A stretch of DNA of 64,000 nt from Robiginitalea sediminis (GTDB taxonomy: Bacteria > Bacteroidota > Bacteroidia > Flavobacteriales > Flavobacteriaceae): assembly GCF_002198115.1 (NCBI RefSeq), contig NZ_NGNR01000001.1, positions 936,296 to 1,000,295 of the forward strand. Direction: 5' to 3'. Below are positions 1-64,000 of this stretch, one piece after another. How positions within the stretch are numbered: the stretch's first letter is position 1; each line of letters begins with the position of its first letter. Below the pieces are notes generated by a model. It was not told where the DNA came from, ran no database searches, and saw nothing but the letters and a program-made list of their open reading frames with translations. Made by a program: the position numbers and the translations under genes.

Positions 1-1240
1 CCAGTACCTCCGGGATGCGGATGCCTGTTTCGTCCTGGTAGTTTTCCAGGATGCCGGCCAATACGCGCGGCAGGGCCAGGGCACTGCCGTTGAGGGTGTG
101 GGCCAGTTGGGGCTTGTCATTTCCTTCCCGGTAGCGCAGCTTCAGGCGGTTGGCCTGGAAGGCTTCGAAATTCGATACCGAGCTCACCTCCAGCCAGCGT
201 TCCTGGGCGGCAGACCAGACCTCAAAATCGTAGGTAAGGGCCGAGGTAAAACCCAAATCGCCCCCGCAGAGGCGCAGGATGCGGTAGGGCAGTTGCAGGG
301 CTTCCAGCAGGCCCTTCACGTGGGCCACCATGGTTTCCAGGGCCTTGTAAGAGGCCTCTGGGTGCTCCACGCGCACAATTTCCACCTTGTCGAACTGGTG
401 CAGGCGGTTAAGGCCGCGCACATGGGCGCCGTAACTGCCGGCCTCTCGACGGAAGCACGGGGAATAGGCGGTATAGCATACCGGGAGTTGGTCCGCACTC
501 AGGATCACATCCCGGAACAGGTTGGTTACCGGGACCTCCGCAGTGGGGATGAGGTAGAGCCCGTCTACCTGTACTTCGTACATCTGCCCTTCCTTATCCG
601 GGAGCTGCCCGGTGCCGTAGCCGGAGTCCGCATTTACCAGGTGGGGTACCTGGACTTCGGTATATCCGGCAGCGGTGTTGCGGTCCAGGAAAAACTGGAT
701 AAGCGCCCGTTGGAGCCTGGCCCCCTTTCCTTTGTAAACTGGGAACCCGGCCCCGGTGACCTTTACCCCGAGTTCAAAGTCTATCAGGTCGTGTTTCCCG
801 GCCAATTCCCAGTGGGGGAGGGCGCCTTCCGGCAGCACCGGTTTGGTGCCGCCCTGCCCCACTACCTCATTGTCTGTTTCGTCCTGCCCGGCGGGAACGC
901 TTTGGTGAGGGACGTTGGGCAGCTGATACAGGGCTTCCTGCAAGGCTTCCGCAGCCTGGTTAAGGGCTTCCCCCAGGGTTTTGGAGCGTTCCTTCAACCT
1001 TCCGGATTCCTCCTTCAATTCCTGCGCCTGGGCCGCTTTCCCTGTTTTGAAAAGTTCCCCGATTTCCTTCGATTTCCGGTTGGCTTCCGCCAGGGTTTCG
1101 TCGAGTTCGGCCTGCAGTTTGCGGCGCTCCCGGTCTAGCTCCAGGATTTCGCCGAGCATGGGACCGGCGTCCAGGCCTCGTTTGGCAAGCGCCTGCGCAA
1201 TGCGTTCGGATTCGTCCCGTAAAAGCTGAAGTGGCAACAT
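1..1240 (-). CDS. serS: Seryl-tRNA synthetase (C-terminus cut off by window edge)
   Basis: Class II aminoacyl-tRNA synthetase that charges tRNA-Ser with serine in the cytoplasm. Translating the minus strand from ATG at 1240 gives one open frame to the window edge: an N-terminal two-helix coiled-coil arm (about residues 1-110, rich in E, K, R, L), then the catalytic core with a motif-2 segment reading FRREAGSYG followed by RGLNRLHQFDKVE, diagnostic of SerRS. About 413 codons are present; the family is usually near 420-425 residues, so only the end (motif 3 tail) is missing. It stands alone, divergent from nothing visible; the next gene on the same strand ends far upstream at 2631. Identification is secure; the true stop lies outside the window. 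Confidence 0.96.
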   Translation of the reverse strand, partial: MLPLQLLRDESERIAQALAKRGLDAGPMLGEILELDRERRKLQAELDETLAEANRKSKEIGELFKTGKAAQAQELKEESGRLKERSKTLGEALNQAAEALQEALYQLPNVPHQSVPAGQDETDNEVVGQGGTKPVLPEGALPHWELAGKHDLIDFELGVKVTGAGFPVYKGKGARLQRALIQFFLDRNTAAGYTEVQVPHLVNADSGYGTGQLPDKEGQMYEVQVDGLYLIPTAEVPVTNLFRDVILSADQLPVCYTAYSPCFRREAGSYGAHVRGLNRLHQFDKVEIVRVEHPEASYKALETMVAHVKGLLEALQLPYRILRLCGGDLGFTSALTYDFEVWSAAQERWLEVSSVSNFEAFQANRLKLRYREGNDKPQLAHTLNGSALALPRVLAGILENYQDETGIRIPEVL

Positions 1241-1311
1241 AGGTCCTTGTTAAGACTGCAAATTTAAGGCGAAAATGCCGAATCCGCCAGCCGGGAATGG
1301 GGTGCGTTTTG

Positions 1312-2631
1312 CTATTCCTCCCAGGGTGCCGGCAAGATCCACGGGCTGGGTCTGAAGGGGTCCCAGGGAATCGAGGCCAGGTCGGTTTCAGGGTCTACAA
1401 AAGGGTGGAAAGGCCGGGTGTTGATCCGGACCTGTCCGCGGGCATAGACGGCAACCTCCCGCCTCTGTTCCCGGTAGTGTTGTTTCAGGTATTGCGCAAA
1501 TTGCCAGATAAAATCCGGGTAGGCCATTACCTTATGGATCTGGCTAGGCGTGAGGTGTTCTTTAAGATTGATTTCCCGGCTCCATTTGGTGGATTTGTCT
1601 ACCACCCGGAACCTGATGGCCCCCTGTCTGGAGCGCAGCATCATCCGCCAGCTCAGGCGGTGGCCTTCTTCGGTCCACAACACATCCCCGGGGATAAAAT
1701 GGTGTCGCAGTGGGAGGGTCAGTTGTACCCCCAGGTAGAGAGCCATAGCTGCTGTGGCCCACCTGTGGTACCCTGGCAATACAGGTGCATTCTTAACCAC
1801 CGCCTCCCGCCCCCTCAAAAAGCGTTTTCTAATGGTCTGCCCCGGATAAAAAAACAGGATAAAGGCCAGGGAGAGGTAGGGAAAAATCCCGATCTGCAGG
1901 ACAATGGAATTAAAGAGGTGGAAGAATACCGAGGCTGCCAGGGCGAAATTCCGGGTGGGGCGCCACAACAGGGCCGGAACCACCAGCAGGTCGAAAACAA
2001 TCCCGAACCCCCCTATGGCCTGGTGTGCCCAGGACTCCTGGAGCAAGGGGCCAATAACGGGGTACCCCGCCCGGGATTGCATCAACAACCCGATAAAGCT
2101 GAAGTCCAGCCAGTCGGTGTAGAGCTTGGCCAGGGCGGCGTAGGTATAGACAATGCCCAGTTGGCCTATCACCAGCCACTTCACCCAGGCCGGCATGGTA
2201 TCCGAGCGCCAGGTGGGATTTCGCCGCACATCGAGGGAAAGATTTCGGTGTGCCGGCATGAAGCACATCAGGGCACAGATCAGTACCAGCAGGTAATAGT
2301 GGTTGTTGTAGGCGGTCTTTTGCATGAGGTAAACCGCCGTCCACATGATCGTAAAAGCGGCCATGCTAAACCGGTACCGGTACCCTGCCATAACGGCCAG
2401 CCCCAACAGGCCCATTACCACGAAGTACACATACATCCAGGGGTGGGGCAGGGGTTGCAGCCACTCAAAGCCGATGAAGGAAAAGGTGAATTCGGGCTCC
2501 ACCAGGTTGCGACGCACCCACCCGGTAGCGATGGCCCCAAAGGTTTCCAGGCTTAGCAACAGCCCGAAACAGATGCGGAAAACCACCAGGGGGCTGTTGT
2601 CTATGCGGGAATAGAGGAAGTCGCGGATCAT
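1312..2631 (-). CDS. HTTM-domain (gamma-carboxylase-like) membrane protein
   Basis: 439-residue polytopic membrane protein of the HTTM / vitamin K-dependent gamma-carboxylase-like family. The N-terminal half (residues 10-290) contains several hydrophobic helices; the family's KTxxNNH-like motif is visible as K105-T-A-Y-N-N-H111, the position of the catalytic base region in the animal enzyme. The C-terminal ~150 residues are soluble and charged. Bacteroidota have many such proteins of unknown substrate, and no peptide substrate gene is obvious next to it, so carboxylase activity is inference only. Its ATG overlaps the stop of ribF by 4 bp (ATGA), so the two are translationally coupled. Confidence 0.85.
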   Translation of the reverse strand: MIRDFLYSRIDNSPLVVFRICFGLLLSLETFGAIATGWVRRNLVEPEFTFSFIGFEWLQPLPHPWMYVYFVVMGLLGLAVMAGYRYRFSMAAFTIMWTAVYLMQKTAYNNHYYLLVLICALMCFMPAHRNLSLDVRRNPTWRSDTMPAWVKWLVIGQLGIVYTYAALAKLYTDWLDFSFIGLLMQSRAGYPVIGPLLQESWAHQAIGGFGIVFDLLVVPALLWRPTRNFALAASVFFHLFNSIVLQIGIFPYLSLAFILFFYPGQTIRKRFLRGREAVVKNAPVLPGYHRWATAAMALYLGVQLTLPLRHHFIPGDVLWTEEGHRLSWRMMLRSRQGAIRFRVVDKSTKWSREINLKEHLTPSQIHKVMAYPDFIWQFAQYLKQHYREQRREVAVYARGQVRINTRPFHPFVDPETDLASIPWDPFRPSPWILPAPWEE

Positions 2632-3557
2632 GGCCTGCGGATGGCTGCCCGGGCTGCGGCCTCGTCGCGGGTGAGTTGCTCCCGCAGGGCATCCAGGGAT
2701 TCGAACTTGCGTTCCTCCCGGAGCCGGGTGATGAGGTTTACCCGTATTTCCTTGTCGTAGAGGTCCTCTTCGAGGTCGAAGAAGTGGATCTCGATATGCC
2801 GTCCGCTACCTTCCACGGTTGGGTTGGTGCCGATGTTCATCATCCCGTAAACCTGTCGTCCCGACAAGGTGCTGCTCACCGTGTATACCCCATTTGCGGG
2901 GATCAGTTTATAGGTAGCCCCAACCTGGAGGTTGGCTGTTGGGAAGCCCAGGGTGCGCCCCAGCTGTTTCCCCGGCTTTACAATTCCAGAAAGCATGTAG
3001 GGGTAGCCCAGGTAGGCGTTGGCGGTTTCCAGGTCCCCTGTTTCCAGGGCGTTGCGAATCTTAGTAGAACTTACCGAAACATCCCTGATTTCCTGGGCAG
3101 GGATTTCCTCCACCTCAAAATCGTAGAGGTTTCCGAAGGCGATCAGGTCCTGAATGCTCGCCGTGCGGTTGCGCCCGAAGCGGTGGTCGTACCCGATGAT
3201 GACCTTGCGGGCCTTGAGGGTGTCCACCAGGACATCCCGCACAAAATCGGTGGCCGTAAGTCGTGAAAAGGACGCCGTAAAGGGGTGGATCACCAGGCAG
3301 TCCAGGCCCATGGCTGCCAGGATATCCGATTTTTCCTCTATGGTATTGAGCAGCCTGATATCGCTGTCCTTTTGCAGAACCATCCGCGGGTGCGGGAAAA
3401 ATGTGAGGAGGGTAGACTGTAAATCCGCACCGGAGGCGCTGGCCTGCAGGCGTTCCAGGATGGTCCGGTGCCCGATGTGGACCCCATCGAAGGTTCCGAT
3501 GGTAACCACGCTGGGCCGTATGCTGTCGTAATGGGAAAGGCCTCGAACGGTTAACAC
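2628..3557 (-). CDS. ribF: Bifunctional riboflavin kinase / FAD synthetase
   Basis: 309 residues, the usual length for RibF, which makes FMN from riboflavin and then FAD. The N-terminal nucleotidyltransferase domain has the signature TIGTFDGVHIGH (about residues 20-31) and later GYDHRFGRNR (the H-F-G-like loop); the C-terminal flavokinase domain has GRTLGFPTANL and the GTNPTV segment. The frame opens with GTG at 3557; no better upstream ATG exists in frame. It is the first gene of a two-gene operon with the HTTM protein, and is divergent from the secreted protease with only about 50 bp between them, so the two promoters must lie back to back. Confidence 0.96.
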   Translation of the reverse strand: MLTVRGLSHYDSIRPSVVTIGTFDGVHIGHRTILERLQASASGADLQSTLLTFFPHPRMVLQKDSDIRLLNTIEEKSDILAAMGLDCLVIHPFTASFSRLTATDFVRDVLVDTLKARKVIIGYDHRFGRNRTASIQDLIAFGNLYDFEVEEIPAQEIRDVSVSSTKIRNALETGDLETANAYLGYPYMLSGIVKPGKQLGRTLGFPTANLQVGATYKLIPANGVYTVSSTLSGRQVYGMMNIGTNPTVEGSGRHIEIHFFDLEEDLYDKEIRVNLITRLREERKFESLDALREQLTRDEAAARAAIRRP

Positions 3558-3606
3558 GGAATCAAAATAATAAAAAAGCTTATTTTAGGTGGTCAAATCT
3601 TCCTGG

Positions 3607-6600
3607 ATGTCGACAAAATTACGTCTGTTTCTCACAATAGCCGCATTCTTCCTCTCCTTTTCTTCCCAGGCCCAGCAAATACCTGATTTCTGGCAGCAGG
3701 ACCGGGAGGGAGGTCCGGTGCGTTCTGCCTCCGGGGCGGTCCTAAGCCTTGCACAGACAGGTGTTTTCCGCCTGGAGGAAGCCCCTGTGCGGGAGGCCCT
3801 GCGCCCCCTGCAAACCGGGGAGCGCGCCGAGGTAGTCCTGTATTTTCCCGAACGCGGAGGCGGGAGGATGGCCTACCGGGTGGTGGAGCGCCCGGTTATG
3901 GCGCCGCAGTTGCAGGAGCGGTATCCTGAAATCCGGTCCTACCTGGGGGTCTCGGTAACGGACCCCTCCCGGCGGATTCGCTTCAGTATGTCCCCTGATG
4001 GGTTCCAGGCGATGGTCCGCGATGGGGAGCGAACCGTGTTTATCGAGAAGGTGCCGGATACCCCAAACCGGTATGCCCTCTTTTCCGACCAGGACAAGGA
4101 GGTCGTCCCCTCTGCCTGGAAGTGTACTACCGAGGCCCTGGCGGCAAAGGCGCCGGCTCCGGAAACAACCGCGGCCAAGCTGGCCGACGATCAGCTGCTG
4201 CGAACCTACCGTTTGGCCGTAGCGGCCTCTGGTGAGTATACGGACTACCACGGGGGTACCGTGGCCGAGGCCCTTGCGGCCATCAATGCCACCCTTACCC
4301 GGATCAACGAAGTTTTTGAGCGCGACCTGGCTATTCGCATGGAGCTAATTTCCACTACGGACCAGGTTATCTTTACCGATCCATCCACGGATCCCTTTGG
4401 GGGAAACCTCAGTGCGGAGGTTCAGAATACACTCGATACGCGTATTGGACCTGCGGCCTACGATATCGGCCACCTCTTCCATCAGGGGGGCGAGGCCGGC
4501 AATGCCGGTTCTATAGGGGCGGTTTGCGTGGATGGCCGTAAAGGCAGTGCCTATGCCGCAACCCCAACCCCCGAAGGCGACCGGTTCGACCTGGACTTTG
4601 TAGCCCACGAAATGGGACACCAGTTCGGGGCCAACCACACCTGGTCCTTCGATACCGAGGGCACCGGGGTACAGGCTGAACCTGCCAGTGGGACCACCAT
4701 CATGGGCTATGCCGGGATCGTCCCCGGAGATAACGTAGCGCTCAATGGAGACGATTATTTCCACTATTACAGTGTTCAGCAGATAGGTAGTTATGTGGCC
4801 GGGGCCTCCTGTGGTTCCCAGACGGCCCTTACCAATGTGCCCCCTGTGGTTACCCCCCAGCCCGACTATCTGATCCCGCAGGGTACCGCCTTTGTGCTAG
4901 AAGCCGCGGCCACAGACCCGGATGTAACCAATGTCCTTACCTATGCATGGGAACAAATAGACAATGGGGTGGTAACTACAGGCACCTTTGGGCCGGAAAA
5001 CCCTGCAGGAGCCAATTTCAGGTCCCTGCCCCCAAGCCTCTCACCAAGGAGGTACTTCCCGGCGCTCCAACAGGTGGCAGCCGGTGACCTGACCCAGACC
5101 AACCCCTCTACCGGGTCTGCCTGGGAAACCCTGTCGGAGGTGGAACGGGACTTCAACTTTGCAGTAACCGTCCGGGACAATGCCCCCGGTGGTGGCCAGA
5201 CCGGGGCAGATCTGGTAAAAGTTTCGGTTCTGGCGGCAGCCGGACCGTTTCGGGTAGTATCCCAGCAAAGTGCACAAACCTACGCTGCTGGCAGTATCCA
5301 GTCTGTGACCTGGGATGTGGCCGGGACACGGGATGGCCCCATCAATGCGCAGCAGGTAGATATATTCCTGTCCCTGGATGGGGGCCAGAGCTTTACCATA
5401 CCCCTGGTTTCCGGGGTGCCCAACAGCGGAAGCGCACAGGTGCAGCTCCCGGGCAATGCCACCACCCAGGGGCGGTTGATGGTAAAGGCAACGAACAATA
5501 TCTTTTTTGCTGTTAACGCAGCGGATTTTACGATTACCGAAGCGCCCTTTGTGCTCGAGGCGGCGAAGTTGGAGGCTGCTTCCTGCCAGCCTTCGGATGC
5601 CGTCTTTAGCTTTAATTACCAGAGTTTTTCCGGTTTTGCGGAAACCGTGGACCTTTCGATTGCAAACCTGCCAGCGGGTCTTACCGCCGTGTTTACTCCG
5701 GCCCAGGTCCAGGCGAGCGATACGCCCGTAACCCTGACCCTGTCCGGTACCGCAGGGGTAGCACCTGGTACCTATACCCTCGCCCTGGAGGCCACGGCAC
5801 CCGGCAGCAGTTTCGGCCTGCCTTTGGAGTTGCAGCTCGCTGCAGGAACCCTGCCCGCACCTTCCTTGCTGCTTCCAACCGACGGGTCAACCGGGGTAAG
5901 TTACCGTCCGCAATTGCAGTGGACGGCACCCTCAGGAGCCGATTCATATGAGATACAACTGGCCACAGACCCCGGGTTCAGCACCATTTTCTTTGAAGGG
6001 GAAGTATACGAACCCCGCTACGTGCCGGATGCTCTGGATGCCGATACAGTGTATTACTGGAGGGTGAAGGTCATCAATGCCTGTGGGGAAGGGGCCTTCG
6101 GGTCGGCATTTACGTTCAGGACTATTTCCACCGAATGCAGGACCCTCGCCGCCCAGGGCTTACCTGCGGTGATATCGACCACAGGAACCCCAACGGTAAC
6201 ATCCTCGGTCACCTTTGCCGATAACCTCGTGGTTTCCGATGCCCGTGTTATCCTGGATATCGACCACAGCTACCTCTCCGATTTGGTGGTGACTTTGCGT
6301 TCCCCAGCCGGGACGGAAATCACCCTTTTTGCCAATTCCTGTGCAGAGGCCAATGACGTGAACGCCACCTTTCAACAGGACGCCCCCCCATACCTGTGTG
6401 GGAACAACCCCGCCATCTCCGGAGTAGTCCGGCCCCTGGGGTCCCTGAACTCCTTTGCCGGGGAGAGTAGTTTCGGGGAGTGGGTGCTCACTATCCGGGA
6501 TACCGCCCCTGCAGACGGCGGGCAGCTCAACGGGTTCAGTCTGGAGCTTTGCGTTGAAGGCGCATTCCGCCCGGATGCCGATGGGGATGGCGTTTTCGAC

Positions 6601-7389
6601 GACGGGGATGACCTCTGCCCGGGTACCCCCCCGGGAGTGCCGGTAGATACGAATGGTTGCCAGGTTTACCGTTTCGCCCAGGACCAGTTCCAGGTGGAAC
6701 TGAACTCGGAAAGCTGTATCGGGCAGGCAGACGGATCGGTGAATGTCACCGCCTCCGAAGCCCTGGCATACACCTATACCCTTACGGGCCCGGGGGTAAA
6801 CCAGACAGCTGCCTTTTCGACGGATTTCAGTTTCGGAGGCCTGGCACAGGGGACCTATGCGCTCTGTATTGGTGCCACAGATGGCAGTATCGTATACGAG
6901 CAACAGTGTTTTGATGTAAATATTACAAGCCCTGACCCCTTAAGCGTGGTTACCGACCTCTCCGCCGACGGCACCCGCCTGCGCCTGCAGGTGGATGGGG
7001 CTCCCTTGTACCGGATAGAATGGAACGGTACGGTGCAGGAGGTGGTTTCGGGGTCCTACGAGTTTGCGATGGAAAGCGGTGGCAATGCGCTCAAGGTGGA
7101 AGCCCTCCCGGCGTGCAAGGGCAGCTACGAGGAATCCTTCTTTTATTCCGACCAGACCCTTGCGGCTCCAAACCCGTTTTCCGGTTACCTGCAGGTTTTT
7201 GCACCGGACCCGCAGCAGGCGCTACGATTGGAATTGTTCAACGCTTCCGGGGTGCTCGTCCTCTCCCGCGTACTGCCTGCAGGAGGCCAGACAAGGCAAG
7301 CCTACCTACCGCCCCTACCCTCCGGATTATACCTGGTACGCCTGCGTCAGGGCAACCAGGTGCAAACCCTTAAAATGTTCAGGCAATGA
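3607..7389 (+). CDS. Secreted reprolysin-like metalloprotease with P domain and T9SS sorting domain
   Basis: A 1,260-residue exported zinc protease. ATG at 3607 is preferred over an upstream in-frame GTG (3589) because it gives a clean signal peptide (MSTKLRLFLTIAAFFLSFSSQAQ). The zinc site HEMGHQFGANH is at residues 334-344, matching HExxHxxGxxH of the M12B/metzincin group. Behind it lie Ig/fibronectin-like repeats (roughly 400-840), a proprotein-convertase P domain (about 850-985), an Asp-rich calcium-binding stretch (DADGDGVFDDGDD, about 995-1010), and a C-terminal type A sorting domain ending in PSGLYLVRLRQGNQVQTLKMFRQ-like sequence, the hallmark of type IX secretion cargo. Probable extracellular protein degradation. 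Stop overlaps the next gene by 4 bp. Confidence 0.92.
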   Translation: MSTKLRLFLTIAAFFLSFSSQAQQIPDFWQQDREGGPVRSASGAVLSLAQTGVFRLEEAPVREALRPLQTGERAEVVLYFPERGGGRMAYRVVERPVMAPQLQERYPEIRSYLGVSVTDPSRRIRFSMSPDGFQAMVRDGERTVFIEKVPDTPNRYALFSDQDKEVVPSAWKCTTEALAAKAPAPETTAAKLADDQLLRTYRLAVAASGEYTDYHGGTVAEALAAINATLTRINEVFERDLAIRMELISTTDQVIFTDPSTDPFGGNLSAEVQNTLDTRIGPAAYDIGHLFHQGGEAGNAGSIGAVCVDGRKGSAYAATPTPEGDRFDLDFVAHEMGHQFGANHTWSFDTEGTGVQAEPASGTTIMGYAGIVPGDNVALNGDDYFHYYSVQQIGSYVAGASCGSQTALTNVPPVVTPQPDYLIPQGTAFVLEAAATDPDVTNVLTYAWEQIDNGVVTTGTFGPENPAGANFRSLPPSLSPRRYFPALQQVAAGDLTQTNPSTGSAWETLSEVERDFNFAVTVRDNAPGGGQTGADLVKVSVLAAAGPFRVVSQQSAQTYAAGSIQSVTWDVAGTRDGPINAQQVDIFLSLDGGQSFTIPLVSGVPNSGSAQVQLPGNATTQGRLMVKATNNIFFAVNAADFTITEAPFVLEAAKLEAASCQPSDAVFSFNYQSFSGFAETVDLSIANLPAGLTAVFTPAQVQASDTPVTLTLSGTAGVAPGTYTLALEATAPGSSFGLPLELQLAAGTLPAPSLLLPTDGSTGVSYRPQLQWTAPSGADSYEIQLATDPGFSTIFFEGEVYEPRYVPDALDADTVYYWRVKVINACGEGAFGSAFTFRTISTECRTLAAQGLPAVISTTGTPTVTSSVTFADNLVVSDARVILDIDHSYLSDLVVTLRSPAGTEITLFANSCAEANDVNATFQQDAPPYLCGNNPAISGVVRPLGSLNSFAGESSFGEWVLTIRDTAPADGGQLNGFSLELCVEGAFRPDADGDGVFDDGDDLCPGTPPGVPVDTNGCQVYRFAQDQFQVELNSESCIGQADGSVNVTASEALAYTYTLTGPGVNQTAAFSTDFSFGGLAQGTYALCIGATDGSIVYEQQCFDVNITSPDPLSVVTDLSADGTRLRLQVDGAPLYRIEWNGTVQEVVSGSYEFAMESGGNALKVEALPACKGSYEESFFYSDQTLAAPNPFSGYLQVFAPDPQQALRLELFNASGVLVLSRVLPAGGQTRQAYLPPLPSGLYLVRLRQGNQVQTLKMFRQ

Positions 7390-8072
7390 AAGTAAGGCTG
7401 GTTATACTGGTGGTAGCAATTATCGTATGGGGGTGCGGGAGCGACGACGGCCCAAAGGTGCCCGGGCAGGTAGTGCTTCAATTCCCGGACAATAATTCGC
7501 TCTGCATCACCGGTGTTCCTGTTACCCCCCAAACCAGCGAAGTGGTATTCAACTGGCAAGTGGCCAGCAATGCCGCCACCTACGAATTAACCGTCTCCCG
7601 GATGGGTTCCGGGCTGGTGGAACGAATCATTACCAGTGGCGTCAGTGCGCCCGTGGTAATAGACAGGGGGGCGCCCTATTCCTGGAGCGTAACCGCCCGG
7701 AATTCCAATGGTGACCCGGGTCCTGCAAGCAATACCTGGCAATTTTTTAACGCGGGTTCCGAACAAGACTATCCACCCTTTCCGGCTCAACTTGAGCTGC
7801 CGGTCTCCGGGAGCACAGTTGCCGCTAACGGGAATGGGGAAGTTACGCTGCAATGGAGTGGGGCCGATGCCGATGGTGACCTGTCCACTTTCGAGATCTA
7901 CCTGGGAACGGATGCAGGAAACCTGAGCCTGCTGACAACGGTCGTAGCGGGGACCACTTCCGTTAGTGCTCCTGTTACGGGAGGCGGTACCGTGTACTAC
8001 TGGGAAGTGCGGTCCCTGGACGCCCAGGGGAATGCCTCTCTTTCGGGTACGGGTTCCTTCCGGGTCCTGTAA
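7386..8072 (+). CDS. Surface lipoprotein with fibronectin III-like domains
   Basis: 228-residue lipoprotein: short hydrophobic leader then Cys17 in VWGC. The residues after Cys are GSDDG, resembling the S/D-rich surface-export signal of Flavobacteriia lipoproteins, so an outer-surface location is likely. The rest is two beta-sandwich (fibronectin type III-like) modules, each with W-x-V/W-S-V-like strands and DGDLSTFEIYLG in the second. No catalytic motif is visible. Its ATG overlaps the protease stop (ATGA), so it is probably translated with the protease; a role as partner, substrate-binding protein or surface anchor for that enzyme is inference. Confidence 0.8.
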   Translation: MKVRLVILVVAIIVWGCGSDDGPKVPGQVVLQFPDNNSLCITGVPVTPQTSEVVFNWQVASNAATYELTVSRMGSGLVERIITSGVSAPVVIDRGAPYSWSVTARNSNGDPGPASNTWQFFNAGSEQDYPPFPAQLELPVSGSTVAANGNGEVTLQWSGADADGDLSTFEIYLGTDAGNLSLLTTVVAGTTSVSAPVTGGGTVYYWEVRSLDAQGNASLSGTGSFRVL

Positions 8073-8073
8073 C

Positions 8074-8700
8074 TCAGGTGCCGTTAAACTGATTCATGGT
8101 GAGGGAAGCCCCGGCCAGGACAAAAGACCGGATGAGTTCCGAACTGCGTTCCAGGCGAGGGGGCAGGGCCTCTTCCTCTTCCCCGGACCACTGACCCAGC
8201 ACATAGTCTACCTGCCTGCCTTTGCTGAACTCGGAACCGATGCCGAAGCGGAATCGCGGATATTGGGTGGTGCCCAGGACCTCCTGTATGTCCTTGAGTC
8301 CGTTATGACCGCCGTCACTCCCTTTGGTTTTGAGCCGGAGCGTCCCAAAGGGGAGGTTCAGGTCGTCCGTTACAACCAGCAGGTTGGATACCGGGATTTT
8401 TTCTTTCTCCAGCCAGTATTTCACGGCCTTGCCGCTGCGGTTCATATAGGTAGAAGGTTTCAGGCAGCAAACCTGGCGGCCCTTGATCCGGAAGGTCGCA
8501 ATATCGCCCAGACGGTCTGTTTGGAAGTCGGCCTCAAGGGAACGGGCCAGGTGGTCCAGCACCTTAAACCCGATATTGTGACGGGTGTTCTCGTATTCCG
8601 GCCCGATATTGCCCAGGCCGGCTATCAGGAATTTCTTCATAGGGTCCGATTCGTCCAGCCTTCCGGCCTTACGTTTGAAAAATGGGAACCAGCGCCACAC
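8074..8700 (-). CDS. pth: Peptidyl-tRNA hydrolase
   Basis: Cleaves peptidyl-tRNA released from stalled ribosomes. The core begins [25 protein letters not shown], with the catalytic His in TRHNIGF, then [38 protein letters not shown] and RFRFGIG, all family signatures. The frame opens at GTG 8700 with a 20-residue extension ([12 protein letters not shown]...) before the ATG at 8640 where most family members start. A TATTTTTG promoter box lies just upstream of the GTG, so both starts are possible; I give the longer form. Upstream on the same strand is rplY with a terminator between. Function is certain, start is not. Confidence 0.93.
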
Positions 8701-8714
8701 AGCGGATGTTTTCC

Positions 8715-8722
8715 CAAAAATA
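8715..8722 (-). promoter_or_regulatory. Candidate TAnnTTTG -7 box for pth
   Basis: On the minus strand the sequence reads TATTTTTG, an exact match to the Bacteroidota -7 consensus TAnnTTTG, about 15 nt before the GTG at 8700. The expected -33 TTTG is not clear because that position falls in the rplY terminator hairpin, so confidence is limited. Confidence 0.4.
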
Positions 8723-8725
8723 CAA

Positions 8726-8750
8726 AAAGCACCCCGGGAAGGGGTGCTTT
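8726..8750 (-). terminator. Rho-independent terminator after rplY
   Basis: Perfect stem AAAGCACCCC / GGGGTGCTTT with a 5-nt loop; on the minus strand it is followed by a T-run (TTTTTG). It lies 22 bp downstream of the rplY stop and separates rplY from pth. Confidence 0.85.
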
Positions 8751-8771
8751 CTATAGGTATAGAAGGATTCC

Positions 8772-9416
8772 TTATTCGTTGGATTCCGCTGCAGGGGCTT
8801 CGGCTCCTTCGGCAGCAGCTTCTGCTCCTTCTTCTGTTTCTTCCTCGTCGTCCTCAACGTCTGCGATGGCCGTACGGGAAGTTTTCACCTGTACGATTAC
8901 AGTGTTGTCCGGGTGGAGGATGGTAAAGTCATCGCTCTTCACGCTTTCCACGGCGATGTTATCACCAATGCGAAGCTTGGAGATATCCACGTTAAAGAAA
9001 TCCGGCAGGTTGGCCGGAAGGGCGCGGATAGCGAGCTTGCGCTTGCGGAAAAGCAGGCGGCCACCGTTGCGGACACCGGGAGAATTCCCCTCCAGGCGTA
9101 CCGGGATGTCCATGGTCACCGGCTTGTCTTCGAAGAGCTGGTAAAAATCCACGTGCAGGATGCTGTCCGTTACCGGGTGGAACTGGATGTCCTGCATTAC
9201 GGCGGTTACTTTCTCTCCGTTTTCGAGCTCAATTACCACAGTATGCGCATTGGGAGTGTACACCAGGTCTTTGAACGACATTTCATCTGCTGAAAAGTGC
9301 AATGGCGATTCCCCCCCGTATACTACGCAAGGGACCTTTCCAGCATTACGTAGGGCCTTGGTCGACTTCTTGCCCACGCTTTCTCTTTCTGATCCTTTGA
9401 TTGTAATTGATTTCAT
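8772..9416 (-). CDS. rplY: Ribosomal protein bL25 (Ctc/TL5 form)
   Basis: 214 residues: an N-terminal 5S rRNA-binding L25 domain ([28 protein letters not shown]..., residues 8-95) followed by the beta-rich TL5/Ctc domain (about 100-185) and an acidic, Ala/Glu-rich tail ([20 protein letters not shown]...). This is the long form standard in Bacteroidota. It lies 20 bp downstream of prs on the same strand, the common prs-rplY-pth order of many bacteria, so prs and rplY are probably co-transcribed; the terminator at 8726-8750 ends that unit. Confidence 0.96.
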
Positions 9417-9436
9417 TATAATGGTTTAAATAAATC

Positions 9437-10378
9437 CTACATTAAAAATTTCGATGCGATGGAGGTGTTATGGTGTACCCTGTGCATCACATCTGCAAAC
9501 AGGTCGGCACAACTCAGCACATGTACTTTGTCGCTCTGCTGGCGAACCGGGATGGAGTCGGTGATGATGAGCTCCTCCAAACGGGATTTCTCAATCCGGT
9601 CGAAGGCGCTGCCCGACAGCAATCCATGGGTCGTAATGGCCCTGACGCTGCGCGCGCCGCGTTCCATCATCAGGTCGGCAGCCTTGGTCAGGGTACCGGC
9701 TGTATCTACCATATCGTCTACCAGCACCACATTGCGGTCTTCCACCTCCCCGATAAGCTCCATATGCTCAATCACGTTAGCCTTGGCGCGCTGCTTGTAG
9801 CAGATCACCACATCGCTCCCCAGTGCCTTGGAGTAGGCGTATGCCCGCTTGGAACCGCCCATGTCCGGAGAGGCGATGGTCAGGTTCTCCAACTTCATTT
9901 TTTTCAGGTGGGGCAGGAAGAGGGTGGAGGCAAACAGGTGGTCCACCGGCTTCTCGAAGAAGCCCTGGATCTGGTCTGCGTGGAGGTCCATAGTGATAAT
10001 CCGCGTTGCCCCGGCTGTTTCCAGCATCTTGGCTACCAATTTGGCGGCAATGGGAACGCGTGGCTTGTCCTTCCGGTCCTGGCGGGCCCAGCCAAAGTAT
10101 GGCATTACGGCTGTGATGTGGCGGGCAGAGGCCCTTTTGGCAGCATCCAGCATCAACAACATCTCCATGAGGTTCTCCGGCCCGGGGTGGGTAGATCCGA
10201 TGATAAAGATCCGGGCCCCGCGGATAGACTCCTCAAAAGAAGGCTGGAACTCCCCGTCGCTGTACCGGGAAAAAATCACCTTGCCCAGGTCTGCCCCATA
10301 GGCTTTGGCAATTTTTTTGCCCAGCTCCTGGCTTTGGGTGCAGGCAAAAATTTTGGGTTCCGGAACGGTGTACGACAT
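9437..10378 (-). CDS. prs: Ribose-phosphate pyrophosphokinase
   Basis: 313-residue PRPP synthetase: ribose 5-phosphate + ATP to PRPP + AMP, for nucleotide, His and Trp synthesis. Motifs seen: SRYSDGEFQPSFEESIRG near residue 40, the conserved YFGWARQDRK loop, the catalytic segment MDLHADQIQGFF, and the PRPP-binding loop VVLVDDMVDTAGTLTKA. Length and motif order are normal for class I enzymes. First gene of the prs-rplY unit, running away from the tRNA-Leu gene at 10518. Confidence 0.97.
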   Translation of the reverse strand: MSYTVPEPKIFACTQSQELGKKIAKAYGADLGKVIFSRYSDGEFQPSFEESIRGARIFIIGSTHPGPENLMEMLLMLDAAKRASARHITAVMPYFGWARQDRKDKPRVPIAAKLVAKMLETAGATRIITMDLHADQIQGFFEKPVDHLFASTLFLPHLKKMKLENLTIASPDMGGSKRAYAYSKALGSDVVICYKQRAKANVIEHMELIGEVEDRNVVLVDDMVDTAGTLTKAADLMMERGARSVRAITTHGLLSGSAFDRIEKSRLEELIITDSIPVRQQSDKVHVLSCADLFADVMHRVHHNTSIASKFLM

Positions 10379-10517
10379 CGGTGCTGGTTTGCGGGCCTAA
10401 CTCCCTGACCCGAAAGGAGGTGCAAATTTACACATTTATTTCAGTTGCTAAAGCAGAATTCGGGCATTTTTAAAGTGCGCCAAGGAAATATTTTTTTAGC
10501 TTTGCATCCCTCCAATT

Positions 10518-10601
10518 GCCTCGGTGGCGGAATTGGTAGACGCGCTGGATTCAAAATCCAGTGGTAGCAATACCGTGTGGGTTCGATTCCCACCCGAGGT
10601 A
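10518..10601 (+). tRNA. tRNA-Leu (anticodon CAA)
   Basis: 84-nt class II tRNA. The acceptor arm pairs GCCTCGG with CCGAGGT (the last pair G-U), the D-loop region is TGGCGGAATTGGTAGACGCG, the anticodon stem CTGGA/TCCAG holds loop TTCAAAA (anticodon CAA, Leu UUG codon), there is a long variable arm, and the T-arm is GTGGG TTCGATT CCCAC. No CCA is encoded. Its last 14 bases belong to the 16-bp attachment repeat of the element that begins here, so the gene is kept intact by the integrated copy. Confidence 0.96.
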
Positions 10602-10603
10602 CG
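10588..10603 (+). repeat. Left attachment site (16-bp att core) in tRNA-Leu 3' end
   Basis: TCCCACCCGAGGTACG occurs here and again at 22786-22801. Here it covers the 3' T-stem, acceptor strand and discriminator of tRNA-Leu. The pair bounds a segment with integrase and mobilization genes and a different base composition, which is the standard signature of tRNA-targeted integration. Confidence 0.88.
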
Positions 10604-10605
10604 GA

Positions 10606-10639
10606 AAAACCCTGTAAACGTATTGATTTACAGGGTTTT
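10606..10639 (+). terminator. Terminator downstream of tRNA-Leu
   Basis: Perfect 13-bp inverted repeat AAAACCCTGTAAA / TTTACAGGGTTTT with an 8-nt loop, starting 5 nt after the tRNA. It is inside the element, just past the att core, so the element supplies a new terminator to the tRNA it split from its original downstream sequence. The 10640-11074 stretch beyond it carries only the arm-type repeat, a second hairpin and AT-rich DNA; I see no gene in it. Confidence 0.8.
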
Positions 10640-10650
10640 GTGTTTTTCGA

Positions 10651-10672
10651 GTGACGGTAAAGTGACGGTTTT
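10651..10672 (+). repeat. Left arm-type repeat (candidate integrase/excisionase site)
   Basis: GTGACGG then TAAAGTGACGGTTTT: two GTGACGG half-sites in tandem. The same 22-bp sequence with one difference (T to A at position 8) occurs in the same orientation at 22655-22676, near the other end. Placement 48 bp inside the left att core suits an arm-binding site of a lambda-type integrase; this role is inferred. Confidence 0.6.
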
Positions 10673-10955
10673 ATCCCTTTTTCTTGCGCTGAATTGACAC
10701 GTTTTGAGGCCAAATTGTATTTACCGTTTATAGCTGCCTTTATTCGTCTTTTTCAAGACCTAAATACCATTTCCAGATACCGTTTCGGGACAGAATTCTT
10801 AAACAGACCATTCCACCCTGTTGATAACTCCTTTTTGAGCCGAACCGCCCCCATTTTTTTATTGCCAAATGACCTTTTTTGCAATCAAACAAAAACCCTA
10901 AAATTCAATTTGGAATTGTTTGTTTGATTTTGGATTAGTGCCATTTTCTGTGGAT

Positions 10956-10997
10956 AAAAAAGAGGCCTGCCCGGTTAAGGGGGCTAGCCTCTTTTTT
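10956..10997. terminator. Bidirectional hairpin before the mobilization genes
   Basis: Arms AAAAAAGAGGC and GCCTCTTTTTT (11 bp, perfect) around a loop of about 20 nt; A- and T-runs on both sides fit a bidirectional terminator. It may insulate the element's excision/mobilization operon (starting at 11075) from read-through out of the tRNA. Confidence 0.7.
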
Positions 10998-11074
10998 ATC
11001 TTCTTAATCAGAATTCTATCCAAACAGACAAAAGCGCTTTTGTTCATTGAATAGTCACTTAAAAACCTATTTAA

Positions 11075-11359
11075 ATGGACACCACTACTATCCTGGATCG
11101 ACTGGACCGGATTGAACAGTTATTGTCGTTTCAAAAGGAGGTGCTCTCCTTTGAAGAAGCCTGTGCATACACAGGATTTTCCCGCAGCTATTTATATAAG
11201 CTAACGGCATCAGGGGATATACCCCATTCCAAACCCAAGGGGAAGCTGATCTACTTTGAACGCGCCAAACTGAATGTCTGGTTGCTCCAAAACCCGATTA
11301 GGGGTCAATTTGAGATTGAAGAGGAAGCCTTACGACATGCATTCAAGCTTCAAAAATGA
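11075..11359 (+). CDS. Excisionase-like helix-turn-helix protein
   Basis: 94 residues. A short N-terminal coiled coil (ILDRLDRIEQLLSFQKEV) is followed by a winged-HTH/HTH_17 core, FEEACAYTGFSRSYLYKLTASGDIPHSKPKGKLIYFERAKLNVWL, the excisionase/MerR-like DNA-binding pattern common as the first gene of Bacteroidota mobilizable elements. Likely role is excision factor or regulator of the mobilization genes; binding to the GTGACGG repeats is a plausible but untested idea. It is the first gene after the left-end hairpins and points toward mobC. Confidence 0.75.
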   Translation: MDTTTILDRLDRIEQLLSFQKEVLSFEEACAYTGFSRSYLYKLTASGDIPHSKPKGKLIYFERAKLNVWLLQNPIRGQFEIEEEALRHAFKLQK

Positions 11360-11477
11360 AATACTGGCCGATAAATCCAAAGGATCATTTCCTTCGTTTG
11401 AGTAGGAATTTCAAGATGTGTCATTGTCATGACAAATCTTGCTTTTGCTCCCGGAGGTCGCAAAAGGGAAAAGCGAA

Positions 11478-11774
11478 ATGAAACGAGAATTTATTCAATT
11501 CCGGTGTTCGGTATACGAGAAGAAACTGCTGAAGGTAAAAGCCCGAAAGAGCGGATTAACCTTAAGCGAGTATTGCCGCAGGGCGGCTACTGAAGACCGG
11601 ATTATTGAACGCCTATCTGAGGAACAAATTGAAGCCTATAAAATGCTGGTGAAGTACGAAAACAATTTCAAACGGATTGGCAATATGTTCCGGCAGCGAA
11701 ATCCCAAATTGTCGGAGGAAGTATCAGCCTTAGCAGATGAAATCCGGAATCACCTACTCAATTTCAGAAAATGA
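11478..11774 (+). CDS. mobC: MobC-like relaxosome accessory protein
   Basis: 98 residues from ATG at 11478 (an upstream TTG frame exists but the ATG is preceded by a purine-rich GGGAAAAGCGAA and begins directly with the domain). KREFIQFRCSVYEKKLLKVKARKSGLTLSEYCRRAAT is a ribbon-helix-helix-type DNA-binding region, followed by a helical part with NFKRIGNMFRQ, typical of MobC/plasmid mobilization relaxosome proteins. It would bind oriT and help the relaxase. The stop overlaps the relaxase start (ATGA), so the two are translationally coupled. Confidence 0.8.
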   Translation: MKREFIQFRCSVYEKKLLKVKARKSGLTLSEYCRRAATEDRIIERLSEEQIEAYKMLVKYENNFKRIGNMFRQRNPKLSEEVSALADEIRNHLLNFRK

Positions 11775-12640
11775 TTGGCAAAGGAAAATCCATTGCCCAT
11801 ACCCAGGCCTCCATGGCTTATGGGATGAAGCAGGGGAAACAATCGGAAATCGTCTTTAAGCAATACTTGGCCGGGGAAACTCCCCAGGAGATTGCCGAGG
11901 AATTCCGGCTGGTACAGCATCAGAATGACCGATGCGCCAAGAATACCCTGAGTTTTGTCTTGAGTCCGACGATTGAAGACGGCAAGAATTTGCAGGCTAA
12001 GCAACTTCAAGAGATTGTCAAGCGCTTTATAGATGAAATGAAGTTACAAGAACGGCAGGCCATTGCCTTTGTACACCGTAACCGGGAGCACACCCATATT
12101 CATTTGTATGTGAACCGGATTGACTTTACAGGGCAGGCTTATAAAGACAACTATGTCGGGAAGCGCAGCCAGCAGGCAGCTGAGAAGGTGGCCAAAGAAA
12201 TGGGGCTTACCACTGTGAAGGAGATACAACAAGAAAGGCTAATTGAATTGCAGAAGGTTCGGGCTGAAATAAAACGCATCCACGATAGGGTAGTCATGGA
12301 ATCCCGGCCTAAATCTTTCGAACAGTATATCGAAAAAATGCACAAGCATCAGATCGAAGTAAAACCCTACATCAATAAACAAGGACAACTTCAGGGCTTA
12401 CGATTTTCCTATCAGGGTCAGGAATTGAAAGGAAGTGCCGTACACCGCTCCCTTTCGATGGGGAACATCGCACAGGGTTTGTCTTGGGATCGGGCTGCTG
12501 CTCAAAAAGTAGCCGTGGAAAAGTCAATTACCCTGGCAGGCAAAACATTGCCACTTGCTCCCAATCTAGCCGTTTCGATTGCTAAGAAGGTGTTGAAACT
12601 AAGTATAAAGCAGGTACGGGGTATTGGGATAGAAATATAA
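11771..12640 (+). CDS. mobA: Relaxase / mobilization nuclease (MobP type)
   Basis: 289 residues. The N-terminal relaxase domain has the metal-binding three-His motif as HRNREHTHIHLYVNRID (about residues 97-113), preceded by LQERQAIAFV, as in MobP/VirD2-like relaxases of Bacteroidota. It should nick oriT and pilot a strand through a helper conjugation channel. Candidate Tyr residues near the N-terminus include Y17. The C-terminus (GLSWDRAAAQKVAVEKS...) is short and lacks a primase or helicase domain. A downstream gene that commonly accompanies this relaxase type follows after 6 bp. Confidence 0.88.
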   Translation: MIGKGKSIAHTQASMAYGMKQGKQSEIVFKQYLAGETPQEIAEEFRLVQHQNDRCAKNTLSFVLSPTIEDGKNLQAKQLQEIVKRFIDEMKLQERQAIAFVHRNREHTHIHLYVNRIDFTGQAYKDNYVGKRSQQAAEKVAKEMGLTTVKEIQQERLIELQKVRAEIKRIHDRVVMESRPKSFEQYIEKMHKHQIEVKPYINKQGQLQGLRFSYQGQELKGSAVHRSLSMGNIAQGLSWDRAAAQKVAVEKSITLAGKTLPLAPNLAVSIAKKVLKLSIKQVRGIGIEI

Positions 12641-12646
12641 TGGGCT

Positions 12647-12973
12647 ATGGCAAAACTTGATGAAATTGCAGAATTACTCACTGAGGAGATTCACAGCTTT
12701 GAGCAGACCGTGAGAAAATTGGAAATCCTTCAAAAAAGCCTGGAGGACTACAAGTTGGAACCCGATACCTCTCTGGTTAACCAAATGCTGCATAATTACC
12801 ACGAAAAACAGAAACTACGTCAGCAAATACTCCATGAATTGGTTTCAGCGATTAAAAAGTCCATCGAGAAATCCCAAATGATTCCTGGTTGGCGGATAAA
12901 ATTGTTTTGGACCTTTGGTTTTCTGAATCTACTGGGCTGGGGAATAACAATTATTTTATTTCTGAAAACTTAA
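12647..12973 (+). CDS. Relaxase-linked coiled-coil membrane protein (DUF6730-like)
   Basis: 108 residues: MAKLDEIAELLTEEIHSFEQTVRKLEILQKSL forms an N-terminal coiled coil, a second helical stretch follows, and the C-terminus has one transmembrane helix (LFWTFGFLNLLGWGITIILFL). The start sequence is like that of the DUF6730 proteins often found after relaxases in Flavobacteriia; I name that family from memory and cannot check it. Six bp downstream of the relaxase, so in the same operon. A membrane-anchored mobilization helper is the simplest reading. Function unknown. Confidence 0.7.
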   Translation: MAKLDEIAELLTEEIHSFEQTVRKLEILQKSLEDYKLEPDTSLVNQMLHNYHEKQKLRQQILHELVSAIKKSIEKSQMIPGWRIKLFWTFGFLNLLGWGITIILFLKT

Positions 12974-13111
12974 AAAGCAAAAAGCAGGTCGCGCCCTATT
13001 TCGATTTTACTAGCGCTTATCTATCCGAACGCTTTAAAATCGAAACAGGAACCACGCGCGAAAGTTGGGGTAAGGATTTGGGTATTGAAAAGGATCGAAT
13101 TGACTTTGCAA

Positions 13112-13141
13112 TTTGGTTGCAAGTCTAATTTCTTATTTTTG
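13112..13141 (+). promoter_or_regulatory. Candidate Bacteroidota promoter for the metal-resistance operon
   Basis: TTTG (13112-13115), an 18-bp spacer and TATTTTTG (13134-13141) match the TTTG / TAnnTTTG consensus. It lies only 4 nt before the GTG of the DUF6660 gene, which would make that transcript nearly leaderless, or the true start is further in. Confidence 0.5.
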
Positions 13142-13145
13142 TCGT

Positions 13146-13454
13146 GTGAAATGGGCATCCATCATATTAACGGTGTATTTTTTATGCCTCAATGCGCTTC
13201 CTTGCAATGATGCCAGGATAGTAATCGAAGGAGATCATACCACCTTTTCGATCGATCTGTCAGCCGATCACAGTTTGGCATGTGAACTTTGCTCACCGTT
13301 CTGCCAGTGCCATTGCTGTCACGTTCACATAATTCACTTTGATATTGCTAACTTCGAACCACTTCAAGCGACAATTTCACAGGATAACTTTGCCCACTTC
13401 GAAAGGATCGGCAAGGATAATACCTTTTCTATATTCCAGCCCCCACAGGTTTAA
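13146..13454 (+). CDS. DUF6660-like small Cys/His-rich exported protein
   Basis: 102 residues from GTG 13146. A hydrophobic leader (WASIILTVYFLCLNALPC) precedes a short body with the Cys cluster CELCSPFCQCHCCHVHI and ends FSIFQPPQV. The layout (leader, C-SPFC-xC-x-CC block, terminal WQPPQ/FQPPQ) is that of DUF6660 proteins that open metal-efflux operons in Bacteroidota. A metal-binding periplasmic or surface role is likely from the Cys/His density but unproven. It directly precedes the RND operon with a 25-bp palindrome between. The start codon is uncertain: no ATG is available in frame. Confidence 0.65.
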   Translation: MKWASIILTVYFLCLNALPCNDARIVIEGDHTTFSIDLSADHSLACELCSPFCQCHCCHVHIIHFDIANFEPLQATISQDNFAHFERIGKDNTFSIFQPPQV

Positions 13455-13486
13455 TTCAGTTTTACAGGATAGCTATATCCAGTTTT

Positions 13487-13511
13487 GAGGTTTTCAACTA
13501 TTGAAAACCTC
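13487..13511 (+). promoter_or_regulatory. 25-bp perfect palindrome upstream of the RND efflux gene
   Basis: Arms GAGGTTTTCAA and TTGAAAACCTC (11 bp) around CTA, between the DUF6660 gene and the CzcA-CzcC gene. It lacks a following T-run, so it fits an operator better than a terminator. The element's own Fur-family regulator (19139) is the natural candidate to bind it, but this is inference. Confidence 0.5.
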
Positions 13512-13577
13512 GAAGGTACGTTTGCACTCGCTCGTGAATGTATCACAATATTTCAACTGAATTAACTTCCACATTTT

Positions 13578-16500
13578 ATGATCGACAGAATCATTGATTT
13601 TTCAATCAATAATAAATTTATTATTGGTCTCTTTACTTTGGTACTCCTTGCTGCCGGGATTAATAGTATGACCAAAGTTCCCATAGATGCCGTGCCGGAT
13701 ATTACCAACAACCAGGTGCAAATTATCACACAATCTCCCAATTTGGGGACAGAGGATATTGAGCAGTTCGTTACCTATCCGGTAGAAATAGCTATGAGCA
13801 ATCTGCCCGATGTCAAAGAAATTCGTTCCGTTTCAAGATTTGGCCTGTCCGTGGTAACCGTGGTTTTTGACGATGATTTGGGAACCTATTTGCCGCGTCA
13901 GCTGGTTTCAGAGAAACTGACAGAAGTGCGTGAGCAGATTCCCGAAGAACTGGGTCAACCCTCTTTGGGGCCTATCTCAACAGGCTTGGGCGAAGTATAT
14001 CAATATACCCTGAAAGTCGAACCTGAGTTTCAGAACAAATATTCCTTGTCCGATTTGCGCACGATGCAGGATTGGATCGTCCAAAGACAAATGGCAATGG
14101 TACCTGGGGTTGTTGAAATCAATGCCATTGGCGGAAAAATAAAACAATATGAGGTAGCCGTTGACCCCAATGAGCTAAAGGCTATCGGTCTTACGATCAC
14201 GGATGTTTTCGAAGCCTTGGAAGCGAACAATAAAAATACGGGCGGTGCCTACATAGAAAAAAACCGCCAAGCCAACTTCATCCGTGGCGAAGGCTTGGTA
14301 CGAAGCCTTGATGACATCAAAAAAATCATTATCAAAAATGAAAACGGGGTGCCTATTACCGTAAACGATGTTGCCGATGTACGCTTTGGTTCTGCCGTAC
14401 GCTATGGGGCATTGACACAGGATGGCGAAGGCGAGGTCGTTGGTGGACTGGTAATGATGCTTAAAGGTGCAAACTCTAACGAGGTCATTGTTCGTGTAAA
14501 AGCTAGGATGACCGAAATCCAGAAATCACTTCCGGAAGGGGTGGTCATTCAGCCTTTGTTGGATAGAAGTAGGCTCATAAGCGAGACCACCGGAACAGTA
14601 CGCAATAATCTGTTGGAAGGTGCACTCATCGTAATTTTCGTGCTGGTTTTCTTGTTAGGAAACTGGCGAGGTGGATTTATAGTAGCTTCCACCATTCCAC
14701 TATCCTTATTGTTCGCCTTTATATTGATGAACGTTTTTGACGTATGGGCAAACCTGATGAGTCTGGGGGCTATCGACTTTGGTATCATCGTAGATGGAGC
14801 GGTCATTATCGTGGAAGCAAGCGTATTCCTTTTGAGTAGTTACGTTATTAAAAAGAAAGCTTTAGATAAGGAAAAGCGTGATGATATTGCCGCAAATGCC
14901 TCAAAAAAAATGATGAACGCTGCCTTCTTCGGACAATTGATAATTCTTATAGTATTCCTACCCATTTTAGCATTGGAAGGTGTTGAAGGAAAGATGTTCC
15001 GGCCAATGGCACTTACATTCATCTTTGCGATGATAGGGGCAATGTTTTTATGCCTGACCTATGTGCCAATGATGTCCGCCCTTTTTCTGAAGCCACCAAA
15101 AAACGAAAAAAAATCGTGGGGCGACCGTTTTGTTTTTTGGGTACAACGCAACTATGAACCCTTATTGACAAGCGCGTTGAAGAAAGGAAAATGGGTCGTA
15201 GGCATTGCAGTTGCCATTTTTGCCGTGGCAATCTTCACGTTTATGAAGATGGGCGGTGAATTCATTCCACAATTGGATGAGGGCGATATTGCCTTTCACG
15301 CTATTCTTAAACCCGGTAGTTCCCTCAGCGAGACGATCGCGACCACTACCAAAATAGAGCGCATCGTAAAAGCCGAATTTCCCGAAGTGGAAAAAATTGT
15401 AAGCCGTATCGGTGTCGCCGAAGTTCCTACCGACCCGATGCCGATGGACTTCGCCGATGTATTCGTCATACTTAAACCACAGGATGAATGGGTGTCCGCT
15501 GAATCAAAAGACGAACTTATCGATAAGATGAAGGATGCCATAAGTATATTGCCCGGTATCAATTATGAGTTTACCCAACCCATCGAAATGCGTTTCAATG
15601 AGCTGTTGGAAGGCATCCGTGAGGATGTGGCCATTAAAATTTATGGCGAGGATATCGATGTACTTGCAGCCAAAGCGGACGAGATTACCAAAATCATCGC
15701 AGGTACCGAAGGTATAGGTGATATGAGGGCGGAAGCCACTTCGGGCTTACCACAGATGACGATAAAGTACAATCGCGATAAACTGGCACAATACGGCGTG
15801 AGCATCGACCAACTCAATACGATGGTGCAATCGGCCTTTGCAGGCGGGTATGCCGGGGTCATTTTTGAAGGAGAGAAGCGTTTCGATTTGGTGGTCAGGC
15901 TAAATGAGCAGAATCGCACCAATATTAACGATATCCGAAATCTATTCATCAACTTACCAAACAGCTCCCAAATTCCGCTTCAAGAACTGGCAACCATCGA
16001 GTACACGCCCGGTCCAATGCAGATAAGCCGAGACAATACCAATCGAAGAACCTATGTAGGCGTGAATGTACGCGGGCGCGATGTGGAATCTTTGGTCAAT
16101 GAGATTAGGGACAAACTGGATGCAAATCTGGATTTGCCCCCTGGTTATTTTATCCGCTATGGGGGCGCATTCGAGAATTTGGAAAGGGCAAGCGACCGAT
16201 TGCAGACCGTTGTTCCAGTTGCGTTGTTGCTCATATTCATCCTGATTTACTTTGCCCTAAAATCCTTTCCGCAGACCTTGATGATTTATCTGGCCATTCC
16301 GATGGCCACCATAGGTGGCGTGTTTGCACTATGGCTCAGGGATATGCCCTTTAGCATTTCCGCTGGGGTAGGCTTTATCGTATTGTTCGGTGTTGCCGTA
16401 CTGAACGGTTTGGTAATGATCAGCGGTCTGAATGAACTGAAGGAAGAAGGCGTGACCAACTTGAAAGACCGTATCGTGGAAGGAACAAAACGTAGGATAC

Positions 16501-17921
16501 GCCCTATTATGCTTACGGCCTTTACCGATATTTTAGGTTTCCTTCCGATGGCCATTTCTGCATCCGCAGGGGCTGAAGTACAACGACCTTTGGCCACCGT
16601 GGTCATCGGTGGATTGATAACTTCCACGCTCTTAACCCTCTTTGTACTTCCCATCTTTTATCGATGGGTCGAGAAACGTTCGGAACGTAAGACGAAAATC
16701 AATCCTAAATTCGTAACCGCAACGGCAATGGTGTGCTTGCTGTTTACTTCGACTATCGTAAAAGCGCAAGAAATACAATCGCAAGATTCCCCACCAATTA
16801 TATCATTGGAAAAAGCAGTGGAAATTTCCAAGGAAAATTATCCGCTATTGAAAACAACACAGTTGGAAATCCAAAAGCAGAACGCACTTAAAACCACAGC
16901 ATATGATTTAGGGAACACACAGGTTTTCACGGGCGGCGAAGAAGTCAGCGACAGTCAGGGAATTTACACTGTGGTGGGCATGGGTCAGCAGAATATCAAT
17001 CTGTTCGGCATCGGTGCAAAGAAGCGTTTGCAGAAACAGCGCATCGCCTTGGCGGAAACCGCTCTTGACCTAACCGGACTGCAAGTGGAACAAGAAGTCA
17101 AAAAGGCGTGGTCACAAGCGTATCAACAACGACGGAAATTTGAACTGTACCGCGAGTTGGATTCCATCTATTCGCAGTTTGAAAAAGCCATCGAATTGAA
17201 TTATGAGGTCGAGGCCATTTCACGATTGGAATATTCATCGGCGACCAATCAGGCCTTGCAAATCAACAATAAATTGCAACAGGCCGAAAGCGACTATGCC
17301 ATTGCACTTCAAAAGCTCAATCTTTGGTTGGTTTCGGATACACTTTACACCGTTCCCGCCACACTTGAAGAAAGTGAAGTGGCTGTATTGGGAATACCCG
17401 CAAGTATAGAAAACCATCCCGAACTGGAACTTTCGCAAAAGCGAATCGATGAAGCCGAAGCCAACTATAAAGCAGCCCGTTCCGATTTGTTGCCCAACCT
17501 CAACCTTCAGGGCGGATTGCAACAAGTAAACGGAAGCAGCGGGTTCTATACCTATCAGGCGGGAATATCCCTTCCCCTGTTCTCAGGCACCGAACGTGGT
17601 CAGGCCAAGGCCGCTAAAATCGACGGCGAAATTGCCAAGACCAACGCAGAATTTGTAAAACGGCAATTACAATCGGAATATCGGCAGGCCATACAAGCCC
17701 ATCAAAAGTGGGAAGCATCTTGGCAATTTTACAAGAATAAAGCATTGCCGCTTGCCAAAGAGCAACGCGAAGGCGCATTGCTGGCCTATGAGGAAGGTGC
17801 CGTGGATTACGCAGCTTTTACGCAAATCATCAGGGATGCCATACAGACCGAAATGGACGCATTGGATGCACTCGACAATTATTTAAAATCAGTTTTCGAA
17901 CTACAATATTTCAAGCAATAA
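13578..17921 (+). CDS. czcA: CzcA/CusA heavy-metal RND pump fused to a CzcC-like outer-membrane factor
   Basis: 1,447 residues. Residues 1-1040 are a heavy-metal efflux RND pump: VPIDAVPDITNNQVQI near the N-terminus, the TM4 signature SLGAIDFGIIVDGAVIIVE, large periplasmic loops and twelve membrane helices. After the last helix (RWVEKRSERKTK) comes a signal-peptide-like stretch (FVTATAMVCLLFTSTIVKAQ, about 1045-1065), then a TolC/CzcC outer-membrane-efflux domain (about 1075-1447; LEKAVEISKENYPLLKTTQLEI). Pump and outer-membrane channel are thus one polypeptide; the internal leader could be cleaved to free the channel. With CzcB it would export Co/Zn/Cd or Cu/Ag. Similar fusions are common in Bacteroidota. 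CzcB follows after 1 bp. Confidence 0.93.
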   Translation: MIDRIIDFSINNKFIIGLFTLVLLAAGINSMTKVPIDAVPDITNNQVQIITQSPNLGTEDIEQFVTYPVEIAMSNLPDVKEIRSVSRFGLSVVTVVFDDDLGTYLPRQLVSEKLTEVREQIPEELGQPSLGPISTGLGEVYQYTLKVEPEFQNKYSLSDLRTMQDWIVQRQMAMVPGVVEINAIGGKIKQYEVAVDPNELKAIGLTITDVFEALEANNKNTGGAYIEKNRQANFIRGEGLVRSLDDIKKIIIKNENGVPITVNDVADVRFGSAVRYGALTQDGEGEVVGGLVMMLKGANSNEVIVRVKARMTEIQKSLPEGVVIQPLLDRSRLISETTGTVRNNLLEGALIVIFVLVFLLGNWRGGFIVASTIPLSLLFAFILMNVFDVWANLMSLGAIDFGIIVDGAVIIVEASVFLLSSYVIKKKALDKEKRDDIAANASKKMMNAAFFGQLIILIVFLPILALEGVEGKMFRPMALTFIFAMIGAMFLCLTYVPMMSALFLKPPKNEKKSWGDRFVFWVQRNYEPLLTSALKKGKWVVGIAVAIFAVAIFTFMKMGGEFIPQLDEGDIAFHAILKPGSSLSETIATTTKIERIVKAEFPEVEKIVSRIGVAEVPTDPMPMDFADVFVILKPQDEWVSAESKDELIDKMKDAISILPGINYEFTQPIEMRFNELLEGIREDVAIKIYGEDIDVLAAKADEITKIIAGTEGIGDMRAEATSGLPQMTIKYNRDKLAQYGVSIDQLNTMVQSAFAGGYAGVIFEGEKRFDLVVRLNEQNRTNINDIRNLFINLPNSSQIPLQELATIEYTPGPMQISRDNTNRRTYVGVNVRGRDVESLVNEIRDKLDANLDLPPGYFIRYGGAFENLERASDRLQTVVPVALLLIFILIYFALKSFPQTLMIYLAIPMATIGGVFALWLRDMPFSISAGVGFIVLFGVAVLNGLVMISGLNELKEEGVTNLKDRIVEGTKRRIRPIMLTAFTDILGFLPMAISASAGAEVQRPLATVVIGGLITSTLLTLFVLPIFYRWVEKRSERKTKINPKFVTATAMVCLLFTSTIVKAQEIQSQDSPPIISLEKAVEISKENYPLLKTTQLEIQKQNALKTTAYDLGNTQVFTGGEEVSDSQGIYTVVGMGQQNINLFGIGAKKRLQKQRIALAETALDLTGLQVEQEVKKAWSQAYQQRRKFELYRELDSIYSQFEKAIELNYEVEAISRLEYSSATNQALQINNKLQQAESDYAIALQKLNLWLVSDTLYTVPATLEESEVAVLGIPASIENHPELELSQKRIDEAEANYKAARSDLLPNLNLQGGLQQVNGSSGFYTYQAGISLPLFSGTERGQAKAAKIDGEIAKTNAEFVKRQLQSEYRQAIQAHQKWEASWQFYKNKALPLAKEQREGALLAYEEGAVDYAAFTQIIRDAIQTEMDALDALDNYLKSVFELQYFKQ

Positions 17922-17922
17922 A

Positions 17923-19122
17923 ATGAAGGATCTATCAAAATTTACAGCTATTGGTCTGTTGATGACGCTTATGGCGTTGACCGCCTGTGGCGATGCCAAA
18001 AAGGAAAGCACTGAGAATAACAAATTCAATCCGGAAATGGAAAAAGAAAATTCCGAAGGCGAAGCCAAGGAAGTACTACTCACAGCCAAACAGTTCGATG
18101 CCCTTCAAATGGTAATAGACACCCTACAGATGCGGAATATGAGCGGGTATGTGGAAGCCAATGGTCAGTTGGAAGTACCACCACAGAACGAGGCTGCCAT
18201 CACAACGGTTGTGGGTGCTAATGTAGTGTCCATCGAGGTCAATGAGGGCGATAAGGTCAACAAAGGGCAGACGGTGGCTTACCTTTCGCATCCCAACATC
18301 ATCCAAAAACAGACGGATTACCTAAATGCCTACAGTAACAACCAGTTTCTTAAAAAGGAATATGAACGGCAACAAACGCTGTACGATGCAGGGGTCGGCA
18401 GCGGTGCCAATTTTCAGAAGGCGGAAGCAGAATATCAGGCATCCCGCAGTATGGCAAGCGGTCTTGAAGCGCAACTGCAACAGTTGAACATCAGTGCATC
18501 TGGTGTAAGAAACGGAACAATTTATCAGCGAGTGGCACTCAGAAGCCCCATTGAAGGGTTTGTTGAAAAGGTAGCAATCAAAACAGGCCAGTATATAGAA
18601 CCCCAGACCGACCTAATGGAAATCGTGGACACACACCACGTACACGCCGACCTGATGGTTTTTGAAAAGGATGTGCACAAGGTCAAGGAAGGGCAGAAAG
18701 TCATTTTCAATGTCCAATCCATTCCCGGTAAAGAACTTACTGCGGAAATCTATTCCGTAGGAAAGACTTTTGAACAGAATCCGAAAGCGATTCACGTCCA
18801 TGCAGAAATCGAGAACAAAGAAGGCAACCTGATACCGGGAATGTACATTCAAGGGCGCATCCAAACGGACAACACCAAAACATTAGCCCTTCCCGAAAGT
18901 GCAATAGCTGCCGACGGCAATAGGTTTTTTGTTTTTTCAGCTGAAAAGGAAAACGATAATTGGGCGTTTACGCCCATTGAAATTACAAAGGGTACCCAAG
19001 ATGGGAAATGGATTGCAGTAAACTTTTTATCAAAAGTTGTACCGAATGTCAAATTTGCGTTTAATAATGCATATTACTTAATGGCAGAGCTGAAAAAAGG
19101 GGAATCCGAAGAAGGACATTGA
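17923..19122 (+). CDS. czcB: CzcB/CusB membrane-fusion lipoprotein of the metal efflux system
   Basis: 399 residues. The leader LLMTLMALTACGDAKK gives a lipoprotein Cys, anchoring the protein in the periplasm. It has the barrel-sandwich hairpin architecture of RND adaptors: lipoyl halves VVSIEVNEGDKVNKGQTVAYLSHP and LRSPIEGFVEKVAIKTGQYIEP flank a coiled-coil hairpin (about residues 125-195), then beta-barrel and membrane-proximal domains with HADLMVFEKDVHKVKEGQKV and AIHVHAEIENKEG. It links the pump to the outer-membrane channel. It begins 1 bp after the fused pump and precedes the regulator by 16 bp. Confidence 0.93.
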   Translation: MKDLSKFTAIGLLMTLMALTACGDAKKESTENNKFNPEMEKENSEGEAKEVLLTAKQFDALQMVIDTLQMRNMSGYVEANGQLEVPPQNEAAITTVVGANVVSIEVNEGDKVNKGQTVAYLSHPNIIQKQTDYLNAYSNNQFLKKEYERQQTLYDAGVGSGANFQKAEAEYQASRSMASGLEAQLQQLNISASGVRNGTIYQRVALRSPIEGFVEKVAIKTGQYIEPQTDLMEIVDTHHVHADLMVFEKDVHKVKEGQKVIFNVQSIPGKELTAEIYSVGKTFEQNPKAIHVHAEIENKEGNLIPGMYIQGRIQTDNTKTLALPESAIAADGNRFFVFSAEKENDNWAFTPIEITKGTQDGKWIAVNFLSKVVPNVKFAFNNAYYLMAELKKGESEEGH

Positions 19123-19138
19123 TAAACACTACTATAAA

Positions 19139-19555
19139 ATGAAAGAAATAGAACAAAGACTTACCGAAAATGGCGTTCGTCCTACTGCAATGCGAATATT
19201 GATTTATAAGTATTTAGCAGAAAAAGAAGCAGCGACATCGTTAACGCATATTGAGACCGCTTTCGCGAAAGCTGACAGGACAACCTTATACCGTACCCTT
19301 AAAACCTTTGAGGATAAAGGCGTAGTACATCAAATAGACGACGGCACTGGAATACAGAAATACGCTTTGTGCGAAACTGGATGTAATTGCGAACTCGAAC
19401 AGGATTTACACTTACATTTTCATTGTAACAATTGTAACGAAACCATTTGTCTGACCGAGCACAAAATCCCACATATTAATCTGCCGGATGGCTATGTGGC
19501 TGAAGATGCCAATCTAGTTTTAAAGGGGATTTGTGAAAAGTGTAGCGGCAAATAA
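19139..19555 (+). CDS. Fur-family metal-responsive repressor (Zur-like)
   Basis: 138 residues. The N-terminal winged helix (NGVRPTAMRILIYKYL ... RTTLYRTLKTFEDKGVV, residues 11-63) is the Fur DNA-binding fold. The C-terminal half has the dimer and metal sites: HLHFHCNNC (91-99) and CEKC (132-135), i.e. two CxxC pairs holding structural zinc, plus H91/H93/H95. An additional Cys cluster, CETGCNC (78-84), is unusual and may tune metal choice. Sitting between CzcB and the P-type ATPase, it likely represses the efflux genes. Which metal it senses cannot be told from sequence. Confidence 0.88.
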   Translation: MKEIEQRLTENGVRPTAMRILIYKYLAEKEAATSLTHIETAFAKADRTTLYRTLKTFEDKGVVHQIDDGTGIQKYALCETGCNCELEQDLHLHFHCNNCNETICLTEHKIPHINLPDGYVAEDANLVLKGICEKCSGK

Positions 19556-19599
19556 ATGCACTTCTGTTGCACACTTGTTTTAGCCATCTTACACAGAGT

Positions 19600-21567
19600 A
19601 TGAAAAAGAAAAAAGTAAACTTACGGGATTTGAACCCGAAAGAACATCAAGGTGAGCACAGTCACGATGATGGCCATAACCATAGCAGTCCCGAAGAAGC
19701 ATCTAATTTTAAGACCTACCTGCCCGCCATTTTCAGTTTTGTAATGCTGATTACCGGTATAGCCATTGATTATTTTGATGCGTTTCCATTCTTCAAGGGC
19801 TCGGTGCGGATTATTTGGTACACCGTGGCTTACATTCCTGTTGGGTTTCCTGTCATTAAGGAAGGTTGGAATAGCATTAGATATGGTGATTTTTTTACGG
19901 AATTTTTCTTGATGTCCATTGCCACCTTGGGGGCATTTGCCATAGGCGAATATCCCGAGGGTGTCGCCGTGATGCTCTTCTATGCTGTAGGCGAACTGTT
20001 CCAGAATGCTGCCGTCAATCGTGCGAAGGGAAACATCAAGGCACTTTTAGATGCCCGACCTGATGAAGCTTTGGTTTTTCGAAATGGGGATTTTGTTTCA
20101 GTCAATCCAGAAACCGTTGAGATTGGTGAAAAAATTCAGGTACGTGTGGGCGAAAAATTGCCCTTGGATGGCATTTTGCTGTCTGAAAAAGCATCGCTTA
20201 ATACAGCGGCCATTACCGGTGAAAGCAAGCCAGACACCATCGCCAAGAGCGAAAAAGTGTATGCAGGAAGCATCAACTTGGATGGGGTCATCGAGGTAAA
20301 GACTATCAAGGAATTTAAGGACAGCTCCATTGCCCGGATTTTGGATATGGTGCAGAACGCCACCGCACGAAAATCGAAGACGGAACTGTTCATCAGAAAG
20401 TTCGCAATGATTTACACGCCCATCGTGGTCTTTTTAGCCATCTGCCTGACCTTTTTGCCTTATTTCTTTGTTGATGATTACGACTTTAGGGATTGGTTAT
20501 ATCGTGCCTTGATATTTCTGGTAATTTCCTGTCCTTGTGCCTTGGTCATATCTATTCCCTTGGGGTATTTCGGCGGTCTCGGTGCAGCATCCCGGAACGG
20601 GATACTCTTCAAAGGGGCATCCTTTCTCGATGCGATGACCAAGGTGAATACCGTGGTAATGGACAAAACGGGTACCGTTACCAAAGGGGTTTTCAAGATT
20701 AAGGAAGTGGTAAACGAATCCAATTTCTCGGAAGCGGAATTTATGCAATACCTAATGGCAATGGAAGAACAATCCACCCATCCCATCGCAAAGGCAATTC
20801 TGGAATATAAGGCCGATGGTGCAGATTTCGTAGCAAATGAAGTTTCCGAAGTTGCAGGAAAAGGACTAAAAGGATTAGTCAATGGGAAGAAAGTATTGGT
20901 GGGCAATAAAGCTTTGATGGTTTCTAACAGCATCGAAGTTACATCTGAGACCGATACCATAGTCGAATCCATAGTAATGGTAGCCATCGATAAAAAGTTT
21001 GCCGGATATGTGACGATTGCCGATGAACTGAAGGAAGATGCCCACCAAGCCATCGAACAGATACGAGAGGCTGGTATTTCCAAAATCATAATGCTCTCCG
21101 GTGATAAGGATTCCATCACTCAACAGGTTTCCGAAGAATTGAATATCGATTGGGCGAAAGGTGGTTTGCTACCAGAAGATAAACTGACCGAGGTTGAAGA
21201 ACTGAAAAAACAATCTGATACGACTGTAGCATTTATGGGCGATGGCATCAATGATGCACCCGTACTTGCCGCCAGTGATGTGGGCATTGCAATGGGCGGT
21301 TTGGGTAGTGATGTTGCCATTGAAACCGCCGATGTCATCATTCAGACCGACCAACCGAGCAAGATTTCAAAGGCAGTCAAAATTGGTCGTTCTACTCGTA
21401 GGATAGTCTGGCAAAATATCGGCTTGGCATTTGGGGTGAAAGTTATCGTTCTAATACTCGGTGCCGGTGGATTGGCAACAATGTGGGAAGCGGTATTCGC
21501 CGATGTAGGGGTCGCACTATTGGCCATATTAAATGCGATAAGGCTTCAAAGAATGCAATGGCAATAA
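19600..21567 (+). CDS. P1B-type heavy-metal-translocating ATPase (Zn/Cd/Co/Pb type)
   Basis: 655 residues from ATG 19600 (a TTG 33 nt upstream is in frame but less likely). The N-terminus has no HMA domain; it has a His-rich tail, HQGEHSHDDGHNHSS (about residues 15-30), as metal receiver. Membrane helices surround the TM6 motif C311-P-C313, the phosphorylation site is D355-KTGT, followed by STHPIAKAI (HP locus) and GDGINDAPVLAASDVGIAMG. The CPC motif and an ANAIRL-like C-terminal helix (LLAILNAIRLQRMQ) point to Zn/Cd/Pb or Co export across the inner membrane. Together with the RND pump it forms a two-stage export route. Confidence 0.92.
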   Translation: MKKKKVNLRDLNPKEHQGEHSHDDGHNHSSPEEASNFKTYLPAIFSFVMLITGIAIDYFDAFPFFKGSVRIIWYTVAYIPVGFPVIKEGWNSIRYGDFFTEFFLMSIATLGAFAIGEYPEGVAVMLFYAVGELFQNAAVNRAKGNIKALLDARPDEALVFRNGDFVSVNPETVEIGEKIQVRVGEKLPLDGILLSEKASLNTAAITGESKPDTIAKSEKVYAGSINLDGVIEVKTIKEFKDSSIARILDMVQNATARKSKTELFIRKFAMIYTPIVVFLAICLTFLPYFFVDDYDFRDWLYRALIFLVISCPCALVISIPLGYFGGLGAASRNGILFKGASFLDAMTKVNTVVMDKTGTVTKGVFKIKEVVNESNFSEAEFMQYLMAMEEQSTHPIAKAILEYKADGADFVANEVSEVAGKGLKGLVNGKKVLVGNKALMVSNSIEVTSETDTIVESIVMVAIDKKFAGYVTIADELKEDAHQAIEQIREAGISKIIMLSGDKDSITQQVSEELNIDWAKGGLLPEDKLTEVEELKKQSDTTVAFMGDGINDAPVLAASDVGIAMGGLGSDVAIETADVIIQTDQPSKISKAVKIGRSTRRIVWQNIGLAFGVKVIVLILGAGGLATMWEAVFADVGVALLAILNAIRLQRMQWQ

Positions 21568-21586
21568 AAGGATTGCTGACATGAAT

Positions 21587-22648
21587 TTAGGCTATCCGAA
21601 GAATAGGCAGCTTGTCGATCGCCTCATCCTGTAAACGCTGTACGTAGTTTAAATACTTCAATGTACTTTGCGTAGAACTATGCCCCATAGCATCGGCCAC
21701 CGTTTTCAGATTCGCTCCATGAATCAGAAGTTGGCAGGCAAAGGTGTGCCGGGCACAATAGAAGGTAATGTGTTTATTGATCCCTGCCCGTTTTACCCAG
21801 TATTCAATGGCTTTATTAACCCCGTTGTTACTCAACTTTTGCAATTGAAAAACAATTTCATTTCGGCCTTTGGGTTCACCTAAAATGGCTTGGGCGGTTG
21901 GGTTCAGGCGGTTATTGACCAATTCCCCGGTTTTGTTTCGGTAGGTAATCAGGCGGCCTTTATTGATATTCGACCATTTCAGGAGCTTAATTTCAGCAAG
22001 ACCTAGTGAGGTATAACAGGCAAAAAGGAAGGCCCGTTTCACTTCCGGGTTTCCGCAGAAGGTGTTGGCCAATTGTTGCAATTCTTCTGAGTCCAGTACT
22101 TGTTTGCGGATAGTATCGTCTTTATTCGGGTTAGTGAAGCGAATATCAGCCGTGGGCATGTCTCGTAAATAGCCCTTGATTTTAGCAGCTTTTAATACTT
22201 TCTTGAAACGTGTATAGTAATTATGTGCGGTTTCGCCGGTAAGCCCGGATTCATGGATTAAATAATCTTTAAAAGCTTCCATGACCTTTGGGTTAATCTG
22301 TGAAAAGGTCAATCTGGAATTCCCCATTGCCAATTTGAATTTTTGAACGGCATTTTGTACAATCCGAACATCCTTAAAAGGGTAGTTGCTGAGATAGTTC
22401 TCGGCAAAGACAAAAAAGTTCATGTTCGTTAGGTGGGCAGGTATATGACCGGTTGCATTGGATAAAAGTTCCAATTCCCGATTGGCCCGCATGCGTTCGG
22501 CAATTCGTTTTTTCTCGGTCCGGTCTGGATCTTTTGGAGAAAGCCGTATCTTTAAGAATTCCCTCCAACGATCGCCCTGGTGGTGAATGTCTAAATAGAG
22601 ACTTCTATCTCCCGATTTCAGTTTTCGACTTCTTAATTGTACGGCCAT
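21587..22648 (-). CDS. int: Tyrosine recombinase integrase of the element
   Basis: 353 residues, with an N-terminal arm-binding region, a SAM-like core-binding domain (about 75-165) and a C-terminal catalytic domain. R300 (in FYCARHTFA), H323 (MGHSS) and nucleophile Y332 (STLKYLNY) are present. The first catalytic Arg, normally in TGLRxSEI, is Gly216 (TSLGLAEI), and the His of HxxR is Tyr297. Loss of the first Arg is known in the IntDOT type of Bacteroides conjugative transposons, so the protein may still be active. Gene lies at the right end, reading inward, with the arm-type repeat 7 bp upstream of its ATG, suggesting self-repression. Confidence 0.9.
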   Translation of the reverse strand: MAVQLRSRKLKSGDRSLYLDIHHQGDRWREFLKIRLSPKDPDRTEKKRIAERMRANRELELLSNATGHIPAHLTNMNFFVFAENYLSNYPFKDVRIVQNAVQKFKLAMGNSRLTFSQINPKVMEAFKDYLIHESGLTGETAHNYYTRFKKVLKAAKIKGYLRDMPTADIRFTNPNKDDTIRKQVLDSEELQQLANTFCGNPEVKRAFLFACYTSLGLAEIKLLKWSNINKGRLITYRNKTGELVNNRLNPTAQAILGEPKGRNEIVFQLQKLSNNGVNKAIEYWVKRAGINKHITFYCARHTFACQLLIHGANLKTVADAMGHSSTQSTLKYLNYVQRLQDEAIDKLPILRIA

Positions 22649-22654
22649 TTTCAG

Positions 22655-22676
22655 GTGACGGAAAAGTGACGGTTTT
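22655..22676 (+). repeat. Right arm-type repeat, overlapping the integrase promoter
   Basis: GTGACGGA then AAAGTGACGGTTTT, the same orientation and 21 of 22 bases as 10651-10672. It starts 7 bp upstream of the integrase ATG, so binding there could both position the integrase for recombination and block its transcription. About 110 bp of AT-rich DNA separates it from the right att core. Confidence 0.6.
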
Positions 22677-22785
22677 GACTTAAAAATAGGAAAAAGAAAG
22701 AAAGCACCTCAAAATTTTAACATTTTAAATACCTGATAATAAGTCAAATAGACACAAATCGAATCAAATAAAATTATTTCCTAAA

Positions 22786-22801
22786 TCCCACCCGAGGTAC
22801 G
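22786..22801 (+). repeat. Right attachment site (16-bp att core)
   Basis: Second copy of TCCCACCCGAGGTACG (first at 10588-10603). Sequence differs immediately on both sides of the pair, so 16 bp is the exact repeat. It marks the right boundary of the element; the base composition and gene style change here back to the host type. Confidence 0.88.
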
Positions 22802-22885
22802 AATAAGCCGAAAAAAGGTGGAAGCGAAGCGAGTTTCAAAAAATGAAGCTCGCTTCAATTTTTTGAAGGAGCTTTTAGCTTCCTT

Positions 22886-23164
22886 TTTCGGCTTTCAAAG
22901 CGAGCTCGAAGGGAAGCTTGCCGCGAGGCAAGCAATCCCACCCGAGAGCGAGGATTGTTGACTTCCCATAGACTGAATGCAGCGAAATGCTTCCTTATTT
23001 CGGCTTTAAAAGCGAGCTCGAAGGGAAGCTTGCCCCCAGGCAAGCAATCCCACCCGAGAGCGAGGTTTGTTGACTTCCCATAGACTGAATGCAGCGAAAT
23101 GCTTCCTTATTTCGGCTTTAAAGCGAGCTCGAAGGGAAGCTTGCCCCCAGGCAAGCAATCCCAC
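22886..23164 (+). repeat. Tandem 112-bp repeat (two full units and a partial third) carrying att-core relics
   Basis: Units start near 22886, 22998 and 23110. Each contains CAAGCAATCCCACCCGAG-like sequence (at 22936, 23048 and, altered, 23159), identical over 11 bases to the first part of the att core. Each also has a 7-bp stem GCTTGCC/GGCAAGC with a tetraloop (GCGA in unit 1, CCCA in units 2 and 3), which a GGGA/TCCC pair extends. Upstream at 22821-22867 is another inverted repeat (GAAGCGAG / CTCGCTTC). No credible gene lies between 22802 and 23170. Confidence 0.8.
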
Positions 23165-23170
23165 TTGAAA

Positions 23171-23896
23171 TTACACCCTCCGGTACACCTCCTCAAAAGG
23201 AACCCGGAATCGCGATCCGTAAACCCCTTCCGGCTTGCGGATGCCACAGCCGATAACCATGGTAATTTCTGCACCTGAAGGCAGCCCCAGGGCTTTTCTG
23301 ACCCGAAGGCTGTCGTGCCCTTCCATGGGGCAGGTGTCGTACCCGATGGCCGCCATGGATAGCATGAAATTCTCTGCTGCCAGGGCCGCGCTTTTGTGAG
23401 CGACGATGCGCATGTCCGATGCTCTCACCTGCCGGTACATGGGCCGGAACAGGCCGGCTATACTAAAACCAATGTATTTAACCATGCCCAGGATGCCCAG
23501 AAAATCCGTGTAAAGCGTAGGCATAATCCTGGTGTAGTAGGAGAGCACAAACTTTTCCCGCTGGGTATATTCGTTCATTGGTTTTTTCCCGAACCCTTTT
23601 TGGAGGAATTCCAGGTTAGCCTTAACGCGGGAGCGCCACTTGTCCTTGCGCGCCACTACAACAACCAACTGCCGGGCAGTTCGGGCGGCGGGCTGGTCCA
23701 TGCAGGCATGTACAATTTTAGACTTTACGGCCGGGTCTGTCACCTGGTAAAATTCCCAGAGCTGGAGGTTGGAACTGGTCGGGGCCAGAACGGCATTCTC
23801 AATACAGGCCCTCACTTTTTCGGGGTCGATGGGTTCTTCCTGGTAGATCCTTACAGAACGTCTGTATTGAATGGCTTCGGTTACGGTCTTTTCCAT
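23171..23896 (-). CDS. Nitroreductase-family FMN oxidoreductase
   Basis: 241 residues. Start MEKTVTEAIQYRRSVRIYQEEPIDPEKVRACIENAVLAPTSSNLQLWEFYQVTD shows the FMN-binding RRSxR and the APTSxNxQPW-like loop (here SNLQLW), and later AALAAENFMLSMAAIGYDTCPMEGHDSLRVRKALGLPSGAEITMVIGCG is the conserved second FMN/dimer segment. Probable NAD(P)H-dependent reduction of quinones or nitro compounds in the cytoplasm; the substrate cannot be told. An insert of about 40 residues around EYTQREKFVLSYYTRIMPTLYTDFLG is not typical of the short family members. It is the first host gene after the element. Confidence 0.87.
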   Translation of the reverse strand: MEKTVTEAIQYRRSVRIYQEEPIDPEKVRACIENAVLAPTSSNLQLWEFYQVTDPAVKSKIVHACMDQPAARTARQLVVVVARKDKWRSRVKANLEFLQKGFGKKPMNEYTQREKFVLSYYTRIMPTLYTDFLGILGMVKYIGFSIAGLFRPMYRQVRASDMRIVAHKSAALAAENFMLSMAAIGYDTCPMEGHDSLRVRKALGLPSGAEITMVIGCGIRKPEGVYGSRFRVPFEEVYRRV

Positions 23897-24006
23897 AGCG
23901 AGGCAGGGATATTGGAAATAAGTAGATTTCAGGCGTAGTTCAAAGGTAAGACTTCTGCGAGCATTGTGGGAGTTTATCTGTCTAAAATTCAGTAAGATTG
24001 CAGGGT

Positions 24007-24618
24007 ATGATGGTTCAAAGCAGCATGTTGGAAACCAAAGAAATCCGCTGGTTTTTCACGGAGTACCCTCCGGGCGTGTCTGCCTGGTTTTCCGCCCTGG
24101 ACCCACAGGCTGTGAAACAGGAAGACCGCACGGATATATATTGGGTAACCGGGTGTGAAACAGTAGGGGTTAAGCTCAGGCAGGGCCGGCTGGAAGTAAA
24201 AGCCCGGACCTTTGGTCCTGCCGATTACCTTCCCGGAGGAGGTGTGGCTTGCCGCCTGGAGGGCTGGGCAAAACAGGTTTTTGAATTGGCACCCGGTCAG
24301 GTCATGGATACCCTTAGCTCCCACCTCTTACATGTGCGAAAGCAACGGCAGGCAACAATCCTGACGTGGCCGGGCCCCAGATTCCATCTGCCAGTACCTG
24401 CCGCACCCCGTGGGTGCCAGATAGAGTTTACCCGCGTACTCATCGGTTCGAATACCTGGTACACCCTGGGCCTGGAATGGGGATCGGAGCCGTCTTGCGA
24501 ACCTTCGGAGTCTTTTTTAAGCGCACTGCCCTCTCCACATTTGCTTACCCTTGAAAATGCCATGGGGTATCCGGAATTCCTTTTTCGGCATTACCCACCT
24601 GTTACGCACCAGGGGTAA
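24007..24618 (+). CDS. Hypothetical protein, CYTH/triphosphate-tunnel-like
   Basis: About 203 residues from ATG 24007 (ATGs at 24010 and 24025 are also possible). The pattern LETKEIRWFF ... RTDIYWVTGCETVGVKLRQGRLEVKARTFG has the charged ExR and KLRxGxxEVKxR strand motifs seen in CYTH-like tunnel proteins, where alternating basic residues bind polyphosphate. The C-terminal half (GCQIEFTRVLIGSNTWYTLGLEWGSE...) could form the rest of the barrel. No partner gene is clear: it is divergent from the nitroreductase and followed by about 260 bp without a gene. The fold assignment is a pattern-level guess; function unknown. Confidence 0.55.
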   Translation: MMVQSSMLETKEIRWFFTEYPPGVSAWFSALDPQAVKQEDRTDIYWVTGCETVGVKLRQGRLEVKARTFGPADYLPGGGVACRLEGWAKQVFELAPGQVMDTLSSHLLHVRKQRQATILTWPGPRFHLPVPAAPRGCQIEFTRVLIGSNTWYTLGLEWGSEPSCEPSESFLSALPSPHLLTLENAMGYPEFLFRHYPPVTHQG

Positions 24619-24879
24619 TCCAGGGTTTTACCCCCCTCGCATGATGTGTCCGACCAGCGGTTCAGTGCTTCAGCCAGGAGGCATTCGGAAGTTGTTTATC
24701 GATGATTTAAGGCCTTTATCGCATGGATGCGGTTTGTCGATGGCTCTATTAAATACAGGGCTTGATCGATGAACGGCACTGCTGTTGCTTTTGGTCGGGG
24801 CATCTGGTGCGGTAATCGAAGTATGCAACGGTGTTGCTGGTAGGGGAGGTACTTTTACCCCGAACGTAAAACGAAACCC

Positions 24880-25050
24880 GTGAATACACTTCTACTCATT
24901 AAAGAAATTTATCTCAATGGCTTCCGCAACCTGGGTCATTTCCTGGTAAAGCGGTATTTCAAAATTTTTGCCTGGTTCAGCTTTGCGATGTTCCTGGTGG
25001 TGCTCTACGCCTTCACCTACAGGCTGGCTACTGGGTTCCCTTTCGACTAG
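24880..25050 (+). CDS. Small membrane protein (DUF6747-like), 56 aa
   Basis: GTG at 24880 opens a 56-residue frame: NTLLLIKEIYLNGFRNLGHFLVKRYFKIFAWFSFAMFLVVLYAFTYRLATGFPFD. The N-terminal amphipathic part and single membrane helix ending RLATGFPFD match my memory of a conserved small flavobacterial family (DUF6747). The GTG start is the only one that gives the whole conserved region. Function unknown. The 261 bp upstream (24619-24879) hold no gene I can support. Confidence 0.65.
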   Translation: MNTLLLIKEIYLNGFRNLGHFLVKRYFKIFAWFSFAMFLVVLYAFTYRLATGFPFD

Positions 25051-25088
25051 GAATACCAATTGCACCCTTTCCCAAACGATTATAATAC

Positions 25089-25211
25089 ATGAGAAAGGCC
25101 TTTATGAGATTTATGGAAAAGTACCTCAGCCGGTTGGAGATCATTCTGATCATCGCCATATCGGCATATATGATAGGGATGGGGATTATTCTCTTTATGT
25201 ACTTTTTATAA
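25089..25211 (+). CDS. Small membrane protein, 40 aa
   Basis: ATG at 25089 opens MRKAFMRFMEKYLSRLEIILIIAISAYMIGMGIILFMYFL: a basic amphipathic N-terminus then one transmembrane helix of about 24 residues. It lies 38 bp after the previous small membrane protein on the same strand and its stop runs straight into a terminator, which supports a real two-gene transcript. No known motif; a small helper or regulator of a membrane complex is conceivable. Confidence 0.55.
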   Translation: MRKAFMRFMEKYLSRLEIILIIAISAYMIGMGIILFMYFL

Positions 25212-25236
25212 AAGCCCGTTTCGGGCTTTTTTTATG
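25211..25236 (+). terminator. Rho-independent terminator after the small membrane proteins
   Basis: AAAGCCCG TT TCGGGCTTT followed by a T-run; it begins at the last base of the preceding stop codon. Strong GC stem, plus-strand orientation. Confidence 0.88.
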
Positions 25237-25256
25237 CCTTGATTTTAGGGGAGCGC

Positions 25257-25310
25257 ATAGGGGCCCACCCACCCACCCGGCTTCAAGATACCCCCCAGCC
25301 CTGCACCTTC
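25257..25310 (+). repeat. 54-bp direct repeat, left copy
   Basis: ATAGGGG then CCCACCCACCCACCCGGC and a CTTCAAGATACCCCCCAGCC-type tail to CACCTTC. A second copy with a single mismatch (G to C at position 7) lies at 29073-29126, same orientation, 3.8 kb away. The two copies bracket exactly the three-gene cassette 25441-29000. Sequence is very C-rich with three ACCC units. Confidence 0.85.
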
Positions 25311-25405
25311 ATTGCATTCGAAAAATCCTGCCCTTGTGGCGGATCCCAGTTGCAGAATTCTCATTTCATTTAAACTTTTTGTAAAAACTATTCAGGAATA
25401 ATCCG

Positions 25406-25438
25406 TCTGAAGTTGTTTAATCTTCGAAACACTTCAGA
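25406..25438 (+). promoter_or_regulatory. Stem-loop directly before the DUF2490 gene
   Basis: Arms TCTGAAG(T)TGTTT and AAACACTTCAGA pair over 12 bp with one bulged T, loop AATCTTCG. The stem ends 2 nt before the ATG at 25441, so it could hide the start codon in the mRNA or act as an operator. No terminator T-run follows. Confidence 0.5.
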
Positions 25439-25440
25439 AA

Positions 25441-26280
25441 ATGGAATCTCCCGAGAACAGCGACTGCCGCAATTCCCCAAATTACTTTTCAAGTCTTGCA
25501 GCGCGCTTCGGGATGTTGCCAATCCTGGCTGTTCTGCTGATTGGCCCATCTTTGGTTTTTGGTCAGGCGGAAGAATCCGACCCTGAAATGACATGGGCCA
25601 CTTTTGGAATCAACAAAAGGATTTCTGAGGATTGGCGGTTTTCATATTCCCAGCTGAATTCCTATAGCATCACCGAGTCACGCCTGAATTTTGTCCAGTC
25701 TAACCTGACTTTTAATTACCGGATTAACGGCCGTTGGCAAGCACAGGTTTCTTACGTCCCTACCTTTTCGATAGACGATGACCCCCAAAATCAGTTGGTT
25801 TTTCACAGGCTCAGGGGCGGGATCAGGTATTACACCCCATTGGGGAGGTATTTCAGAATGTACCATGCCCTAAATGCCGAGCACCATTTCACCCAGCGCT
25901 CCAAGTTTAGCCAGAGGTATTTCTATCGGCTGAACTTCTATTACCGAAACCGGGATTGGCCCTGGAGGCTTCGTCCTTTCATAGACCAGCGCCTGTTTTG
26001 GTATCAGGGTGGGCGGGACTTGCAGTATTATGACACCCTGGGCAACCGGACCGAAAGGGTTCCGCCCAATGGGTTGCACGCCTATCGACTCCAGGTTGGT
26101 TTTAAAATCTACCCGGCCAAAAGATTCAACCTGACATTTTTTTTCATGAAGCAAAAGGAATTCAACACCTCGTTGTTTGGCAGCCGAGATATCAACAGCA
26201 TAAACCCCAATAGCGGTTCCCTGCGCCGTTCGTTTTACGATTTTTCGGTCTTTGGGGTATCCGCAGCATATAGAATTTAA
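25441..26280 (+). CDS. DUF2490 outer-membrane beta-barrel protein
   Basis: 279 residues. After a 24-residue lead, the hydrophobic segment MLPILAVLLIGPSLVFGQ is a signal peptide; a second ATG at 25513 would start exactly there. The mature part is beta-rich with alternating aromatic strands (WATFGINKRISEDWRFSYSQLNSYSITESRLNFVQSNLTFNYRINGRWQAQVSYVPTFS ..., shown in pieces) and ends in a terminal aromatic-rich strand with final I/F (FSVFGVSAAYRI), as in outer-membrane barrels of the DUF2490 family. No ligand is known. It opens a cassette with a P-loop NTPase (19 bp downstream) and an ABC-type membrane protein, hinting at export to or through the outer membrane. Confidence 0.8.
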   Translation: MESPENSDCRNSPNYFSSLAARFGMLPILAVLLIGPSLVFGQAEESDPEMTWATFGINKRISEDWRFSYSQLNSYSITESRLNFVQSNLTFNYRINGRWQAQVSYVPTFSIDDDPQNQLVFHRLRGGIRYYTPLGRYFRMYHALNAEHHFTQRSKFSQRYFYRLNFYYRNRDWPWRLRPFIDQRLFWYQGGRDLQYYDTLGNRTERVPPNGLHAYRLQVGFKIYPAKRFNLTFFFMKQKEFNTSLFGSRDINSINPNSGSLRRSFYDFSVFGVSAAYRI

Positions 26281-26298
26281 CATCAAACCCCTTGAATT

Positions 26299-27351
26299 AT
26301 GGAAAACATTAAAAAAAGTGCCATTTCAAAAGGCATAGACTGCAGCCGAATAGATACCACCCTGGTCCACGATTATGTGCCCAAGCTTGGCGACATGGCC
26401 GTTTTTGAGGTGCTGGAACTGGGAAAACACAAGACAATCCAATCCGGCAATGGCAGGCATATCTATATTTTCCCCGGAGACCGAATTTTAATGGCTTTTG
26501 GAAACCGTTACGCCACCAACCAGTTTGAGGGTTATGTCCCGAAAACTGCGGGAACCTTCTTCCAGATTATAGGGCAGGGCGGTGTAGTTGGTGTTCTTAA
26601 GAGCATGCATTCCAGATATGAGGATATCGGAGCTACCCAGGTACGCCTTTTGGGATACGCCGTGGATGCTGAAGGCAGGGTGCAGAACTCGAGATATAAG
26701 TTGCGCAGTCGGAAGCCCTTTAAAGAATCCGAACTACCACAATTGCCAATATATCTGTCACTGGGGGCAAGCATGGACAGTGGAAAGACAACCACAGCGG
26801 CTTTTTTCTGCAGGAGTCTGAAACTGGAGGGGAAACGGGTGGCTTATATAAAATTAACCGGGACTGTGCATTCCAAAGACCGTTGCCTGGTTAAGGATTG
26901 TGGTGCAGCCATTTCGGTAGACTTTTCCCTTTGTGGCTACCCAGCCACCTATCTCTGCAGCACTTCGGAAATCCTGGACATCTATGCAACGCTCCTGCAC
27001 GAGGTTATGCAGGCTTCCCCGGATGCTGTAGTTGTGGAAATTGCGGATGGTCTGGTGCAGAAGGAGACGCATGCCCTGCTGAATCACAGGGGTTTTATGA
27101 ACTCTGTCAGCGGTGTGGTCCTTTCATGCCCGGACAGTCTTTCGGTTAAGGGCGGGCTGCAGTCGCTGCATGAAGCGAGCATTACTCCCATGTTCCTCAG
27201 CGGGCTTTTTACGGCCAGCCCCCTGATGGCAGACGAGGTTCGCAGCCTTACGCCAATCCCGGTATTCGGAATTGAGGATTTTACCGAAAACCACGCCATG
27301 GTAATGGCGCAGACCAGCAACTTCCTTACCACTAAATCCATTGCCATTTGA
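26299..27351 (+). CDS. P-loop NTPase with an N-terminal beta-rich domain (DTBS/DUF1611-like fold)
   Basis: 350 residues. Residues 1-145 form an unrecognised beta-rich domain (GDMAVFEVLELGKHKTIQSGNGRHIYIFPGDRILMAFGNRYA in part). Residues 150-350 are a P-loop domain with Walker A GASMDSGKTTTA (156-167), a Walker B-like strand DAVVVEIADG (about 245-254) and GVVLSCPDSLSVKGG further on, closest in style to dethiobiotin-synthetase/DUF1611-like NTPases. Four Cys (CLVKDC, C in SLCGYP, YLCST) sit near the P-loop and could bind metal. It is overlapped by the next gene by 4 bp, and may supply the nucleotide hydrolysis that the neighbouring ABC protein has lost. Cytoplasmic; function unknown. Confidence 0.65.
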   Translation: MENIKKSAISKGIDCSRIDTTLVHDYVPKLGDMAVFEVLELGKHKTIQSGNGRHIYIFPGDRILMAFGNRYATNQFEGYVPKTAGTFFQIIGQGGVVGVLKSMHSRYEDIGATQVRLLGYAVDAEGRVQNSRYKLRSRKPFKESELPQLPIYLSLGASMDSGKTTTAAFFCRSLKLEGKRVAYIKLTGTVHSKDRCLVKDCGAAISVDFSLCGYPATYLCSTSEILDIYATLLHEVMQASPDAVVVEIADGLVQKETHALLNHRGFMNSVSGVVLSCPDSLSVKGGLQSLHEASITPMFLSGLFTASPLMADEVRSLTPIPVFGIEDFTENHAMVMAQTSNFLTTKSIAI

Positions 27352-29000
27352 AAGCGGGGTATTCCAAATATATCCTGGGCTTTGTCGCAGAGCGTTGGGG
27401 GAGGAGTATCCTTATCTTTTTCCTGGGTTTTCTGAGCCAGTTTCTGACGATCCTCATTCCGGTGAGTCTGGGCAAGTATTATGAGCTTGCATTCGACCTG
27501 CATTCCCAACGACTGCATTTCCTCACCGTCATACCAGACGGATTGTGGAATACCATACCCCGCTATCTCGGGTTCCTGGTTGTCCTGATATCCATCCGGT
27601 TTGTTGCCCATGCCGCCTACCAATACGTATTGAGGATGGAAGCAGAGGAGCTGGTAAAGTCATTGAAGGACAGGTTGTTTACCAGGCAGGTACACATAAG
27701 GCCGGAGGTCTACAGGAACCTGGGGACCGGAAAATTCCTCTTGCGTTACAGTGGCGATATCCGGTCGGTAAAGAACCTGTATCTGAAGGGGGGGATTCCT
27801 TTGCTGATCAACATTCTGGTAATGGGCTGTGCCATTGCCTGGATGTTTGCCCTTAGCCCCCTAGGGTTTACCGTACTGCTCGCAGGGGGCTTGGTGTCAC
27901 TCGGGGTGCTGTACCTTCTGAACCGCAAGATAGAGGCCTATTCCCTGGAATACCGGAACCTCAATTCCGGCCAGCTTTCCTATGTAAGCCGGGTTTTAAG
28001 GGCAATTACCGATGTAGCCACCAGAAACCAACAGCCTGTAGCCATAAAGCGATATGGGAAAAGGACGGAAAAAATACGGGCCGTGGCTACTCTTTTGGGC
28101 TATTGGAAATCCCTGAACTCTGGTTTTATTTCTTTCGCGCAATACAGTGTCCTCACAGGTGTCTTACTGGCATTTTACACCTTGGGAGTTCAGGGTATGG
28201 GGTCTGCCAACCTGATCAGCTTTGTCCTTCTCTTTATTACTGTAAGGCCCGTTTTGAGGACACTCATGCGCTGGCCTACAGTCTTGAAAATGGGACGTAT
28301 CTCCCTTGGGAAACTCGAACGGGTCTTTGAACTGGAAATGGAAGAACTTGATAAGGGCAAGGTACTCCGGGTGCGAAACCCCCGTCTTTCTATAGAGGGT
28401 TTTGCCGTTGGCGGTGGTTTGGAATTCACTTTCCGCACCCGCAAGAGGGCGTATAATGCCATTTTCCTTCCCACCTATACCAGTAGCCTCTCACTGGTCC
28501 GTGCCCTGCTTCGTCTGGACGACACCTATGGTGGCGCCCTTATGCTTAACGGGCGGGACATTCGGGAATACTCCCCCCGTTCACTCCGCGATACTATTGG
28601 CGTGGCTAGCGGAGATCACCCCCTTACCGGGCGTACCGTTTATGAGGCAGTAGTGGTTTCCCGTTCCCCCAGGAGCCGGGAATTAGCCGAAAGGGCTATT
28701 CAACAGGTAAAGCAGTGCTATCTTTTGCCTGAAGGCTTTGGTTTGGACAGCAGGATCGGGGAAAACGGGGCACTTCTTACCCCCTTGGAAAAGGAAGCGG
28801 TTTCCCTGGCTCGCGGTATTTGTGAAATGCGTCCGATATTGGTGTTCCAGGGCTTTCGCTACCTGGATCCTGAGTCCCTGATTCAGCAGGGGCGACTTAG
28901 CGAAAAAGCATTGGTTTTGCATTTTCAGGATGTTTCATCTCCGGTTTTATGGCAGGCAGATCCGGCGCCTGGGGACATGGCCCTGGAAGCAGTTGGCTAA
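27348..29000 (+). CDS. ABC exporter-like membrane protein with a catalytically dead nucleotide-binding domain
   Basis: 550 residues from TTG 27348 (overlapping the previous stop). Residues 1-320 have the six-helix ABC exporter transmembrane domain (long helices, KSLKDRLFTRQVHIRPEVYRN coupling region). Residues 335-540 keep the length and secondary structure of an ABC ATPase (GGALMLNGRDIREYSPRSLRDTIG is an ordinary post-Walker-A region) but every active motif is gone: Walker A is LPTYTSSLS instead of GPTGSGKST, the Q-loop Gln is missing (VASGDHPL), the LSGGQ signature is LLTPLEKEA, and Walker B DE is QG (ILVFQGF). There is no frameshift, so this looks like a kept pseudo-ATPase. The 295 bp after it hold the second 54-bp repeat and the dinB promoter region. 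Confidence 0.8.
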   Translation: MKAGYSKYILGFVAERWGRSILIFFLGFLSQFLTILIPVSLGKYYELAFDLHSQRLHFLTVIPDGLWNTIPRYLGFLVVLISIRFVAHAAYQYVLRMEAEELVKSLKDRLFTRQVHIRPEVYRNLGTGKFLLRYSGDIRSVKNLYLKGGIPLLINILVMGCAIAWMFALSPLGFTVLLAGGLVSLGVLYLLNRKIEAYSLEYRNLNSGQLSYVSRVLRAITDVATRNQQPVAIKRYGKRTEKIRAVATLLGYWKSLNSGFISFAQYSVLTGVLLAFYTLGVQGMGSANLISFVLLFITVRPVLRTLMRWPTVLKMGRISLGKLERVFELEMEELDKGKVLRVRNPRLSIEGFAVGGGLEFTFRTRKRAYNAIFLPTYTSSLSLVRALLRLDDTYGGALMLNGRDIREYSPRSLRDTIGVASGDHPLTGRTVYEAVVVSRSPRSRELAERAIQQVKQCYLLPEGFGLDSRIGENGALLTPLEKEAVSLARGICEMRPILVFQGFRYLDPESLIQQGRLSEKALVLHFQDVSSPVLWQADPAPGDMALEAVG

Positions 29001-29072
29001 GCAGGATGTACATGTAGGGTGTATCTTTGTGGATGCTTTATTTGGGCATTTGATGGTATGTGCGTTTGGGCT

Positions 29073-29126
29073 ATAGGGCCCCACCCACCCACCCGGCTTC
29101 AAGATACCCCCCAGCCCTGCACCTTC
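29073..29126 (+). repeat. 54-bp direct repeat, right copy
   Basis: One mismatch from 25257-25310. It lies 73 bp after the stop of the ABC-like gene, so the repeat pair brackets the DUF2490 / P-loop / ABC cassette almost gene-tight. Confidence 0.85.
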
Positions 29127-29232
29127 CTTTCAGCGCCCCCTTCTTCCTAACGGCTACTACCTCTTTTCTATCCTGATTACCCCCTTTTATCAGCCGGTTT
29201 GCCCGGCCTTTATTTTTAACATAAATGCATTA

Positions 29233-29267
29233 GGAAATATTCCATAAAAACGGAAAATATCCATAAA
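29233..29267 (+). promoter_or_regulatory. Tandem operator-like repeats upstream of dinB
   Basis: Two 16-nt copies, GGAAATATTCCATAAA (29233) and GGAAAATATCCATAAA (29252), 19 bp apart, about 30-60 bp before the dinB ATG. The first holds a GGAA-ATA-TTCC palindrome. Position suggests damage-regulated control (a LexA-like site), but no lexA/imuA gene is in the window to compare. Confidence 0.45.
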
Positions 29268-29295
29268 TTAGCTTCCCTCTTTTTTAAGAAGCGAG

Positions 29296-30510
29296 ATGCA
29301 AAAGACAATTCTGCACCTGGATCTGGATACTTTTTTCGTTTCCGTGGAGCGCAAGCTGGACAACCGCCTGAAAGGCAAGCCCATTTTGGTGGGAGGCTTA
29401 AGCGACAGGGGGGTGGTGGCTGCCTGCAGCTATGAGACCCGTGGGTATGGGGTGCATTCCGGTATGCCTATGCGCATGGCCCGGGAGCTTTGCCCTGAGG
29501 CTGTGGTTATCCGGGGCAATGCCGGTACGTACAGCAAGCATTCGGATGAGGTTACGGAGATTATCCGGGAGCAGGTGCCGCTTTTTGAGAAATCCAGCAT
29601 AGACGAGTTTTATGCAGACCTTTCGGGGATGGACCGGTTTTTCGGTTGTTACCGCTATGCCACCGAACTGCGGCAGCGCATCATCCGGGAGGCGGGCCTG
29701 CCCATATCCTTTGGGCTTTCCGTCAACAAGGTAGTCTCCAAAGTGGCCACGGGGGAGGCCAAGCCCAACAGCCAGCTGAAGATCGACTTTGGCTATGAAA
29801 AGCCCTTCCTGGCCCCGCTGTCTATCAAGAAAATCCCCATGGTGGGCGATAAGACCTATCAGACCCTCCGCAACCTGGGGCTGCGCCAGATCCGGACCAT
29901 ACAGGAAATGCCGGTGGAGGTCATGCAGCAGGTGCTGGGAGCCAACGGGAAGGTGATCTGGAAACGGGCCAACGGGATAGACAACAGCCCCGTGGTACCT
30001 TTTTGCGAACGCAAGTCCATTTCCACCGAGCGCACCTTCGACCGGGATACCATAGATGTGGTCCGCCTGCGCGGCATCCTCATCGCCATGACGGAGAACC
30101 TGGCCTTCCAGCTGCGCAGGGGTGGCAAGCTCACGGCCTGTATCGCGGTAAAAATCCGCTATTCGGATTTCAACACCTACTCCAGGCAATTGCGCATCCC
30201 CTATACCTCAGCAGACCATAAACTCATCCCCCAGGTACTGGAGCTTTTTGACAAGCTCTACGATAAACGGCTGCTGGTACGCCTTATCGGGGTGCGGTTC
30301 AGCCACCTGGTGCCGGGGAGTTACCAGATCAACCTCTTTGAAGATACCGAGGAAGCCCTCAACCTGTATGCGGCCATGGACCGCATCCGGGAGCGCTTTG
30401 GAGACAAGAGCGTCATCCGCGCCTCGGGGATGGGGGCGCGGACCATAGGGAGGATGCACAACCCTTTCGACGGCCGCCCACCCATAGTGCTGGCACATAG
30501 AAAACAATAA
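29296..30510 (+). CDS. dinB: Y-family DNA polymerase (DinB/Pol IV type)
   Basis: 404 residues. Translesion polymerase: catalytic motif LHLDLDTFFVSVE (residues 6-18) and KSSIDEFYAD (about 100-109) supply the metal-binding Asp/Glu residues; the thumb has the HhH region FGLSVNKVVSKVATGEAKP and IPMVGDKTYQTLRNLG; the little-finger domain ends near residue 360. No beta-clamp-binding QL(S/D)LF-like end is evident (the last part has YQINLFEDTEE, which may serve). It is followed by dnaE2, as in the mutagenic polymerase cassettes of Flavobacteriia, but the two are separated by a 466-bp inserted cassette. Confidence 0.94.
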   Translation: MQKTILHLDLDTFFVSVERKLDNRLKGKPILVGGLSDRGVVAACSYETRGYGVHSGMPMRMARELCPEAVVIRGNAGTYSKHSDEVTEIIREQVPLFEKSSIDEFYADLSGMDRFFGCYRYATELRQRIIREAGLPISFGLSVNKVVSKVATGEAKPNSQLKIDFGYEKPFLAPLSIKKIPMVGDKTYQTLRNLGLRQIRTIQEMPVEVMQQVLGANGKVIWKRANGIDNSPVVPFCERKSISTERTFDRDTIDVVRLRGILIAMTENLAFQLRRGGKLTACIAVKIRYSDFNTYSRQLRIPYTSADHKLIPQVLELFDKLYDKRLLVRLIGVRFSHLVPGSYQINLFEDTEEALNLYAAMDRIRERFGDKSVIRASGMGARTIGRMHNPFDGRPPIVLAHRKQ

Positions 30511-30512
30511 TG

Positions 30513-30540
30513 AAATTCCAAATTCCAAATTCCAAATTCC
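30513..30540 (+). repeat. Left inverted repeat, (AAATTCC)x4
   Basis: Four exact 7-bp units directly after the dinB stop codon; exact reverse complement of 30951-30978. Confidence 0.95.
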
Positions 30541-30555
30541 AAAACCCAAGAGATT

Positions 30556-30942
30556 ATGAGTAAAGAAAAAGTATACAATCTGGAAGAAAGAACCTATCAA
30601 TTCGCTAGAGATTGTCGCTATTTAGCAGGTCTTCTTCCGAGAACCATTAGCAATATCGAGGACCTAAAACAGCTCATTAAGTCATCCGGTTCGGTAGGCG
30701 CCAATTATATAGAAGCCAATGAGAAATTGGGGGTTAAAGATTTGATTATGCGGCTTAAGATTGCGCGCAAAGAAGTTAAAGAAGCTGGGTATTGGCTCAG
30801 GCTGTTAAAGAACACTAATGAAAAGCATGCAGAGCGTATTGATAGGCTGATTGGTGAAGCGGCTGAACTCAGAAAAATAATTTCTGCCATTGTGAATCGC
30901 GTTGAAATACGGGAAGGCAGGCAATCCCCAATGGCAAATTAG
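30556..30942 (+). CDS. Four-helix-bundle protein (S23 / 23S rRNA intervening-sequence family)
   Basis: 128 residues: KVYNLEERTYQFARDCRYLAGLLPRT, then LKQLIKSSGSVGANYIEANE, then LKIARKEVKEAGYWLRLLKN and a last helix to ISAIVNRVEI. These four helices with the SSGSVGANYIEA signature mark the family first seen inside 23S rRNA intervening sequences and also in diversity-generating-element accessory proteins (Avd-like). Basic, soluble, likely nucleic-acid-binding as a pentamer by family precedent. It is the sole gene between the 28-bp inverted repeats and is more AT-rich than dinB and dnaE2 on either side, a sign of foreign origin. Confidence 0.9.
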   Translation: MSKEKVYNLEERTYQFARDCRYLAGLLPRTISNIEDLKQLIKSSGSVGANYIEANEKLGVKDLIMRLKIARKEVKEAGYWLRLLKNTNEKHAERIDRLIGEAAELRKIISAIVNRVEIREGRQSPMAN

Positions 30943-30950
30943 ACCCCCAT

Positions 30951-30978
30951 GGAATTTGGAATTTGGAATTTGGAATTT
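30951..30978 (+). repeat. Right inverted repeat, (GGAATTT)x4
   Basis: Four exact 7-bp units; exact reverse complement of 30513-30540. Ends 8 nt before the dnaE2 start codon, so it may affect that gene's translation signal. Confidence 0.95.
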
Positions 30979-30986
30979 GAGTCCAT

Positions 30987-33900
30987 ATGTATTTAAACTG
31001 CCATACATATTATAGCCTGCGCTACGGGACCTTTTCGGAAGTAGACCTGCTGCAGCTCGCCCGGGAGATGGGGGTGCGCTGCCTGGCCCTGACCGATATC
31101 AACAACACCTCTGCCGGGCTCAATTTTGTCCGAAGGGCCCCGGAGTTCGACGTGCGCCCCCTTTTGGGGGTCGACTTCCGAAACGGGGTAGACCCCTGCT
31201 TTGTGGGCATTGCCCGAAGCAATGAAGGGTATATGGAGCTCAACCGGTTTTTGTCCTTCCACCTGCACCAGGGCCGCCCCTTTCCGGAGCGCCCCCCCGG
31301 TTTTTCGGAGGCCTGTGTGGTGTACCCTTTCGAGAAGGTCCTGCTGGCCGAGATGGAAGATTTCGGCCCCGGGGAGTTTATCGGGGTTTCCGTGCGCGAC
31401 CTCAGGCGCCTGCCGTTTTCCCACCTGGTGGAATACCGCGACCGGCTGGTGGTCCTGCAGCCGGTAACGTTCCGCAGCAAGCGGGATTACAATGCTCACC
31501 GGCTTTTGCGGGCCATAGACAACAATGTCCTGCTGAGTAAACTGCCCGAAGCGGAGCAGGCCCACCCGGAGGACCATATGTTTCCCCTGCCCAACCTGGC
31601 CGAGGCCTTTTCCGAGTACCGTTTTATCCTGGAGAACACCCGGGCCCTGATGGAGTCCTGTTCCATCCATTTCGACTTTTCCGACCAGCGCCGCCCGCAA
31701 AACTTGCAAACCTATACCGGCAGCCGGGATGAGGACGAGGCCCTGCTGGAGCGGCTTTGCCAGGAGGGGATGCCGTACCGCTACCCGGACCCCGGCCCGC
31801 AGATCCATACCCGCCTGGAAAAGGAACTCGAACTGATCCGGGCCAAGGGTTTTGTCTCCTATTTCCTGATCAACTGGGATATTGTGAGCGAAGCCCGCAG
31901 GCGGGGCTTTTTCTATGTGGGGCGGGGCAGTGGCGCCAACAGCATTGTCGCCTACCTGCTGCGCATTACCGATGTGGACCCCATAGAGCTGGACCTCTAC
32001 TTTGAGCGTTTTATCAACCTGTTCCGGGCCAACCCCCCGGATTTCGACATCGACTTTTCCTGGAAAGACCGGGAGGCGATTACCCGTTATATCTTCGATC
32101 GCTTCCAGCACGTGGCCCTGCTGGGGACTTATGTGACCTTCCGCGAGCGGGGTATTATCCGGGAGCTGGGCAAGGTTTTTGGCCTGCCCAAGGCGGAAAT
32201 CGACCAACTCTGCGACGGGCAGTACGAGTCTTCCCGCCTGGATGAGGTAGCCCGCCTGGTGGTGCGCTACGGCAGCCTCATAAAGGGGATGCCCAACTAC
32301 CTGAGCGTGCACGCGGGGGGCATCCTGATTGCCGACAAGCCGTTGCACTGGTTCTCGGCCACCCACCTCCCCCCCAAGGGATTTGCCACCACCCAGTTCG
32401 ATATGGTCATTGCCGAGGATGTGGGCCTGTACAAGTTTGATATCCTCGGCCAGCGCGGTCTGGCCAAGATTAAGGAAGCCCTCCAGATTATCCATTATAA
32501 CCGCCCGGAGGAATTCGACCGTATCGACATCCACAATATGGGCCGCATCAAAACCGATACCCGGGTAAACCACCTTATTAAAACGGCCCAGTGTATGGGG
32601 TGTTTTTATGTGGAATCCCCCGCCATGCGGATGCTGCTGCGCAAACTGGAGGTAGACAACTACCTGGGCCTGGTTGCGGCCAGCTCCATTATCAGGCCCG
32701 GGGTTGCCAAAAGCGGGATGATGCGGGAATATATCCTCCGCCACCGCGATCCTGAACGGGTGAAACAGGCCCACCCGGTCTTGCTGGATATCATGCCGGA
32801 GACCTATGGGGTAATGGTCTATCAGGAAGACGTCATCAAGGTGGCGCATTACTTTGCGGGCCTCAGTCTGGGCGAAGCCGATGTGCTCCGCCGCGGGATG
32901 AGCGGCAAGTTCCGATCCCGGGACGAGTTTGAGCGCATCCGTTCGGTGTTTATCGAGAACTGCCACAGAAAGGGGTACCCGGAAGCCCTGGTTTCGGAAA
33001 TCTGGAACCAGGTGGCCAGTTTTGCCGGGTATGCCTTTGCCAAGGGGCATTCCGCGTCCTATGCCGTGGAGAGTTACCAAACGCTTTTCCTCAGGGCGTA
33101 TTTCCCCCTGGAATACCTGGTGGCTGTCCTGAACAACGGGGGCGGGTTCTACCGGCCGGAACATTATGTGCATGAAGCCCGTATGATGGGGGCCCGCATC
33201 CATCCGCCCTGTGTGAACCGTTCCGATGTGGGCAACCGCATTGAGGGAAAGGACATCTACCTGGGCCTGATGTACCTGAAGGAGCTGGAGGGAAGGGTCA
33301 TGGACCGTATTGTTCGCCAGCGGCAGGCGGGGGGAAGTTTCAGCAGCCTGGAAGACTTCCTGGACCGGGTTCCGCTGTCCATAGAGCAGCTGAGCATCCT
33401 GATCCGCATCGATGCGTTTCGCAGTACGGGGGCGGAAAAGCACCACCTGCTGTGGAAGGCCCATATGTTGCTTGCCAGGGGGAAACCCAGGGAGCACCCC
33501 CGCCTCTTCCCACCCCAGAAACGCGATTTTAGCATCCCCCGTCTGCAGGCCACCGACCTGGAAACGGCCTTTACCCAGATCGAACTCCTCGGGTTTTCCC
33601 TGGGCAGCCCGTTTGAACTCCTCACGGACCCGGTAACCAACCGCAACGGCAGCCGCCACCTGCCCGATTTCCTGGGAAGGCATATCGATATCTACGGCTA
33701 TCTGGTAACGGTAAAAAACACCCGTACCCACCGGGGAGACCGCATGCATTTTGCCACGTTTATCGACCAGTACGGGGAGGTCTTCGATACCGTCCTTTTT
33801 CCGCCGGTAGCGGCCCGATACCGGTTCCGGGGGCGCGGCATATACCGTTCGTACGGGAAAGTGGTAAGCGAGTTCGGGTTCCTCAGCATAGAAGTGGAAC

Positions 33901-34016
33901 GGATGGAAAAACTGGATTTTATCCCGGATCCCCGTTATGCCGATATGAAGACCAGCCAAAGGATCCGCCTCTCCAAGGGCCGGGAAGCACTCCCGGAAGC
34001 CGGGGCTTCGGAATAA
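30987..34016 (+). CDS. dnaE2: Error-prone DNA polymerase III alpha subunit (DnaE2 type)
   Basis: 1,009 residues, shorter than replicative DnaE (about 1,160-1,500). An N-terminal PHP domain opens NCHTYYSLRYGTFSEVDLLQLA with only part of the metal-binding His set; palm residues are in NPPDFDIDFSWKDR (about 347-360); fingers include GYAFAKGHSASYAVESYQT; the C-terminus has an OB fold (DIYGYLVTVKNTRTHRGDRMHFATF) but no tau-binding tail. With dinB upstream it forms a damage-induced mutagenesis module. Its normal operon partner position is interrupted by the four-helix-bundle cassette ending 8 bp upstream. Confidence 0.92.
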   Translation: MYLNCHTYYSLRYGTFSEVDLLQLAREMGVRCLALTDINNTSAGLNFVRRAPEFDVRPLLGVDFRNGVDPCFVGIARSNEGYMELNRFLSFHLHQGRPFPERPPGFSEACVVYPFEKVLLAEMEDFGPGEFIGVSVRDLRRLPFSHLVEYRDRLVVLQPVTFRSKRDYNAHRLLRAIDNNVLLSKLPEAEQAHPEDHMFPLPNLAEAFSEYRFILENTRALMESCSIHFDFSDQRRPQNLQTYTGSRDEDEALLERLCQEGMPYRYPDPGPQIHTRLEKELELIRAKGFVSYFLINWDIVSEARRRGFFYVGRGSGANSIVAYLLRITDVDPIELDLYFERFINLFRANPPDFDIDFSWKDREAITRYIFDRFQHVALLGTYVTFRERGIIRELGKVFGLPKAEIDQLCDGQYESSRLDEVARLVVRYGSLIKGMPNYLSVHAGGILIADKPLHWFSATHLPPKGFATTQFDMVIAEDVGLYKFDILGQRGLAKIKEALQIIHYNRPEEFDRIDIHNMGRIKTDTRVNHLIKTAQCMGCFYVESPAMRMLLRKLEVDNYLGLVAASSIIRPGVAKSGMMREYILRHRDPERVKQAHPVLLDIMPETYGVMVYQEDVIKVAHYFAGLSLGEADVLRRGMSGKFRSRDEFERIRSVFIENCHRKGYPEALVSEIWNQVASFAGYAFAKGHSASYAVESYQTLFLRAYFPLEYLVAVLNNGGGFYRPEHYVHEARMMGARIHPPCVNRSDVGNRIEGKDIYLGLMYLKELEGRVMDRIVRQRQAGGSFSSLEDFLDRVPLSIEQLSILIRIDAFRSTGAEKHHLLWKAHMLLARGKPREHPRLFPPQKRDFSIPRLQATDLETAFTQIELLGFSLGSPFELLTDPVTNRNGSRHLPDFLGRHIDIYGYLVTVKNTRTHRGDRMHFATFIDQYGEVFDTVLFPPVAARYRFRGRGIYRSYGKVVSEFGFLSIEVERMEKLDFIPDPRYADMKTSQRIRLSKGREALPEAGASE

Positions 34017-34138
34017 GCCCATCCCGCAAACCGCCCATTGGCATCCTCCAAAATTTGGTCCTCCAAAATTGTGAGATTGGTAAAAACAGAGGACTCCTTT
34101 ACACAGCCCCGTAAAAATGAGGTTGATTTTCGCCCCTG

Positions 34139-34153
34139 CCATAATTTTTATGG
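34139..34153 (+). promoter_or_regulatory. 15-bp palindrome upstream of the Tat aminotransferase
   Basis: CCATAA TTT TTATGG, perfect 6-bp arms, 43 bp before the ATG at 34197. Just upstream, CCTCCAAAATT occurs twice in tandem (about 34037-34071). Candidate operator; no regulator gene is adjacent. Confidence 0.35.
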
Positions 34154-34196
34154 AACTTCAGGGGAAACGGTACACCAACATCCAACACCCAACCTT

Positions 34197-35393
34197 ATGA
34201 AAGATATATCCAGAACCCTGAACCGCCGGCAGTGGATGCGCACCACGGCCCTTGCCGCGGGCAGCCTTGGCCTGGTCCCGGTATCCGGCCTTTGTGAAAC
34301 CCCACGTGTCCTTCCGCAACTCAGTCCTCAAGGGGATTTGAGGCTCAGTCCGTTTTTCAGTGAATACGTTTCGGGTAGGGCCTTTGCCGCGGCCCCTTCC
34401 GCAAAGCTCAACGCCAATGAGAACCCCTATGGTCCCTCGGCAAAGGCCATGGAGGCCCTGCGCGAGGCGGCACCTGGCGGCAACCGGTACGCCTGGCGGG
34501 AACTCCTCTCCCTTATGGAACAGATTGCCGAAAAGGAAGGTTTGGGAACAGACCACCTCATTATGGGCCCGGGTTCTTCCGACCTGTTGGAGAAAACGGC
34601 CATGGTCCTCTTCCAGCACGGGGGGAATATCGTTTCTGCCGACCCTTCTTACATGTCCATGATCCAGGTGGCCCAGGCCTGTGGGGCCCAGTGGAAGCCC
34701 ATCCCGCTGAAACCGGATTGGTCCCACGATTTGGACGCCATGGAAGCTGCTGTGGATTCGGATACCAAACTGGTATACATATGTAACCCGAACAACCCGA
34801 CAGGCACCCTGACCGATGCAAACGCCCTTTTGGATTTCTGCTCCCGCGTTTCCGAAAACGTACCGGTCTTTGTGGACGAGGCCTATCTGGATTTCCTGGA
34901 GCCCGATGCCCAGCATTCCATGGTCTCGCTGATCCGGGAGGGTAAAAACGTAATCGTGGCTCGGACGTTTTCCAAAATACACGGCTTGGCCGGCCTCCGA
35001 ATAGGCTATGCCCTGGGCCTTCCCGGGACCCTGGAAGCCCTGCAGGCTATTACGCGGGCCGGGATGGGGATTTCCGGGACCTCCATCGCCGCGGCAGCGG
35101 CAAGCATGGCAGACCTCCCTTTTTTGGAGCAATCCAGGATAGGCAACCGGGAGGTTCGCCAGCAGGTATTCGAAGGGCTTAAATCCATGGGGCTGGATCC
35201 GGTCCCATCCTATTCTAGTTTTATGATTTTCCCCATCGAGATGGAGGGGAAGGCGTTTTTGGAAAAGATGGCCGGGTACGAAGTAGGGGTCCGCGCCTTC
35301 CGGTTTTTTGACCGGAACTGGTGCCGTGTAAGTATGGGAACCGAAGCCGAAATGGTACTTTTCCTGGAAGCCCTTGGCAAAACGCTGATATAA
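34197..35393 (+). CDS. Tat-exported class I/II PLP aminotransferase (HisC-like)
   Basis: 398 residues from ATG 34197. The N-terminus MKDISRTLNRRQWMRTTALAAGSLGLVP has a twin-arginine signal (NRRQWMR then a mild hydrophobic stretch), so the folded, cofactor-loaded enzyme is probably sent to the periplasm. The body is a histidinol-phosphate-aminotransferase-like fold-type I enzyme: KLNANENPYGPS, NPNNPTGT, VFVDEAYLDF and the PLP lysine in RTFSKIHGLAGLRIGYALG. Cytoplasmic HisC lacks such a leader. The substrate is unknown; no his genes are near. The permease gene starts 16 bp downstream, so both may serve uptake or use of the same amino compound. Confidence 0.85.
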   Translation: MKDISRTLNRRQWMRTTALAAGSLGLVPVSGLCETPRVLPQLSPQGDLRLSPFFSEYVSGRAFAAAPSAKLNANENPYGPSAKAMEALREAAPGGNRYAWRELLSLMEQIAEKEGLGTDHLIMGPGSSDLLEKTAMVLFQHGGNIVSADPSYMSMIQVAQACGAQWKPIPLKPDWSHDLDAMEAAVDSDTKLVYICNPNNPTGTLTDANALLDFCSRVSENVPVFVDEAYLDFLEPDAQHSMVSLIREGKNVIVARTFSKIHGLAGLRIGYALGLPGTLEALQAITRAGMGISGTSIAAAAASMADLPFLEQSRIGNREVRQQVFEGLKSMGLDPVPSYSSFMIFPIEMEGKAFLEKMAGYEVGVRAFRFFDRNWCRVSMGTEAEMVLFLEALGKTLI

Positions 35394-35408
35394 ACCCCTC
35401 CCTACCCT

Positions 35409-36524
35409 ATGAACCCTGCCCTCCAACGCACCCTGGAACTGCTGCTTATTATCGGTATCGGGTTGTTGCTGCAACGCAAGCTTTCCGGGAAACAGCACCT
35501 GGAGGGGTTAAAACTGATTATCCTGAATGTAGCCCTCCCGGCTACAATTTTTCTGGCCCTTTTGCGGGTGGAACTGGAGGCGTCGCTCCTCTTTTTACCG
35601 GGCCTGGCGCTGGCCTTCAATGTATTTATGCTCCTGATGACCCTGGGTTTTCTTCCCCTGATGCACCCAGGGGCTTCAGCGCAGCGCAGAAGGACCTGGA
35701 CCCTGTTATTGCCCTCCCTGGCACCCGGGCTCTCCTGTTTTCCATTTGTTATGGCCTATTTGGATGACGCCATGGTGGCCCTAGCGGCACTGGCCGATGT
35801 TGGGAATAAATTTTTCGGGTTAATCCTGCTTTACTTACTGGCTATGCACTGGTACAGAGGCGTAGCTGTAAGGCCGGACCAGGGGAGCTCTCTGGGTAAA
35901 AAGGTGAAGGAGTTGTGCCTGGCCCTTTTTCGGGAGCCCATTAACATGGTTATCGTTGCGGCTATCCTGTTGCTGGTGGCAGGGGTGAGCCTGGAAAGCC
36001 TCCCGGGCTTCGTAACCGCTACCATCGGCCGGTTCAGTACAATGATGGTGGCCCTGGTTTTGCTGTTTATCGGGATGGCTATGCGGGTAAGCCGCTCCGA
36101 TCTGGGCACCTTGCTGCAATTGCTTTCCTGGAGGTCCGGGGTGGCATTCCTGTTTTCTGCGGTGTGCCTGTTTGCCATACCAGGTCTGACACCGGCCTTT
36201 ATGCTGTTGCTGGTCGTGTTCCCTCAGAGTTCCTGCAGCTTCTGGCCCTTTTCCCATATGCATGTGGTTAGCCGCCTGGAAAAGGATTCCGGGCGGGACC
36301 CTGCCACCTTCGACCTGGACCATGCGGTAAATGTCCTGGCCTGTTCCCTCCCGTTTTCGAGCCTGCTGATACTGATGGTTTTCAATTTTGGCACCTTTTT
36401 CACGGACCCGTGGAAGGTGCTGTTGGCAGGTGCCGGCCTCACCCTGCTCTCCCTGTTTTCCCGCCTCTGGAAGTGGCTTATGGCCCGGAGCAGGGGTGAG
36501 GTGGCAGAGAACGCCCTATCGTAG
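35409..36524 (+). CDS. AEC-family permease (auxin-efflux-carrier-like)
   Basis: 371 residues, about ten hydrophobic helices in two halves (LELLLIIGIGLLL ... LIILNVALPATIFLALL; then INMVIVAAILLLVAGVSL ... MMVALVLLFIGMAM). The conserved LNVALPATIF segment in helix 2 and the paired 5-TM halves fit AEC (Mem_trans) transporters. Substrate unknown; organic or amino acids by family precedent. It follows the Tat aminotransferase by 16 bp on the same strand. Its end faces the xylA end, with a large hairpin structure between. Confidence 0.72.
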   Translation: MNPALQRTLELLLIIGIGLLLQRKLSGKQHLEGLKLIILNVALPATIFLALLRVELEASLLFLPGLALAFNVFMLLMTLGFLPLMHPGASAQRRRTWTLLLPSLAPGLSCFPFVMAYLDDAMVALAALADVGNKFFGLILLYLLAMHWYRGVAVRPDQGSSLGKKVKELCLALFREPINMVIVAAILLLVAGVSLESLPGFVTATIGRFSTMMVALVLLFIGMAMRVSRSDLGTLLQLLSWRSGVAFLFSAVCLFAIPGLTPAFMLLLVVFPQSSCSFWPFSHMHVVSRLEKDSGRDPATFDLDHAVNVLACSLPFSSLLILMVFNFGTFFTDPWKVLLAGAGLTLLSLFSRLWKWLMARSRGEVAENALS

Positions 36525-36705
36525 ACTTCCCAACCGGGTTTCACAACCTCGGAATTTCCGGACGCCAAAATTGATGGGTTCACAAAAAGCCAAAGGGCCA
36601 GGAGTCGACCCCGTAAAAATGGGGGTCGGAACCTAAACTCAGCCCAATATTTTCCGATCTTGAAGGAAGGGCGGCGGCACCGAAAACCGTTGGCCTTTTA
36701 TTGTT

Positions 36706-36800
36706 GATCGCAGGGCCGTCTCCCACGGGAACTTCCAAGAAAAACCCCGGGCATATCAGTGCCCGGGGGTTGGGTTTTACGGGACGGCCCTGTAGCGATC
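36706..36800. terminator. Large nested hairpin between permease and xylA (bidirectional terminator)
   Basis: Inner stem ACCCCGGGCA / TGCCCGGGGGT (36743-36770) is a strong terminator hairpin for either strand. Around it, GATCGC-AGGGCCG-TCCC on the left (36706-36724) pairs with GGGA-CGGCCCT-GCGATC on the right (36781-36800), giving a 17-bp outer stem with small bulges. The 300-bp gap 36525-36824 otherwise holds no gene. Confidence 0.7.
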
Positions 36801-36824
36801 ACCGGGCCAGGATTCAGAAAACCC

Positions 36825-38150
36825 TTAGGTATACTGGTTCAGGATGTTTTCGTATAATTCCTGTTGCCCGCTTATCCTCTGAATGTCCGGGTTCGCAGTG
36901 GCATGGGCGTGCAAATCCTCCAGCCGGAGCTTCCCTTCTTCGAAATCCTTCCCGGCCCCGCTGTCGAAGGAGGCGTAACGGGCTTTGCGCATTTTTGGGA
37001 TAGCCGATTCGGTAAGCACAGCATGGGCAGCCAGCAGGGCACGCGCAAAGGCATCCATCCCGCCAATATGGGCATGGAAAATATCGTCCAGGTCGGTGGA
37101 ATTTCTGCGGATTTTGGCGTCGAAGTTGACCCCTCCGCCCTGGAAGCCGCCGGCCCTTAGGATAACCATCATGGCCTGCGTAAGCTCGTAGACATCCACC
37201 GGGAACTGGTCGGTGTCCCAGCCGTTTTGGTAATCGCCCCTGTTGGCGTCTATACTGCCCAGCAGCCCATTGTCTGCTGCCACCTGGAGTTCATGCTCGA
37301 AGGTGTGCTGGGCCAGCGTGGCATGGTTCACTTCCACATTGAGTTTGAAATCGTCCAGCAAATCGTATTTGGTCAGGAACCCGAGTACGGTAGCCGCGTC
37401 GAAATCGTACTGGTGCTTGGAGGGTTCCATGGGCTTGGGCTCAATAAAGAAAGTGCCTTTGAATCCTTGCTTTCGGGCGTAATCCCGGGCCATGTGCAGG
37501 AAACGGGCCATGTGGTCCAGTTCGCGGCCCATATCGGTGTTGAGCAGGGACATGTATCCCTCGCGACCTCCCCAGAAAACGTAGTTTTCGCCCCCCAGCT
37601 TTATGGTGGCATCCAGGGCGTTTTTGACCTGTGACCCTGCAGCGGCCACCACGTTGAAATCCGGGTTGGTAGCGGCCCCGTTCATATACCGCGGGTTACT
37701 GAAGCAATTGGCCGTGCCCCAGAGCAGTTTTACGCCGGAGGCCGCCATTTTTTCCTTGGCGTAATCCGTAATCAGGTCCAGGCGCTTTTCGGATTCTGCC
37801 AGGGTACTGCCCTCGGCAATAAGGTCGAAATCGTGGAAGCAGAAATACGGGGCGCCTATCTTGGTGATAAACTCAAAGGCGGCATCCATTTTATCCCTGG
37901 CCTGTCCTATGGGGTCCTGGCTGGCGAGCCAGGGAAAATCCTGGGTGGGTGCCCCGAAGGGATCCCCACCGGTTCCGGTAAAGGTATGCCAGTAACAAAT
38001 GGCAAAACGAAAGTGTTCTGCCATGGTTTTGCCACCCACTTTCCTTTCTGCATCGTAGTATTTAAAAGCCAGGGGGTTGTCGGACCCCTTGCCCTCGAAG
38101 GTAATTTTACCAATGCCTTTAAAGTATTCCTTGTCTCCTGTGGTAATCAT
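36825..38150 (-). CDS. xylA: Xylose isomerase
   Basis: 441 residues; D-xylose to D-xylulose. Motifs: [21 protein letters not shown] near the N-terminus (catalytic-His strand region), [12 protein letters not shown] with the active-site His and Asp, [19 protein letters not shown], and [20 protein letters not shown] with the metal ligands Glu and Lys. Length is normal for class II enzymes. It is the second gene of the xylBA operon, overlapping xylB by 4 bp. Product goes to XylB; neighbours across the control region release xylan side chains. Confidence 0.97.
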
Positions 38151-39640
38151 GTCTGATGTGTTTTAAGCAATGTTTCAAGTTTGTTTTTCCAATCGGTATA
38201 GGCTTCGCGGTAAGGCCCGCTTTCGCTTAAGGGTTCATAGCGCAGCTGCACCGCATCGGTGGCGGTTGCAGCCTCCATATCCGGGAAGGCCCCTGCCGCT
38301 ACTGCCGCGGCCCTCGCAGCCCCTGCGGCACCTGTTGTCGCCACCATTTCAATGGAGGCCCCGGTTAAGGTGGTAATGGTCTCGGCAAAAGGCCGGGCCC
38401 TGAACAGGTTGTCATTGCCGGCCCGGATGCGTTGCAGGTTTACCCCGTCTTCCGCCATGAGTTCCATGCCGTAGACAAAGGAAAAGGCAATGCCTTCCAG
38501 GGCGGCCCGATACAGGTGTGGTTGTTTGTGGATATTAAAATCCAGGTTCTGGATGCTGGCCCCTGGGTGGACATTGCGAAGCATGCGTTCCGCCCCATTT
38601 CCGAACGGAAAAATGCGGAGTCCTTCGGCCCCCGGGGCAACCGATGCTGCCAGCTCGTTCATCTGCGGGTACCCGAGGCTTCCGGGGGTATTTTGCTGCA
38701 TCCAGCTGTACTGGATCCCGGTGCCGTTTATACACAACAGTTTCCCAATTCGCGGGGCACCTGCACTGTGGTTTACGTGGGCAAAATGGTTAACCCGGTG
38801 CAACTCACGGGTGTCCAATCGGTCGGAGATGGCATATACCACGCCGCTGGTCCCGCCGGTAGCGGCAACCTCCCCCGGTTGCATGACATTCAGGGAGAGG
38901 GCATTGTTGGGTTGGTCCCCGGCCCGGTACAAAATGGGAGTACCCTCCCGGAGCCCTGTCTCGGCGGCCCCTTGCGCTCCTATTTCTGCCTGCGCCCCAA
39001 AGGTGGGCACTACCCTGGGCAAGAGACCGGGATCAATTCCCGCAGCCTCCATCAACCAGGTGGCCGGGGCCTCTTCCCTGTAGTCCCACAGGATGCCTTC
39101 GGAAAGGCCCGAGGCGGTTGTGGTACAGGTCCCGGAAAACTTCATGGCGATATAGTCCCCAGGAAGCATGACCTGGTGAATTCTGACATAGCGCTCCGGT
39201 TCGTGTTCTTTTACCCAGGCCAGTTTGGAGAGGGTGAAATTGCCCGGGGCGTTTAACAACCGATCCCGGCAACGGTTTTCCCCAACAGCTTCCATGAGCC
39301 GATCACCCACGCCCACAGCCCGGCTGTCGCACCAGATAATGGAGGGCCGGACCACCTTCAGGTCACGGTCTACGGCAACCAGGCCGTGCATTTGGTAGGA
39401 AATACCGATCCCCAGGATACTTTCGGCTTTGGTGTCAGTGGTCCGGAGGAGTTCCGAGGTGGCCTTTTTCACGTGTTCCCACCAGAGCCCCGGGGGTTGT
39501 TCCCCCCATCCCGGCTGGTCCGAAGTAATGGGCATTTCCCGCTCCGGGCTTTGGACCCGTGCCACTTCCCTCCCGGTGGCCGATTCCACCAGGGCAGCTT
39601 TAACCGAAGAGCTGCCGATGTCGTATCCGATCCAGTACAT
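38147..39640 (-). CDS. xylB: Xylulokinase (FGGY family)
   Basis: 497 residues from ATG 39640 (a longer TTG-type frame exists, but [18 protein letters not shown] is the classic FGGY start). Phosphorylates D-xylulose. Motifs: the phosphate-1 loop [19 protein letters not shown] (substrate strand), [25 protein letters not shown] and the C-terminal [18 protein letters not shown] (adenosine site). Overlaps xylA by 4 bp, and shares a 210-bp control region with the divergent alpha-glucuronidase gene. Confidence 0.95.
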
Positions 39641-39776
39641 AAATTTGGTGATGCAGGGCGGGGCCGCCATTCGGGCGGCCCTGGTGATTCAGCCCCTTAA
39701 AGTCCGTATATATTCGGAATTCCGCAAGCCTGTAAGCCGAAAAATAAGGGATTCACCCGGTTTGGCGGGCAGATTC

Positions 39777-39791
39777 GTGTGATTTTCACAC
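39777..39791. promoter_or_regulatory. Palindromic operator between xylBA and the glucuronidase operon
   Basis: GTGTGA TTT TCACAC, perfect 6-bp arms, 137 bp before xylB and 61 bp before the alpha-glucuronidase ATG. A further TTTTCACA half-site occurs at 39812-39819. It is placed to control both divergent operons; the regulator is not in the window. Confidence 0.55.
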
Positions 39792-39851
39792 CTGACCCCG
39801 GAAATTTTGCTAATTTTCACAAAAACACCAGTAGAACCTATCCGATGCATC

Positions 39852-42032
39852 ATGGGGCTAATTAAGAGTAAATGGGGCTGGGTATGCGTATGGGTGGCTA
39901 TGGTAAACCTTATGACCGCCCAGGTGTCTGAAGCTACCGGCGGCTACGGCCTTTGGCTGGACTACCGCCAAGTGGCCCGCCCGGAGCTGTTGGAACACTA
40001 CCGGGAATCCTTGGGGTCGGTTTGGATGCCCGCGAACCGGGCTACTATCGGGGTTGGCCGGAAGGAACTCCTGGCCGGCCTGGATGCGTTGCTGGGAGGC
40101 GGGGTTCAGGAAGTGATGGATCCGGATAAGGCCGCCTTGCTGGTGGCGCGATGGGACGAACTGCCCCCCGGCATCACAGAACAGACCTCCTGGGAGCCTA
40201 TCGGGCCAGAGGGGTTCCTGATAAAGGAAATCAAGACGGACACAGGGTCTCGCACTGTCCTTACCGCTACCGAGGACATCGGCATCCTCTACGGGGTCTT
40301 CCGGCTCTTGCGGGAGCTGCAGACCAACCGGGAATTGGATGGGCTGCACATTGCCGATTTCCCCAGGATCGCCCTGCGCATGCTCAATCACTGGGATAAC
40401 CTGGACCGTACGGTAGAACGCGGGTATGCCGGGTTTTCCATCTGGAACTGGCATACCCTGCCGGGTTATATCGATCCGCGGTACCGCGATTACGCCCGGG
40501 CCAATGCCTCCATCGGGATCAATGGTACGGTCCTGACCAATGTCAATGCCAATGCCCAGGCCCTTACCCCCGCCTTCCTGAAGAAGGTACAGGCCCTGGC
40601 AGACTTGTTCCGGCCTTATGGGATAAAGGTCTACCTGACAGCCCGGTTTTCTGCGCCTATGGAACTCGGAGGCCTCGATACGGCAGACCCGCTGGACCCC
40701 CGGGTGGAAGCCTGGTGGCAAGGCAAAGCCCGCGAAATCTATGGGCTAATCCCGGATTTTGGCGGGTTGCTGGTCAAGGCAAATTCCGAAGGTCAACCCG
40801 GTCCTCAGAACTACGGGCGCACCCACCTGGAAGGAGCAAACATGCTGGCTCGGGCCCTGGAGCCCTTTGGGGGTCTGGTGATCTGGCGCGCCTTTGTGTA
40901 TTCGGAAGCGGATCCCACAGACCGCGCAAAACAAGCCTTTACGGAGTTTGTCCCCTTTAATGGGGAATTCCACCCCAATGTGCGGTTGCAGGTCAAAAAC
41001 GGCCCCATCGATTTTCAGCCCAGGGAGCCCATCCACCCGCTTTTCGGGGCCATGCCGGACACCCCAATGCTGGTGGAGTTCCAGATCACCAAGGAATACC
41101 TGGGGTTTGCCACCCACCTTGCCTACCTCCCCAAGCTCTTCGAAGAGGCCCTGGATACGAATACCCACTGGGGCCAGGGGCTAACCCTTGGTGCGATTGC
41201 AGAAGGTGCGCCAACAGGGAAACGCGCCGGGGGACTGGCAGGGGTATCCAATATCGGAACCGATCTGAACTGGACCGGACACCCCTTCGGGCAGGCAGAC
41301 TGGTATGGTTTCGGCCGCCTGGCCTGGAACCCTTCCCTCAGCAGTCGCGATATTGGGGAAGAATGGGTCCGGATGACCATAGGCAACGACCCGCAGGTCC
41401 TGGGCCCATTGCTGGAGATAATGCTCCGCTCCAGGGAGGCGGTTGTACATTATATGATGCCCCTGGGGCTCCACCACCTTTTCGATACGGGCCACCATTA
41501 CGGGCCGGGCCCCTGGGTTAGCGACCTGTCCAGGCCGGAATGGAACCCGGTATATTACCATCAGGCCGATTCCCTGAGCATCGGCTTTGACCGAACAGCT
41601 ACAGGGAGCAATGCCCTGTCTCAATATGCTCCCGGCTTTGCCCGGACCTACAGCGACCCGGAAACCTGCCCGGAGGAGTACCTGCTCTGGTTCCACCACC
41701 TGCCCTGGGATTTTCGGATGCCATCGGGCCATACCCTCTGGGAAGCCCTGGGACTGAAATACCAGGAAGGAGTGGATGCCGTCCGTGGGATGCTCCGTAC
41801 CTGGGAAGGGTTGGAGGGAAGCCTCCCGAAGGGCCTTTACCAGGATGTCGGGATGCGCCTTCAGATCCAGCTGAAAGAAGCCATTTGGTGGAAGGATGCC
41901 TGCATGGCCTATTTCCAGAGCCATTCCCGGCTGCCCTACCCGGAGGGGATGGAACCCCCATTGCATTCCCTCGATTATTATATGTCCCTTGAATTTCCCA
42001 ATGCCCCGGGTATCCGGCCGCGCTGGGATTGA
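39852..42032 (+). CDS. Alpha-glucuronidase, glycoside hydrolase family 67
   Basis: 726 residues from ATG 39852, which gives a signal peptide (GLIKSKWGWVCVWVAMVNLMTAQ); an upstream TTG at 39807 is less likely. Removes (4-O-methyl)glucuronic acid from xylo-oligosaccharides, probably in the periplasm. The catalytic acid is in KANSEGQPGPQNYGRTH (E313), and the IADFPRIALRMLNHWDNLD and VIWRAFVYSEADPTDRAKQAF segments are family hallmarks. First gene of the uronate operon: the SDR follows after 13 bp. Length is normal for GH67. Confidence 0.95.
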   Translation: MGLIKSKWGWVCVWVAMVNLMTAQVSEATGGYGLWLDYRQVARPELLEHYRESLGSVWMPANRATIGVGRKELLAGLDALLGGGVQEVMDPDKAALLVARWDELPPGITEQTSWEPIGPEGFLIKEIKTDTGSRTVLTATEDIGILYGVFRLLRELQTNRELDGLHIADFPRIALRMLNHWDNLDRTVERGYAGFSIWNWHTLPGYIDPRYRDYARANASIGINGTVLTNVNANAQALTPAFLKKVQALADLFRPYGIKVYLTARFSAPMELGGLDTADPLDPRVEAWWQGKAREIYGLIPDFGGLLVKANSEGQPGPQNYGRTHLEGANMLARALEPFGGLVIWRAFVYSEADPTDRAKQAFTEFVPFNGEFHPNVRLQVKNGPIDFQPREPIHPLFGAMPDTPMLVEFQITKEYLGFATHLAYLPKLFEEALDTNTHWGQGLTLGAIAEGAPTGKRAGGLAGVSNIGTDLNWTGHPFGQADWYGFGRLAWNPSLSSRDIGEEWVRMTIGNDPQVLGPLLEIMLRSREAVVHYMMPLGLHHLFDTGHHYGPGPWVSDLSRPEWNPVYYHQADSLSIGFDRTATGSNALSQYAPGFARTYSDPETCPEEYLLWFHHLPWDFRMPSGHTLWEALGLKYQEGVDAVRGMLRTWEGLEGSLPKGLYQDVGMRLQIQLKEAIWWKDACMAYFQSHSRLPYPEGMEPPLHSLDYYMSLEFPNAPGIRPRWD

Positions 42033-42045
42033 TTACCTTGCAGGT

Positions 42046-42786
42046 ATGGAAGAAAAAGCATGTATAGTTACGGGCGGCACATCCGGACTGGGCTATGCCA
42101 CAGCCCGAACGTTCTGCGCAGCAGGGTATCGCTGCTATGTCATTGGCCGCAACCCGGAAAAAACCCGGAAGAGTTGTGAGGAAATGGGCCCGATGGCGGT
42201 GCCTGTGGTCCTGGACCTCTCCGACCTCGAGTCGATTCCCGGGGTTGTATCGGATATTGTTTCAAAAAGCGGCAGGATCGATGTGCTGGTAAACAATGCC
42301 GGCATTAATATGAAGAAGCCCCTGCTGGAAGTTACCGATGCGGATTTCCAATCCATTATCCAAACCAACCTGCTCAGCGTGTTCAGCATAAGCCGGGAAG
42401 TGGGCCGGGTCATGCAACAGGCGGGAAGCGGGTCCATCATCAATATAAGTTCTATGGCCGCCCAGTATGGCTTGCCATATGTGGTGGCCTATTCGGCCAG
42501 TAAAACGGCAATAGAGGGAATGACCCGCGCCATGGCCGTGGAATTGTCGCCCATGGGGATCCGGGTGAACTGCGTGGCCCCGGGATTCATAAAAACCCCA
42601 ATGACGGCTAAGGCGCTGGACAGCGACCCCGACCGTAAAAACCGGGTGTTCGCCAGGACCCCCATGGGAGAAATGGGCGTCCCACAGGACATTGCGGACG
42701 CCGTTTTGTTCCTGGCCTCGGAGAAGGCGCGTTTTATTACCGGGGCCGTCCTTCCGGTAGACGGGGGCAACAGCATTGGCTTCTGA
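42046..42786 (+). CDS. SDR oxidoreductase, probable D-fructuronate (mannonate) reductase
   Basis: 246 residues from ATG 42046. Classic short-chain dehydrogenase: TGGTSGLGYA (NAD(P) loop, TGxxxGxG), VNNAGINM (NNAG), S-S at NISSMAAQYGLPYVVAYSASK with the Ser-Tyr-Lys triad, and PG at VAPGFIKTPM. It sits between alpha-glucuronidase and mannonate dehydratase with a 1-bp overlap to uxuA (TGATG). The operon context makes it the NAD(P)H step fructuronate to mannonate, replacing the unrelated UxuB; gluconate-type dehydrogenases are close relatives, so this is an inference. Confidence 0.8.
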   Translation: MEEKACIVTGGTSGLGYATARTFCAAGYRCYVIGRNPEKTRKSCEEMGPMAVPVVLDLSDLESIPGVVSDIVSKSGRIDVLVNNAGINMKKPLLEVTDADFQSIIQTNLLSVFSISREVGRVMQQAGSGSIINISSMAAQYGLPYVVAYSASKTAIEGMTRAMAVELSPMGIRVNCVAPGFIKTPMTAKALDSDPDRKNRVFARTPMGEMGVPQDIADAVLFLASEKARFITGAVLPVDGGNSIGF

Positions 42787-43970
42787 TGGAAGGGGGTAAA
42801 ACACAACCCAGGATGCTCGGGTGTATGCGGTGGTATGGCCCCCACGACGGGGTTTCCCTGGAAAGCATCCGGCAGGCGGGGGCAGAAGGCATCGTTACCG
42901 CCCTGCACCAGATCCCGGTTGGGCACGTTTGGACGGTACATGCCATCCGGGAGCGGCAGGCCCAGGTGCGGGAATATGGGATGGAGTGGGAAGTGGTCGA
43001 GAGCCTTCCGGTTTCCGAGTCCATCAAGCAGCGGAAAGGGCCATTCCGGCAACATATCGAAAACTACAAAACAAGCCTGGTAAACCTCGCCTCCTGCGGC
43101 ATCCGGGTTGTCACCTATAATTTTATGCCGGTCCTGGACTGGGTGCGCACCGAGCTGTATGCCCCCAACGCGGATGGCACCAAAACCCTGCGCTTCGACC
43201 GGGTGGATTTTGCCTGTTTCGACCTGTTTATGTTGGAACGCCCCGGGGCAGAAGCCGATTACGATGCAGACGCATTGCAGCAGGCCGAACTACGGTTCGG
43301 GCAATTGGCCCCGGCGCGGAAGGAGGAACTCCGGCGGGCTGTCCTCCAGGGCTTGCCTGGGAGTGATGAATCCTTTACCGAGGCGGGGTTGCGCTCCCTT
43401 CTGGCCCAGTATGAGAGAATTCCCAAAGCCGTGCTGCGGGAGCATCTGGTGGCTTTTTTGGAGGAAGTTGTACCGGTGGCCCGTGCGAACGGGCTGGTCC
43501 TGGCCGTACATCCGGACGACCCACCCTACCCGCTGCTCGGGCTGCCCCGCGTGGTATCTACCCGGGAGGACCTGGAATACATCTTTGGGGCGGTTGCCGA
43601 TACCGCCAACGGCCTGTGCTATTGCACAGGGGCACTGGGCGCAGGCCCCGGGAATGACCTGTTGGGAATCCTGGGAGCCTTCGGGACCAGGGTGCACTTC
43701 CTCCACCTGAGGAATATCCGCTATGAAGGCGCTGGTGTTTTCAGGGAATCGGAGCACCTGGTGGGGCATGTGCCCATGGGAGCAGTAGTTGCCCGGGTTC
43801 TGAAGCTGATGCGCGAGCGGGGCGGGCCCATCCCCATGCGCCCCGACCATGGGTTTTTGCACGCCTCGGAGGCAGGTACCCGCCATTACCCGGGGTATTC
43901 CCTGACTGGCCGGATGAAGGGCCTTTCGGAGCTACGGGGCCTTGAAGAGGGGCTTCTGTGGGGCGGGTAA
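42786..43970 (+). CDS. uxuA: Mannonate dehydratase
   Basis: 394 residues; D-mannonate to 2-keto-3-deoxygluconate. Family motifs: MRWYGPHDGVSLESIRQAGAEGIVTALH at the start, VVTYNFMPVLDWVRTEL, LAVHPDDPPYPLLGLPRVVST (His and Asp metal ligands), GLCYCTGALGAGPGNDL and MRPDHGFLHASE. Start ATG overlaps the SDR stop by 1 bp, indicating coupled translation. It is the last gene of the GH67-SDR-UxuA operon; the uronate isomerase UxaC needed between is not in the window. Confidence 0.95.
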   Translation: MEGGKTQPRMLGCMRWYGPHDGVSLESIRQAGAEGIVTALHQIPVGHVWTVHAIRERQAQVREYGMEWEVVESLPVSESIKQRKGPFRQHIENYKTSLVNLASCGIRVVTYNFMPVLDWVRTELYAPNADGTKTLRFDRVDFACFDLFMLERPGAEADYDADALQQAELRFGQLAPARKEELRRAVLQGLPGSDESFTEAGLRSLLAQYERIPKAVLREHLVAFLEEVVPVARANGLVLAVHPDDPPYPLLGLPRVVSTREDLEYIFGAVADTANGLCYCTGALGAGPGNDLLGILGAFGTRVHFLHLRNIRYEGAGVFRESEHLVGHVPMGAVVARVLKLMRERGGPIPMRPDHGFLHASEAGTRHYPGYSLTGRMKGLSELRGLEEGLLWGG

Positions 43971-44056
43971 TTGGTTTGGGACAGATATTCCGAAAAGATT
44001 TTTTCATACCTTAAGCAGGCTTCTGCAGCACCAGAACCAACCAAAAGGACCATCGC

Positions 44057-44515
44057 ATGAACATCGACGAGTATATGGCCGAGCGGGTAGACGACCAGAT
44101 CCGCTGGTACTGTAAAAAAAGCGCTATTAACAAAAAGCTGCATATTCGGTTCAACAGTTCGGTTATTGTGTTCAGCTCCATGATCCCATTTGTATCGGGC
44201 TTTGAGCTATCGGAATTCCTTCCCTTTATTACGTTGTCTTCCGCAGAACTTGCCGGCCTTTTTGGGGTGATCACCGCATCGCTCACGGGGATTATCGCCC
44301 TGATGAAATTCCAGGAGAAATGGACGGTGTACCGGGTAACGGGCGAGGCCCTGCAGCGGGAGAAATTGTTCTTTAAAACGGGCGCTGCTCCGTATCATGG
44401 GAGGGATTCCTACCCTCGTTTTGTCCAGAATATCGAACAAATCCTGGGCAGCGAAAACACCCAATGGTCCGCCACCGTAGGCCCTTCCGAAGGGGGGTCG
44501 GCCGAAACGGCCTGA
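44057..44515 (+). CDS. DUF4231 membrane protein (SLATT-like)
   Basis: 152 residues: an N-terminal helix (EYMAERVDDQIRWYCKKSAINKKLHIRFNSSVIVFSSMIPFV, first membrane segment), a second membrane hairpin (LAGLFGVITASLTGIIALMKFQEKW) and a soluble helical end (YRVTGEALQREKLFFKTG...). The Q-I-RWY ... W-x-x-YR-x-x-x-E-x-L-x-x-E layout is that of DUF4231, a relative of SLATT two-helix pore-like effectors found in conflict systems. It converges on the PGDYG-like gene, 6 bp away, at the edge of the accessory island. A membrane effector role is inferred from family and place. Confidence 0.78.
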   Translation: MNIDEYMAERVDDQIRWYCKKSAINKKLHIRFNSSVIVFSSMIPFVSGFELSEFLPFITLSSAELAGLFGVITASLTGIIALMKFQEKWTVYRVTGEALQREKLFFKTGAAPYHGRDSYPRFVQNIEQILGSENTQWSATVGPSEGGSAETA

Positions 44516-44521
44516 GGACGG

Positions 44522-44761
44522 TTACTCTTCCCCTTCCTCGGTAAGGAGCTGGTAGGTAGCTTCAAAGATTTCCCGGTCTATGGGGTACATCTCCCCATGT
44601 ATGCCCACCATTAGCCAATCGCCCGCTTTGCCATCGAGGGTGCCTTCCATAGTTTCCACGCGGAACGGTTCCTCTATTTGGAAACATCTTACGGGAATTG
44701 GCCGCTTTACCGCCTGGCGGAACGGCAGGTTGGGAATCTGGTTTTTTTTAAAGGTTTTCAT
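44522..44761 (-). CDS. Small PGDYG-like protein
   Basis: 79 residues. FRVETMEGTLDGKAGDWLMVGIHGEMYPIDREIFEATYQLL has the GDWLM-x-G-x-x-GExYPI-x-x-x-x-F pattern of PGDYG-domain proteins, a small beta-rich fold of unknown function (here AGDW in place of PGDY). It follows the caspase gene by 8 bp on the same strand, making it the last gene of a three-gene operon. Confidence 0.65.
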   Translation of the reverse strand: MKTFKKNQIPNLPFRQAVKRPIPVRCFQIEEPFRVETMEGTLDGKAGDWLMVGIHGEMYPIDREIFEATYQLLTEEGEE

Positions 44762-44769
44762 GGATCGTT

Positions 44770-47013
44770 TCAGGTGAGGAGTTTCTCCTTCAGGAAGGTT
44801 GTAAAGTCGTCTGTCCCTCCAGGGGGGTGGTAAAGGGCCAGGTAGGCGGCATGGGCGTTGAGGTGCATGGATATTTTCTGGCGGATTTCGGCTAGTGCTG
44901 CAGCCTTCTCATAGAACTCCCGGGAGGCGTACAGGTTCCCGATATACAAATGGGCTTCTGCAAGGGTGGCATAGGTCCACAAGGAGTCGTCGCATTTTTC
45001 TGCGGCTTCCAGGGCCTCGGTGGCATACTCTTTCATAGCGGGTTTGTTCTCCTCCATTACCAAGCTCAGGAAGGCCAGGTTAATGGCGTGGTAATACACC
45101 TGTTCCAGGTCTGCAGCCTCCCGGGCCATATCCAGGGCAATGCTGTAATACACCTGGGCGGTTTCCCCGGTTTTCCGGTTGGGTTTTTTCAGGTATTCCC
45201 GCTTGTGCCGGCCGCCTATTATCCCCATAAGGTCTGTCGATTTGGAAGCGACGGGGTGGTCTTCCAGAAGTTTCATGGCGGCATCGTGCCGGTCCAGGCC
45301 TTCCAGGGCAAAAATCAGTTGGCGCAACCCCTTGATGTCCAGGGAATCTGCCATGGGCAGGAGTTCCTTAACCACGGCATCATACCTGCCCAGGGCCAGG
45401 TTGCGCTCCCGGGCATCCCCGAAGGCGCCCAGGGAATCGGAATGGGTGAGCGCCTGCTTTACCATTTTGCAGACGGCATCCTCCCCGGATCTGGGTTTAA
45501 CGATGGAAAAGTGGTTCCCCTCCAGGGTAAGGCAGGAGCCTTCGTCAAAGTCCGCAAAGCAGGATTCCGCACTTACAAACGGGTCATCTGTGGCCGCAGC
45601 TGCCAGGAGGGTAAACGGAAGGCCCGATGCAAATTGCGCCTCCCATTCGCGCCGCAACCACGAGATAAACGCCCCTTTCCCGCTCATTTCCGCATAGGGC
45701 TTGTTCCACTCCGCCTGCAGTTCCGCTTCGGATAGACCGTTACTGGGGCATGCCAGCAGCAAGAGGTGGGAAACCTTGTCCCGGTGCTCCTGGGGCATGT
45801 CCAGAAGGGCGCGCTGGGCAATGAGCCCGCCCATCCCATGGGCAACGATGGCGATGCGGTCGTAACCTTCGTATTTGTATTTCATGGAGGTGCGCAGATA
45901 TTCCGTTATCCGGCCGATATCCGTGATCCCGCCCCAGACGTGTTTTCCGTTTTCGGGTTGGATAAACTGGGAGTACCCGAAAGGCTTCATATCCCACCCG
46001 TCGAATTCCGGGTCTTCCATAAGCATGTCTGGAAGGGCCCCGAAGGTCTCGGAAGATTCCCCGGATAATCCGTGGATAAAGAGGATCAGGTTGTTGGCGC
46101 CTTTGGTTTCCCGGTAGACCTGGCGCATTTCCTTGGCTTTAGGTCCTGTGGCCGTTTCCGCTTCGGGCAGGGATGCGGGCTCCAGTTTCCGGCGCATCTC
46201 TTCCGGGATATAGCTCAGGATAAAGTTGTCGTACATCTCCAGGTTTACATAGGGCTCCTGTCGGATATCCAGGGGAGGGTCGCAATCGCGGGCTACTTGT
46301 TCTATGGTTTCGGGAATCACTTTCAGCAGGTACCCGGCCACCTCCAGGATGCGCACATACGGATCTTTGAAATCGGTCATGTGCTGCCCGCGCAGGGCCA
46401 TGAGCAGGTGTTTGGTGAAAAGGCTGTTCCGGTCATCCTCCAACTGGTAGGATTGCTGCTCCTCCTTGCAGGATGCGATGACGGAGATGCCCCGCTCGTT
46501 GTCCACTTTCTGGGCCAGTCCTTCCAATTTGCCGAAGGTTTCCGCCTGGGATTCCTTTTTGTGGAGGCGGGGGCTGAAGCCGCCGGCTGCCATCCCGGTG
46601 GCGTGGCAACAGTCCATGAAAAAAATGAGCCTTCGGGTTTTCAGGCTGTCGATCTTTTCCCGGATCTCGGCTGCCGTGACCCAGGCTGCAGTATAGTCGT
46701 CGTACTCCATCCCCTCTCCGATCCCATGGGGGACAAAGTGGAAGGTCCCATCCAGGACGTCCCCGTGGCCGGAATAATACAGGAAGACAGAAGAATCCGG
46801 GTCGGTTTTTCGGATGAGGGTGTCGAAGGCGCCCAGGATCCCTTTGCGATCGGCGTTCTCCCCGGTTAACAGCAGGACATTCTCTTCAGGATACCCGCAA
46901 AGGGCGGGGTCAATAAGGAGTTCCGCTACGTCCTGGGCATCGCCAATGGTGTCCAAGCCATCCTCGTATGAAATGCCGATCAGGAGGGCATAAGCGTTTC
47001 TAAGTGGGCTCAT
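44770..47013 (-). CDS. Caspase-domain protein with dead alpha/beta-hydrolase and helical repeats
   Basis: 747 residues in three parts. Residues 1-260: a C14 caspase/metacaspase protease with catalytic His in YYSGHG (H83) and Cys in FFMDCCHATG (C136 by alignment with DSCHS). Residues about 300-520: an alpha/beta-hydrolase with oxyanion strand LILFIHGLSG and a nucleophile elbow AHGMGG in which the usual Ser is Gly, so it is probably inactive and used for binding. Residues about 540-747: TPR-like helices (ALDMAREAADLEQVYYHAINLAFLSLVMEE ..., partial). This layout suits a sensor-triggered suicide protease. Upstream gene is 11 bp away; downstream gene 8 bp. Confidence 0.82.
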   Translation of the reverse strand: MSPLRNAYALLIGISYEDGLDTIGDAQDVAELLIDPALCGYPEENVLLLTGENADRKGILGAFDTLIRKTDPDSSVFLYYSGHGDVLDGTFHFVPHGIGEGMEYDDYTAAWVTAAEIREKIDSLKTRRLIFFMDCCHATGMAAGGFSPRLHKKESQAETFGKLEGLAQKVDNERGISVIASCKEEQQSYQLEDDRNSLFTKHLLMALRGQHMTDFKDPYVRILEVAGYLLKVIPETIEQVARDCDPPLDIRQEPYVNLEMYDNFILSYIPEEMRRKLEPASLPEAETATGPKAKEMRQVYRETKGANNLILFIHGLSGESSETFGALPDMLMEDPEFDGWDMKPFGYSQFIQPENGKHVWGGITDIGRITEYLRTSMKYKYEGYDRIAIVAHGMGGLIAQRALLDMPQEHRDKVSHLLLLACPSNGLSEAELQAEWNKPYAEMSGKGAFISWLRREWEAQFASGLPFTLLAAAATDDPFVSAESCFADFDEGSCLTLEGNHFSIVKPRSGEDAVCKMVKQALTHSDSLGAFGDARERNLALGRYDAVVKELLPMADSLDIKGLRQLIFALEGLDRHDAAMKLLEDHPVASKSTDLMGIIGGRHKREYLKKPNRKTGETAQVYYSIALDMAREAADLEQVYYHAINLAFLSLVMEENKPAMKEYATEALEAAEKCDDSLWTYATLAEAHLYIGNLYASREFYEKAAALAEIRQKISMHLNAHAAYLALYHPPGGTDDFTTFLKEKLLT

Positions 47014-47024
47014 AGGTTTGGTTT

Positions 47025-49028
47025 TTATTGCCAGTAGCGCATGATGCGCCCGAAGGCCTCCCGGTCGTAATACATCCTGAGGAGGGGGTCGTTGTGGAAC
47101 GCCCCGGTTTCATACCAGTGCCCTTCGGCAATGGCCTTCAGGAGGTTGTCCAGACAGGCCTTCTCCTGGCCTGTCCCGGCATAGAATTGGGCCAGGGAAT
47201 AAAAGACTTCCCCATACTGGTAGGGGCCCCTTTGGTTTTCCATAGCCCCGATAAGGGCTTCTGCCTCCTCAATTTTGCCCTTTTTGTAGAGGGTTATGGC
47301 CAGCAGCGCACCGTAGTTGAAGTTGGTGCTGTCCCGCTGGTACCCCTCTTTCAGATACGGTTCTGCGGTGTCGTGCCTGTCCCTGTAAAAAAGCAATTCC
47401 CCCAGCAAGGGGCCGTCGGCATCCCTTTGGGAATCCATCAGCGGCAGAGCCTGGTCCAAGTAGGCATGGGCATCCTCGGTCCTGCCTTCTCTGAGGCATT
47501 CCTTCGCCCCGAAAAGCAGGAAGTCCGCCTTCAGGTTTCGGTCCGAAACCACTTGCAGGTTCTCCATCATATCTTCCACGGCTTCCCACCGACCCGCGCG
47601 GACATATGCCCTTAGGAGGATCTTTTTCAGGGTCCAGAACCCGGATTGGCGGGAAAAGGGCTCCAGCAATGCAATGGCCTGCTGGTAGTTGCCCATGTCG
47701 ATCTCCGACATGGCCTTTATCTTGTATCGCTCCACACAGAAATCGCATTTGTTGAGGTCCATTTCGGACATGTCAATCTCCTGGAAAATACTGTCTACCG
47801 CCCCGGGCCGGTTGGTTAGCTGGAGGGAGAAAAGCATCATGTTGGAATTGGTTTCCAGGTGCATGGGGGTAATATTGTATTCCCCTTGCTGGTATCGGTA
47901 GACGTTCCTGTGGTTGCCCCTAAGGAGGGCATCGTAGAGGTTCAGCAGTACCTGCTGGCGGTCGTATAGCCCGGTTTCCCTCCGCATCAGTTGCAACAGG
48001 GAATCCGACGTGCGGTACATCCCCTGGTTAAAATAGTACATGAACCGGAACGCCTTGGGTTCAAAAAAATCGGGATCGGCGTCTATGGAAGCATTGAGCA
48101 AGTCCAGGTATTGCCGGTCATCCTCGTTGCGCCAGGACTTGGCCTTGCTGAAAAGCTCGTAGGCCTCGTACCGGGGCGGGTGCTCTTCCAGGCTCTCCGC
48201 TGCCCGTTCCTCTTCTATAAAATACCCCAGGATACGCTGGTTTATGGCCTCAATACAGTCCAACGGACTCTCGGCATCGCAACTCACCGGGTCGAAGGAG
48301 ACCAGGGTGCGGTTCATGGCCTCATCGGTGATGGAGCACTGAAAGAGCATCCTGCCATCCCTCAGGTAGTAATCCCCTTCAATGATTTTGGAGGGTTTCA
48401 GGTATTCCGTTACCCGGATATTGTTCCTGACCACACTGTTGTCTGCAGGGAGCACGCTGGCGCGTAGGACCTTGGAATAGTCGTCTATGATCTGGGGGGA
48501 GATCACCTGCCCCAGTTTGTTGCGCGTAATCCCATGGATAATCCAGTCCACGGCCATTTCCCCGATGATATTCTTGGTGGAATCCCCGGTGAGGTTCTCA
48601 AATTGCAACACGGCAATCTTGTTGCTCTGCTCGAAAGTGACCTCGAAGGTGGGTTTTACAAAATTCCGGTTTACGATGACCAGCACGATCCCCGTACAGA
48701 TCAGGGCGATGATCGCCAGAAAGGAAAAATACAGTTGCTGGAAGGGGCTCTTCTGGAATTTGCCGGGCACCGGGACTCCCTCCGGGTCCAGCAGGGGTTT
48801 TTTATTGAGGTTAGGGGCCAGCTGGAATTTCCATACCCCGTAGATGTAAAGTGGAAAGCCTATGAGCAGGGCAATGAGCCCGTATGCGACGATCTTAAGG
48901 GAAAAACCCAGGGGTTCTGCGATAAGGGCAATGACCTGAAGCAACACCCAGCTCGATACGATATAGATGGATAGGTTCTTCAGTACATTGTTTTCCCTGC
49001 ATTCCCGGATGAATTTGTTGAGCTTCAT
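47025..49028 (-). CDS. Membrane protein with TolB/FlgO-like domain and TPR repeats
   Basis: 667 residues. The start MKLNKFIRECRENNVLKNLSIYIVSSWVLLQVIALIAEPLGF resembles the N-terminus of bacterial adenylate-cyclase/TolB-like TPR proteins (ELRRRNV...YLVxxWxLLQVA). Three membrane helices fill residues 15-125, then a periplasmic-like FlgO/TolB domain (KIAVLQFENLTGDSTKNIIGEM, about 140-270) and TPR repeats (about 280-667). A DNA-binding or cyclase domain is absent. It heads the operon with the caspase protein (11-bp gap), so it may be the membrane sensor or scaffold that feeds the caspase. Function inferred from context only. Confidence 0.72.
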   Translation of the reverse strand: MKLNKFIRECRENNVLKNLSIYIVSSWVLLQVIALIAEPLGFSLKIVAYGLIALLIGFPLYIYGVWKFQLAPNLNKKPLLDPEGVPVPGKFQKSPFQQLYFSFLAIIALICTGIVLVIVNRNFVKPTFEVTFEQSNKIAVLQFENLTGDSTKNIIGEMAVDWIIHGITRNKLGQVISPQIIDDYSKVLRASVLPADNSVVRNNIRVTEYLKPSKIIEGDYYLRDGRMLFQCSITDEAMNRTLVSFDPVSCDAESPLDCIEAINQRILGYFIEEERAAESLEEHPPRYEAYELFSKAKSWRNEDDRQYLDLLNASIDADPDFFEPKAFRFMYYFNQGMYRTSDSLLQLMRRETGLYDRQQVLLNLYDALLRGNHRNVYRYQQGEYNITPMHLETNSNMMLFSLQLTNRPGAVDSIFQEIDMSEMDLNKCDFCVERYKIKAMSEIDMGNYQQAIALLEPFSRQSGFWTLKKILLRAYVRAGRWEAVEDMMENLQVVSDRNLKADFLLFGAKECLREGRTEDAHAYLDQALPLMDSQRDADGPLLGELLFYRDRHDTAEPYLKEGYQRDSTNFNYGALLAITLYKKGKIEEAEALIGAMENQRGPYQYGEVFYSLAQFYAGTGQEKACLDNLLKAIAEGHWYETGAFHNDPLLRMYYDREAFGRIMRYWQ

Positions 49029-49138
49029 TGCAGCGCGGAGGGGTTGGTTTCAATGAGAGGGAAAGCTCCGATATTGTTTGGTTTAGTGGCTATTTTTAAC
49101 TAATATAGTGAATATTCAAACCAATCGACAACAATCAC

Positions 49139-49375
49139 ATGTCCGATCAGAAACAACCAAACCATCCCCTGAAGCCCAAAAGTGGTCCGGGGGTAAAATC
49201 GAAGTCAGGACCCGGGGTAAAGTCCAAATCCGGCCCAGGGGTCAAATCCAAGAGCGGGCCCGGGGTTAAATCCAAAAGTGGCCCTGGGGTAAAGTCCAAA
49301 TCAGGACCAGGAGTGAAATCCAAATCGGGCCCTGGAGTTAAATCCAAAGGGGGCCCGGGGTTAAAGTCCCAATAG
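49139..49375 (+). CDS. Octapeptide-repeat protein (KSKSGPGV x8)
   Basis: 78 residues: MSDQKQPNHPL, then eight tandem octapeptides of consensus KSKSGPGV (49172-49363), then KSQ. The protein is very basic and disordered. The eight DNA units differ at many third codon positions (Ser as TCA, TCC, AGC, AGT, TCG; Gly and Val likewise vary) while the peptide stays the same, which is evidence of selection on the protein and for this frame; the opposite strand is also open but its peptide varies. It is divergent from the TolB/TPR gene. No known family recognised; a binding or tethering role, e.g. to nucleic acid or an acidic partner, is speculation. Confidence 0.6.
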   Translation: MSDQKQPNHPLKPKSGPGVKSKSGPGVKSKSGPGVKSKSGPGVKSKSGPGVKSKSGPGVKSKSGPGVKSKGGPGLKSQ

Positions 49376-49496
49376 GGCAGTAAGCGCTGTTCCGGTTCTG
49401 GCCCCACAGTGTCGGATCAGCATGTATGGCAGTTGATGGCAGGCCCTGGTCCCAGCTGCAGGTAAACCTATGGGATAGTCTTAAAATTCAAGTTTA

Positions 49497-49826
49497 GTGA
49501 AATTCAACCTGGCCGAGCAATTGGCCGTAATCAAGATAGTGGAACAGGTTATCCGGGCGGACAACCTGATCTACGAAGGGGAAGCGGTGTTTATTTCCCA
49601 ATTGGCAAGTGTCCTCCAGTTCGACCCGAAGCTCTTTAAAAAGGCCCGGGAAGTAGAGGAGGAGCAAGCACTTGCGGTATTGTCGGAAATGCCCGAAAAC
49701 AAGAAACACGCCCTGGCCATCCTCCTCAACGAGGCGGCAAGTGCCGACGGGCGGGTATCGGAACGAGAGTTGCAACTCATCGCCGGGATCTTCGACAATG
49801 TCGGAATCCGGGTAGAGCGGTTGTAA
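49497..49826 (+). CDS. TerB-like protein, copy 1
   Basis: 109 residues from GTG 49497. All-helical; KFNLAEQLAVIKIVEQVIRADNLIYEGEAVFISQLASVLQF and ILLNEAASADGRVSERELQLIAGIF show the TerB/DjlA N-terminal pattern of two related half-repeats with acidic metal-site residues (IRADN ... YEGE; ASADGRVSERE). TerB domains occur in tellurite-resistance and stress/conflict clusters. A close paralogue lies at 51624. A terminator follows 29 bp after its stop. It shares the intergenic zone with the octapeptide-repeat gene and may be co-transcribed with it. Confidence 0.75.
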   Translation: MKFNLAEQLAVIKIVEQVIRADNLIYEGEAVFISQLASVLQFDPKLFKKAREVEEEQALAVLSEMPENKKHALAILLNEAASADGRVSERELQLIAGIFDNVGIRVERL

Positions 49827-49855
49827 TTCCGCCCTTAATAGTCGGGCTGGAATAT

Positions 49856-49892
49856 AAAAAAGGCCCTGGGAATTTTCCCAGGGCCTTTTTTT
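49856..49892. terminator. Bidirectional terminator between TerB copy 1 and icd
   Basis: GGCCCTGGGAA TT TTCCCAGGGCC (11-bp perfect stem) with an A-run before and a T-run after, serving both the plus-strand TerB-like gene and the minus-strand icd. Confidence 0.9.
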
Positions 49893-49923
49893 GGCAATGG
49901 TTTTACTGTACTTAGCTAATTCA

Positions 49924-51423
49924 TCATTGCCCCTGCCCGAGGGAATACCCGCGCACGCCGTCGAACCGGTAGAGGTTTTCGGTCTTGATTACGTCGACTT
50001 CCGTCAGGGCAGCTTTGTGGAGGAGCTCGATGATGTCCTGGGGCCGGACCCGAACGCCCTCCCCAGAGCTAAAGCGGCACCTCCAGTGGTCCGTGCAGAA
50101 GGTTTCCTCAAAACCTTTGGGCCAAACCATAACCCCCCGGTTGGTAATCATGGCAAGTTTCAGGGTGGCATTCTCCAGCAGTTGCAGTTTGTAGGCGAGG
50201 TCCCTGGCATCCTGCCCACGCCAATCCACGAACAGGTCTACCCCGTCCAGAGTTTTGGTTTTTTCCTTTGCCCGCCGGTATGCGGGGATTTCAATCCGTT
50301 CGAACCCGGAATAATCCGCGGCCTGGAAGCGTCTGGGTTTCTGCCCCAGGTTCTGGCAGACGGCTTCCGCAAATTCCCGGGTCCCTACTTTGCGGGTACT
50401 CAGGTCCGGGCGGTAGATATCCCCGGTATGGATCCCGGATTCCAAAGTCCGCAGCCAGGCGTTCTGGATGCGTTCGGCTACTTCGAACTGCCCCAGGTAG
50501 TTAAGCATCAGGATAGCAGCCTGCAGCAGGCCGGAGGGGTTGGCTACATCCTTGCCGGCCAGGTCGGGGGCGCTGCCGTGAATGGCCTCGAACATGGCAC
50601 ATTCCCGGCCGATATTGGATGAGCCTCCAAGACCAACCGAACCGGATATCTGCCCCGTGATGTCCGAAACAATATCGCCGTACAGGTTAGGCATGACCAC
50701 CACATCGAAATCTTCGGGTCTGTCCGCAATCAGGGCCGCCCCGATATCTATGATCATGTGGTTGCTCTCGATGTCCGGATACTCGGCTGCGATTTCGTCA
50801 AATACCCTGTGGAAGAGCCCGTCAGTCTGCTTCATGATGTTGTCCTTGGTCAGGCAGGTTAGCTTTTTGCGGTTCTGGCTGCGGGCGTATTCGAAGGCGT
50901 AGCGGATGATCTGTTCGCAGCCCGGGCGGGTAATCAGTTTCAGGCACTGTACCACTTCCTGGGTTTGCTGGTGCTCGATGCCTGCATAGAGATCCTCCTC
51001 GTTTTCCCGGATAATGACCACATCCATCTCCGGGTGCTTGGTACGGACGTAGGGGGCGTAACTCCTGCAAGCCCTTGTATTGGCAAAAAGACCGAGGCTC
51101 TTGCGCAGGGTTACGTTCAGGCTTTTGTACCCTCCGCCCTGGGGCGTGGTAATGGGGCCCTTCAACAGGATCCGGTGTTTCCGGATGGCATCCCAGGCCT
51201 CGGAAGGAATCCCGGAACTCACCCCGCTCAGGTAGGCGCGTTCCCCCATTTCGATTTCCTCGAATGCTAAAGGGGCGCCGGCAGCCTTAAGGATTTTCAG
51301 AACGGCCGCCATAATCTCCGGGCCAATCCCGTCCCCATGCGAGACGGCTACGGGGATTGGGGTTTCGGAATAGAATTCAGGGGCAGAAGAACCCTGGGTG
51401 TACGAAAGGGTAGTGGAACTCAT
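49924..51423 (-). CDS. icd: NADP-dependent isocitrate dehydrogenase
   Basis: 499 residues from ATG 51423 (MSSTTLSYTQG); an in-frame TTG 30 nt upstream is less likely. Oxidative decarboxylation of isocitrate to 2-oxoglutarate. Motifs: VSHGDGIGPEIM, LLKGPITTPQGGGYKSLNVTLRK (substrate Ser/Asn/Arg), VVIIRENEEDLYAGIEH, NLYGDIVSDITGQISGSVGLGGSSNIG (metal Asp residues) and AIHGSAPDLAGKDVANP (nucleotide loop). The extra C-terminal domain of about 150 residues is typical of this Bacteroidota/Rickettsia-type dimeric enzyme. A core metabolic gene standing between the two TerB-like paralogues of the accessory island. Confidence 0.95.
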   Translation of the reverse strand: MSSTTLSYTQGSSAPEFYSETPIPVAVSHGDGIGPEIMAAVLKILKAAGAPLAFEEIEMGERAYLSGVSSGIPSEAWDAIRKHRILLKGPITTPQGGGYKSLNVTLRKSLGLFANTRACRSYAPYVRTKHPEMDVVIIRENEEDLYAGIEHQQTQEVVQCLKLITRPGCEQIIRYAFEYARSQNRKKLTCLTKDNIMKQTDGLFHRVFDEIAAEYPDIESNHMIIDIGAALIADRPEDFDVVVMPNLYGDIVSDITGQISGSVGLGGSSNIGRECAMFEAIHGSAPDLAGKDVANPSGLLQAAILMLNYLGQFEVAERIQNAWLRTLESGIHTGDIYRPDLSTRKVGTREFAEAVCQNLGQKPRRFQAADYSGFERIEIPAYRRAKEKTKTLDGVDLFVDWRGQDARDLAYKLQLLENATLKLAMITNRGVMVWPKGFEETFCTDHWRCRFSSGEGVRVRPQDIIELLHKAALTEVDVIKTENLYRFDGVRGYSLGQGQ

Positions 51424-51623
51424 CGGGTGGTATTTTACATTTGTCGGGGACAAAGATGCGGGATTTAATACATATATTTTTATTTATCTTTAATATGTAA
51501 AACATAAGCATAATATATGTAAAGAGTATTTTCCTTCATCTAGCAATGGCACCGCCGTTCTGATTTAGTTCGTATATTGTGCGTTCGAAAACGTACCGTT
51601 ATCCACCTTTACTGATTAACCCC

Positions 51624-51950
51624 ATGGAGTTCAACCTACTAGAAAAGCTCGCTGTTTTAAAGGCCATAGACGAGGTCATTCAAATGGACAATACCGTAAA
51701 GCGCGGTGAAGTCCGCTTTATGGACCGCCTGGCCGACGCCATGGATTTCCAACCAGAACTCATCCTGGAGGCCCGCAAGGCGGAACCCGCCGAGGCCCTT
51801 GCCGTACTTCGCGAGATGCCCGATCCGCAAAAGCAAACCCTGGCCCGGCTGATGAACGAAGCCGCCAATGCGGATGGGGATGTAGATGAGCGCGAAATTC
51901 AGTTTATCTACAGGGTATTCTCTGCTGCAGGAATAGAGCTGGATCTCTGA
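51624..51950 (+). CDS. TerB-like protein, copy 2
   Basis: 108 residues from ATG 51624 (in-frame earlier starts would add an unconserved basic stretch). EFNLLEKLAVLKAIDEVIQMDNTVKRGEVRFMDRLADAMDF and RLMNEAANADGDVDEREIQFIYRVFSAAGIEL align end to end with copy 1 (EFNL/KFNL, LAVLKAIDEVIQMDN/LAVIKIVEQVIRADN, ANADGDVDERE/ASADGRVSERE, and identical length), so they are paralogues from an old duplication that now flank icd. The intergenic stretch before it (51424-51623) is very AT-rich with two TAATATATG-type repeats but no gene. Confidence 0.75.
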   Translation: MEFNLLEKLAVLKAIDEVIQMDNTVKRGEVRFMDRLADAMDFQPELILEARKAEPAEALAVLREMPDPQKQTLARLMNEAANADGDVDEREIQFIYRVFSAAGIELDL

Positions 51951-52044
51951 CCCTTTACCTTAATTTTTAGCCTGAGGCGCCTCCGCCTGTCATTTATCAT
52001 GCTGCCGGCCGCATTTTCTGCGTAGCTTCCCGGAAAGGAAGCCC

Positions 52045-52557
52045 ATGACCCGTAGTACGCCCGTATTGCTGATTGTTTTCGGCCTTCCCGGAACCGGGAA
52101 GACCACCCTGGCCGAAGCCCTGGCGGAGCGCCTGGGCTGGCCTCATGCCAATACCGATGAATTACGGGCTTGCCTCGGGCTTCGCGGGCAGTATGACCCC
52201 ACTACAAAGGAGCAGGTGTATACAGCGCTGGAAACCTGGGTGCGTGAAAGACTCCAAAAAGGGATTAGTGTGGTCATTGATGCCACTTTTCACAGGGCAA
52301 CCCGGCGGGAACGGTTTATGGCGCTTGCGGCGGGATTAGGAGTAGATTGCATATGGATATGTACAGAAGCCTCCGAAGAAGCCGTTCGCGGACGGGTATC
52401 CCGTAGCAGGCCTTTAACCGAAGCGGATTTTGAGGTATTTCTAAGCGTACGCGAGGCCTTTGAACCGCCGGCAACTCCCGTAATCAGGGTCAATACAGAG
52501 ACCGAGCCGGTTTTCGGGGCAGTTGGGCGGATCCTCAAAATGCTGGGTTATGAATAG
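52045..52557 (+). CDS. P-loop kinase, N-terminal partner of a split ATPase/aminoglycoside-phosphotransferase pair
   Basis: 170 residues: Walker A VFGLPGTGKTTLAEAL, NTDEL-RACLG, lid-like VIDATFHRATRRERF and ISR-like RGRVSRSRP, i.e. a zeta-toxin/gluconokinase-like AAA_33 kinase. In many bacteria this domain is the C-terminal half of a ~500-residue protein fused to an aminoglycoside-phosphotransferase-like kinase; here it is separate and comes first. It overlaps the next gene by 8 bp. Substrate unknown. Confidence 0.8.
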   Translation: MTRSTPVLLIVFGLPGTGKTTLAEALAERLGWPHANTDELRACLGLRGQYDPTTKEQVYTALETWVRERLQKGISVVIDATFHRATRRERFMALAAGLGVDCIWICTEASEEAVRGRVSRSRPLTEADFEVFLSVREAFEPPATPVIRVNTETEPVFGAVGRILKMLGYE

Positions 52558-53557
52558 GGATGAGGTCCTATCCTTGCTCAAGTATCTAGAGGGCTCTTCC
52601 CCTGGCGGGGCCATGCTGGTCGAAACTCATGCTTCCTGGGTACTGCTTACCGACACCCTGGCCTACAAGATCAAAAAGCCCATCCGATTCAGTTTCCTGG
52701 ATTTTTCCACGAAAGCGCTTCGTAAGATGTATTGCGAAAGGGAGGTAGCGCTCAACAGGAGGCTGGCACCGGACATGTACATAGGTGTTGTTCCGCTATG
52801 CAGGGAGGGATCCGGAATACGGATAGGAGCGACGGGCGAAAAAGGGGTCGATTTTGCTGTAAAAATGCGCCGGATGGACGATTCGCGCCAACTGGACCTG
52901 CTGCTGGCCAAAGCGGAGGTTTCCGTTGCGGAAATCCGGGAATTGGCCCGGATGGTGGCCGGCTTCCACCGCCAGGCCACCAGGGTTTGGCAGGCCGAAG
53001 GCTGGGAGGACCACTTCCGGGAGTTTGCAGACCTCCTATCGGTTAAGGAAACCCTTGAATCTGTTCTTGGGCAAGGCACTGCTTCTTTTTTGGCCCGGGT
53101 CATATCCCGGGCGGAAGGCTTTCTTCGGGACCGTTCCCCCCGCATTGAAGCGCGGAAGGCCGCGGGCTTTGTGATCGACGGACATGGGGACCTGCACGGC
53201 CGCAATGTGCTCATGACCAACCCGCCTGTGGTTTTTGACTGTATCGAGTTCAGCGATGAACTGCGTACCCTCGATGTCCTGAGCGAAATCGGGTTCCTGA
53301 TTATGGACCTGGAGCGATTTGGCCGGGAGGATTTGGCCGAGGCGTTCCTGGAGGCGTACCGGAGCCAGTTCGAATGTATCCTATGCGATACCGATCATGA
53401 GCTGTTGCTGTTTTACAAGCTCTACCGCGCCAATGTGCGCCTGAAGGTCGGGGCCCTGGCCTTGGGTCCCGAACCACAGCTGGCAGCCAGGGATATGCTG
53501 CAGGGCTATTTCAATCTATTCAGGGCTTATGCCGGGGAGCTGTTGGGGGAAGGCTGA
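52550..53557 (+). CDS. Aminoglycoside-phosphotransferase-like kinase
   Basis: 335 residues from ATG 52550. Kinase-like fold: ETHASWVLLTDTLAYKIKKPIRFSFLDFS (nucleotide lysine region), the catalytic loop DGHGDLHGRNVLMTN and the metal site VVFDCIEFSDELRTLDVLSEIGFLIMDLE. This is the APH-like half of a protein family usually fused to an AAA_33 ATPase, supplied here by the overlapping upstream gene. True antibiotic resistance is unlikely; small-molecule or stress-related phosphorylation is the better guess. It converges on the STAND gene 6 bp away. Confidence 0.82.
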   Translation: MNRDEVLSLLKYLEGSSPGGAMLVETHASWVLLTDTLAYKIKKPIRFSFLDFSTKALRKMYCEREVALNRRLAPDMYIGVVPLCREGSGIRIGATGEKGVDFAVKMRRMDDSRQLDLLLAKAEVSVAEIRELARMVAGFHRQATRVWQAEGWEDHFREFADLLSVKETLESVLGQGTASFLARVISRAEGFLRDRSPRIEARKAAGFVIDGHGDLHGRNVLMTNPPVVFDCIEFSDELRTLDVLSEIGFLIMDLERFGREDLAEAFLEAYRSQFECILCDTDHELLLFYKLYRANVRLKVGALALGPEPQLAARDMLQGYFNLFRAYAGELLGEG

Positions 53558-53563
53558 GGGGGC

Positions 53564-55927
53564 TCAGTCCAGGCCGGTTTTCAGGCGGTTGATATCCCGG
53601 ATGATTTCTTCCTGCTGGCTCTCGCTGAAGTCGGAAAGATCCACCACGGTATAGTGGACCTCGGTCCCTTCGGGATGGTTCCAAAGCACCGCCCCAAAAA
53701 TATTAAAGGCATTGGTGGTGCCGGACCCATCGTTGCCGCCAACCACATTGTTAAAGGCATTCAGGTAGTACCGGTCGAAGATGAGTTGCTGCCCGGGCTG
53801 GTCGATGGTATTGCCGGTAATCCAGCGGATGGCCACGTCGGTTTGGGGGGAATTGTAGAACCCGTTGGTGATATCGGACCCGGAAAGGGATCCATCGGAG
53901 TTCAGATCCCTGATGAGTTGTACCCCATTGCGGTAGGGCATCAGGGCCCACCCTGCTTCGGTGGTTTCCTTCCGCAACAGGTGTTGGCCCTTGGGTAGGA
54001 ATGCCAGGTCCTTACCGTCCGCAAAGTACCCTGTGCCCCCGAGGAAGCGGTAGACCTTTTCGTTGGCCAGTAGGATAAAGTAGGCCTTGGGGTTACGGGC
54101 ATCGAAAATCCTGCGCGCCGTATTGATCCTGACAGCCACCAGGTGTACGTCTCCCGGGGCGAATTCCCATTGGGAAGGCCCACGGCTGTCGGAGGACCCC
54201 TGCCTGGAGGCTACCCCTGTATATTCCGCATCAGGGTTTGCCCTTACCCTGCCTTTAAGGGCGTTGAGTTTATCGATCCATTCGGAATGCCACTGGGCGG
54301 GCAGCTTAACGGCTATATTGTCGTTGATGGGGGCCGGAGGGGTTACGGATTTCCCTGTGTCATCGATAAAAACCGTATCGATCCGGACTCCCCGGGCAAT
54401 CCCCCCGATACTGTCCAGGTCCTGGCGCAGTCCTTCCAGACTGTCGCGCTGTTGCTCGGTGAGCAGCACCAGGGAATCGATCACCGTGACCTCCCCCACA
54501 AGGGTATTGGTAACGGTGTCTCTGGGCATGTTCCGGATAACCCCGTTAAGGCTGTCGATCTGCCCTTCCAGGCTTTTAATTTCACGGTACTCCACTATGC
54601 CCCAGGAGGCAAAGCCCACGATGGCCAGCAGCATGAGCAGCCCCGCCAGGCGGAGGCGCCGCCACAGGACTTTCTGCCGGTGTTTCCGTGCGGTTTTCTG
54701 TATGGGTGCCACCAGGGTATCGTGACTGAGCTCCAGGCTGGTGCCCCCGGTGGAATCCAGTTGGGAACGCAGCAGGCGCCGCTCCACCAGGGTGTTGAGC
54801 AGGGCCACGGGAACCTGGTACTGGTGGGTTATGAGACGCTCCGGTAAGGGAATCCGGTTTCCGTTGATGATAAGCCTACTTTCGACCAGGTTCCTGGCTT
54901 TACCCCGGTTTTTTCGCGGTAGGCCTTCAATAATTTCCCGGTAGTGGTCTTCAAAGATCGTTTCAGGGTTCCCCAGGTCTGAAGGCGTCAGTTCCAGGGA
55001 GGCCGCCCCGGGTTGTTTTTGTGCTTTGGCCATGATGGCTTCCTCCGCATGCTGGGCAATGAGTTGCAACTGGAAGGTTTCAATGCGCTGGGTGCGTTTG
55101 TCTTTCAGGCTGGAGAGGATCTTATCCAGGGCACCTTGCGAATAGGTGAAAACGGGGGATGTATAGGGGCCTTCCAATGCGGCGGGCTTTTGGAGGGCCT
55201 CCAGGGCCTGCATCCCATTGAGGGGCTTGAGCTCGTAGGTGTGCCTGAAAATATACGGGATATTGGGTTTGAGGGCGTCCAGGGAGCCCAGGTGGTCGTG
55301 GCGGACCGAAAGCAGGACCTTGCAATTGAGCGGGGCCAGCCAGCTCTCCAGGTCACTTTCGGTAAAGGTGCCCGCCCCGGAAAGATGATGCGCTTTTATA
55401 ATCCGGCGGATGGCCTTTGGCGGCTTGGGCCTCAGGACATCTGCCAAAGCCCTCCCAAAGGATTCCACATGGGGTTGGTGAAAATGGAATAACTCCTCAA
55501 ACTGGTCGAAGACCAGGGTGTTCCAGGGGGTTTCAGGCCCGGCAATCTGCAGGGACTTCAGGTAGCACCAGAGCAGGGCGGAAAGATCGTCCGGAAGTTC
55601 CTCGGAGACCTGAAGGGTATCTCCCAGAAAAGGAGCCGCACCCAGATGGGTTTTGAGCTGCTCCAGGACCAGGTCCAAGGGGTTTTTATCCGGCTCGTTG
55701 AAGCGAAGTTCCAGGATACGGTGGTTTTCTGTATCGCGCAACCTGGGCAGGACCCCGGCCTGCAGCAGGGATGTCTTCCCGTATCCCGACTTGCCGAAGA
55801 GGACCACCAGGGGTTCCAGGGCCACCCGCGCAGACAGGGCGCGAATGTCCGCATCCCTGCCGAAGAACAACTTGCGGTCTTCTTCGGAGAAGGGTCTTGC
55901 ACCGGGATATCTGAATTGTTTTTCCAC
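53564..55927 (-). CDS. STAND ATPase (nSTAND1-like) with membrane helix and C-terminal extracytoplasmic-like region
   Basis: 787 residues. The start QFRYPGARPFSEEDRKLFFGRDADI is the lead-in of nSTAND1 NTPases, followed by Walker A GKSGYGKTS (45-53) and Walker B LVFDQFEELFHF (about 140-150). A helical regulatory region reaches about 420, then a membrane helix (LAGLLMLLAIVGFASWGIVEY, about 425-447), a coiled coil (LEGQIDSLNGVIRNM; LTEQQRDSLEGLRQDLDSI) and a 250-residue C-terminal domain with an EF-hand/dockerin-like DLNSDGSLSGSD. No WD40 or TPR repeats are present, unlike most STANDs. It is 26 bp downstream of the SIR2-like/TIR gene, clearly one operon: the switch of a TIR system. Confidence 0.82.
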   Translation of the reverse strand: MEKQFRYPGARPFSEEDRKLFFGRDADIRALSARVALEPLVVLFGKSGYGKTSLLQAGVLPRLRDTENHRILELRFNEPDKNPLDLVLEQLKTHLGAAPFLGDTLQVSEELPDDLSALLWCYLKSLQIAGPETPWNTLVFDQFEELFHFHQPHVESFGRALADVLRPKPPKAIRRIIKAHHLSGAGTFTESDLESWLAPLNCKVLLSVRHDHLGSLDALKPNIPYIFRHTYELKPLNGMQALEALQKPAALEGPYTSPVFTYSQGALDKILSSLKDKRTQRIETFQLQLIAQHAEEAIMAKAQKQPGAASLELTPSDLGNPETIFEDHYREIIEGLPRKNRGKARNLVESRLIINGNRIPLPERLITHQYQVPVALLNTLVERRLLRSQLDSTGGTSLELSHDTLVAPIQKTARKHRQKVLWRRLRLAGLLMLLAIVGFASWGIVEYREIKSLEGQIDSLNGVIRNMPRDTVTNTLVGEVTVIDSLVLLTEQQRDSLEGLRQDLDSIGGIARGVRIDTVFIDDTGKSVTPPAPINDNIAVKLPAQWHSEWIDKLNALKGRVRANPDAEYTGVASRQGSSDSRGPSQWEFAPGDVHLVAVRINTARRIFDARNPKAYFILLANEKVYRFLGGTGYFADGKDLAFLPKGQHLLRKETTEAGWALMPYRNGVQLIRDLNSDGSLSGSDITNGFYNSPQTDVAIRWITGNTIDQPGQQLIFDRYYLNAFNNVVGGNDGSGTTNAFNIFGAVLWNHPEGTEVHYTVVDLSDFSESQQEEIIRDINRLKTGLD

Positions 55928-55953
55928 TGCTTTTTCCTTGCGGGCCTTTTGGG

Positions 55954-57297
55954 CTACCGGGTACCTTCCCGGATTGCTTTTATGAGTTCCTCAAAATGGG
56001 TGCTTTTGTGAATGTCCGGCGTGAGGACATTCATGTCGGCCACCTTGTTGATGATGGTGTCGAAATCGTCGTAAATCCGCTTGAAGCGTTCGTATTCCAC
56101 CCCGATGGTCTTCAGGGCTTCGGCCCCGGAGCGCTTGATTTCCTCATCGAGTTCATCGAGCTTCTTTTTCCATTCCTGTTTGTATTCCAGGCGCTTGTTC
56201 ACGTCAAAAATCATGGCATCTTCCAATACGATGGGGAAGATGCGGCCTTCAAAGTCTTTGTGCCGGTAGATTTCCGTCAGCTCATACATACAGTACCCGG
56301 ATTTCAGGTATTTATCGCTGACGATAACCACTACCCCCTTGGCCTCCCCGATCCGGTTCATGAATTCCATAATGCCGCCCTTGTACCCCAGGTCGTTCTT
56401 GTCCCGTACCAGGCGGATCTGGTTGGCCTCCAGGGTGGTTTCAATCAGGTTGGCCATTTCCTCGCTGGCGCCCTTCCAGGCATAGGAGATAAAAATTTCG
56501 GTAGGGGCAACCTTTTGTGCGGGTGGTTCTCCTATTTGCCCCTCGCTCCAGGCCTGGTGAAGGGCATTGATAATCTCTGCCGCTGTGCTGTTTTCAAAAA
56601 ATTCCACATCGAATTCCGCATGGAAGAAATTCTTGATGTTGTCCTGGGTGATATCGTGGGAGTTCAGGAGTTTGTCCTCTATCTGCATGAGCCAGAGCAG
56701 CAGCTGGAAATACCATTTATCGAAGCTGAACCCGAAAAAGAGGACCGTTTTGGCTTCCCGAAGGATGCTTTTAATCTTCAGTCCGTTGTCTCCCATAATG
56801 CTGTGGAGGTACTCATAGAGGTCCCGGTAGGTGAGGATCATGGAGTCCAGCTCCCGGTGGTCCCCAAAGATGTTGTAGATGTATCGGGCCTGGGTTTTGT
56901 TGGGCTCCTTGGGCGCCTGCCCCTTGTGGTAGAAATCATAGTCGAACCCAATACCCTTGTCTTTCAGCACCTTGTTGAGGGTAACGTCCGGGGCGGTATT
57001 GATGATTAGGGGGAAGGGGATGTCCGCAATTTTCTGGTACAGCTCGTTGGGCTGCAGGGCTTCGAAGAAATCCGATACTTCATCCTCTATTAGGAGCTCC
57101 CTGGTTTTGGTATCGAAACTCACAAATTCCTGGTCGTCGTAGTAGCGCACCTTGTCGCCCAGGCTTTCCGCTAGGTACTCGTTCAGCCGGGCATGGATAC
57201 TCCGGCCGTCTTCGCTGAGCAATTGCGGGCCCAGGATCACCAGGCAGGAACCTTCGTTGATCCGTTTTACAATACGCTGTAAGGTGGCGTCCTTCAT
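55954..57297 (-). CDS. SIR2-like / TIR fusion protein
   Basis: 447 residues. Residues 1-240 have the strand/helix order of SIR2_2-type domains (SCLVILGPQLL; PFPLIINTAPDVTLNKVL; YIYNIFGDHRELDSMILTYRDLYEYL; TVLFFGFSFDKWYFQLLL), but the usual Asn of TTNxD reads NTAPD and the catalytic His of LHG reads IFG, so NAD hydrolysis there is doubtful. Residues 266-400 are a TIR domain (TEIFISYAWKG...; SDKYLKSGYCMYELTEIY) with the likely catalytic Glu339 in CMYE. The TIR probably cleaves NAD when triggered, while the degenerate SIR2 part senses ligand. First gene of the operon with the STAND ATPase. 57298-57559 upstream has no gene. Confidence 0.85.
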   Translation of the reverse strand: MKDATLQRIVKRINEGSCLVILGPQLLSEDGRSIHARLNEYLAESLGDKVRYYDDQEFVSFDTKTRELLIEDEVSDFFEALQPNELYQKIADIPFPLIINTAPDVTLNKVLKDKGIGFDYDFYHKGQAPKEPNKTQARYIYNIFGDHRELDSMILTYRDLYEYLHSIMGDNGLKIKSILREAKTVLFFGFSFDKWYFQLLLWLMQIEDKLLNSHDITQDNIKNFFHAEFDVEFFENSTAAEIINALHQAWSEGQIGEPPAQKVAPTEIFISYAWKGASEEMANLIETTLEANQIRLVRDKNDLGYKGGIMEFMNRIGEAKGVVVIVSDKYLKSGYCMYELTEIYRHKDFEGRIFPIVLEDAMIFDVNKRLEYKQEWKKKLDELDEEIKRSGAEALKTIGVEYERFKRIYDDFDTIINKVADMNVLTPDIHKSTHFEELIKAIREGTR

Positions 57298-57559
57298 ATC
57301 CGGGGCATTAGCCCCCGGAAGCCAGAGGGTCCTGAGTGCTTCATAGGGTGCGAGTAACCTGTTTTAGCAGGCAATAACTGAATAACCGAAGCAAAGTCGG
57401 GTGGAACGGGGCAAGAAGATGGGGGCTCGGCCTGGGGCCGGAGTTCTACAATTTAACAGTTTTCCGCAAACGGCCGCCGGAATTCGGACAAAATAACGCT
57501 TTGGTCGGTCGAAAACCGCTGATAGCAGTCCTTTTGTAGGAAAATACGCCAGTCCTTGT

Positions 57560-59047
57560 TTAATATTCCCCCTGGTGTTTAAAATCGCCCCACCGCGGCC
57601 TTGAAGTGCGTTTCAGGGGGATTTGCATCCCACCGGTTCCTTCGAGCCAGGTATAAAGGGAGTCCAGCATGCTTTTGGCCAGCTCCTGTTTGTCCGGGTC
57701 CCCGATGAGGTTGTACATTTCAAAGGGGTCGTTTTCCAGGTCGTAGAGCTCGTTCTGGTCCCATACCCCGTTGTAGCGGATGTATTTGTACTTGTCGGTC
57801 CGCATCCCAAAGACAGTAGGGGTCATGGGGAAATCGTTTTCCCAGTAATACTCATAGAAAATCTTGTCGCGGTTGCCCCCGGGCTTTTCCCCTGTAAGGA
57901 TGGGGATAAATGATACCCCTGGCATGTGATCCGGTTTAGCGACCCCGGCCTCTGCCAGGATGGTGGGCCCGATATCGATGTTCTGCACCATGGCCGTTGG
58001 TGTCTTGCCGCCCTCAAAGAGATCCGGGCAACGCACCAGCAGAGGGACTTTCACCGATTCCTCGTAAAAGTGCCGCTTGTCTATAAGTCCGTGTTCGCCC
58101 CAGCTGAAGCCATTGTCTCCCATATAGATCACCATGGTTTCGTCTGCCAATCCTTCCGCTTCCAGGTACCCCAGTACGGAACCAATGCTCTCGTCTACCC
58201 CAAGCAGGGTTTCGCAATAGGCCTGTACCAACTCCTGCATATCCGTATTGCTGTGGTACATATAGTCTACCCCATGCCAGCTGACCCGCTGTTTGGCCAC
58301 CCATTCCGGCCATTTGAGCTTGCGCCATTCCCCGGTTTTGGTCTGGTCGTAGGTAGGGGGCAGGGCAATTTGCTTGCCGGCATACCTTCCCTTATGCCGA
58401 CGGGCCGGCTGGAATTCGGCATGGACGGCTTTGTGGGAGAGGTACAGGAAAAAGGGTTTGTTTCTGTCGCGGTTTTTAAGCCACTCCACGGCATGTTCGG
58501 TAAGCAGGTCGGTAATATAGGTGGAGTCTTTGTAGGCGATGCGTTCCCCGTTGATGTTCAGGGTAGGGTTGTAGTAGACCCCCTGTCCGAAAAAGCTCTC
58601 CCAATGGTCAAAGCCCGGGCGGGGCTCATCGGTGTGGCTGCCCATGTGCCATTTGCCCAGGAAGGCGGTCTGGTAACCTGCCTTTTGCAGGTATTCCGGA
58701 AAATAGGTGAGGTTCCCCGGGTTAGGCGCCTGGTTGTCTACGATGGTATGGGTATGGGAATAGAGGCCTGTTAGGATGGAAGCCCGACTGGGGGAGCAGA
58801 GGGAAGTGGTCACAAAGGCGTTCGGCAAATAGGCCCCTTCCGCAGCCATCCGGTCCATATTGGGGGTTTCCAGCCACGGGACCTTCCCTGTAAAGCCCAT
58901 GTAGTCGAAGCGATGGTCATCGGTGAGGATAAAGATCACATTGCGCTGTTTCTTTTGGGGTCCGGGGCCTGCGGTCAGGGTGGAGGGTATCAGGACAAAG
59001 CCCAGTAACAAGGTAGTTAAACACAGGCGTAAGCGGCTCTTTTCCAT
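57560..59047 (-). CDS. Exported sulfatase (family S1, Cys type)
   Basis: 495 residues with a signal peptide (RLCLTTLLLGFVLIPSTLTAG). Metal site NVIFILTDDHRFD, then SLCSPSRASILTG with Cys84, the residue converted to formylglycine, FLGKWHMG and MGDNGFSWGEHGLIDKRHFYEE. Likely periplasmic or secreted, cleaving sulfate esters from algal or host glycans; the exact glycan cannot be told. Divergent from a second sulfatase, 84 bp apart, so the two may share control. The formylglycine-generating enzyme is not in the window. Confidence 0.93.
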   Translation of the reverse strand: MEKSRLRLCLTTLLLGFVLIPSTLTAGPGPQKKQRNVIFILTDDHRFDYMGFTGKVPWLETPNMDRMAAEGAYLPNAFVTTSLCSPSRASILTGLYSHTHTIVDNQAPNPGNLTYFPEYLQKAGYQTAFLGKWHMGSHTDEPRPGFDHWESFFGQGVYYNPTLNINGERIAYKDSTYITDLLTEHAVEWLKNRDRNKPFFLYLSHKAVHAEFQPARRHKGRYAGKQIALPPTYDQTKTGEWRKLKWPEWVAKQRVSWHGVDYMYHSNTDMQELVQAYCETLLGVDESIGSVLGYLEAEGLADETMVIYMGDNGFSWGEHGLIDKRHFYEESVKVPLLVRCPDLFEGGKTPTAMVQNIDIGPTILAEAGVAKPDHMPGVSFIPILTGEKPGGNRDKIFYEYYWENDFPMTPTVFGMRTDKYKYIRYNGVWDQNELYDLENDPFEMYNLIGDPDKQELAKSMLDSLYTWLEGTGGMQIPLKRTSRPRWGDFKHQGEY

Positions 59048-59131
59048 GGTTTGGTTGGTTGGTTCCTCCTAAAATAAACAATTGTGCTTAAATTGATAGG
59101 TATCTGGTTATTTCCTTAAAATCAACCAACT

Positions 59132-60583
59132 ATGAAAGCAACAAACCCACTCCAAAAGATCCGTATTCCCACTTGTCTGACCAGGCCCCTGTGCTTTCTG
59201 GGAATGATGCTCCTGCTCCAGGCGGTAATGTTAGGTCAGCAAGGGTCCTCTACCCCCAACTTTATCGTCGTGTTTGCTGACGACCTGGGGTATGGGGACC
59301 TTGGGGTCTTCGGGCATCCGACCATTCGTACCCCAAACCTGGACCGAATGGCCGCCCAGGGGCAGAAATGGACGAATTTCTATGCCGCAGCCAGTGTGTG
59401 CACGCCCAGCCGGGCTGGGTTGATGACCGGCAGGCTGCCCGTCCGCAGTGGCATGGCCTCCTCAGTAAATAGGGTGCTCTTCCCGGATTCGCACCACGGC
59501 CTGCCCCAGTCGGAGGTTACCTTGGCAGAACAGCTTCGAAAGGCGGGTTATGCTACAGGGATGGTCGGGAAATGGCACCTGGGCCATCAAGAGCAGTACC
59601 TGCCCACTAACCATGGGTTTGACTATTATTTCGGGATCCCGTATTCCAACGATATGGATAGGACCCGTCCGCTTACTTCCGCCAGGGGGTACTGGGAACT
59701 CTGGACCCGGGAATGGGATAACCTGACCCCGACGGATTTTAATGTCCCGCTCATGCGGGGAACCGAAATCGTTGAAAGGCCGGCCGACCAGAATACGCTT
59801 ACAAGGCGGTATACCGAAGATGCGATTAGATGGATACGCGAGCATAAGGACGGTCCGTTCTTTATGTATCTGGCGCACAACCTTCCCCATGTTCCTCTTT
59901 TTGCCTCCGAGGCGTTTCGAGGTACCAGCCGAAGGGGCCTGTATGGTGATGTGGTGGAGGAGATCGACCACGGGATTGGGCTGATACTAAAAATGCTCGA
60001 GGAAGAAGGCCTGGTGGGCAATACCATTGTGGTCTTTACCTCGGATAACGGTCCCTGGCTGCCCACGGAAATCTCGGGCGGTACGGCAGGTATGTTGCGC
60101 GAAGGCAAAGGAAGCACTTGGGAAGGGGGGATGCGCGAACCGACAATCTTCTGGGGCCCCAGGCTCATCCAACCCGGAGTGGTCATGGATATGGGCAGCA
60201 CCCTCGACTTGCTCCCGACTTTCAGTAGTTTGGCTGGGGTTCCGGTACCCGGGGACCGGATTCTGGACGGGACGGACTTGGGGCCGGTGTTGCGGGGTAA
60301 CGGGCAAAGCCCCAGGAAGACGATGTTCTATTACAGGGGAAGTGAACTCTATGCCGTACGGATGGGCCCTTATAAGGCCCACTTTATAACAGAAGCAGGC
60401 TACCGTCCGAATACGCGCCAAGAACATCAGGTGCCATTGCTGTTCAATGTGGAAGAAGACCCTTCAGAGCGGTTTGATATTTCGGAGGCCCACCCTGATA
60501 TTTTGGCCGTCATCCGCAAGATGGTTGCCGAACACCAGGCAAATATGGTGCGTTTACCAGACCAGCTGAAAGACAGGGGTTAA
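59132..60583 (+). CDS. Exported arylsulfatase-like sulfatase (family S1)
   Basis: 483 residues with a leader (LCFLGMMLLLQAVMLGQQG). NFIVVFADDLGYGDLGVFGHPTIRTPNLDRMA is the S1 metal-binding start, SVCTPSRAGLMTGRLPVRSG holds Cys90 (formylglycine site), followed by GMVGKWHLGH, FTSDNGPW and GTDLGPVL. It resembles arylsulfatase A/N-acetylgalactosamine-sulfatase-like enzymes more than its divergent neighbour does, suggesting two substrates or positions on one glycan. A strong terminator follows. Confidence 0.93.
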   Translation: MKATNPLQKIRIPTCLTRPLCFLGMMLLLQAVMLGQQGSSTPNFIVVFADDLGYGDLGVFGHPTIRTPNLDRMAAQGQKWTNFYAAASVCTPSRAGLMTGRLPVRSGMASSVNRVLFPDSHHGLPQSEVTLAEQLRKAGYATGMVGKWHLGHQEQYLPTNHGFDYYFGIPYSNDMDRTRPLTSARGYWELWTREWDNLTPTDFNVPLMRGTEIVERPADQNTLTRRYTEDAIRWIREHKDGPFFMYLAHNLPHVPLFASEAFRGTSRRGLYGDVVEEIDHGIGLILKMLEEEGLVGNTIVVFTSDNGPWLPTEISGGTAGMLREGKGSTWEGGMREPTIFWGPRLIQPGVVMDMGSTLDLLPTFSSLAGVPVPGDRILDGTDLGPVLRGNGQSPRKTMFYYRGSELYAVRMGPYKAHFITEAGYRPNTRQEHQVPLLFNVEEDPSERFDISEAHPDILAVIRKMVAEHQANMVRLPDQLKDRG

Positions 60584-60612
60584 AAAAACGGCGGGGTATC
60601 CCCGCCGTTTTT
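60584..60612. terminator. Bidirectional terminator between sulfatase and molybdenum hydroxylase
   Basis: AAAAACGGCGGGG TAT CCCCGCCGTTTTT, perfect 13-bp stem; A- and T-runs suit both converging genes. Confidence 0.93.
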
Positions 60613-60633
60613 CAATGGTTGAATCGGTCCGAT

Positions 60634-62832
60634 CTACCCTACCAGAGGGGGTTTGTCGGTTGCGAAAGGGATGTTGTATACGCGGCGTCCTGTGGCCTTG
60701 TACATGGCACTGGCCATAGCCCCGGCAGCTGGTGGCAACCCGGGTTCCCCCAGTCCGGTGGGGGAGACGTCGCTGTCCACGAAGAACACCTCGATCTCCT
60801 TGGGCGCCTGACTGTGCCGTATAAGCTGGTACCGGTCGAAATTCTGTTGCTGGGGCACGCCATTCTCGAAGGTGAGCTGGCTGTACATGGCATGGCCAAT
60901 CCCGTCTACCACGCCCCCCTGGATCATGTTGGCGGCTGCATCCGGGTTAATTACGATCCCGCAATCTACGGCACACCATACTTTCTGGACCTTGAGTTCC
61001 CCGTCTTCCTGCACCATATCGAAGACTTCGGCCACATAGCTGTTGTGGCAGAAATAGGCGGCTACTCCGCGGAAAACCCCGGGGGTATTGGTGCCCCATC
61101 CGGCTTTTTCCTTGACCAGTTTCAGTACCCCGGCATAGCGCTCGGCATCGTAGTCGTGCTCCTCCCCAACAGGGTTGTTCTTGGCTCGTTCAAAGAGCTC
61201 CAGGCGGAACTCGATGGGGTCCTTGCCGGCAGCTTCCGCTACCTCGTCCAGGAAGGACTGTTCCGCCCCGGCTGTAAAATGGGAACGGGGGGCGCGCCAT
61301 GCTCCTGTGGAGATATTGGTTTCGGACATGATGTTCTCGGCAAGGTAATTGTCCACCGTCCCGGCCGGGAAACGACTCGGGAAAATGGCTCCTTCCGGCA
61401 ATCCGGTACCCCGTACGGAAAAGGCGATCAGGTTGTTATTTTCGTCCAGGCCTGCCTTGTAGGTGCTGGCGTATGCCGGGCGGTATACCCCGTTGGCCAT
61501 ATCGTCCTCCCGGGTGTAAATCAGTTTAACCGGGACGCCGGCCTGTTTGGAGATGGCGGCGGCCCTCAGGCCGAAGTGCGTGTAGAGCCTGCGGCCGAAA
61601 CCACCCCCCATCCGCGTCATCCCCACGCTGAATTTTTCTTTGTCCATATCCAGCAACAGGGCAGCCAGGTCCCGCAGTGCGTTCGGCGTCTGGGTGGGCC
61701 CGAATAATTCGGCCCCGTCTGCCGTTACATGCGCAAAGAAATTCATGGGCTCCATGGTGTTGTGTGCCTGGAAGGGCGAGGTATACGTCCTTTCAATCAC
61801 CTTGGCCGCGCGGGCAAAGGCCGCTTCCGGATCCCCGTCCCGGCGGACATCCCGGGGGGTGCCGCTGCGCAGGACTTCCTCCATCCGCTCGGTATGCATG
61901 CGGGAATCCTCCAGGGCGCCAACGGTTTCCCATTGGGCGCGGACGGCTTTTTTGGCCTGCATCAATTCCCAGGTGGTGTCTCCCACAATGGCGATACATT
62001 TGGGGAAGGCGCTCACGTTTCCGAAGAGTTCGGAATCGATCCCGGTATCGATCATAAAGGCGTCGGTCACGCCATTCATACCTTTGATCTCCTCCTGGTT
62101 AAAACCGGTAGGCGTCATCCCGAAGGCGGGCGGCTGCACGATCATGGCGAGTTTCATGCCTTCCCGCTGGTAATCCAGCCCGAAAAGCGGCTTCCCGGTA
62201 ACGATATCCTTGCCCACCACGTTTTTCTGGGTGGTACCAATAAGGGTAAATGTTGTCGGGTCCTTCAACTCCACCTCCTCGGGGATTTCTATACCCACGG
62301 CCTTGGAGGCGATTTCCCCGTAACCGATGCTGCGCTCCCCGTTAACTTCTTTGATGATACCCTGGCTGGCGGAAAGGTCCGAAACGGCAACTCCCCATTC
62401 TTTGGCAGCAGCCTCCAGGAGCATCCTCCTGCCGGCGGCCCCGGCCATGCGGAGTGGTTCCCACCCGAGCATGATGGAAAGACTTCCCCCTGCAAATTGC
62501 GGGTTTTTGAAGGCATCGGAATCCAGCATGCCCTGTTCCACTACCACGTGGTCCCACGGGACATCCAGTTCCTCGGCCACGATCATGGGCATGGAGGTCA
62601 TTACGTTCTGGCCGATTTCCGGGTTCGGGTTGTAAATGGTTACCATTCCGGTATCCCCGATTTTGATATACCCGTTAATCTCAAACCATTCGTTGGGGAT
62701 GGCGATGGCTGGTTTTTCTTCTGCCCGGGTGCAACTCATCATCCAGTTGAACCCAATCAGCATCCCGCCCCCCGCGGCTGCGGAGACCTTCAGGAAGGAA
62801 CGGCGGTTATATTGTGTCTTAATACGTGTCAT
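60634..62832 (-). CDS. Molybdenum hydroxylase large subunit (isoquinoline 1-oxidoreductase beta type)
   Basis: 732 residues, of the xanthine dehydrogenase family. The N-terminus QYNRRSFLKVSAAAGGGMLIGFNWMMSC is a Tat signal (NRRSFLK), so the Mo cofactor enzyme is exported folded. Family features: PEIGQNVMTSMPMIVAEELDVPWDHVVVEQG early, GMTRMGGGFGRRLYTHF and GAWRAPRSHFTAGAEQSFLDEVAEAAGKDPIEFRLEL (Mo-pterin binding), and GEPGLPPAAGAMASAMYKATG with the active-site Glu near the end. Oxidises an unknown N-heterocycle or aldehyde in the periplasm. The 2Fe-2S subunit gene is 17 bp upstream. Confidence 0.92.
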   Translation of the reverse strand: MTRIKTQYNRRSFLKVSAAAGGGMLIGFNWMMSCTRAEEKPAIAIPNEWFEINGYIKIGDTGMVTIYNPNPEIGQNVMTSMPMIVAEELDVPWDHVVVEQGMLDSDAFKNPQFAGGSLSIMLGWEPLRMAGAAGRRMLLEAAAKEWGVAVSDLSASQGIIKEVNGERSIGYGEIASKAVGIEIPEEVELKDPTTFTLIGTTQKNVVGKDIVTGKPLFGLDYQREGMKLAMIVQPPAFGMTPTGFNQEEIKGMNGVTDAFMIDTGIDSELFGNVSAFPKCIAIVGDTTWELMQAKKAVRAQWETVGALEDSRMHTERMEEVLRSGTPRDVRRDGDPEAAFARAAKVIERTYTSPFQAHNTMEPMNFFAHVTADGAELFGPTQTPNALRDLAALLLDMDKEKFSVGMTRMGGGFGRRLYTHFGLRAAAISKQAGVPVKLIYTREDDMANGVYRPAYASTYKAGLDENNNLIAFSVRGTGLPEGAIFPSRFPAGTVDNYLAENIMSETNISTGAWRAPRSHFTAGAEQSFLDEVAEAAGKDPIEFRLELFERAKNNPVGEEHDYDAERYAGVLKLVKEKAGWGTNTPGVFRGVAAYFCHNSYVAEVFDMVQEDGELKVQKVWCAVDCGIVINPDAAANMIQGGVVDGIGHAMYSQLTFENGVPQQQNFDRYQLIRHSQAPKEIEVFFVDSDVSPTGLGEPGLPPAAGAMASAMYKATGRRVYNIPFATDKPPLVG

Positions 62833-62849
62833 GTCTCAGCGTTTTGGGT

Positions 62850-63308
62850 TCAGGAATTGGCGGCTGCTTTCTTGATGGCTTCTTTGATGCGCACATAGGT
62901 GCCACACCGGCAGAGGTTGCCGTTCATGGCCATTTCGATCTCGGCATCGCTCGGGTTGGGGTTTTGCTTGAGCAGGGCGGCCGCAGCCATGATCTGCCCT
63001 GACTGGCAGTACCCGCACTGGGGCACGTCCACCTCCAGCCAGGCTTGCTGTACCGGGTGGTCGCCGTTTTCAGAAAGCCCCTCGATGGTGGTCACCTTCT
63101 GGTTACCAACAGAGGAAACCGGGAGCATACAGGAATAGGTTGCGGTATCCCCCAGGTGCACCATACAGGAGCCGCATTGCGCAATGCCGCAGCCATATTT
63201 GGCGCCGACGAGGTTCAGGTGGTCCCTCAGGACCCAGAGCAGCGGGGTGGAGGGGTCTACGTCCACTTCCCGCTGGGTGCCGTTGATGTTTAAGTTGAAT
63301 TTTGCCAT
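62850..63308 (-). CDS. 2Fe-2S subunit of the molybdenum hydroxylase
   Basis: 152 residues. N-terminal plant-type ferredoxin fold with [15 protein letters not shown] (first cluster), then the all-helical domain with [11 protein letters not shown] and [13 protein letters not shown] (second cluster): eight Cys for two 2Fe-2S centres, as in IorA/CoxS proteins. It has no signal peptide, so it would be carried out by the Tat signal of the partner. First gene of the two-gene operon. No FAD subunit or cytochrome gene lies nearby in this window. Confidence 0.93.
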
Positions 63309-63410
63309 GGTCGTTTTATATTCCCTGGAAGATACGGATTTTCATTCAAAGAATCGGTTTAAATTATCGGGAGCCCCGGGGGCGGTGGGGAGGAATTTAA
63401 ACCCGGAATC

Positions 63411-63521
63411 GGGATCCGGGAAATAGCCTACGAACTGGGCTTTAAATACCCCCAGCACTTTACCCGCCTGTTTAAAAAGAAGACCGGGCATTCCCCAAAT
63501 GCGTTCCGGATGCTGAAGTAG
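63411..63521 (+). pseudogene. Relic of an AraC-family regulator (C-terminal HTH)
   Basis: In frame from about 63411 to the TAG at 63519-63521 the plus strand reads IREIAYELGFKYPQHFTRLFKKKTGHSPNAFRMLK (as pieces): the last HTH of an AraC/XylS regulator, including GF-x-Y-x-x-x-F-x-R-x-F-K-x-x-x-G. Upstream the similarity stops at once and there is no start codon with a domain, so only about 35 residues survive. The rest of 63309-63629 has no gene. Confidence 0.75.
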
Positions 63522-63629
63522 GGGGGTGGTCAACTCCTGCAATCAGTCGGAATAAGGGAATTCTACCCATGCTTTCTAATGGGTTGACCGGTTTTCAGCC
63601 GAGTCCCTTTTGGTCCTTACATGCGCCTG

Positions 63630-64000
63630 CTAGTTGTTTCTCAACCCCTCCAGCACCCCGGCATCCACCCAATGAATATTGGCAAATCGGATGGGCCGGG
63701 TGGTATCGATGGTCTGGTAGATCAAATAGTTCCCGTCCGGGGTCACGCTGCCGAAAATGTCCTCGTGCTCGGTATTGATTTCCGGGCCCAGGTTCAGTGC
63801 CGGCCCCCACGACCCATCCGCCTGCCGGAAACTCACATATAAGTCCGAGTCCCCGAAGCCGCCTTCGCGCTCGGCATCCCAAATGAGATAGCTTTCGTCC
63901 GGGGCAATAAAGGGGTGGGCAATCCATTTCCCGGAGTTGATGGTTTCGGGGAGGACCTCCGGGGGTTGGCGCGTGCCGGCAACCAGGCGGGAAACCCGGA
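63630..64000 (-). CDS. PD40/TolB-like propeller protein (N-terminus outside window)
   Basis: Open frame from the right edge to the TAG at 63630, about 123 codons visible. Contains propeller-blade repeats: HPFIAPDESYLIWDAEREGGFGDSDLYVSFRQADGSWGPALNLGPEIN and DIFGSVTPDGNYLIYQT (in pieces), the PD40/WD40-like pattern (S/T-PDGxYLxF, DxDLYVS, W-x-x-P-x-NLG). Such proteins are usually periplasmic or surface-exposed in Bacteroidota. Only the last blades are seen, so full domain content is unknown. Confidence 0.82.
   Translation of the reverse strand, partial: RVSRLVAGTRQPPEVLPETINSGKWIAHPFIAPDESYLIWDAEREGGFGDSDLYVSFRQADGSWGPALNLGPEINTEHEDIFGSVTPDGNYLIYQTIDTTRPIRFANIHWVDAGVLEGLRNN

Follow-up and report, generated by a model that had tools for sequence, protein, structure and literature searches.

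What system, if any, is encoded by a cluster of conflict-type genes that includes a short peptide made almost entirely of octapeptide repeats? This question is raised by a 64,000-nucleotide stretch of the marine bacterium Robiginitalea sediminis, here called the window (contig positions 936296-1000295), from a 3.3 Mb genome of the family Flavobacteriaceae. A sequence-only reading had described an island of genes from conflict-related families, a description that fits the gene content. The families that it named are present (Pfam and NCBIfam; Table 1), apart from the TolB label given to the membrane TPR protein, for which Pfam lists no TolB family.

Table 1. Features of the gene cluster (positions in the window)
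Feature	Position	Strand	Evidence or remark
SLATT_1/DUF4231 predicted pore protein, two transmembrane segments	44057..44515	+	Pfam E 1e-15 and 8e-11; NCBIfam SLATT_1 8.7e-29
PGDYG-like small protein, last in caspase operon	44522..44761	-	PF14083 E 3.9e-5
Caspase (C14B type) fusion: Peptidase_C14, DUF676-type alpha/beta hydrolase and TPR-S in one chain	44770..47013	-	
TPR protein with N-terminal hydrophobic membrane region	47025..49028	-	topology predicted from the protein sequence
ACTAATATAGTGA, promoter- or operator-like element between the divergent TPR and peptide genes	49099..49111	+	
Tandem octapeptide-repeat protein, 78 aa, unit VKSKSGPG	49139..49375	+	
Two TerB proteins	49497-49826 and 51579-51950		
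Isocitrate dehydrogenase (icd)	49924-51453		between caspase unit and TIR unit
AAA_33 gene with a further gene	52523-53557 (further gene)		between the two units; further gene without NCBIfam match
nSTAND1 NTPase, partner of the SIR2-TIR gene	53564..55927	-	PF20703 E 3.6e-31
SIR2-like (SIR2_2, PF13289) and TIR_2 (PF13676) fusion	55954..57297	-	

The caspase fusion protein

The His-Cys dyad motifs of the caspase domain (SGHG and DCCH) occur without exception in the 45 homologs, out of 46, that include this region. The same 45 proteins have an Asp in alpha-1, an Asp two residues before the Cys and an acidic residue at 184-186; these are equivalents, assigned by motif position and not by superposition, of MALT1 Asp365, Asp462 and Glu500, which bind the basic P1 residue according to the accessible part of the structural literature (PMC4357240). 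Judged by these residues, the caspase has the dyad and the acidic S1 positions of C14B enzymes that cut after Lys or Arg. HMMER searches against the PDB matched it to metacaspase-1 and metacaspase-4. A structural model of the caspase domain was of moderate quality (pLDDT 71, pTM 0.76), and 49 of its 50 best PDB matches in Foldseek were metacaspases or MALT1, the other being a Geobacter protein, with moderate TM-scores of at most 0.55. The full-length model was poor (pLDDT 61), with MALT1 and TPR proteins as its best matches. The protein resembles MALT1 and the metacaspases (C14B) in its fold class, its His-Cys dyad and its acidic S1 positions. In PADLOC v2.0.0 its best match was a general caspase model.

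The nucleophile position of the hydrolase part is occupied by Ser in 30 of the 46 proteins, by Gly in seven (including the window protein) and by Asp in one, and this part is absent from eight. The window hydrolase lacks the nucleophile Ser of GxSxG and is probably non-catalytic, because Gly replaces it; the same Gly is found in the hydrolases of four Robiginitalea loci (the window, L042, L040 and L021).

Two small genes adjoin the fusion gene. The PGDYG-like gene, whose PF14083 match (24.4 bits) is below the curated cut-off of 27, lies downstream of the caspase gene in many loci. The SLATT_1/DUF4231 gene is convergent to the caspase operon, and genes of its family occur near the caspase at seven of 43 caspase loci (the window, L018, L040, L042, L076, L078 and L079).

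Full-length homologs appear confined to the family in the genomes covered. A search of 395 genomes of the phylum yielded eight caspase matches, two of them full length and both from Flavobacteriaceae; the six from other families cover the hydrolase and TPR-S parts only, and no module was noticed at the two short loci listed outside the family. At an E-value of 1e-20 the window caspase matched no phage record and two plasmid records, the latter through the caspase part (33-41% of the query); carriage of the module on a plasmid or phage as a mobile defence island was not found. Among relatives the module is patchy and unlike a core gene set, with the caspase fusion in four of ten genus genomes.

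A peptide gene that accompanies the TPR-caspase pair

Alignments of the caspase and TPR proteins were searched against 397 Flavobacteriaceae genomes. Caspase matches were found in 40 genomes and TPR matches in 40, with 37 common to both. The caspase occurs without the TPR protein in G159 (TPR gene fragmented) and, at contig ends, in G240 and G374, and the TPR protein without the caspase in G046, G261 and G378 (the last at a contig end). In 39 of 45 cases the TPR gene precedes the caspase gene on the same strand, within 0.9 kb in 38 and at 5.7 kb in G206. These pairs are spread over 29 genera, and every one of the 39 TPR genes has a short peptide ORF in divergent orientation, recognised by its place and reading frame, with the motif judged by eye. 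None of the five TPR genes without a caspase directly downstream (those of G046 and G261, the second copies in G191 and G363, and that on contig C86 of G286) has such a peptide, as no ATG-initiated ORF of at least 24 aa starts 60-140 nt away; the G378 gene, at its contig end, has one. The association of peptide and caspase at TPR genes yields a Fisher p of 9e-7, uncorrected for kinship, which serves as a guide only because related genomes are not independent.

Peptide and TPR starts are mostly separated by 100-130 nt (110 nt in the window, on opposite strands). The exceptions are G324 (75 nt) and G255 (264 nt), and in three peptides a later Met fits the usual distance. The congener G008 yielded no caspase fusion and has an intact TPR gene (63% identity), with a 29-aa remnant ORF in the peptide's place: the caspase has been lost and the peptide has decayed. 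In G159 (L103), a 52-aa ORF at the peptide's place ends in one motif-like copy. A second short caspase at L096 (13424-14941) has neither a TPR neighbor nor a peptide; therefore, the peptide goes with the TPR-caspase pair. The sequence-only reading had listed the repeat peptide, but missed that the pair's constant companion is this gene and not TerB.

The repeat ORF of the window is a genuine gene under selection. Its eight octapeptide units are all distinct in DNA but fall into two amino acid types; per unit pair, 4.54 codon differences are synonymous and 0.50 non-synonymous. Across 16 arrays selected for clear units the corresponding values are 1.5-6.5 and 0-1.05, and eight of these arrays show no amino acid change among unit copies. 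The amino acid unit is thus what is selected, because copies within arrays differ mainly at synonymous places, and this pattern rules out the repeat as non-coding DNA. Such fast turnover of units, combined with near-identity within each array, makes the family a clear example of strong selection acting on a short peptide.

The units of the window peptide and its close homologs read VKSKSGPG, VKSKTGPG or MTSKEGPG, and homologs in G001, G003, G005 and G112 retain SKxGPG along the whole array. Across genomes the unit period ranges from 7 to 16 aa, with other units such as NPKDGGGI and SKPGGSIKPQGT. Copy number shifts fast while the unit is kept, with 9 and 22 units counted in the same-genus genomes G208 and G375. 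An array is not essential, because at least seven peptides hold a single motif copy (G127, G202, G206, G218, G262, G271 and G287); the single-copy peptides are 40-47 aa long and carry the motif C-terminally, and the G206 peptide is acidic, its net charge being -14. Aromatic residues are absent from 37 of 41 peptides, and no export signal or long hydrophobic stretch was seen in them by eye. The peptide is probably unstructured.

An exact ACTAATATAG lies 33-41 nt upstream of the peptide ATG at 26 of 40 loci and is absent from 14, among them the decayed G008 locus. The 13-mer ACTAATATAGTGA is unique in the genome carrying the window; among the genus genomes it occurs once each in G000 and G003, twice in G001 and in none of the other seven, a rarity that rules it out as a generic promoter. 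Next to the second copy in G001, neither a repeat ORF nor a gene of the module was seen. The ACTAATATAG element may be a promoter or operator.

Several modules depart from this arrangement. G071 (L090) has two tandem TPR-caspase-peptide modules with differing repeat units, as if mutually insulated, and G286 has the first of these two and part of a second module on one contig, with a third kind elsewhere. A membrane-like gene of 166-229 aa stands between the TPR and caspase genes in many genera (L087:9296-9946 and similar); it is absent from the window and had no Pfam match in the two cases tested. At L106-L112 the caspase is of a short class (457-495 aa) that lacks the hydrolase, yet the peptide and TPR genes are retained. 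The TPR protein of G255 (L079:6854-9109) starts with a guanylate/adenylate cyclase domain that replaces the first membrane part. A second small caspase (L077:11315-12127) and a patatin-like phospholipase (L078:7826-8911) adjoin the caspase module at their loci.

Possible roles of the peptide

The family constitutes a peptide gene bound to one TPR-caspase pair, and its repeats may spell a protease recognition site. The motif hydrophobic-x-[PS]-[KR] is present in 33 of 41 peptides, against a mean of 11.8 and a maximum of 19 in 300 shuffles, and in 32 of the 39 peptides translated from DNA; the eight of the 41 without it are those of G349, G071a, G071b, G229, G092, G091, G218 and G135. A looser motif, K or R followed by G within two residues, is not enriched (39 against 38.2 in shuffles). 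Summarized by eye, the common unit has the shape [ST]K-x-G-x-x-[IVLM]-x-[PS]-[KRQ]. The C-terminal end of the peptide falls exactly at a site in eight of 39 peptides. In the accessible part of a published specificity study, MALT1 prefers Leu at P4, Ser, Ala or Pro at P2 and Arg at P1, with P1' almost restricted to Gly (PMC6207715). The repeat units resemble this preference, as far as it is described there, at P4, P2 and the basic P1; however, the arrays mostly offer Lys and not Arg at P1 and seldom Gly at P1' (most have S, T, D, E or K there), and the enzyme is bacterial and accompanied by TPR-S. In some arrays Lys is followed by Pro (SKPG), as at every repeat Lys in G349 and at all but the last in G163. 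Lys-Pro bonds are rarely cut by proteases.

The explanation that we prefer, and to which we give an even chance, is a TIR-activated caspase module of immunity or regulated death with a dedicated caspase-directed peptide, acting as decoy, inhibitor or pro-peptide. A TIR protein, here SIR2-TIR together with the nSTAND ATPase, would detect a threat and make an NAD-derived signal; the TPR-S part of the caspase fusion would read this signal, and the C14B-type caspase domain would then cut proteins after Lys or Arg. The TPR membrane protein could provide a second input from the envelope side. The peptide, presumably made from its own divergent promoter, would be a dedicated partner of the caspase, a cheap and mostly multi-copy array shaped like the target (hydrophobic-x-Pro/Ser-Lys). 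Most likely it would occupy or soak up the caspase active site, thereby setting an activation threshold; once fired, the protease may also cleave it into short peptides that are all identical. A decoy or inhibitor role is favored because SKPG units would resist cutting, and a pro-peptide role where arrays end exactly at Lys, because of that ending. In its favor are the linkage of peptide and caspase, the decay of the peptide in G008, the selection on the unit, the motif enrichment, the C14B-type residues and fold class, the TIR genes near most caspases and the two G071 modules, whose differing units are expected of insulated pairs. The motif-less peptides, the Lys-Pro units, the non-Gly P1' residues, the single-copy peptides, the 12 caspase loci without a TIR gene in the stretch examined, the 8.9 kb between TIR and caspase genes in the window, the peptide-less second caspase of L096 and the poor to moderate caspase models count against it. 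To our knowledge, little is known of the natural substrates and inhibitors of bacterial caspase-type proteases. If the explanation is correct, the peptide provides a ready assay substrate for the caspase, shows how a dangerous protease is restrained and extends TIR-caspase immunity by a peptide component.

It is possible, if doubtful, that the peptide is instead a ligand of a TPR domain, in the membrane TPR protein or in TPR-S, and does not address the caspase active site. In RRNPP systems, peptides of the Phr or AimP type are read by TPR receptors, and the peptide would be an intracellular analog with the C-terminal motif as its active part. The peptide and TPR genes form the divergent pair, which recalls the RRNPP arrangement of a short peptide gene beside a TPR gene with the motif often C-terminal; the C-terminal motif of the single-copy peptides points the same way, as does the end of 18 of 39 peptides at most four residues past the last site. 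However, unlike RRNPP peptides, those found here show no export signal by eye, consist mostly of tandem copies and track the TPR-caspase pair: the five TPR relatives without a caspase directly downstream have no peptide, and in G008 the loss of the caspase went along with decay of the peptide but left the TPR gene intact. In addition, the positive-inside rule would place the membrane TPR domain outside the cytoplasm.

A stricter form of the pro-peptide role, which we regard as rather unlikely, holds that the repeat gene is a multi-copy pro-peptide that the caspase, once triggered by a TIR signal, cuts after each Lys, giving numerous copies of a single short peptide that would serve as an amplifying or cell-to-cell messenger or a threshold-setting inhibitor. 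The yeast alpha-factor precursor is a multi-copy pro-peptide, and like it the arrays consist of tandem identical units ending in Lys, as if for a protease specific for basic residues; unlike it they are bacterial, show no secretion signal by eye and have a caspase as the candidate protease. Universal cleavage after Lys is untenable for units whose Lys all precede Pro. If this form were true, the peptides would constitute a genome-specific, fast-changing code paired one-to-one with the protease.

It is improbable that the array is a multivalent scaffold, neither substrate nor inhibitor, that gathers caspases for proximity activation. The fast change in copy number with a conserved unit, as between G208 and G375, resembles polyvalent binders, whereas the peptides with one motif copy run contrary to the need for multivalency.

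TIR and STAND genes near the caspase

In a profile search, 31 of the 43 caspase loci proved to have a TIR gene no more than 9 kb from the caspase, and at 28 of them the distance is no more than 3 kb. No TIR gene was found in the stretch examined at the other 12 (L077, L079, L083, L094, L098, L100, L104, which is a short contig, and L107-L111). The TIR types are unlike one another (SIR2-TIR, TIR510 and a short TIR). Among 29 TIR proteins, one per locus, Pfam identified TIR_2 in all 29, ThsB_TIR in 12 and SIR2_2 in three; at the two remaining loci the homolog is cut by the locus end (L021) or the contig is short (L066). Alignment column E76, which we take to be the catalytic glutamate, is kept in at least 90% of the 29 proteins, and the window TIR domain shows SxxCxxEL by eye.

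In eight other genomes, eight proteins encoded no more than 7.1 kb from the caspase match the C-terminal parts of the two STAND proteins. The pair of nSTAND1 and SIR2-TIR genes is also present in G001 and G008, and SIR2-TIR in three of ten genus genomes. Because TIR and the C-terminal parts of STAND recur near the caspase, the window's SIR2-TIR/nSTAND unit probably represents the local version of a partner that recurs, and the two window units are best read as one system. The sequence-only reading had linked them by closeness only and named a neighborhood survey as the check; the survey bears out the recurrence of TIR types and STAND C-terminal parts in other genomes, so that "only" no longer applies. 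That the TPR-caspase-peptide unit and the SIR2-TIR/nSTAND unit are unrelated neighboring conflict systems is improbable: the window caspase lies 6.5 kb from the nSTAND gene and 8.9 kb from the SIR2-TIR gene on its strand, with TPR, icd, TerB and other genes between, within-genus synteny can be plain descent and 12 loci show no TIR, but these points are set against the proximity of several TIR types to the caspase at most loci and of STAND C-terminal segments in the eight other genomes.

Read as one system, the module resembles type IV Thoeris in its predicted logic, a likeness that does not amount to proof of membership. As set out in the accessible part of its description, the TIR protein of that system makes N7-cADPR, which activates a caspase-like protease (PMC12847820). 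Shared with it, to that extent, are a TIR gene near a gene for a caspase-type protease and the predicted passage from signal to protease; here, however, one chain joins the caspase to an alpha/beta hydrolase and TPR-S, and there are in addition a TPR membrane protein, a PGDYG-like protein, the repeat peptide and, in this clade, a STAND ATPase. The accessible parts of Kaur et al. 2020 (PMC7159879) and 2021 cover caspase-hydrolase pairings, which occur in VMAP ternary systems (2020), and EACC systems. The systems of the 2020 paper, as far as accessible, likewise combine a caspase with an alpha/beta hydrolase, and TIR and SLATT proteins also occur there; unlike in the VMAP systems, the two domains here form one chain and the hydrolase often lacks Ser or is absent. 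No MoxR, vWA or VMAP family was detected among the window proteins run through Pfam. The accessible parts of both papers contain no mention of the repeat peptide, and no description of such a peptide as a partner of TIR-caspase systems was found in the open-access literature.

Of the genes between the two units, TerB and icd look like local neighbors. They were considered as constant parts of the module and rejected because G002 and G009, in which the search found no caspase fusion, also have the two together. The position of icd between two TerB genes is repeated in G005. Elsewhere in the window, a region of lower GC content (43-47%) at 10000-24000 begins near a tRNA-Leu gene and is possibly a separate insertion.
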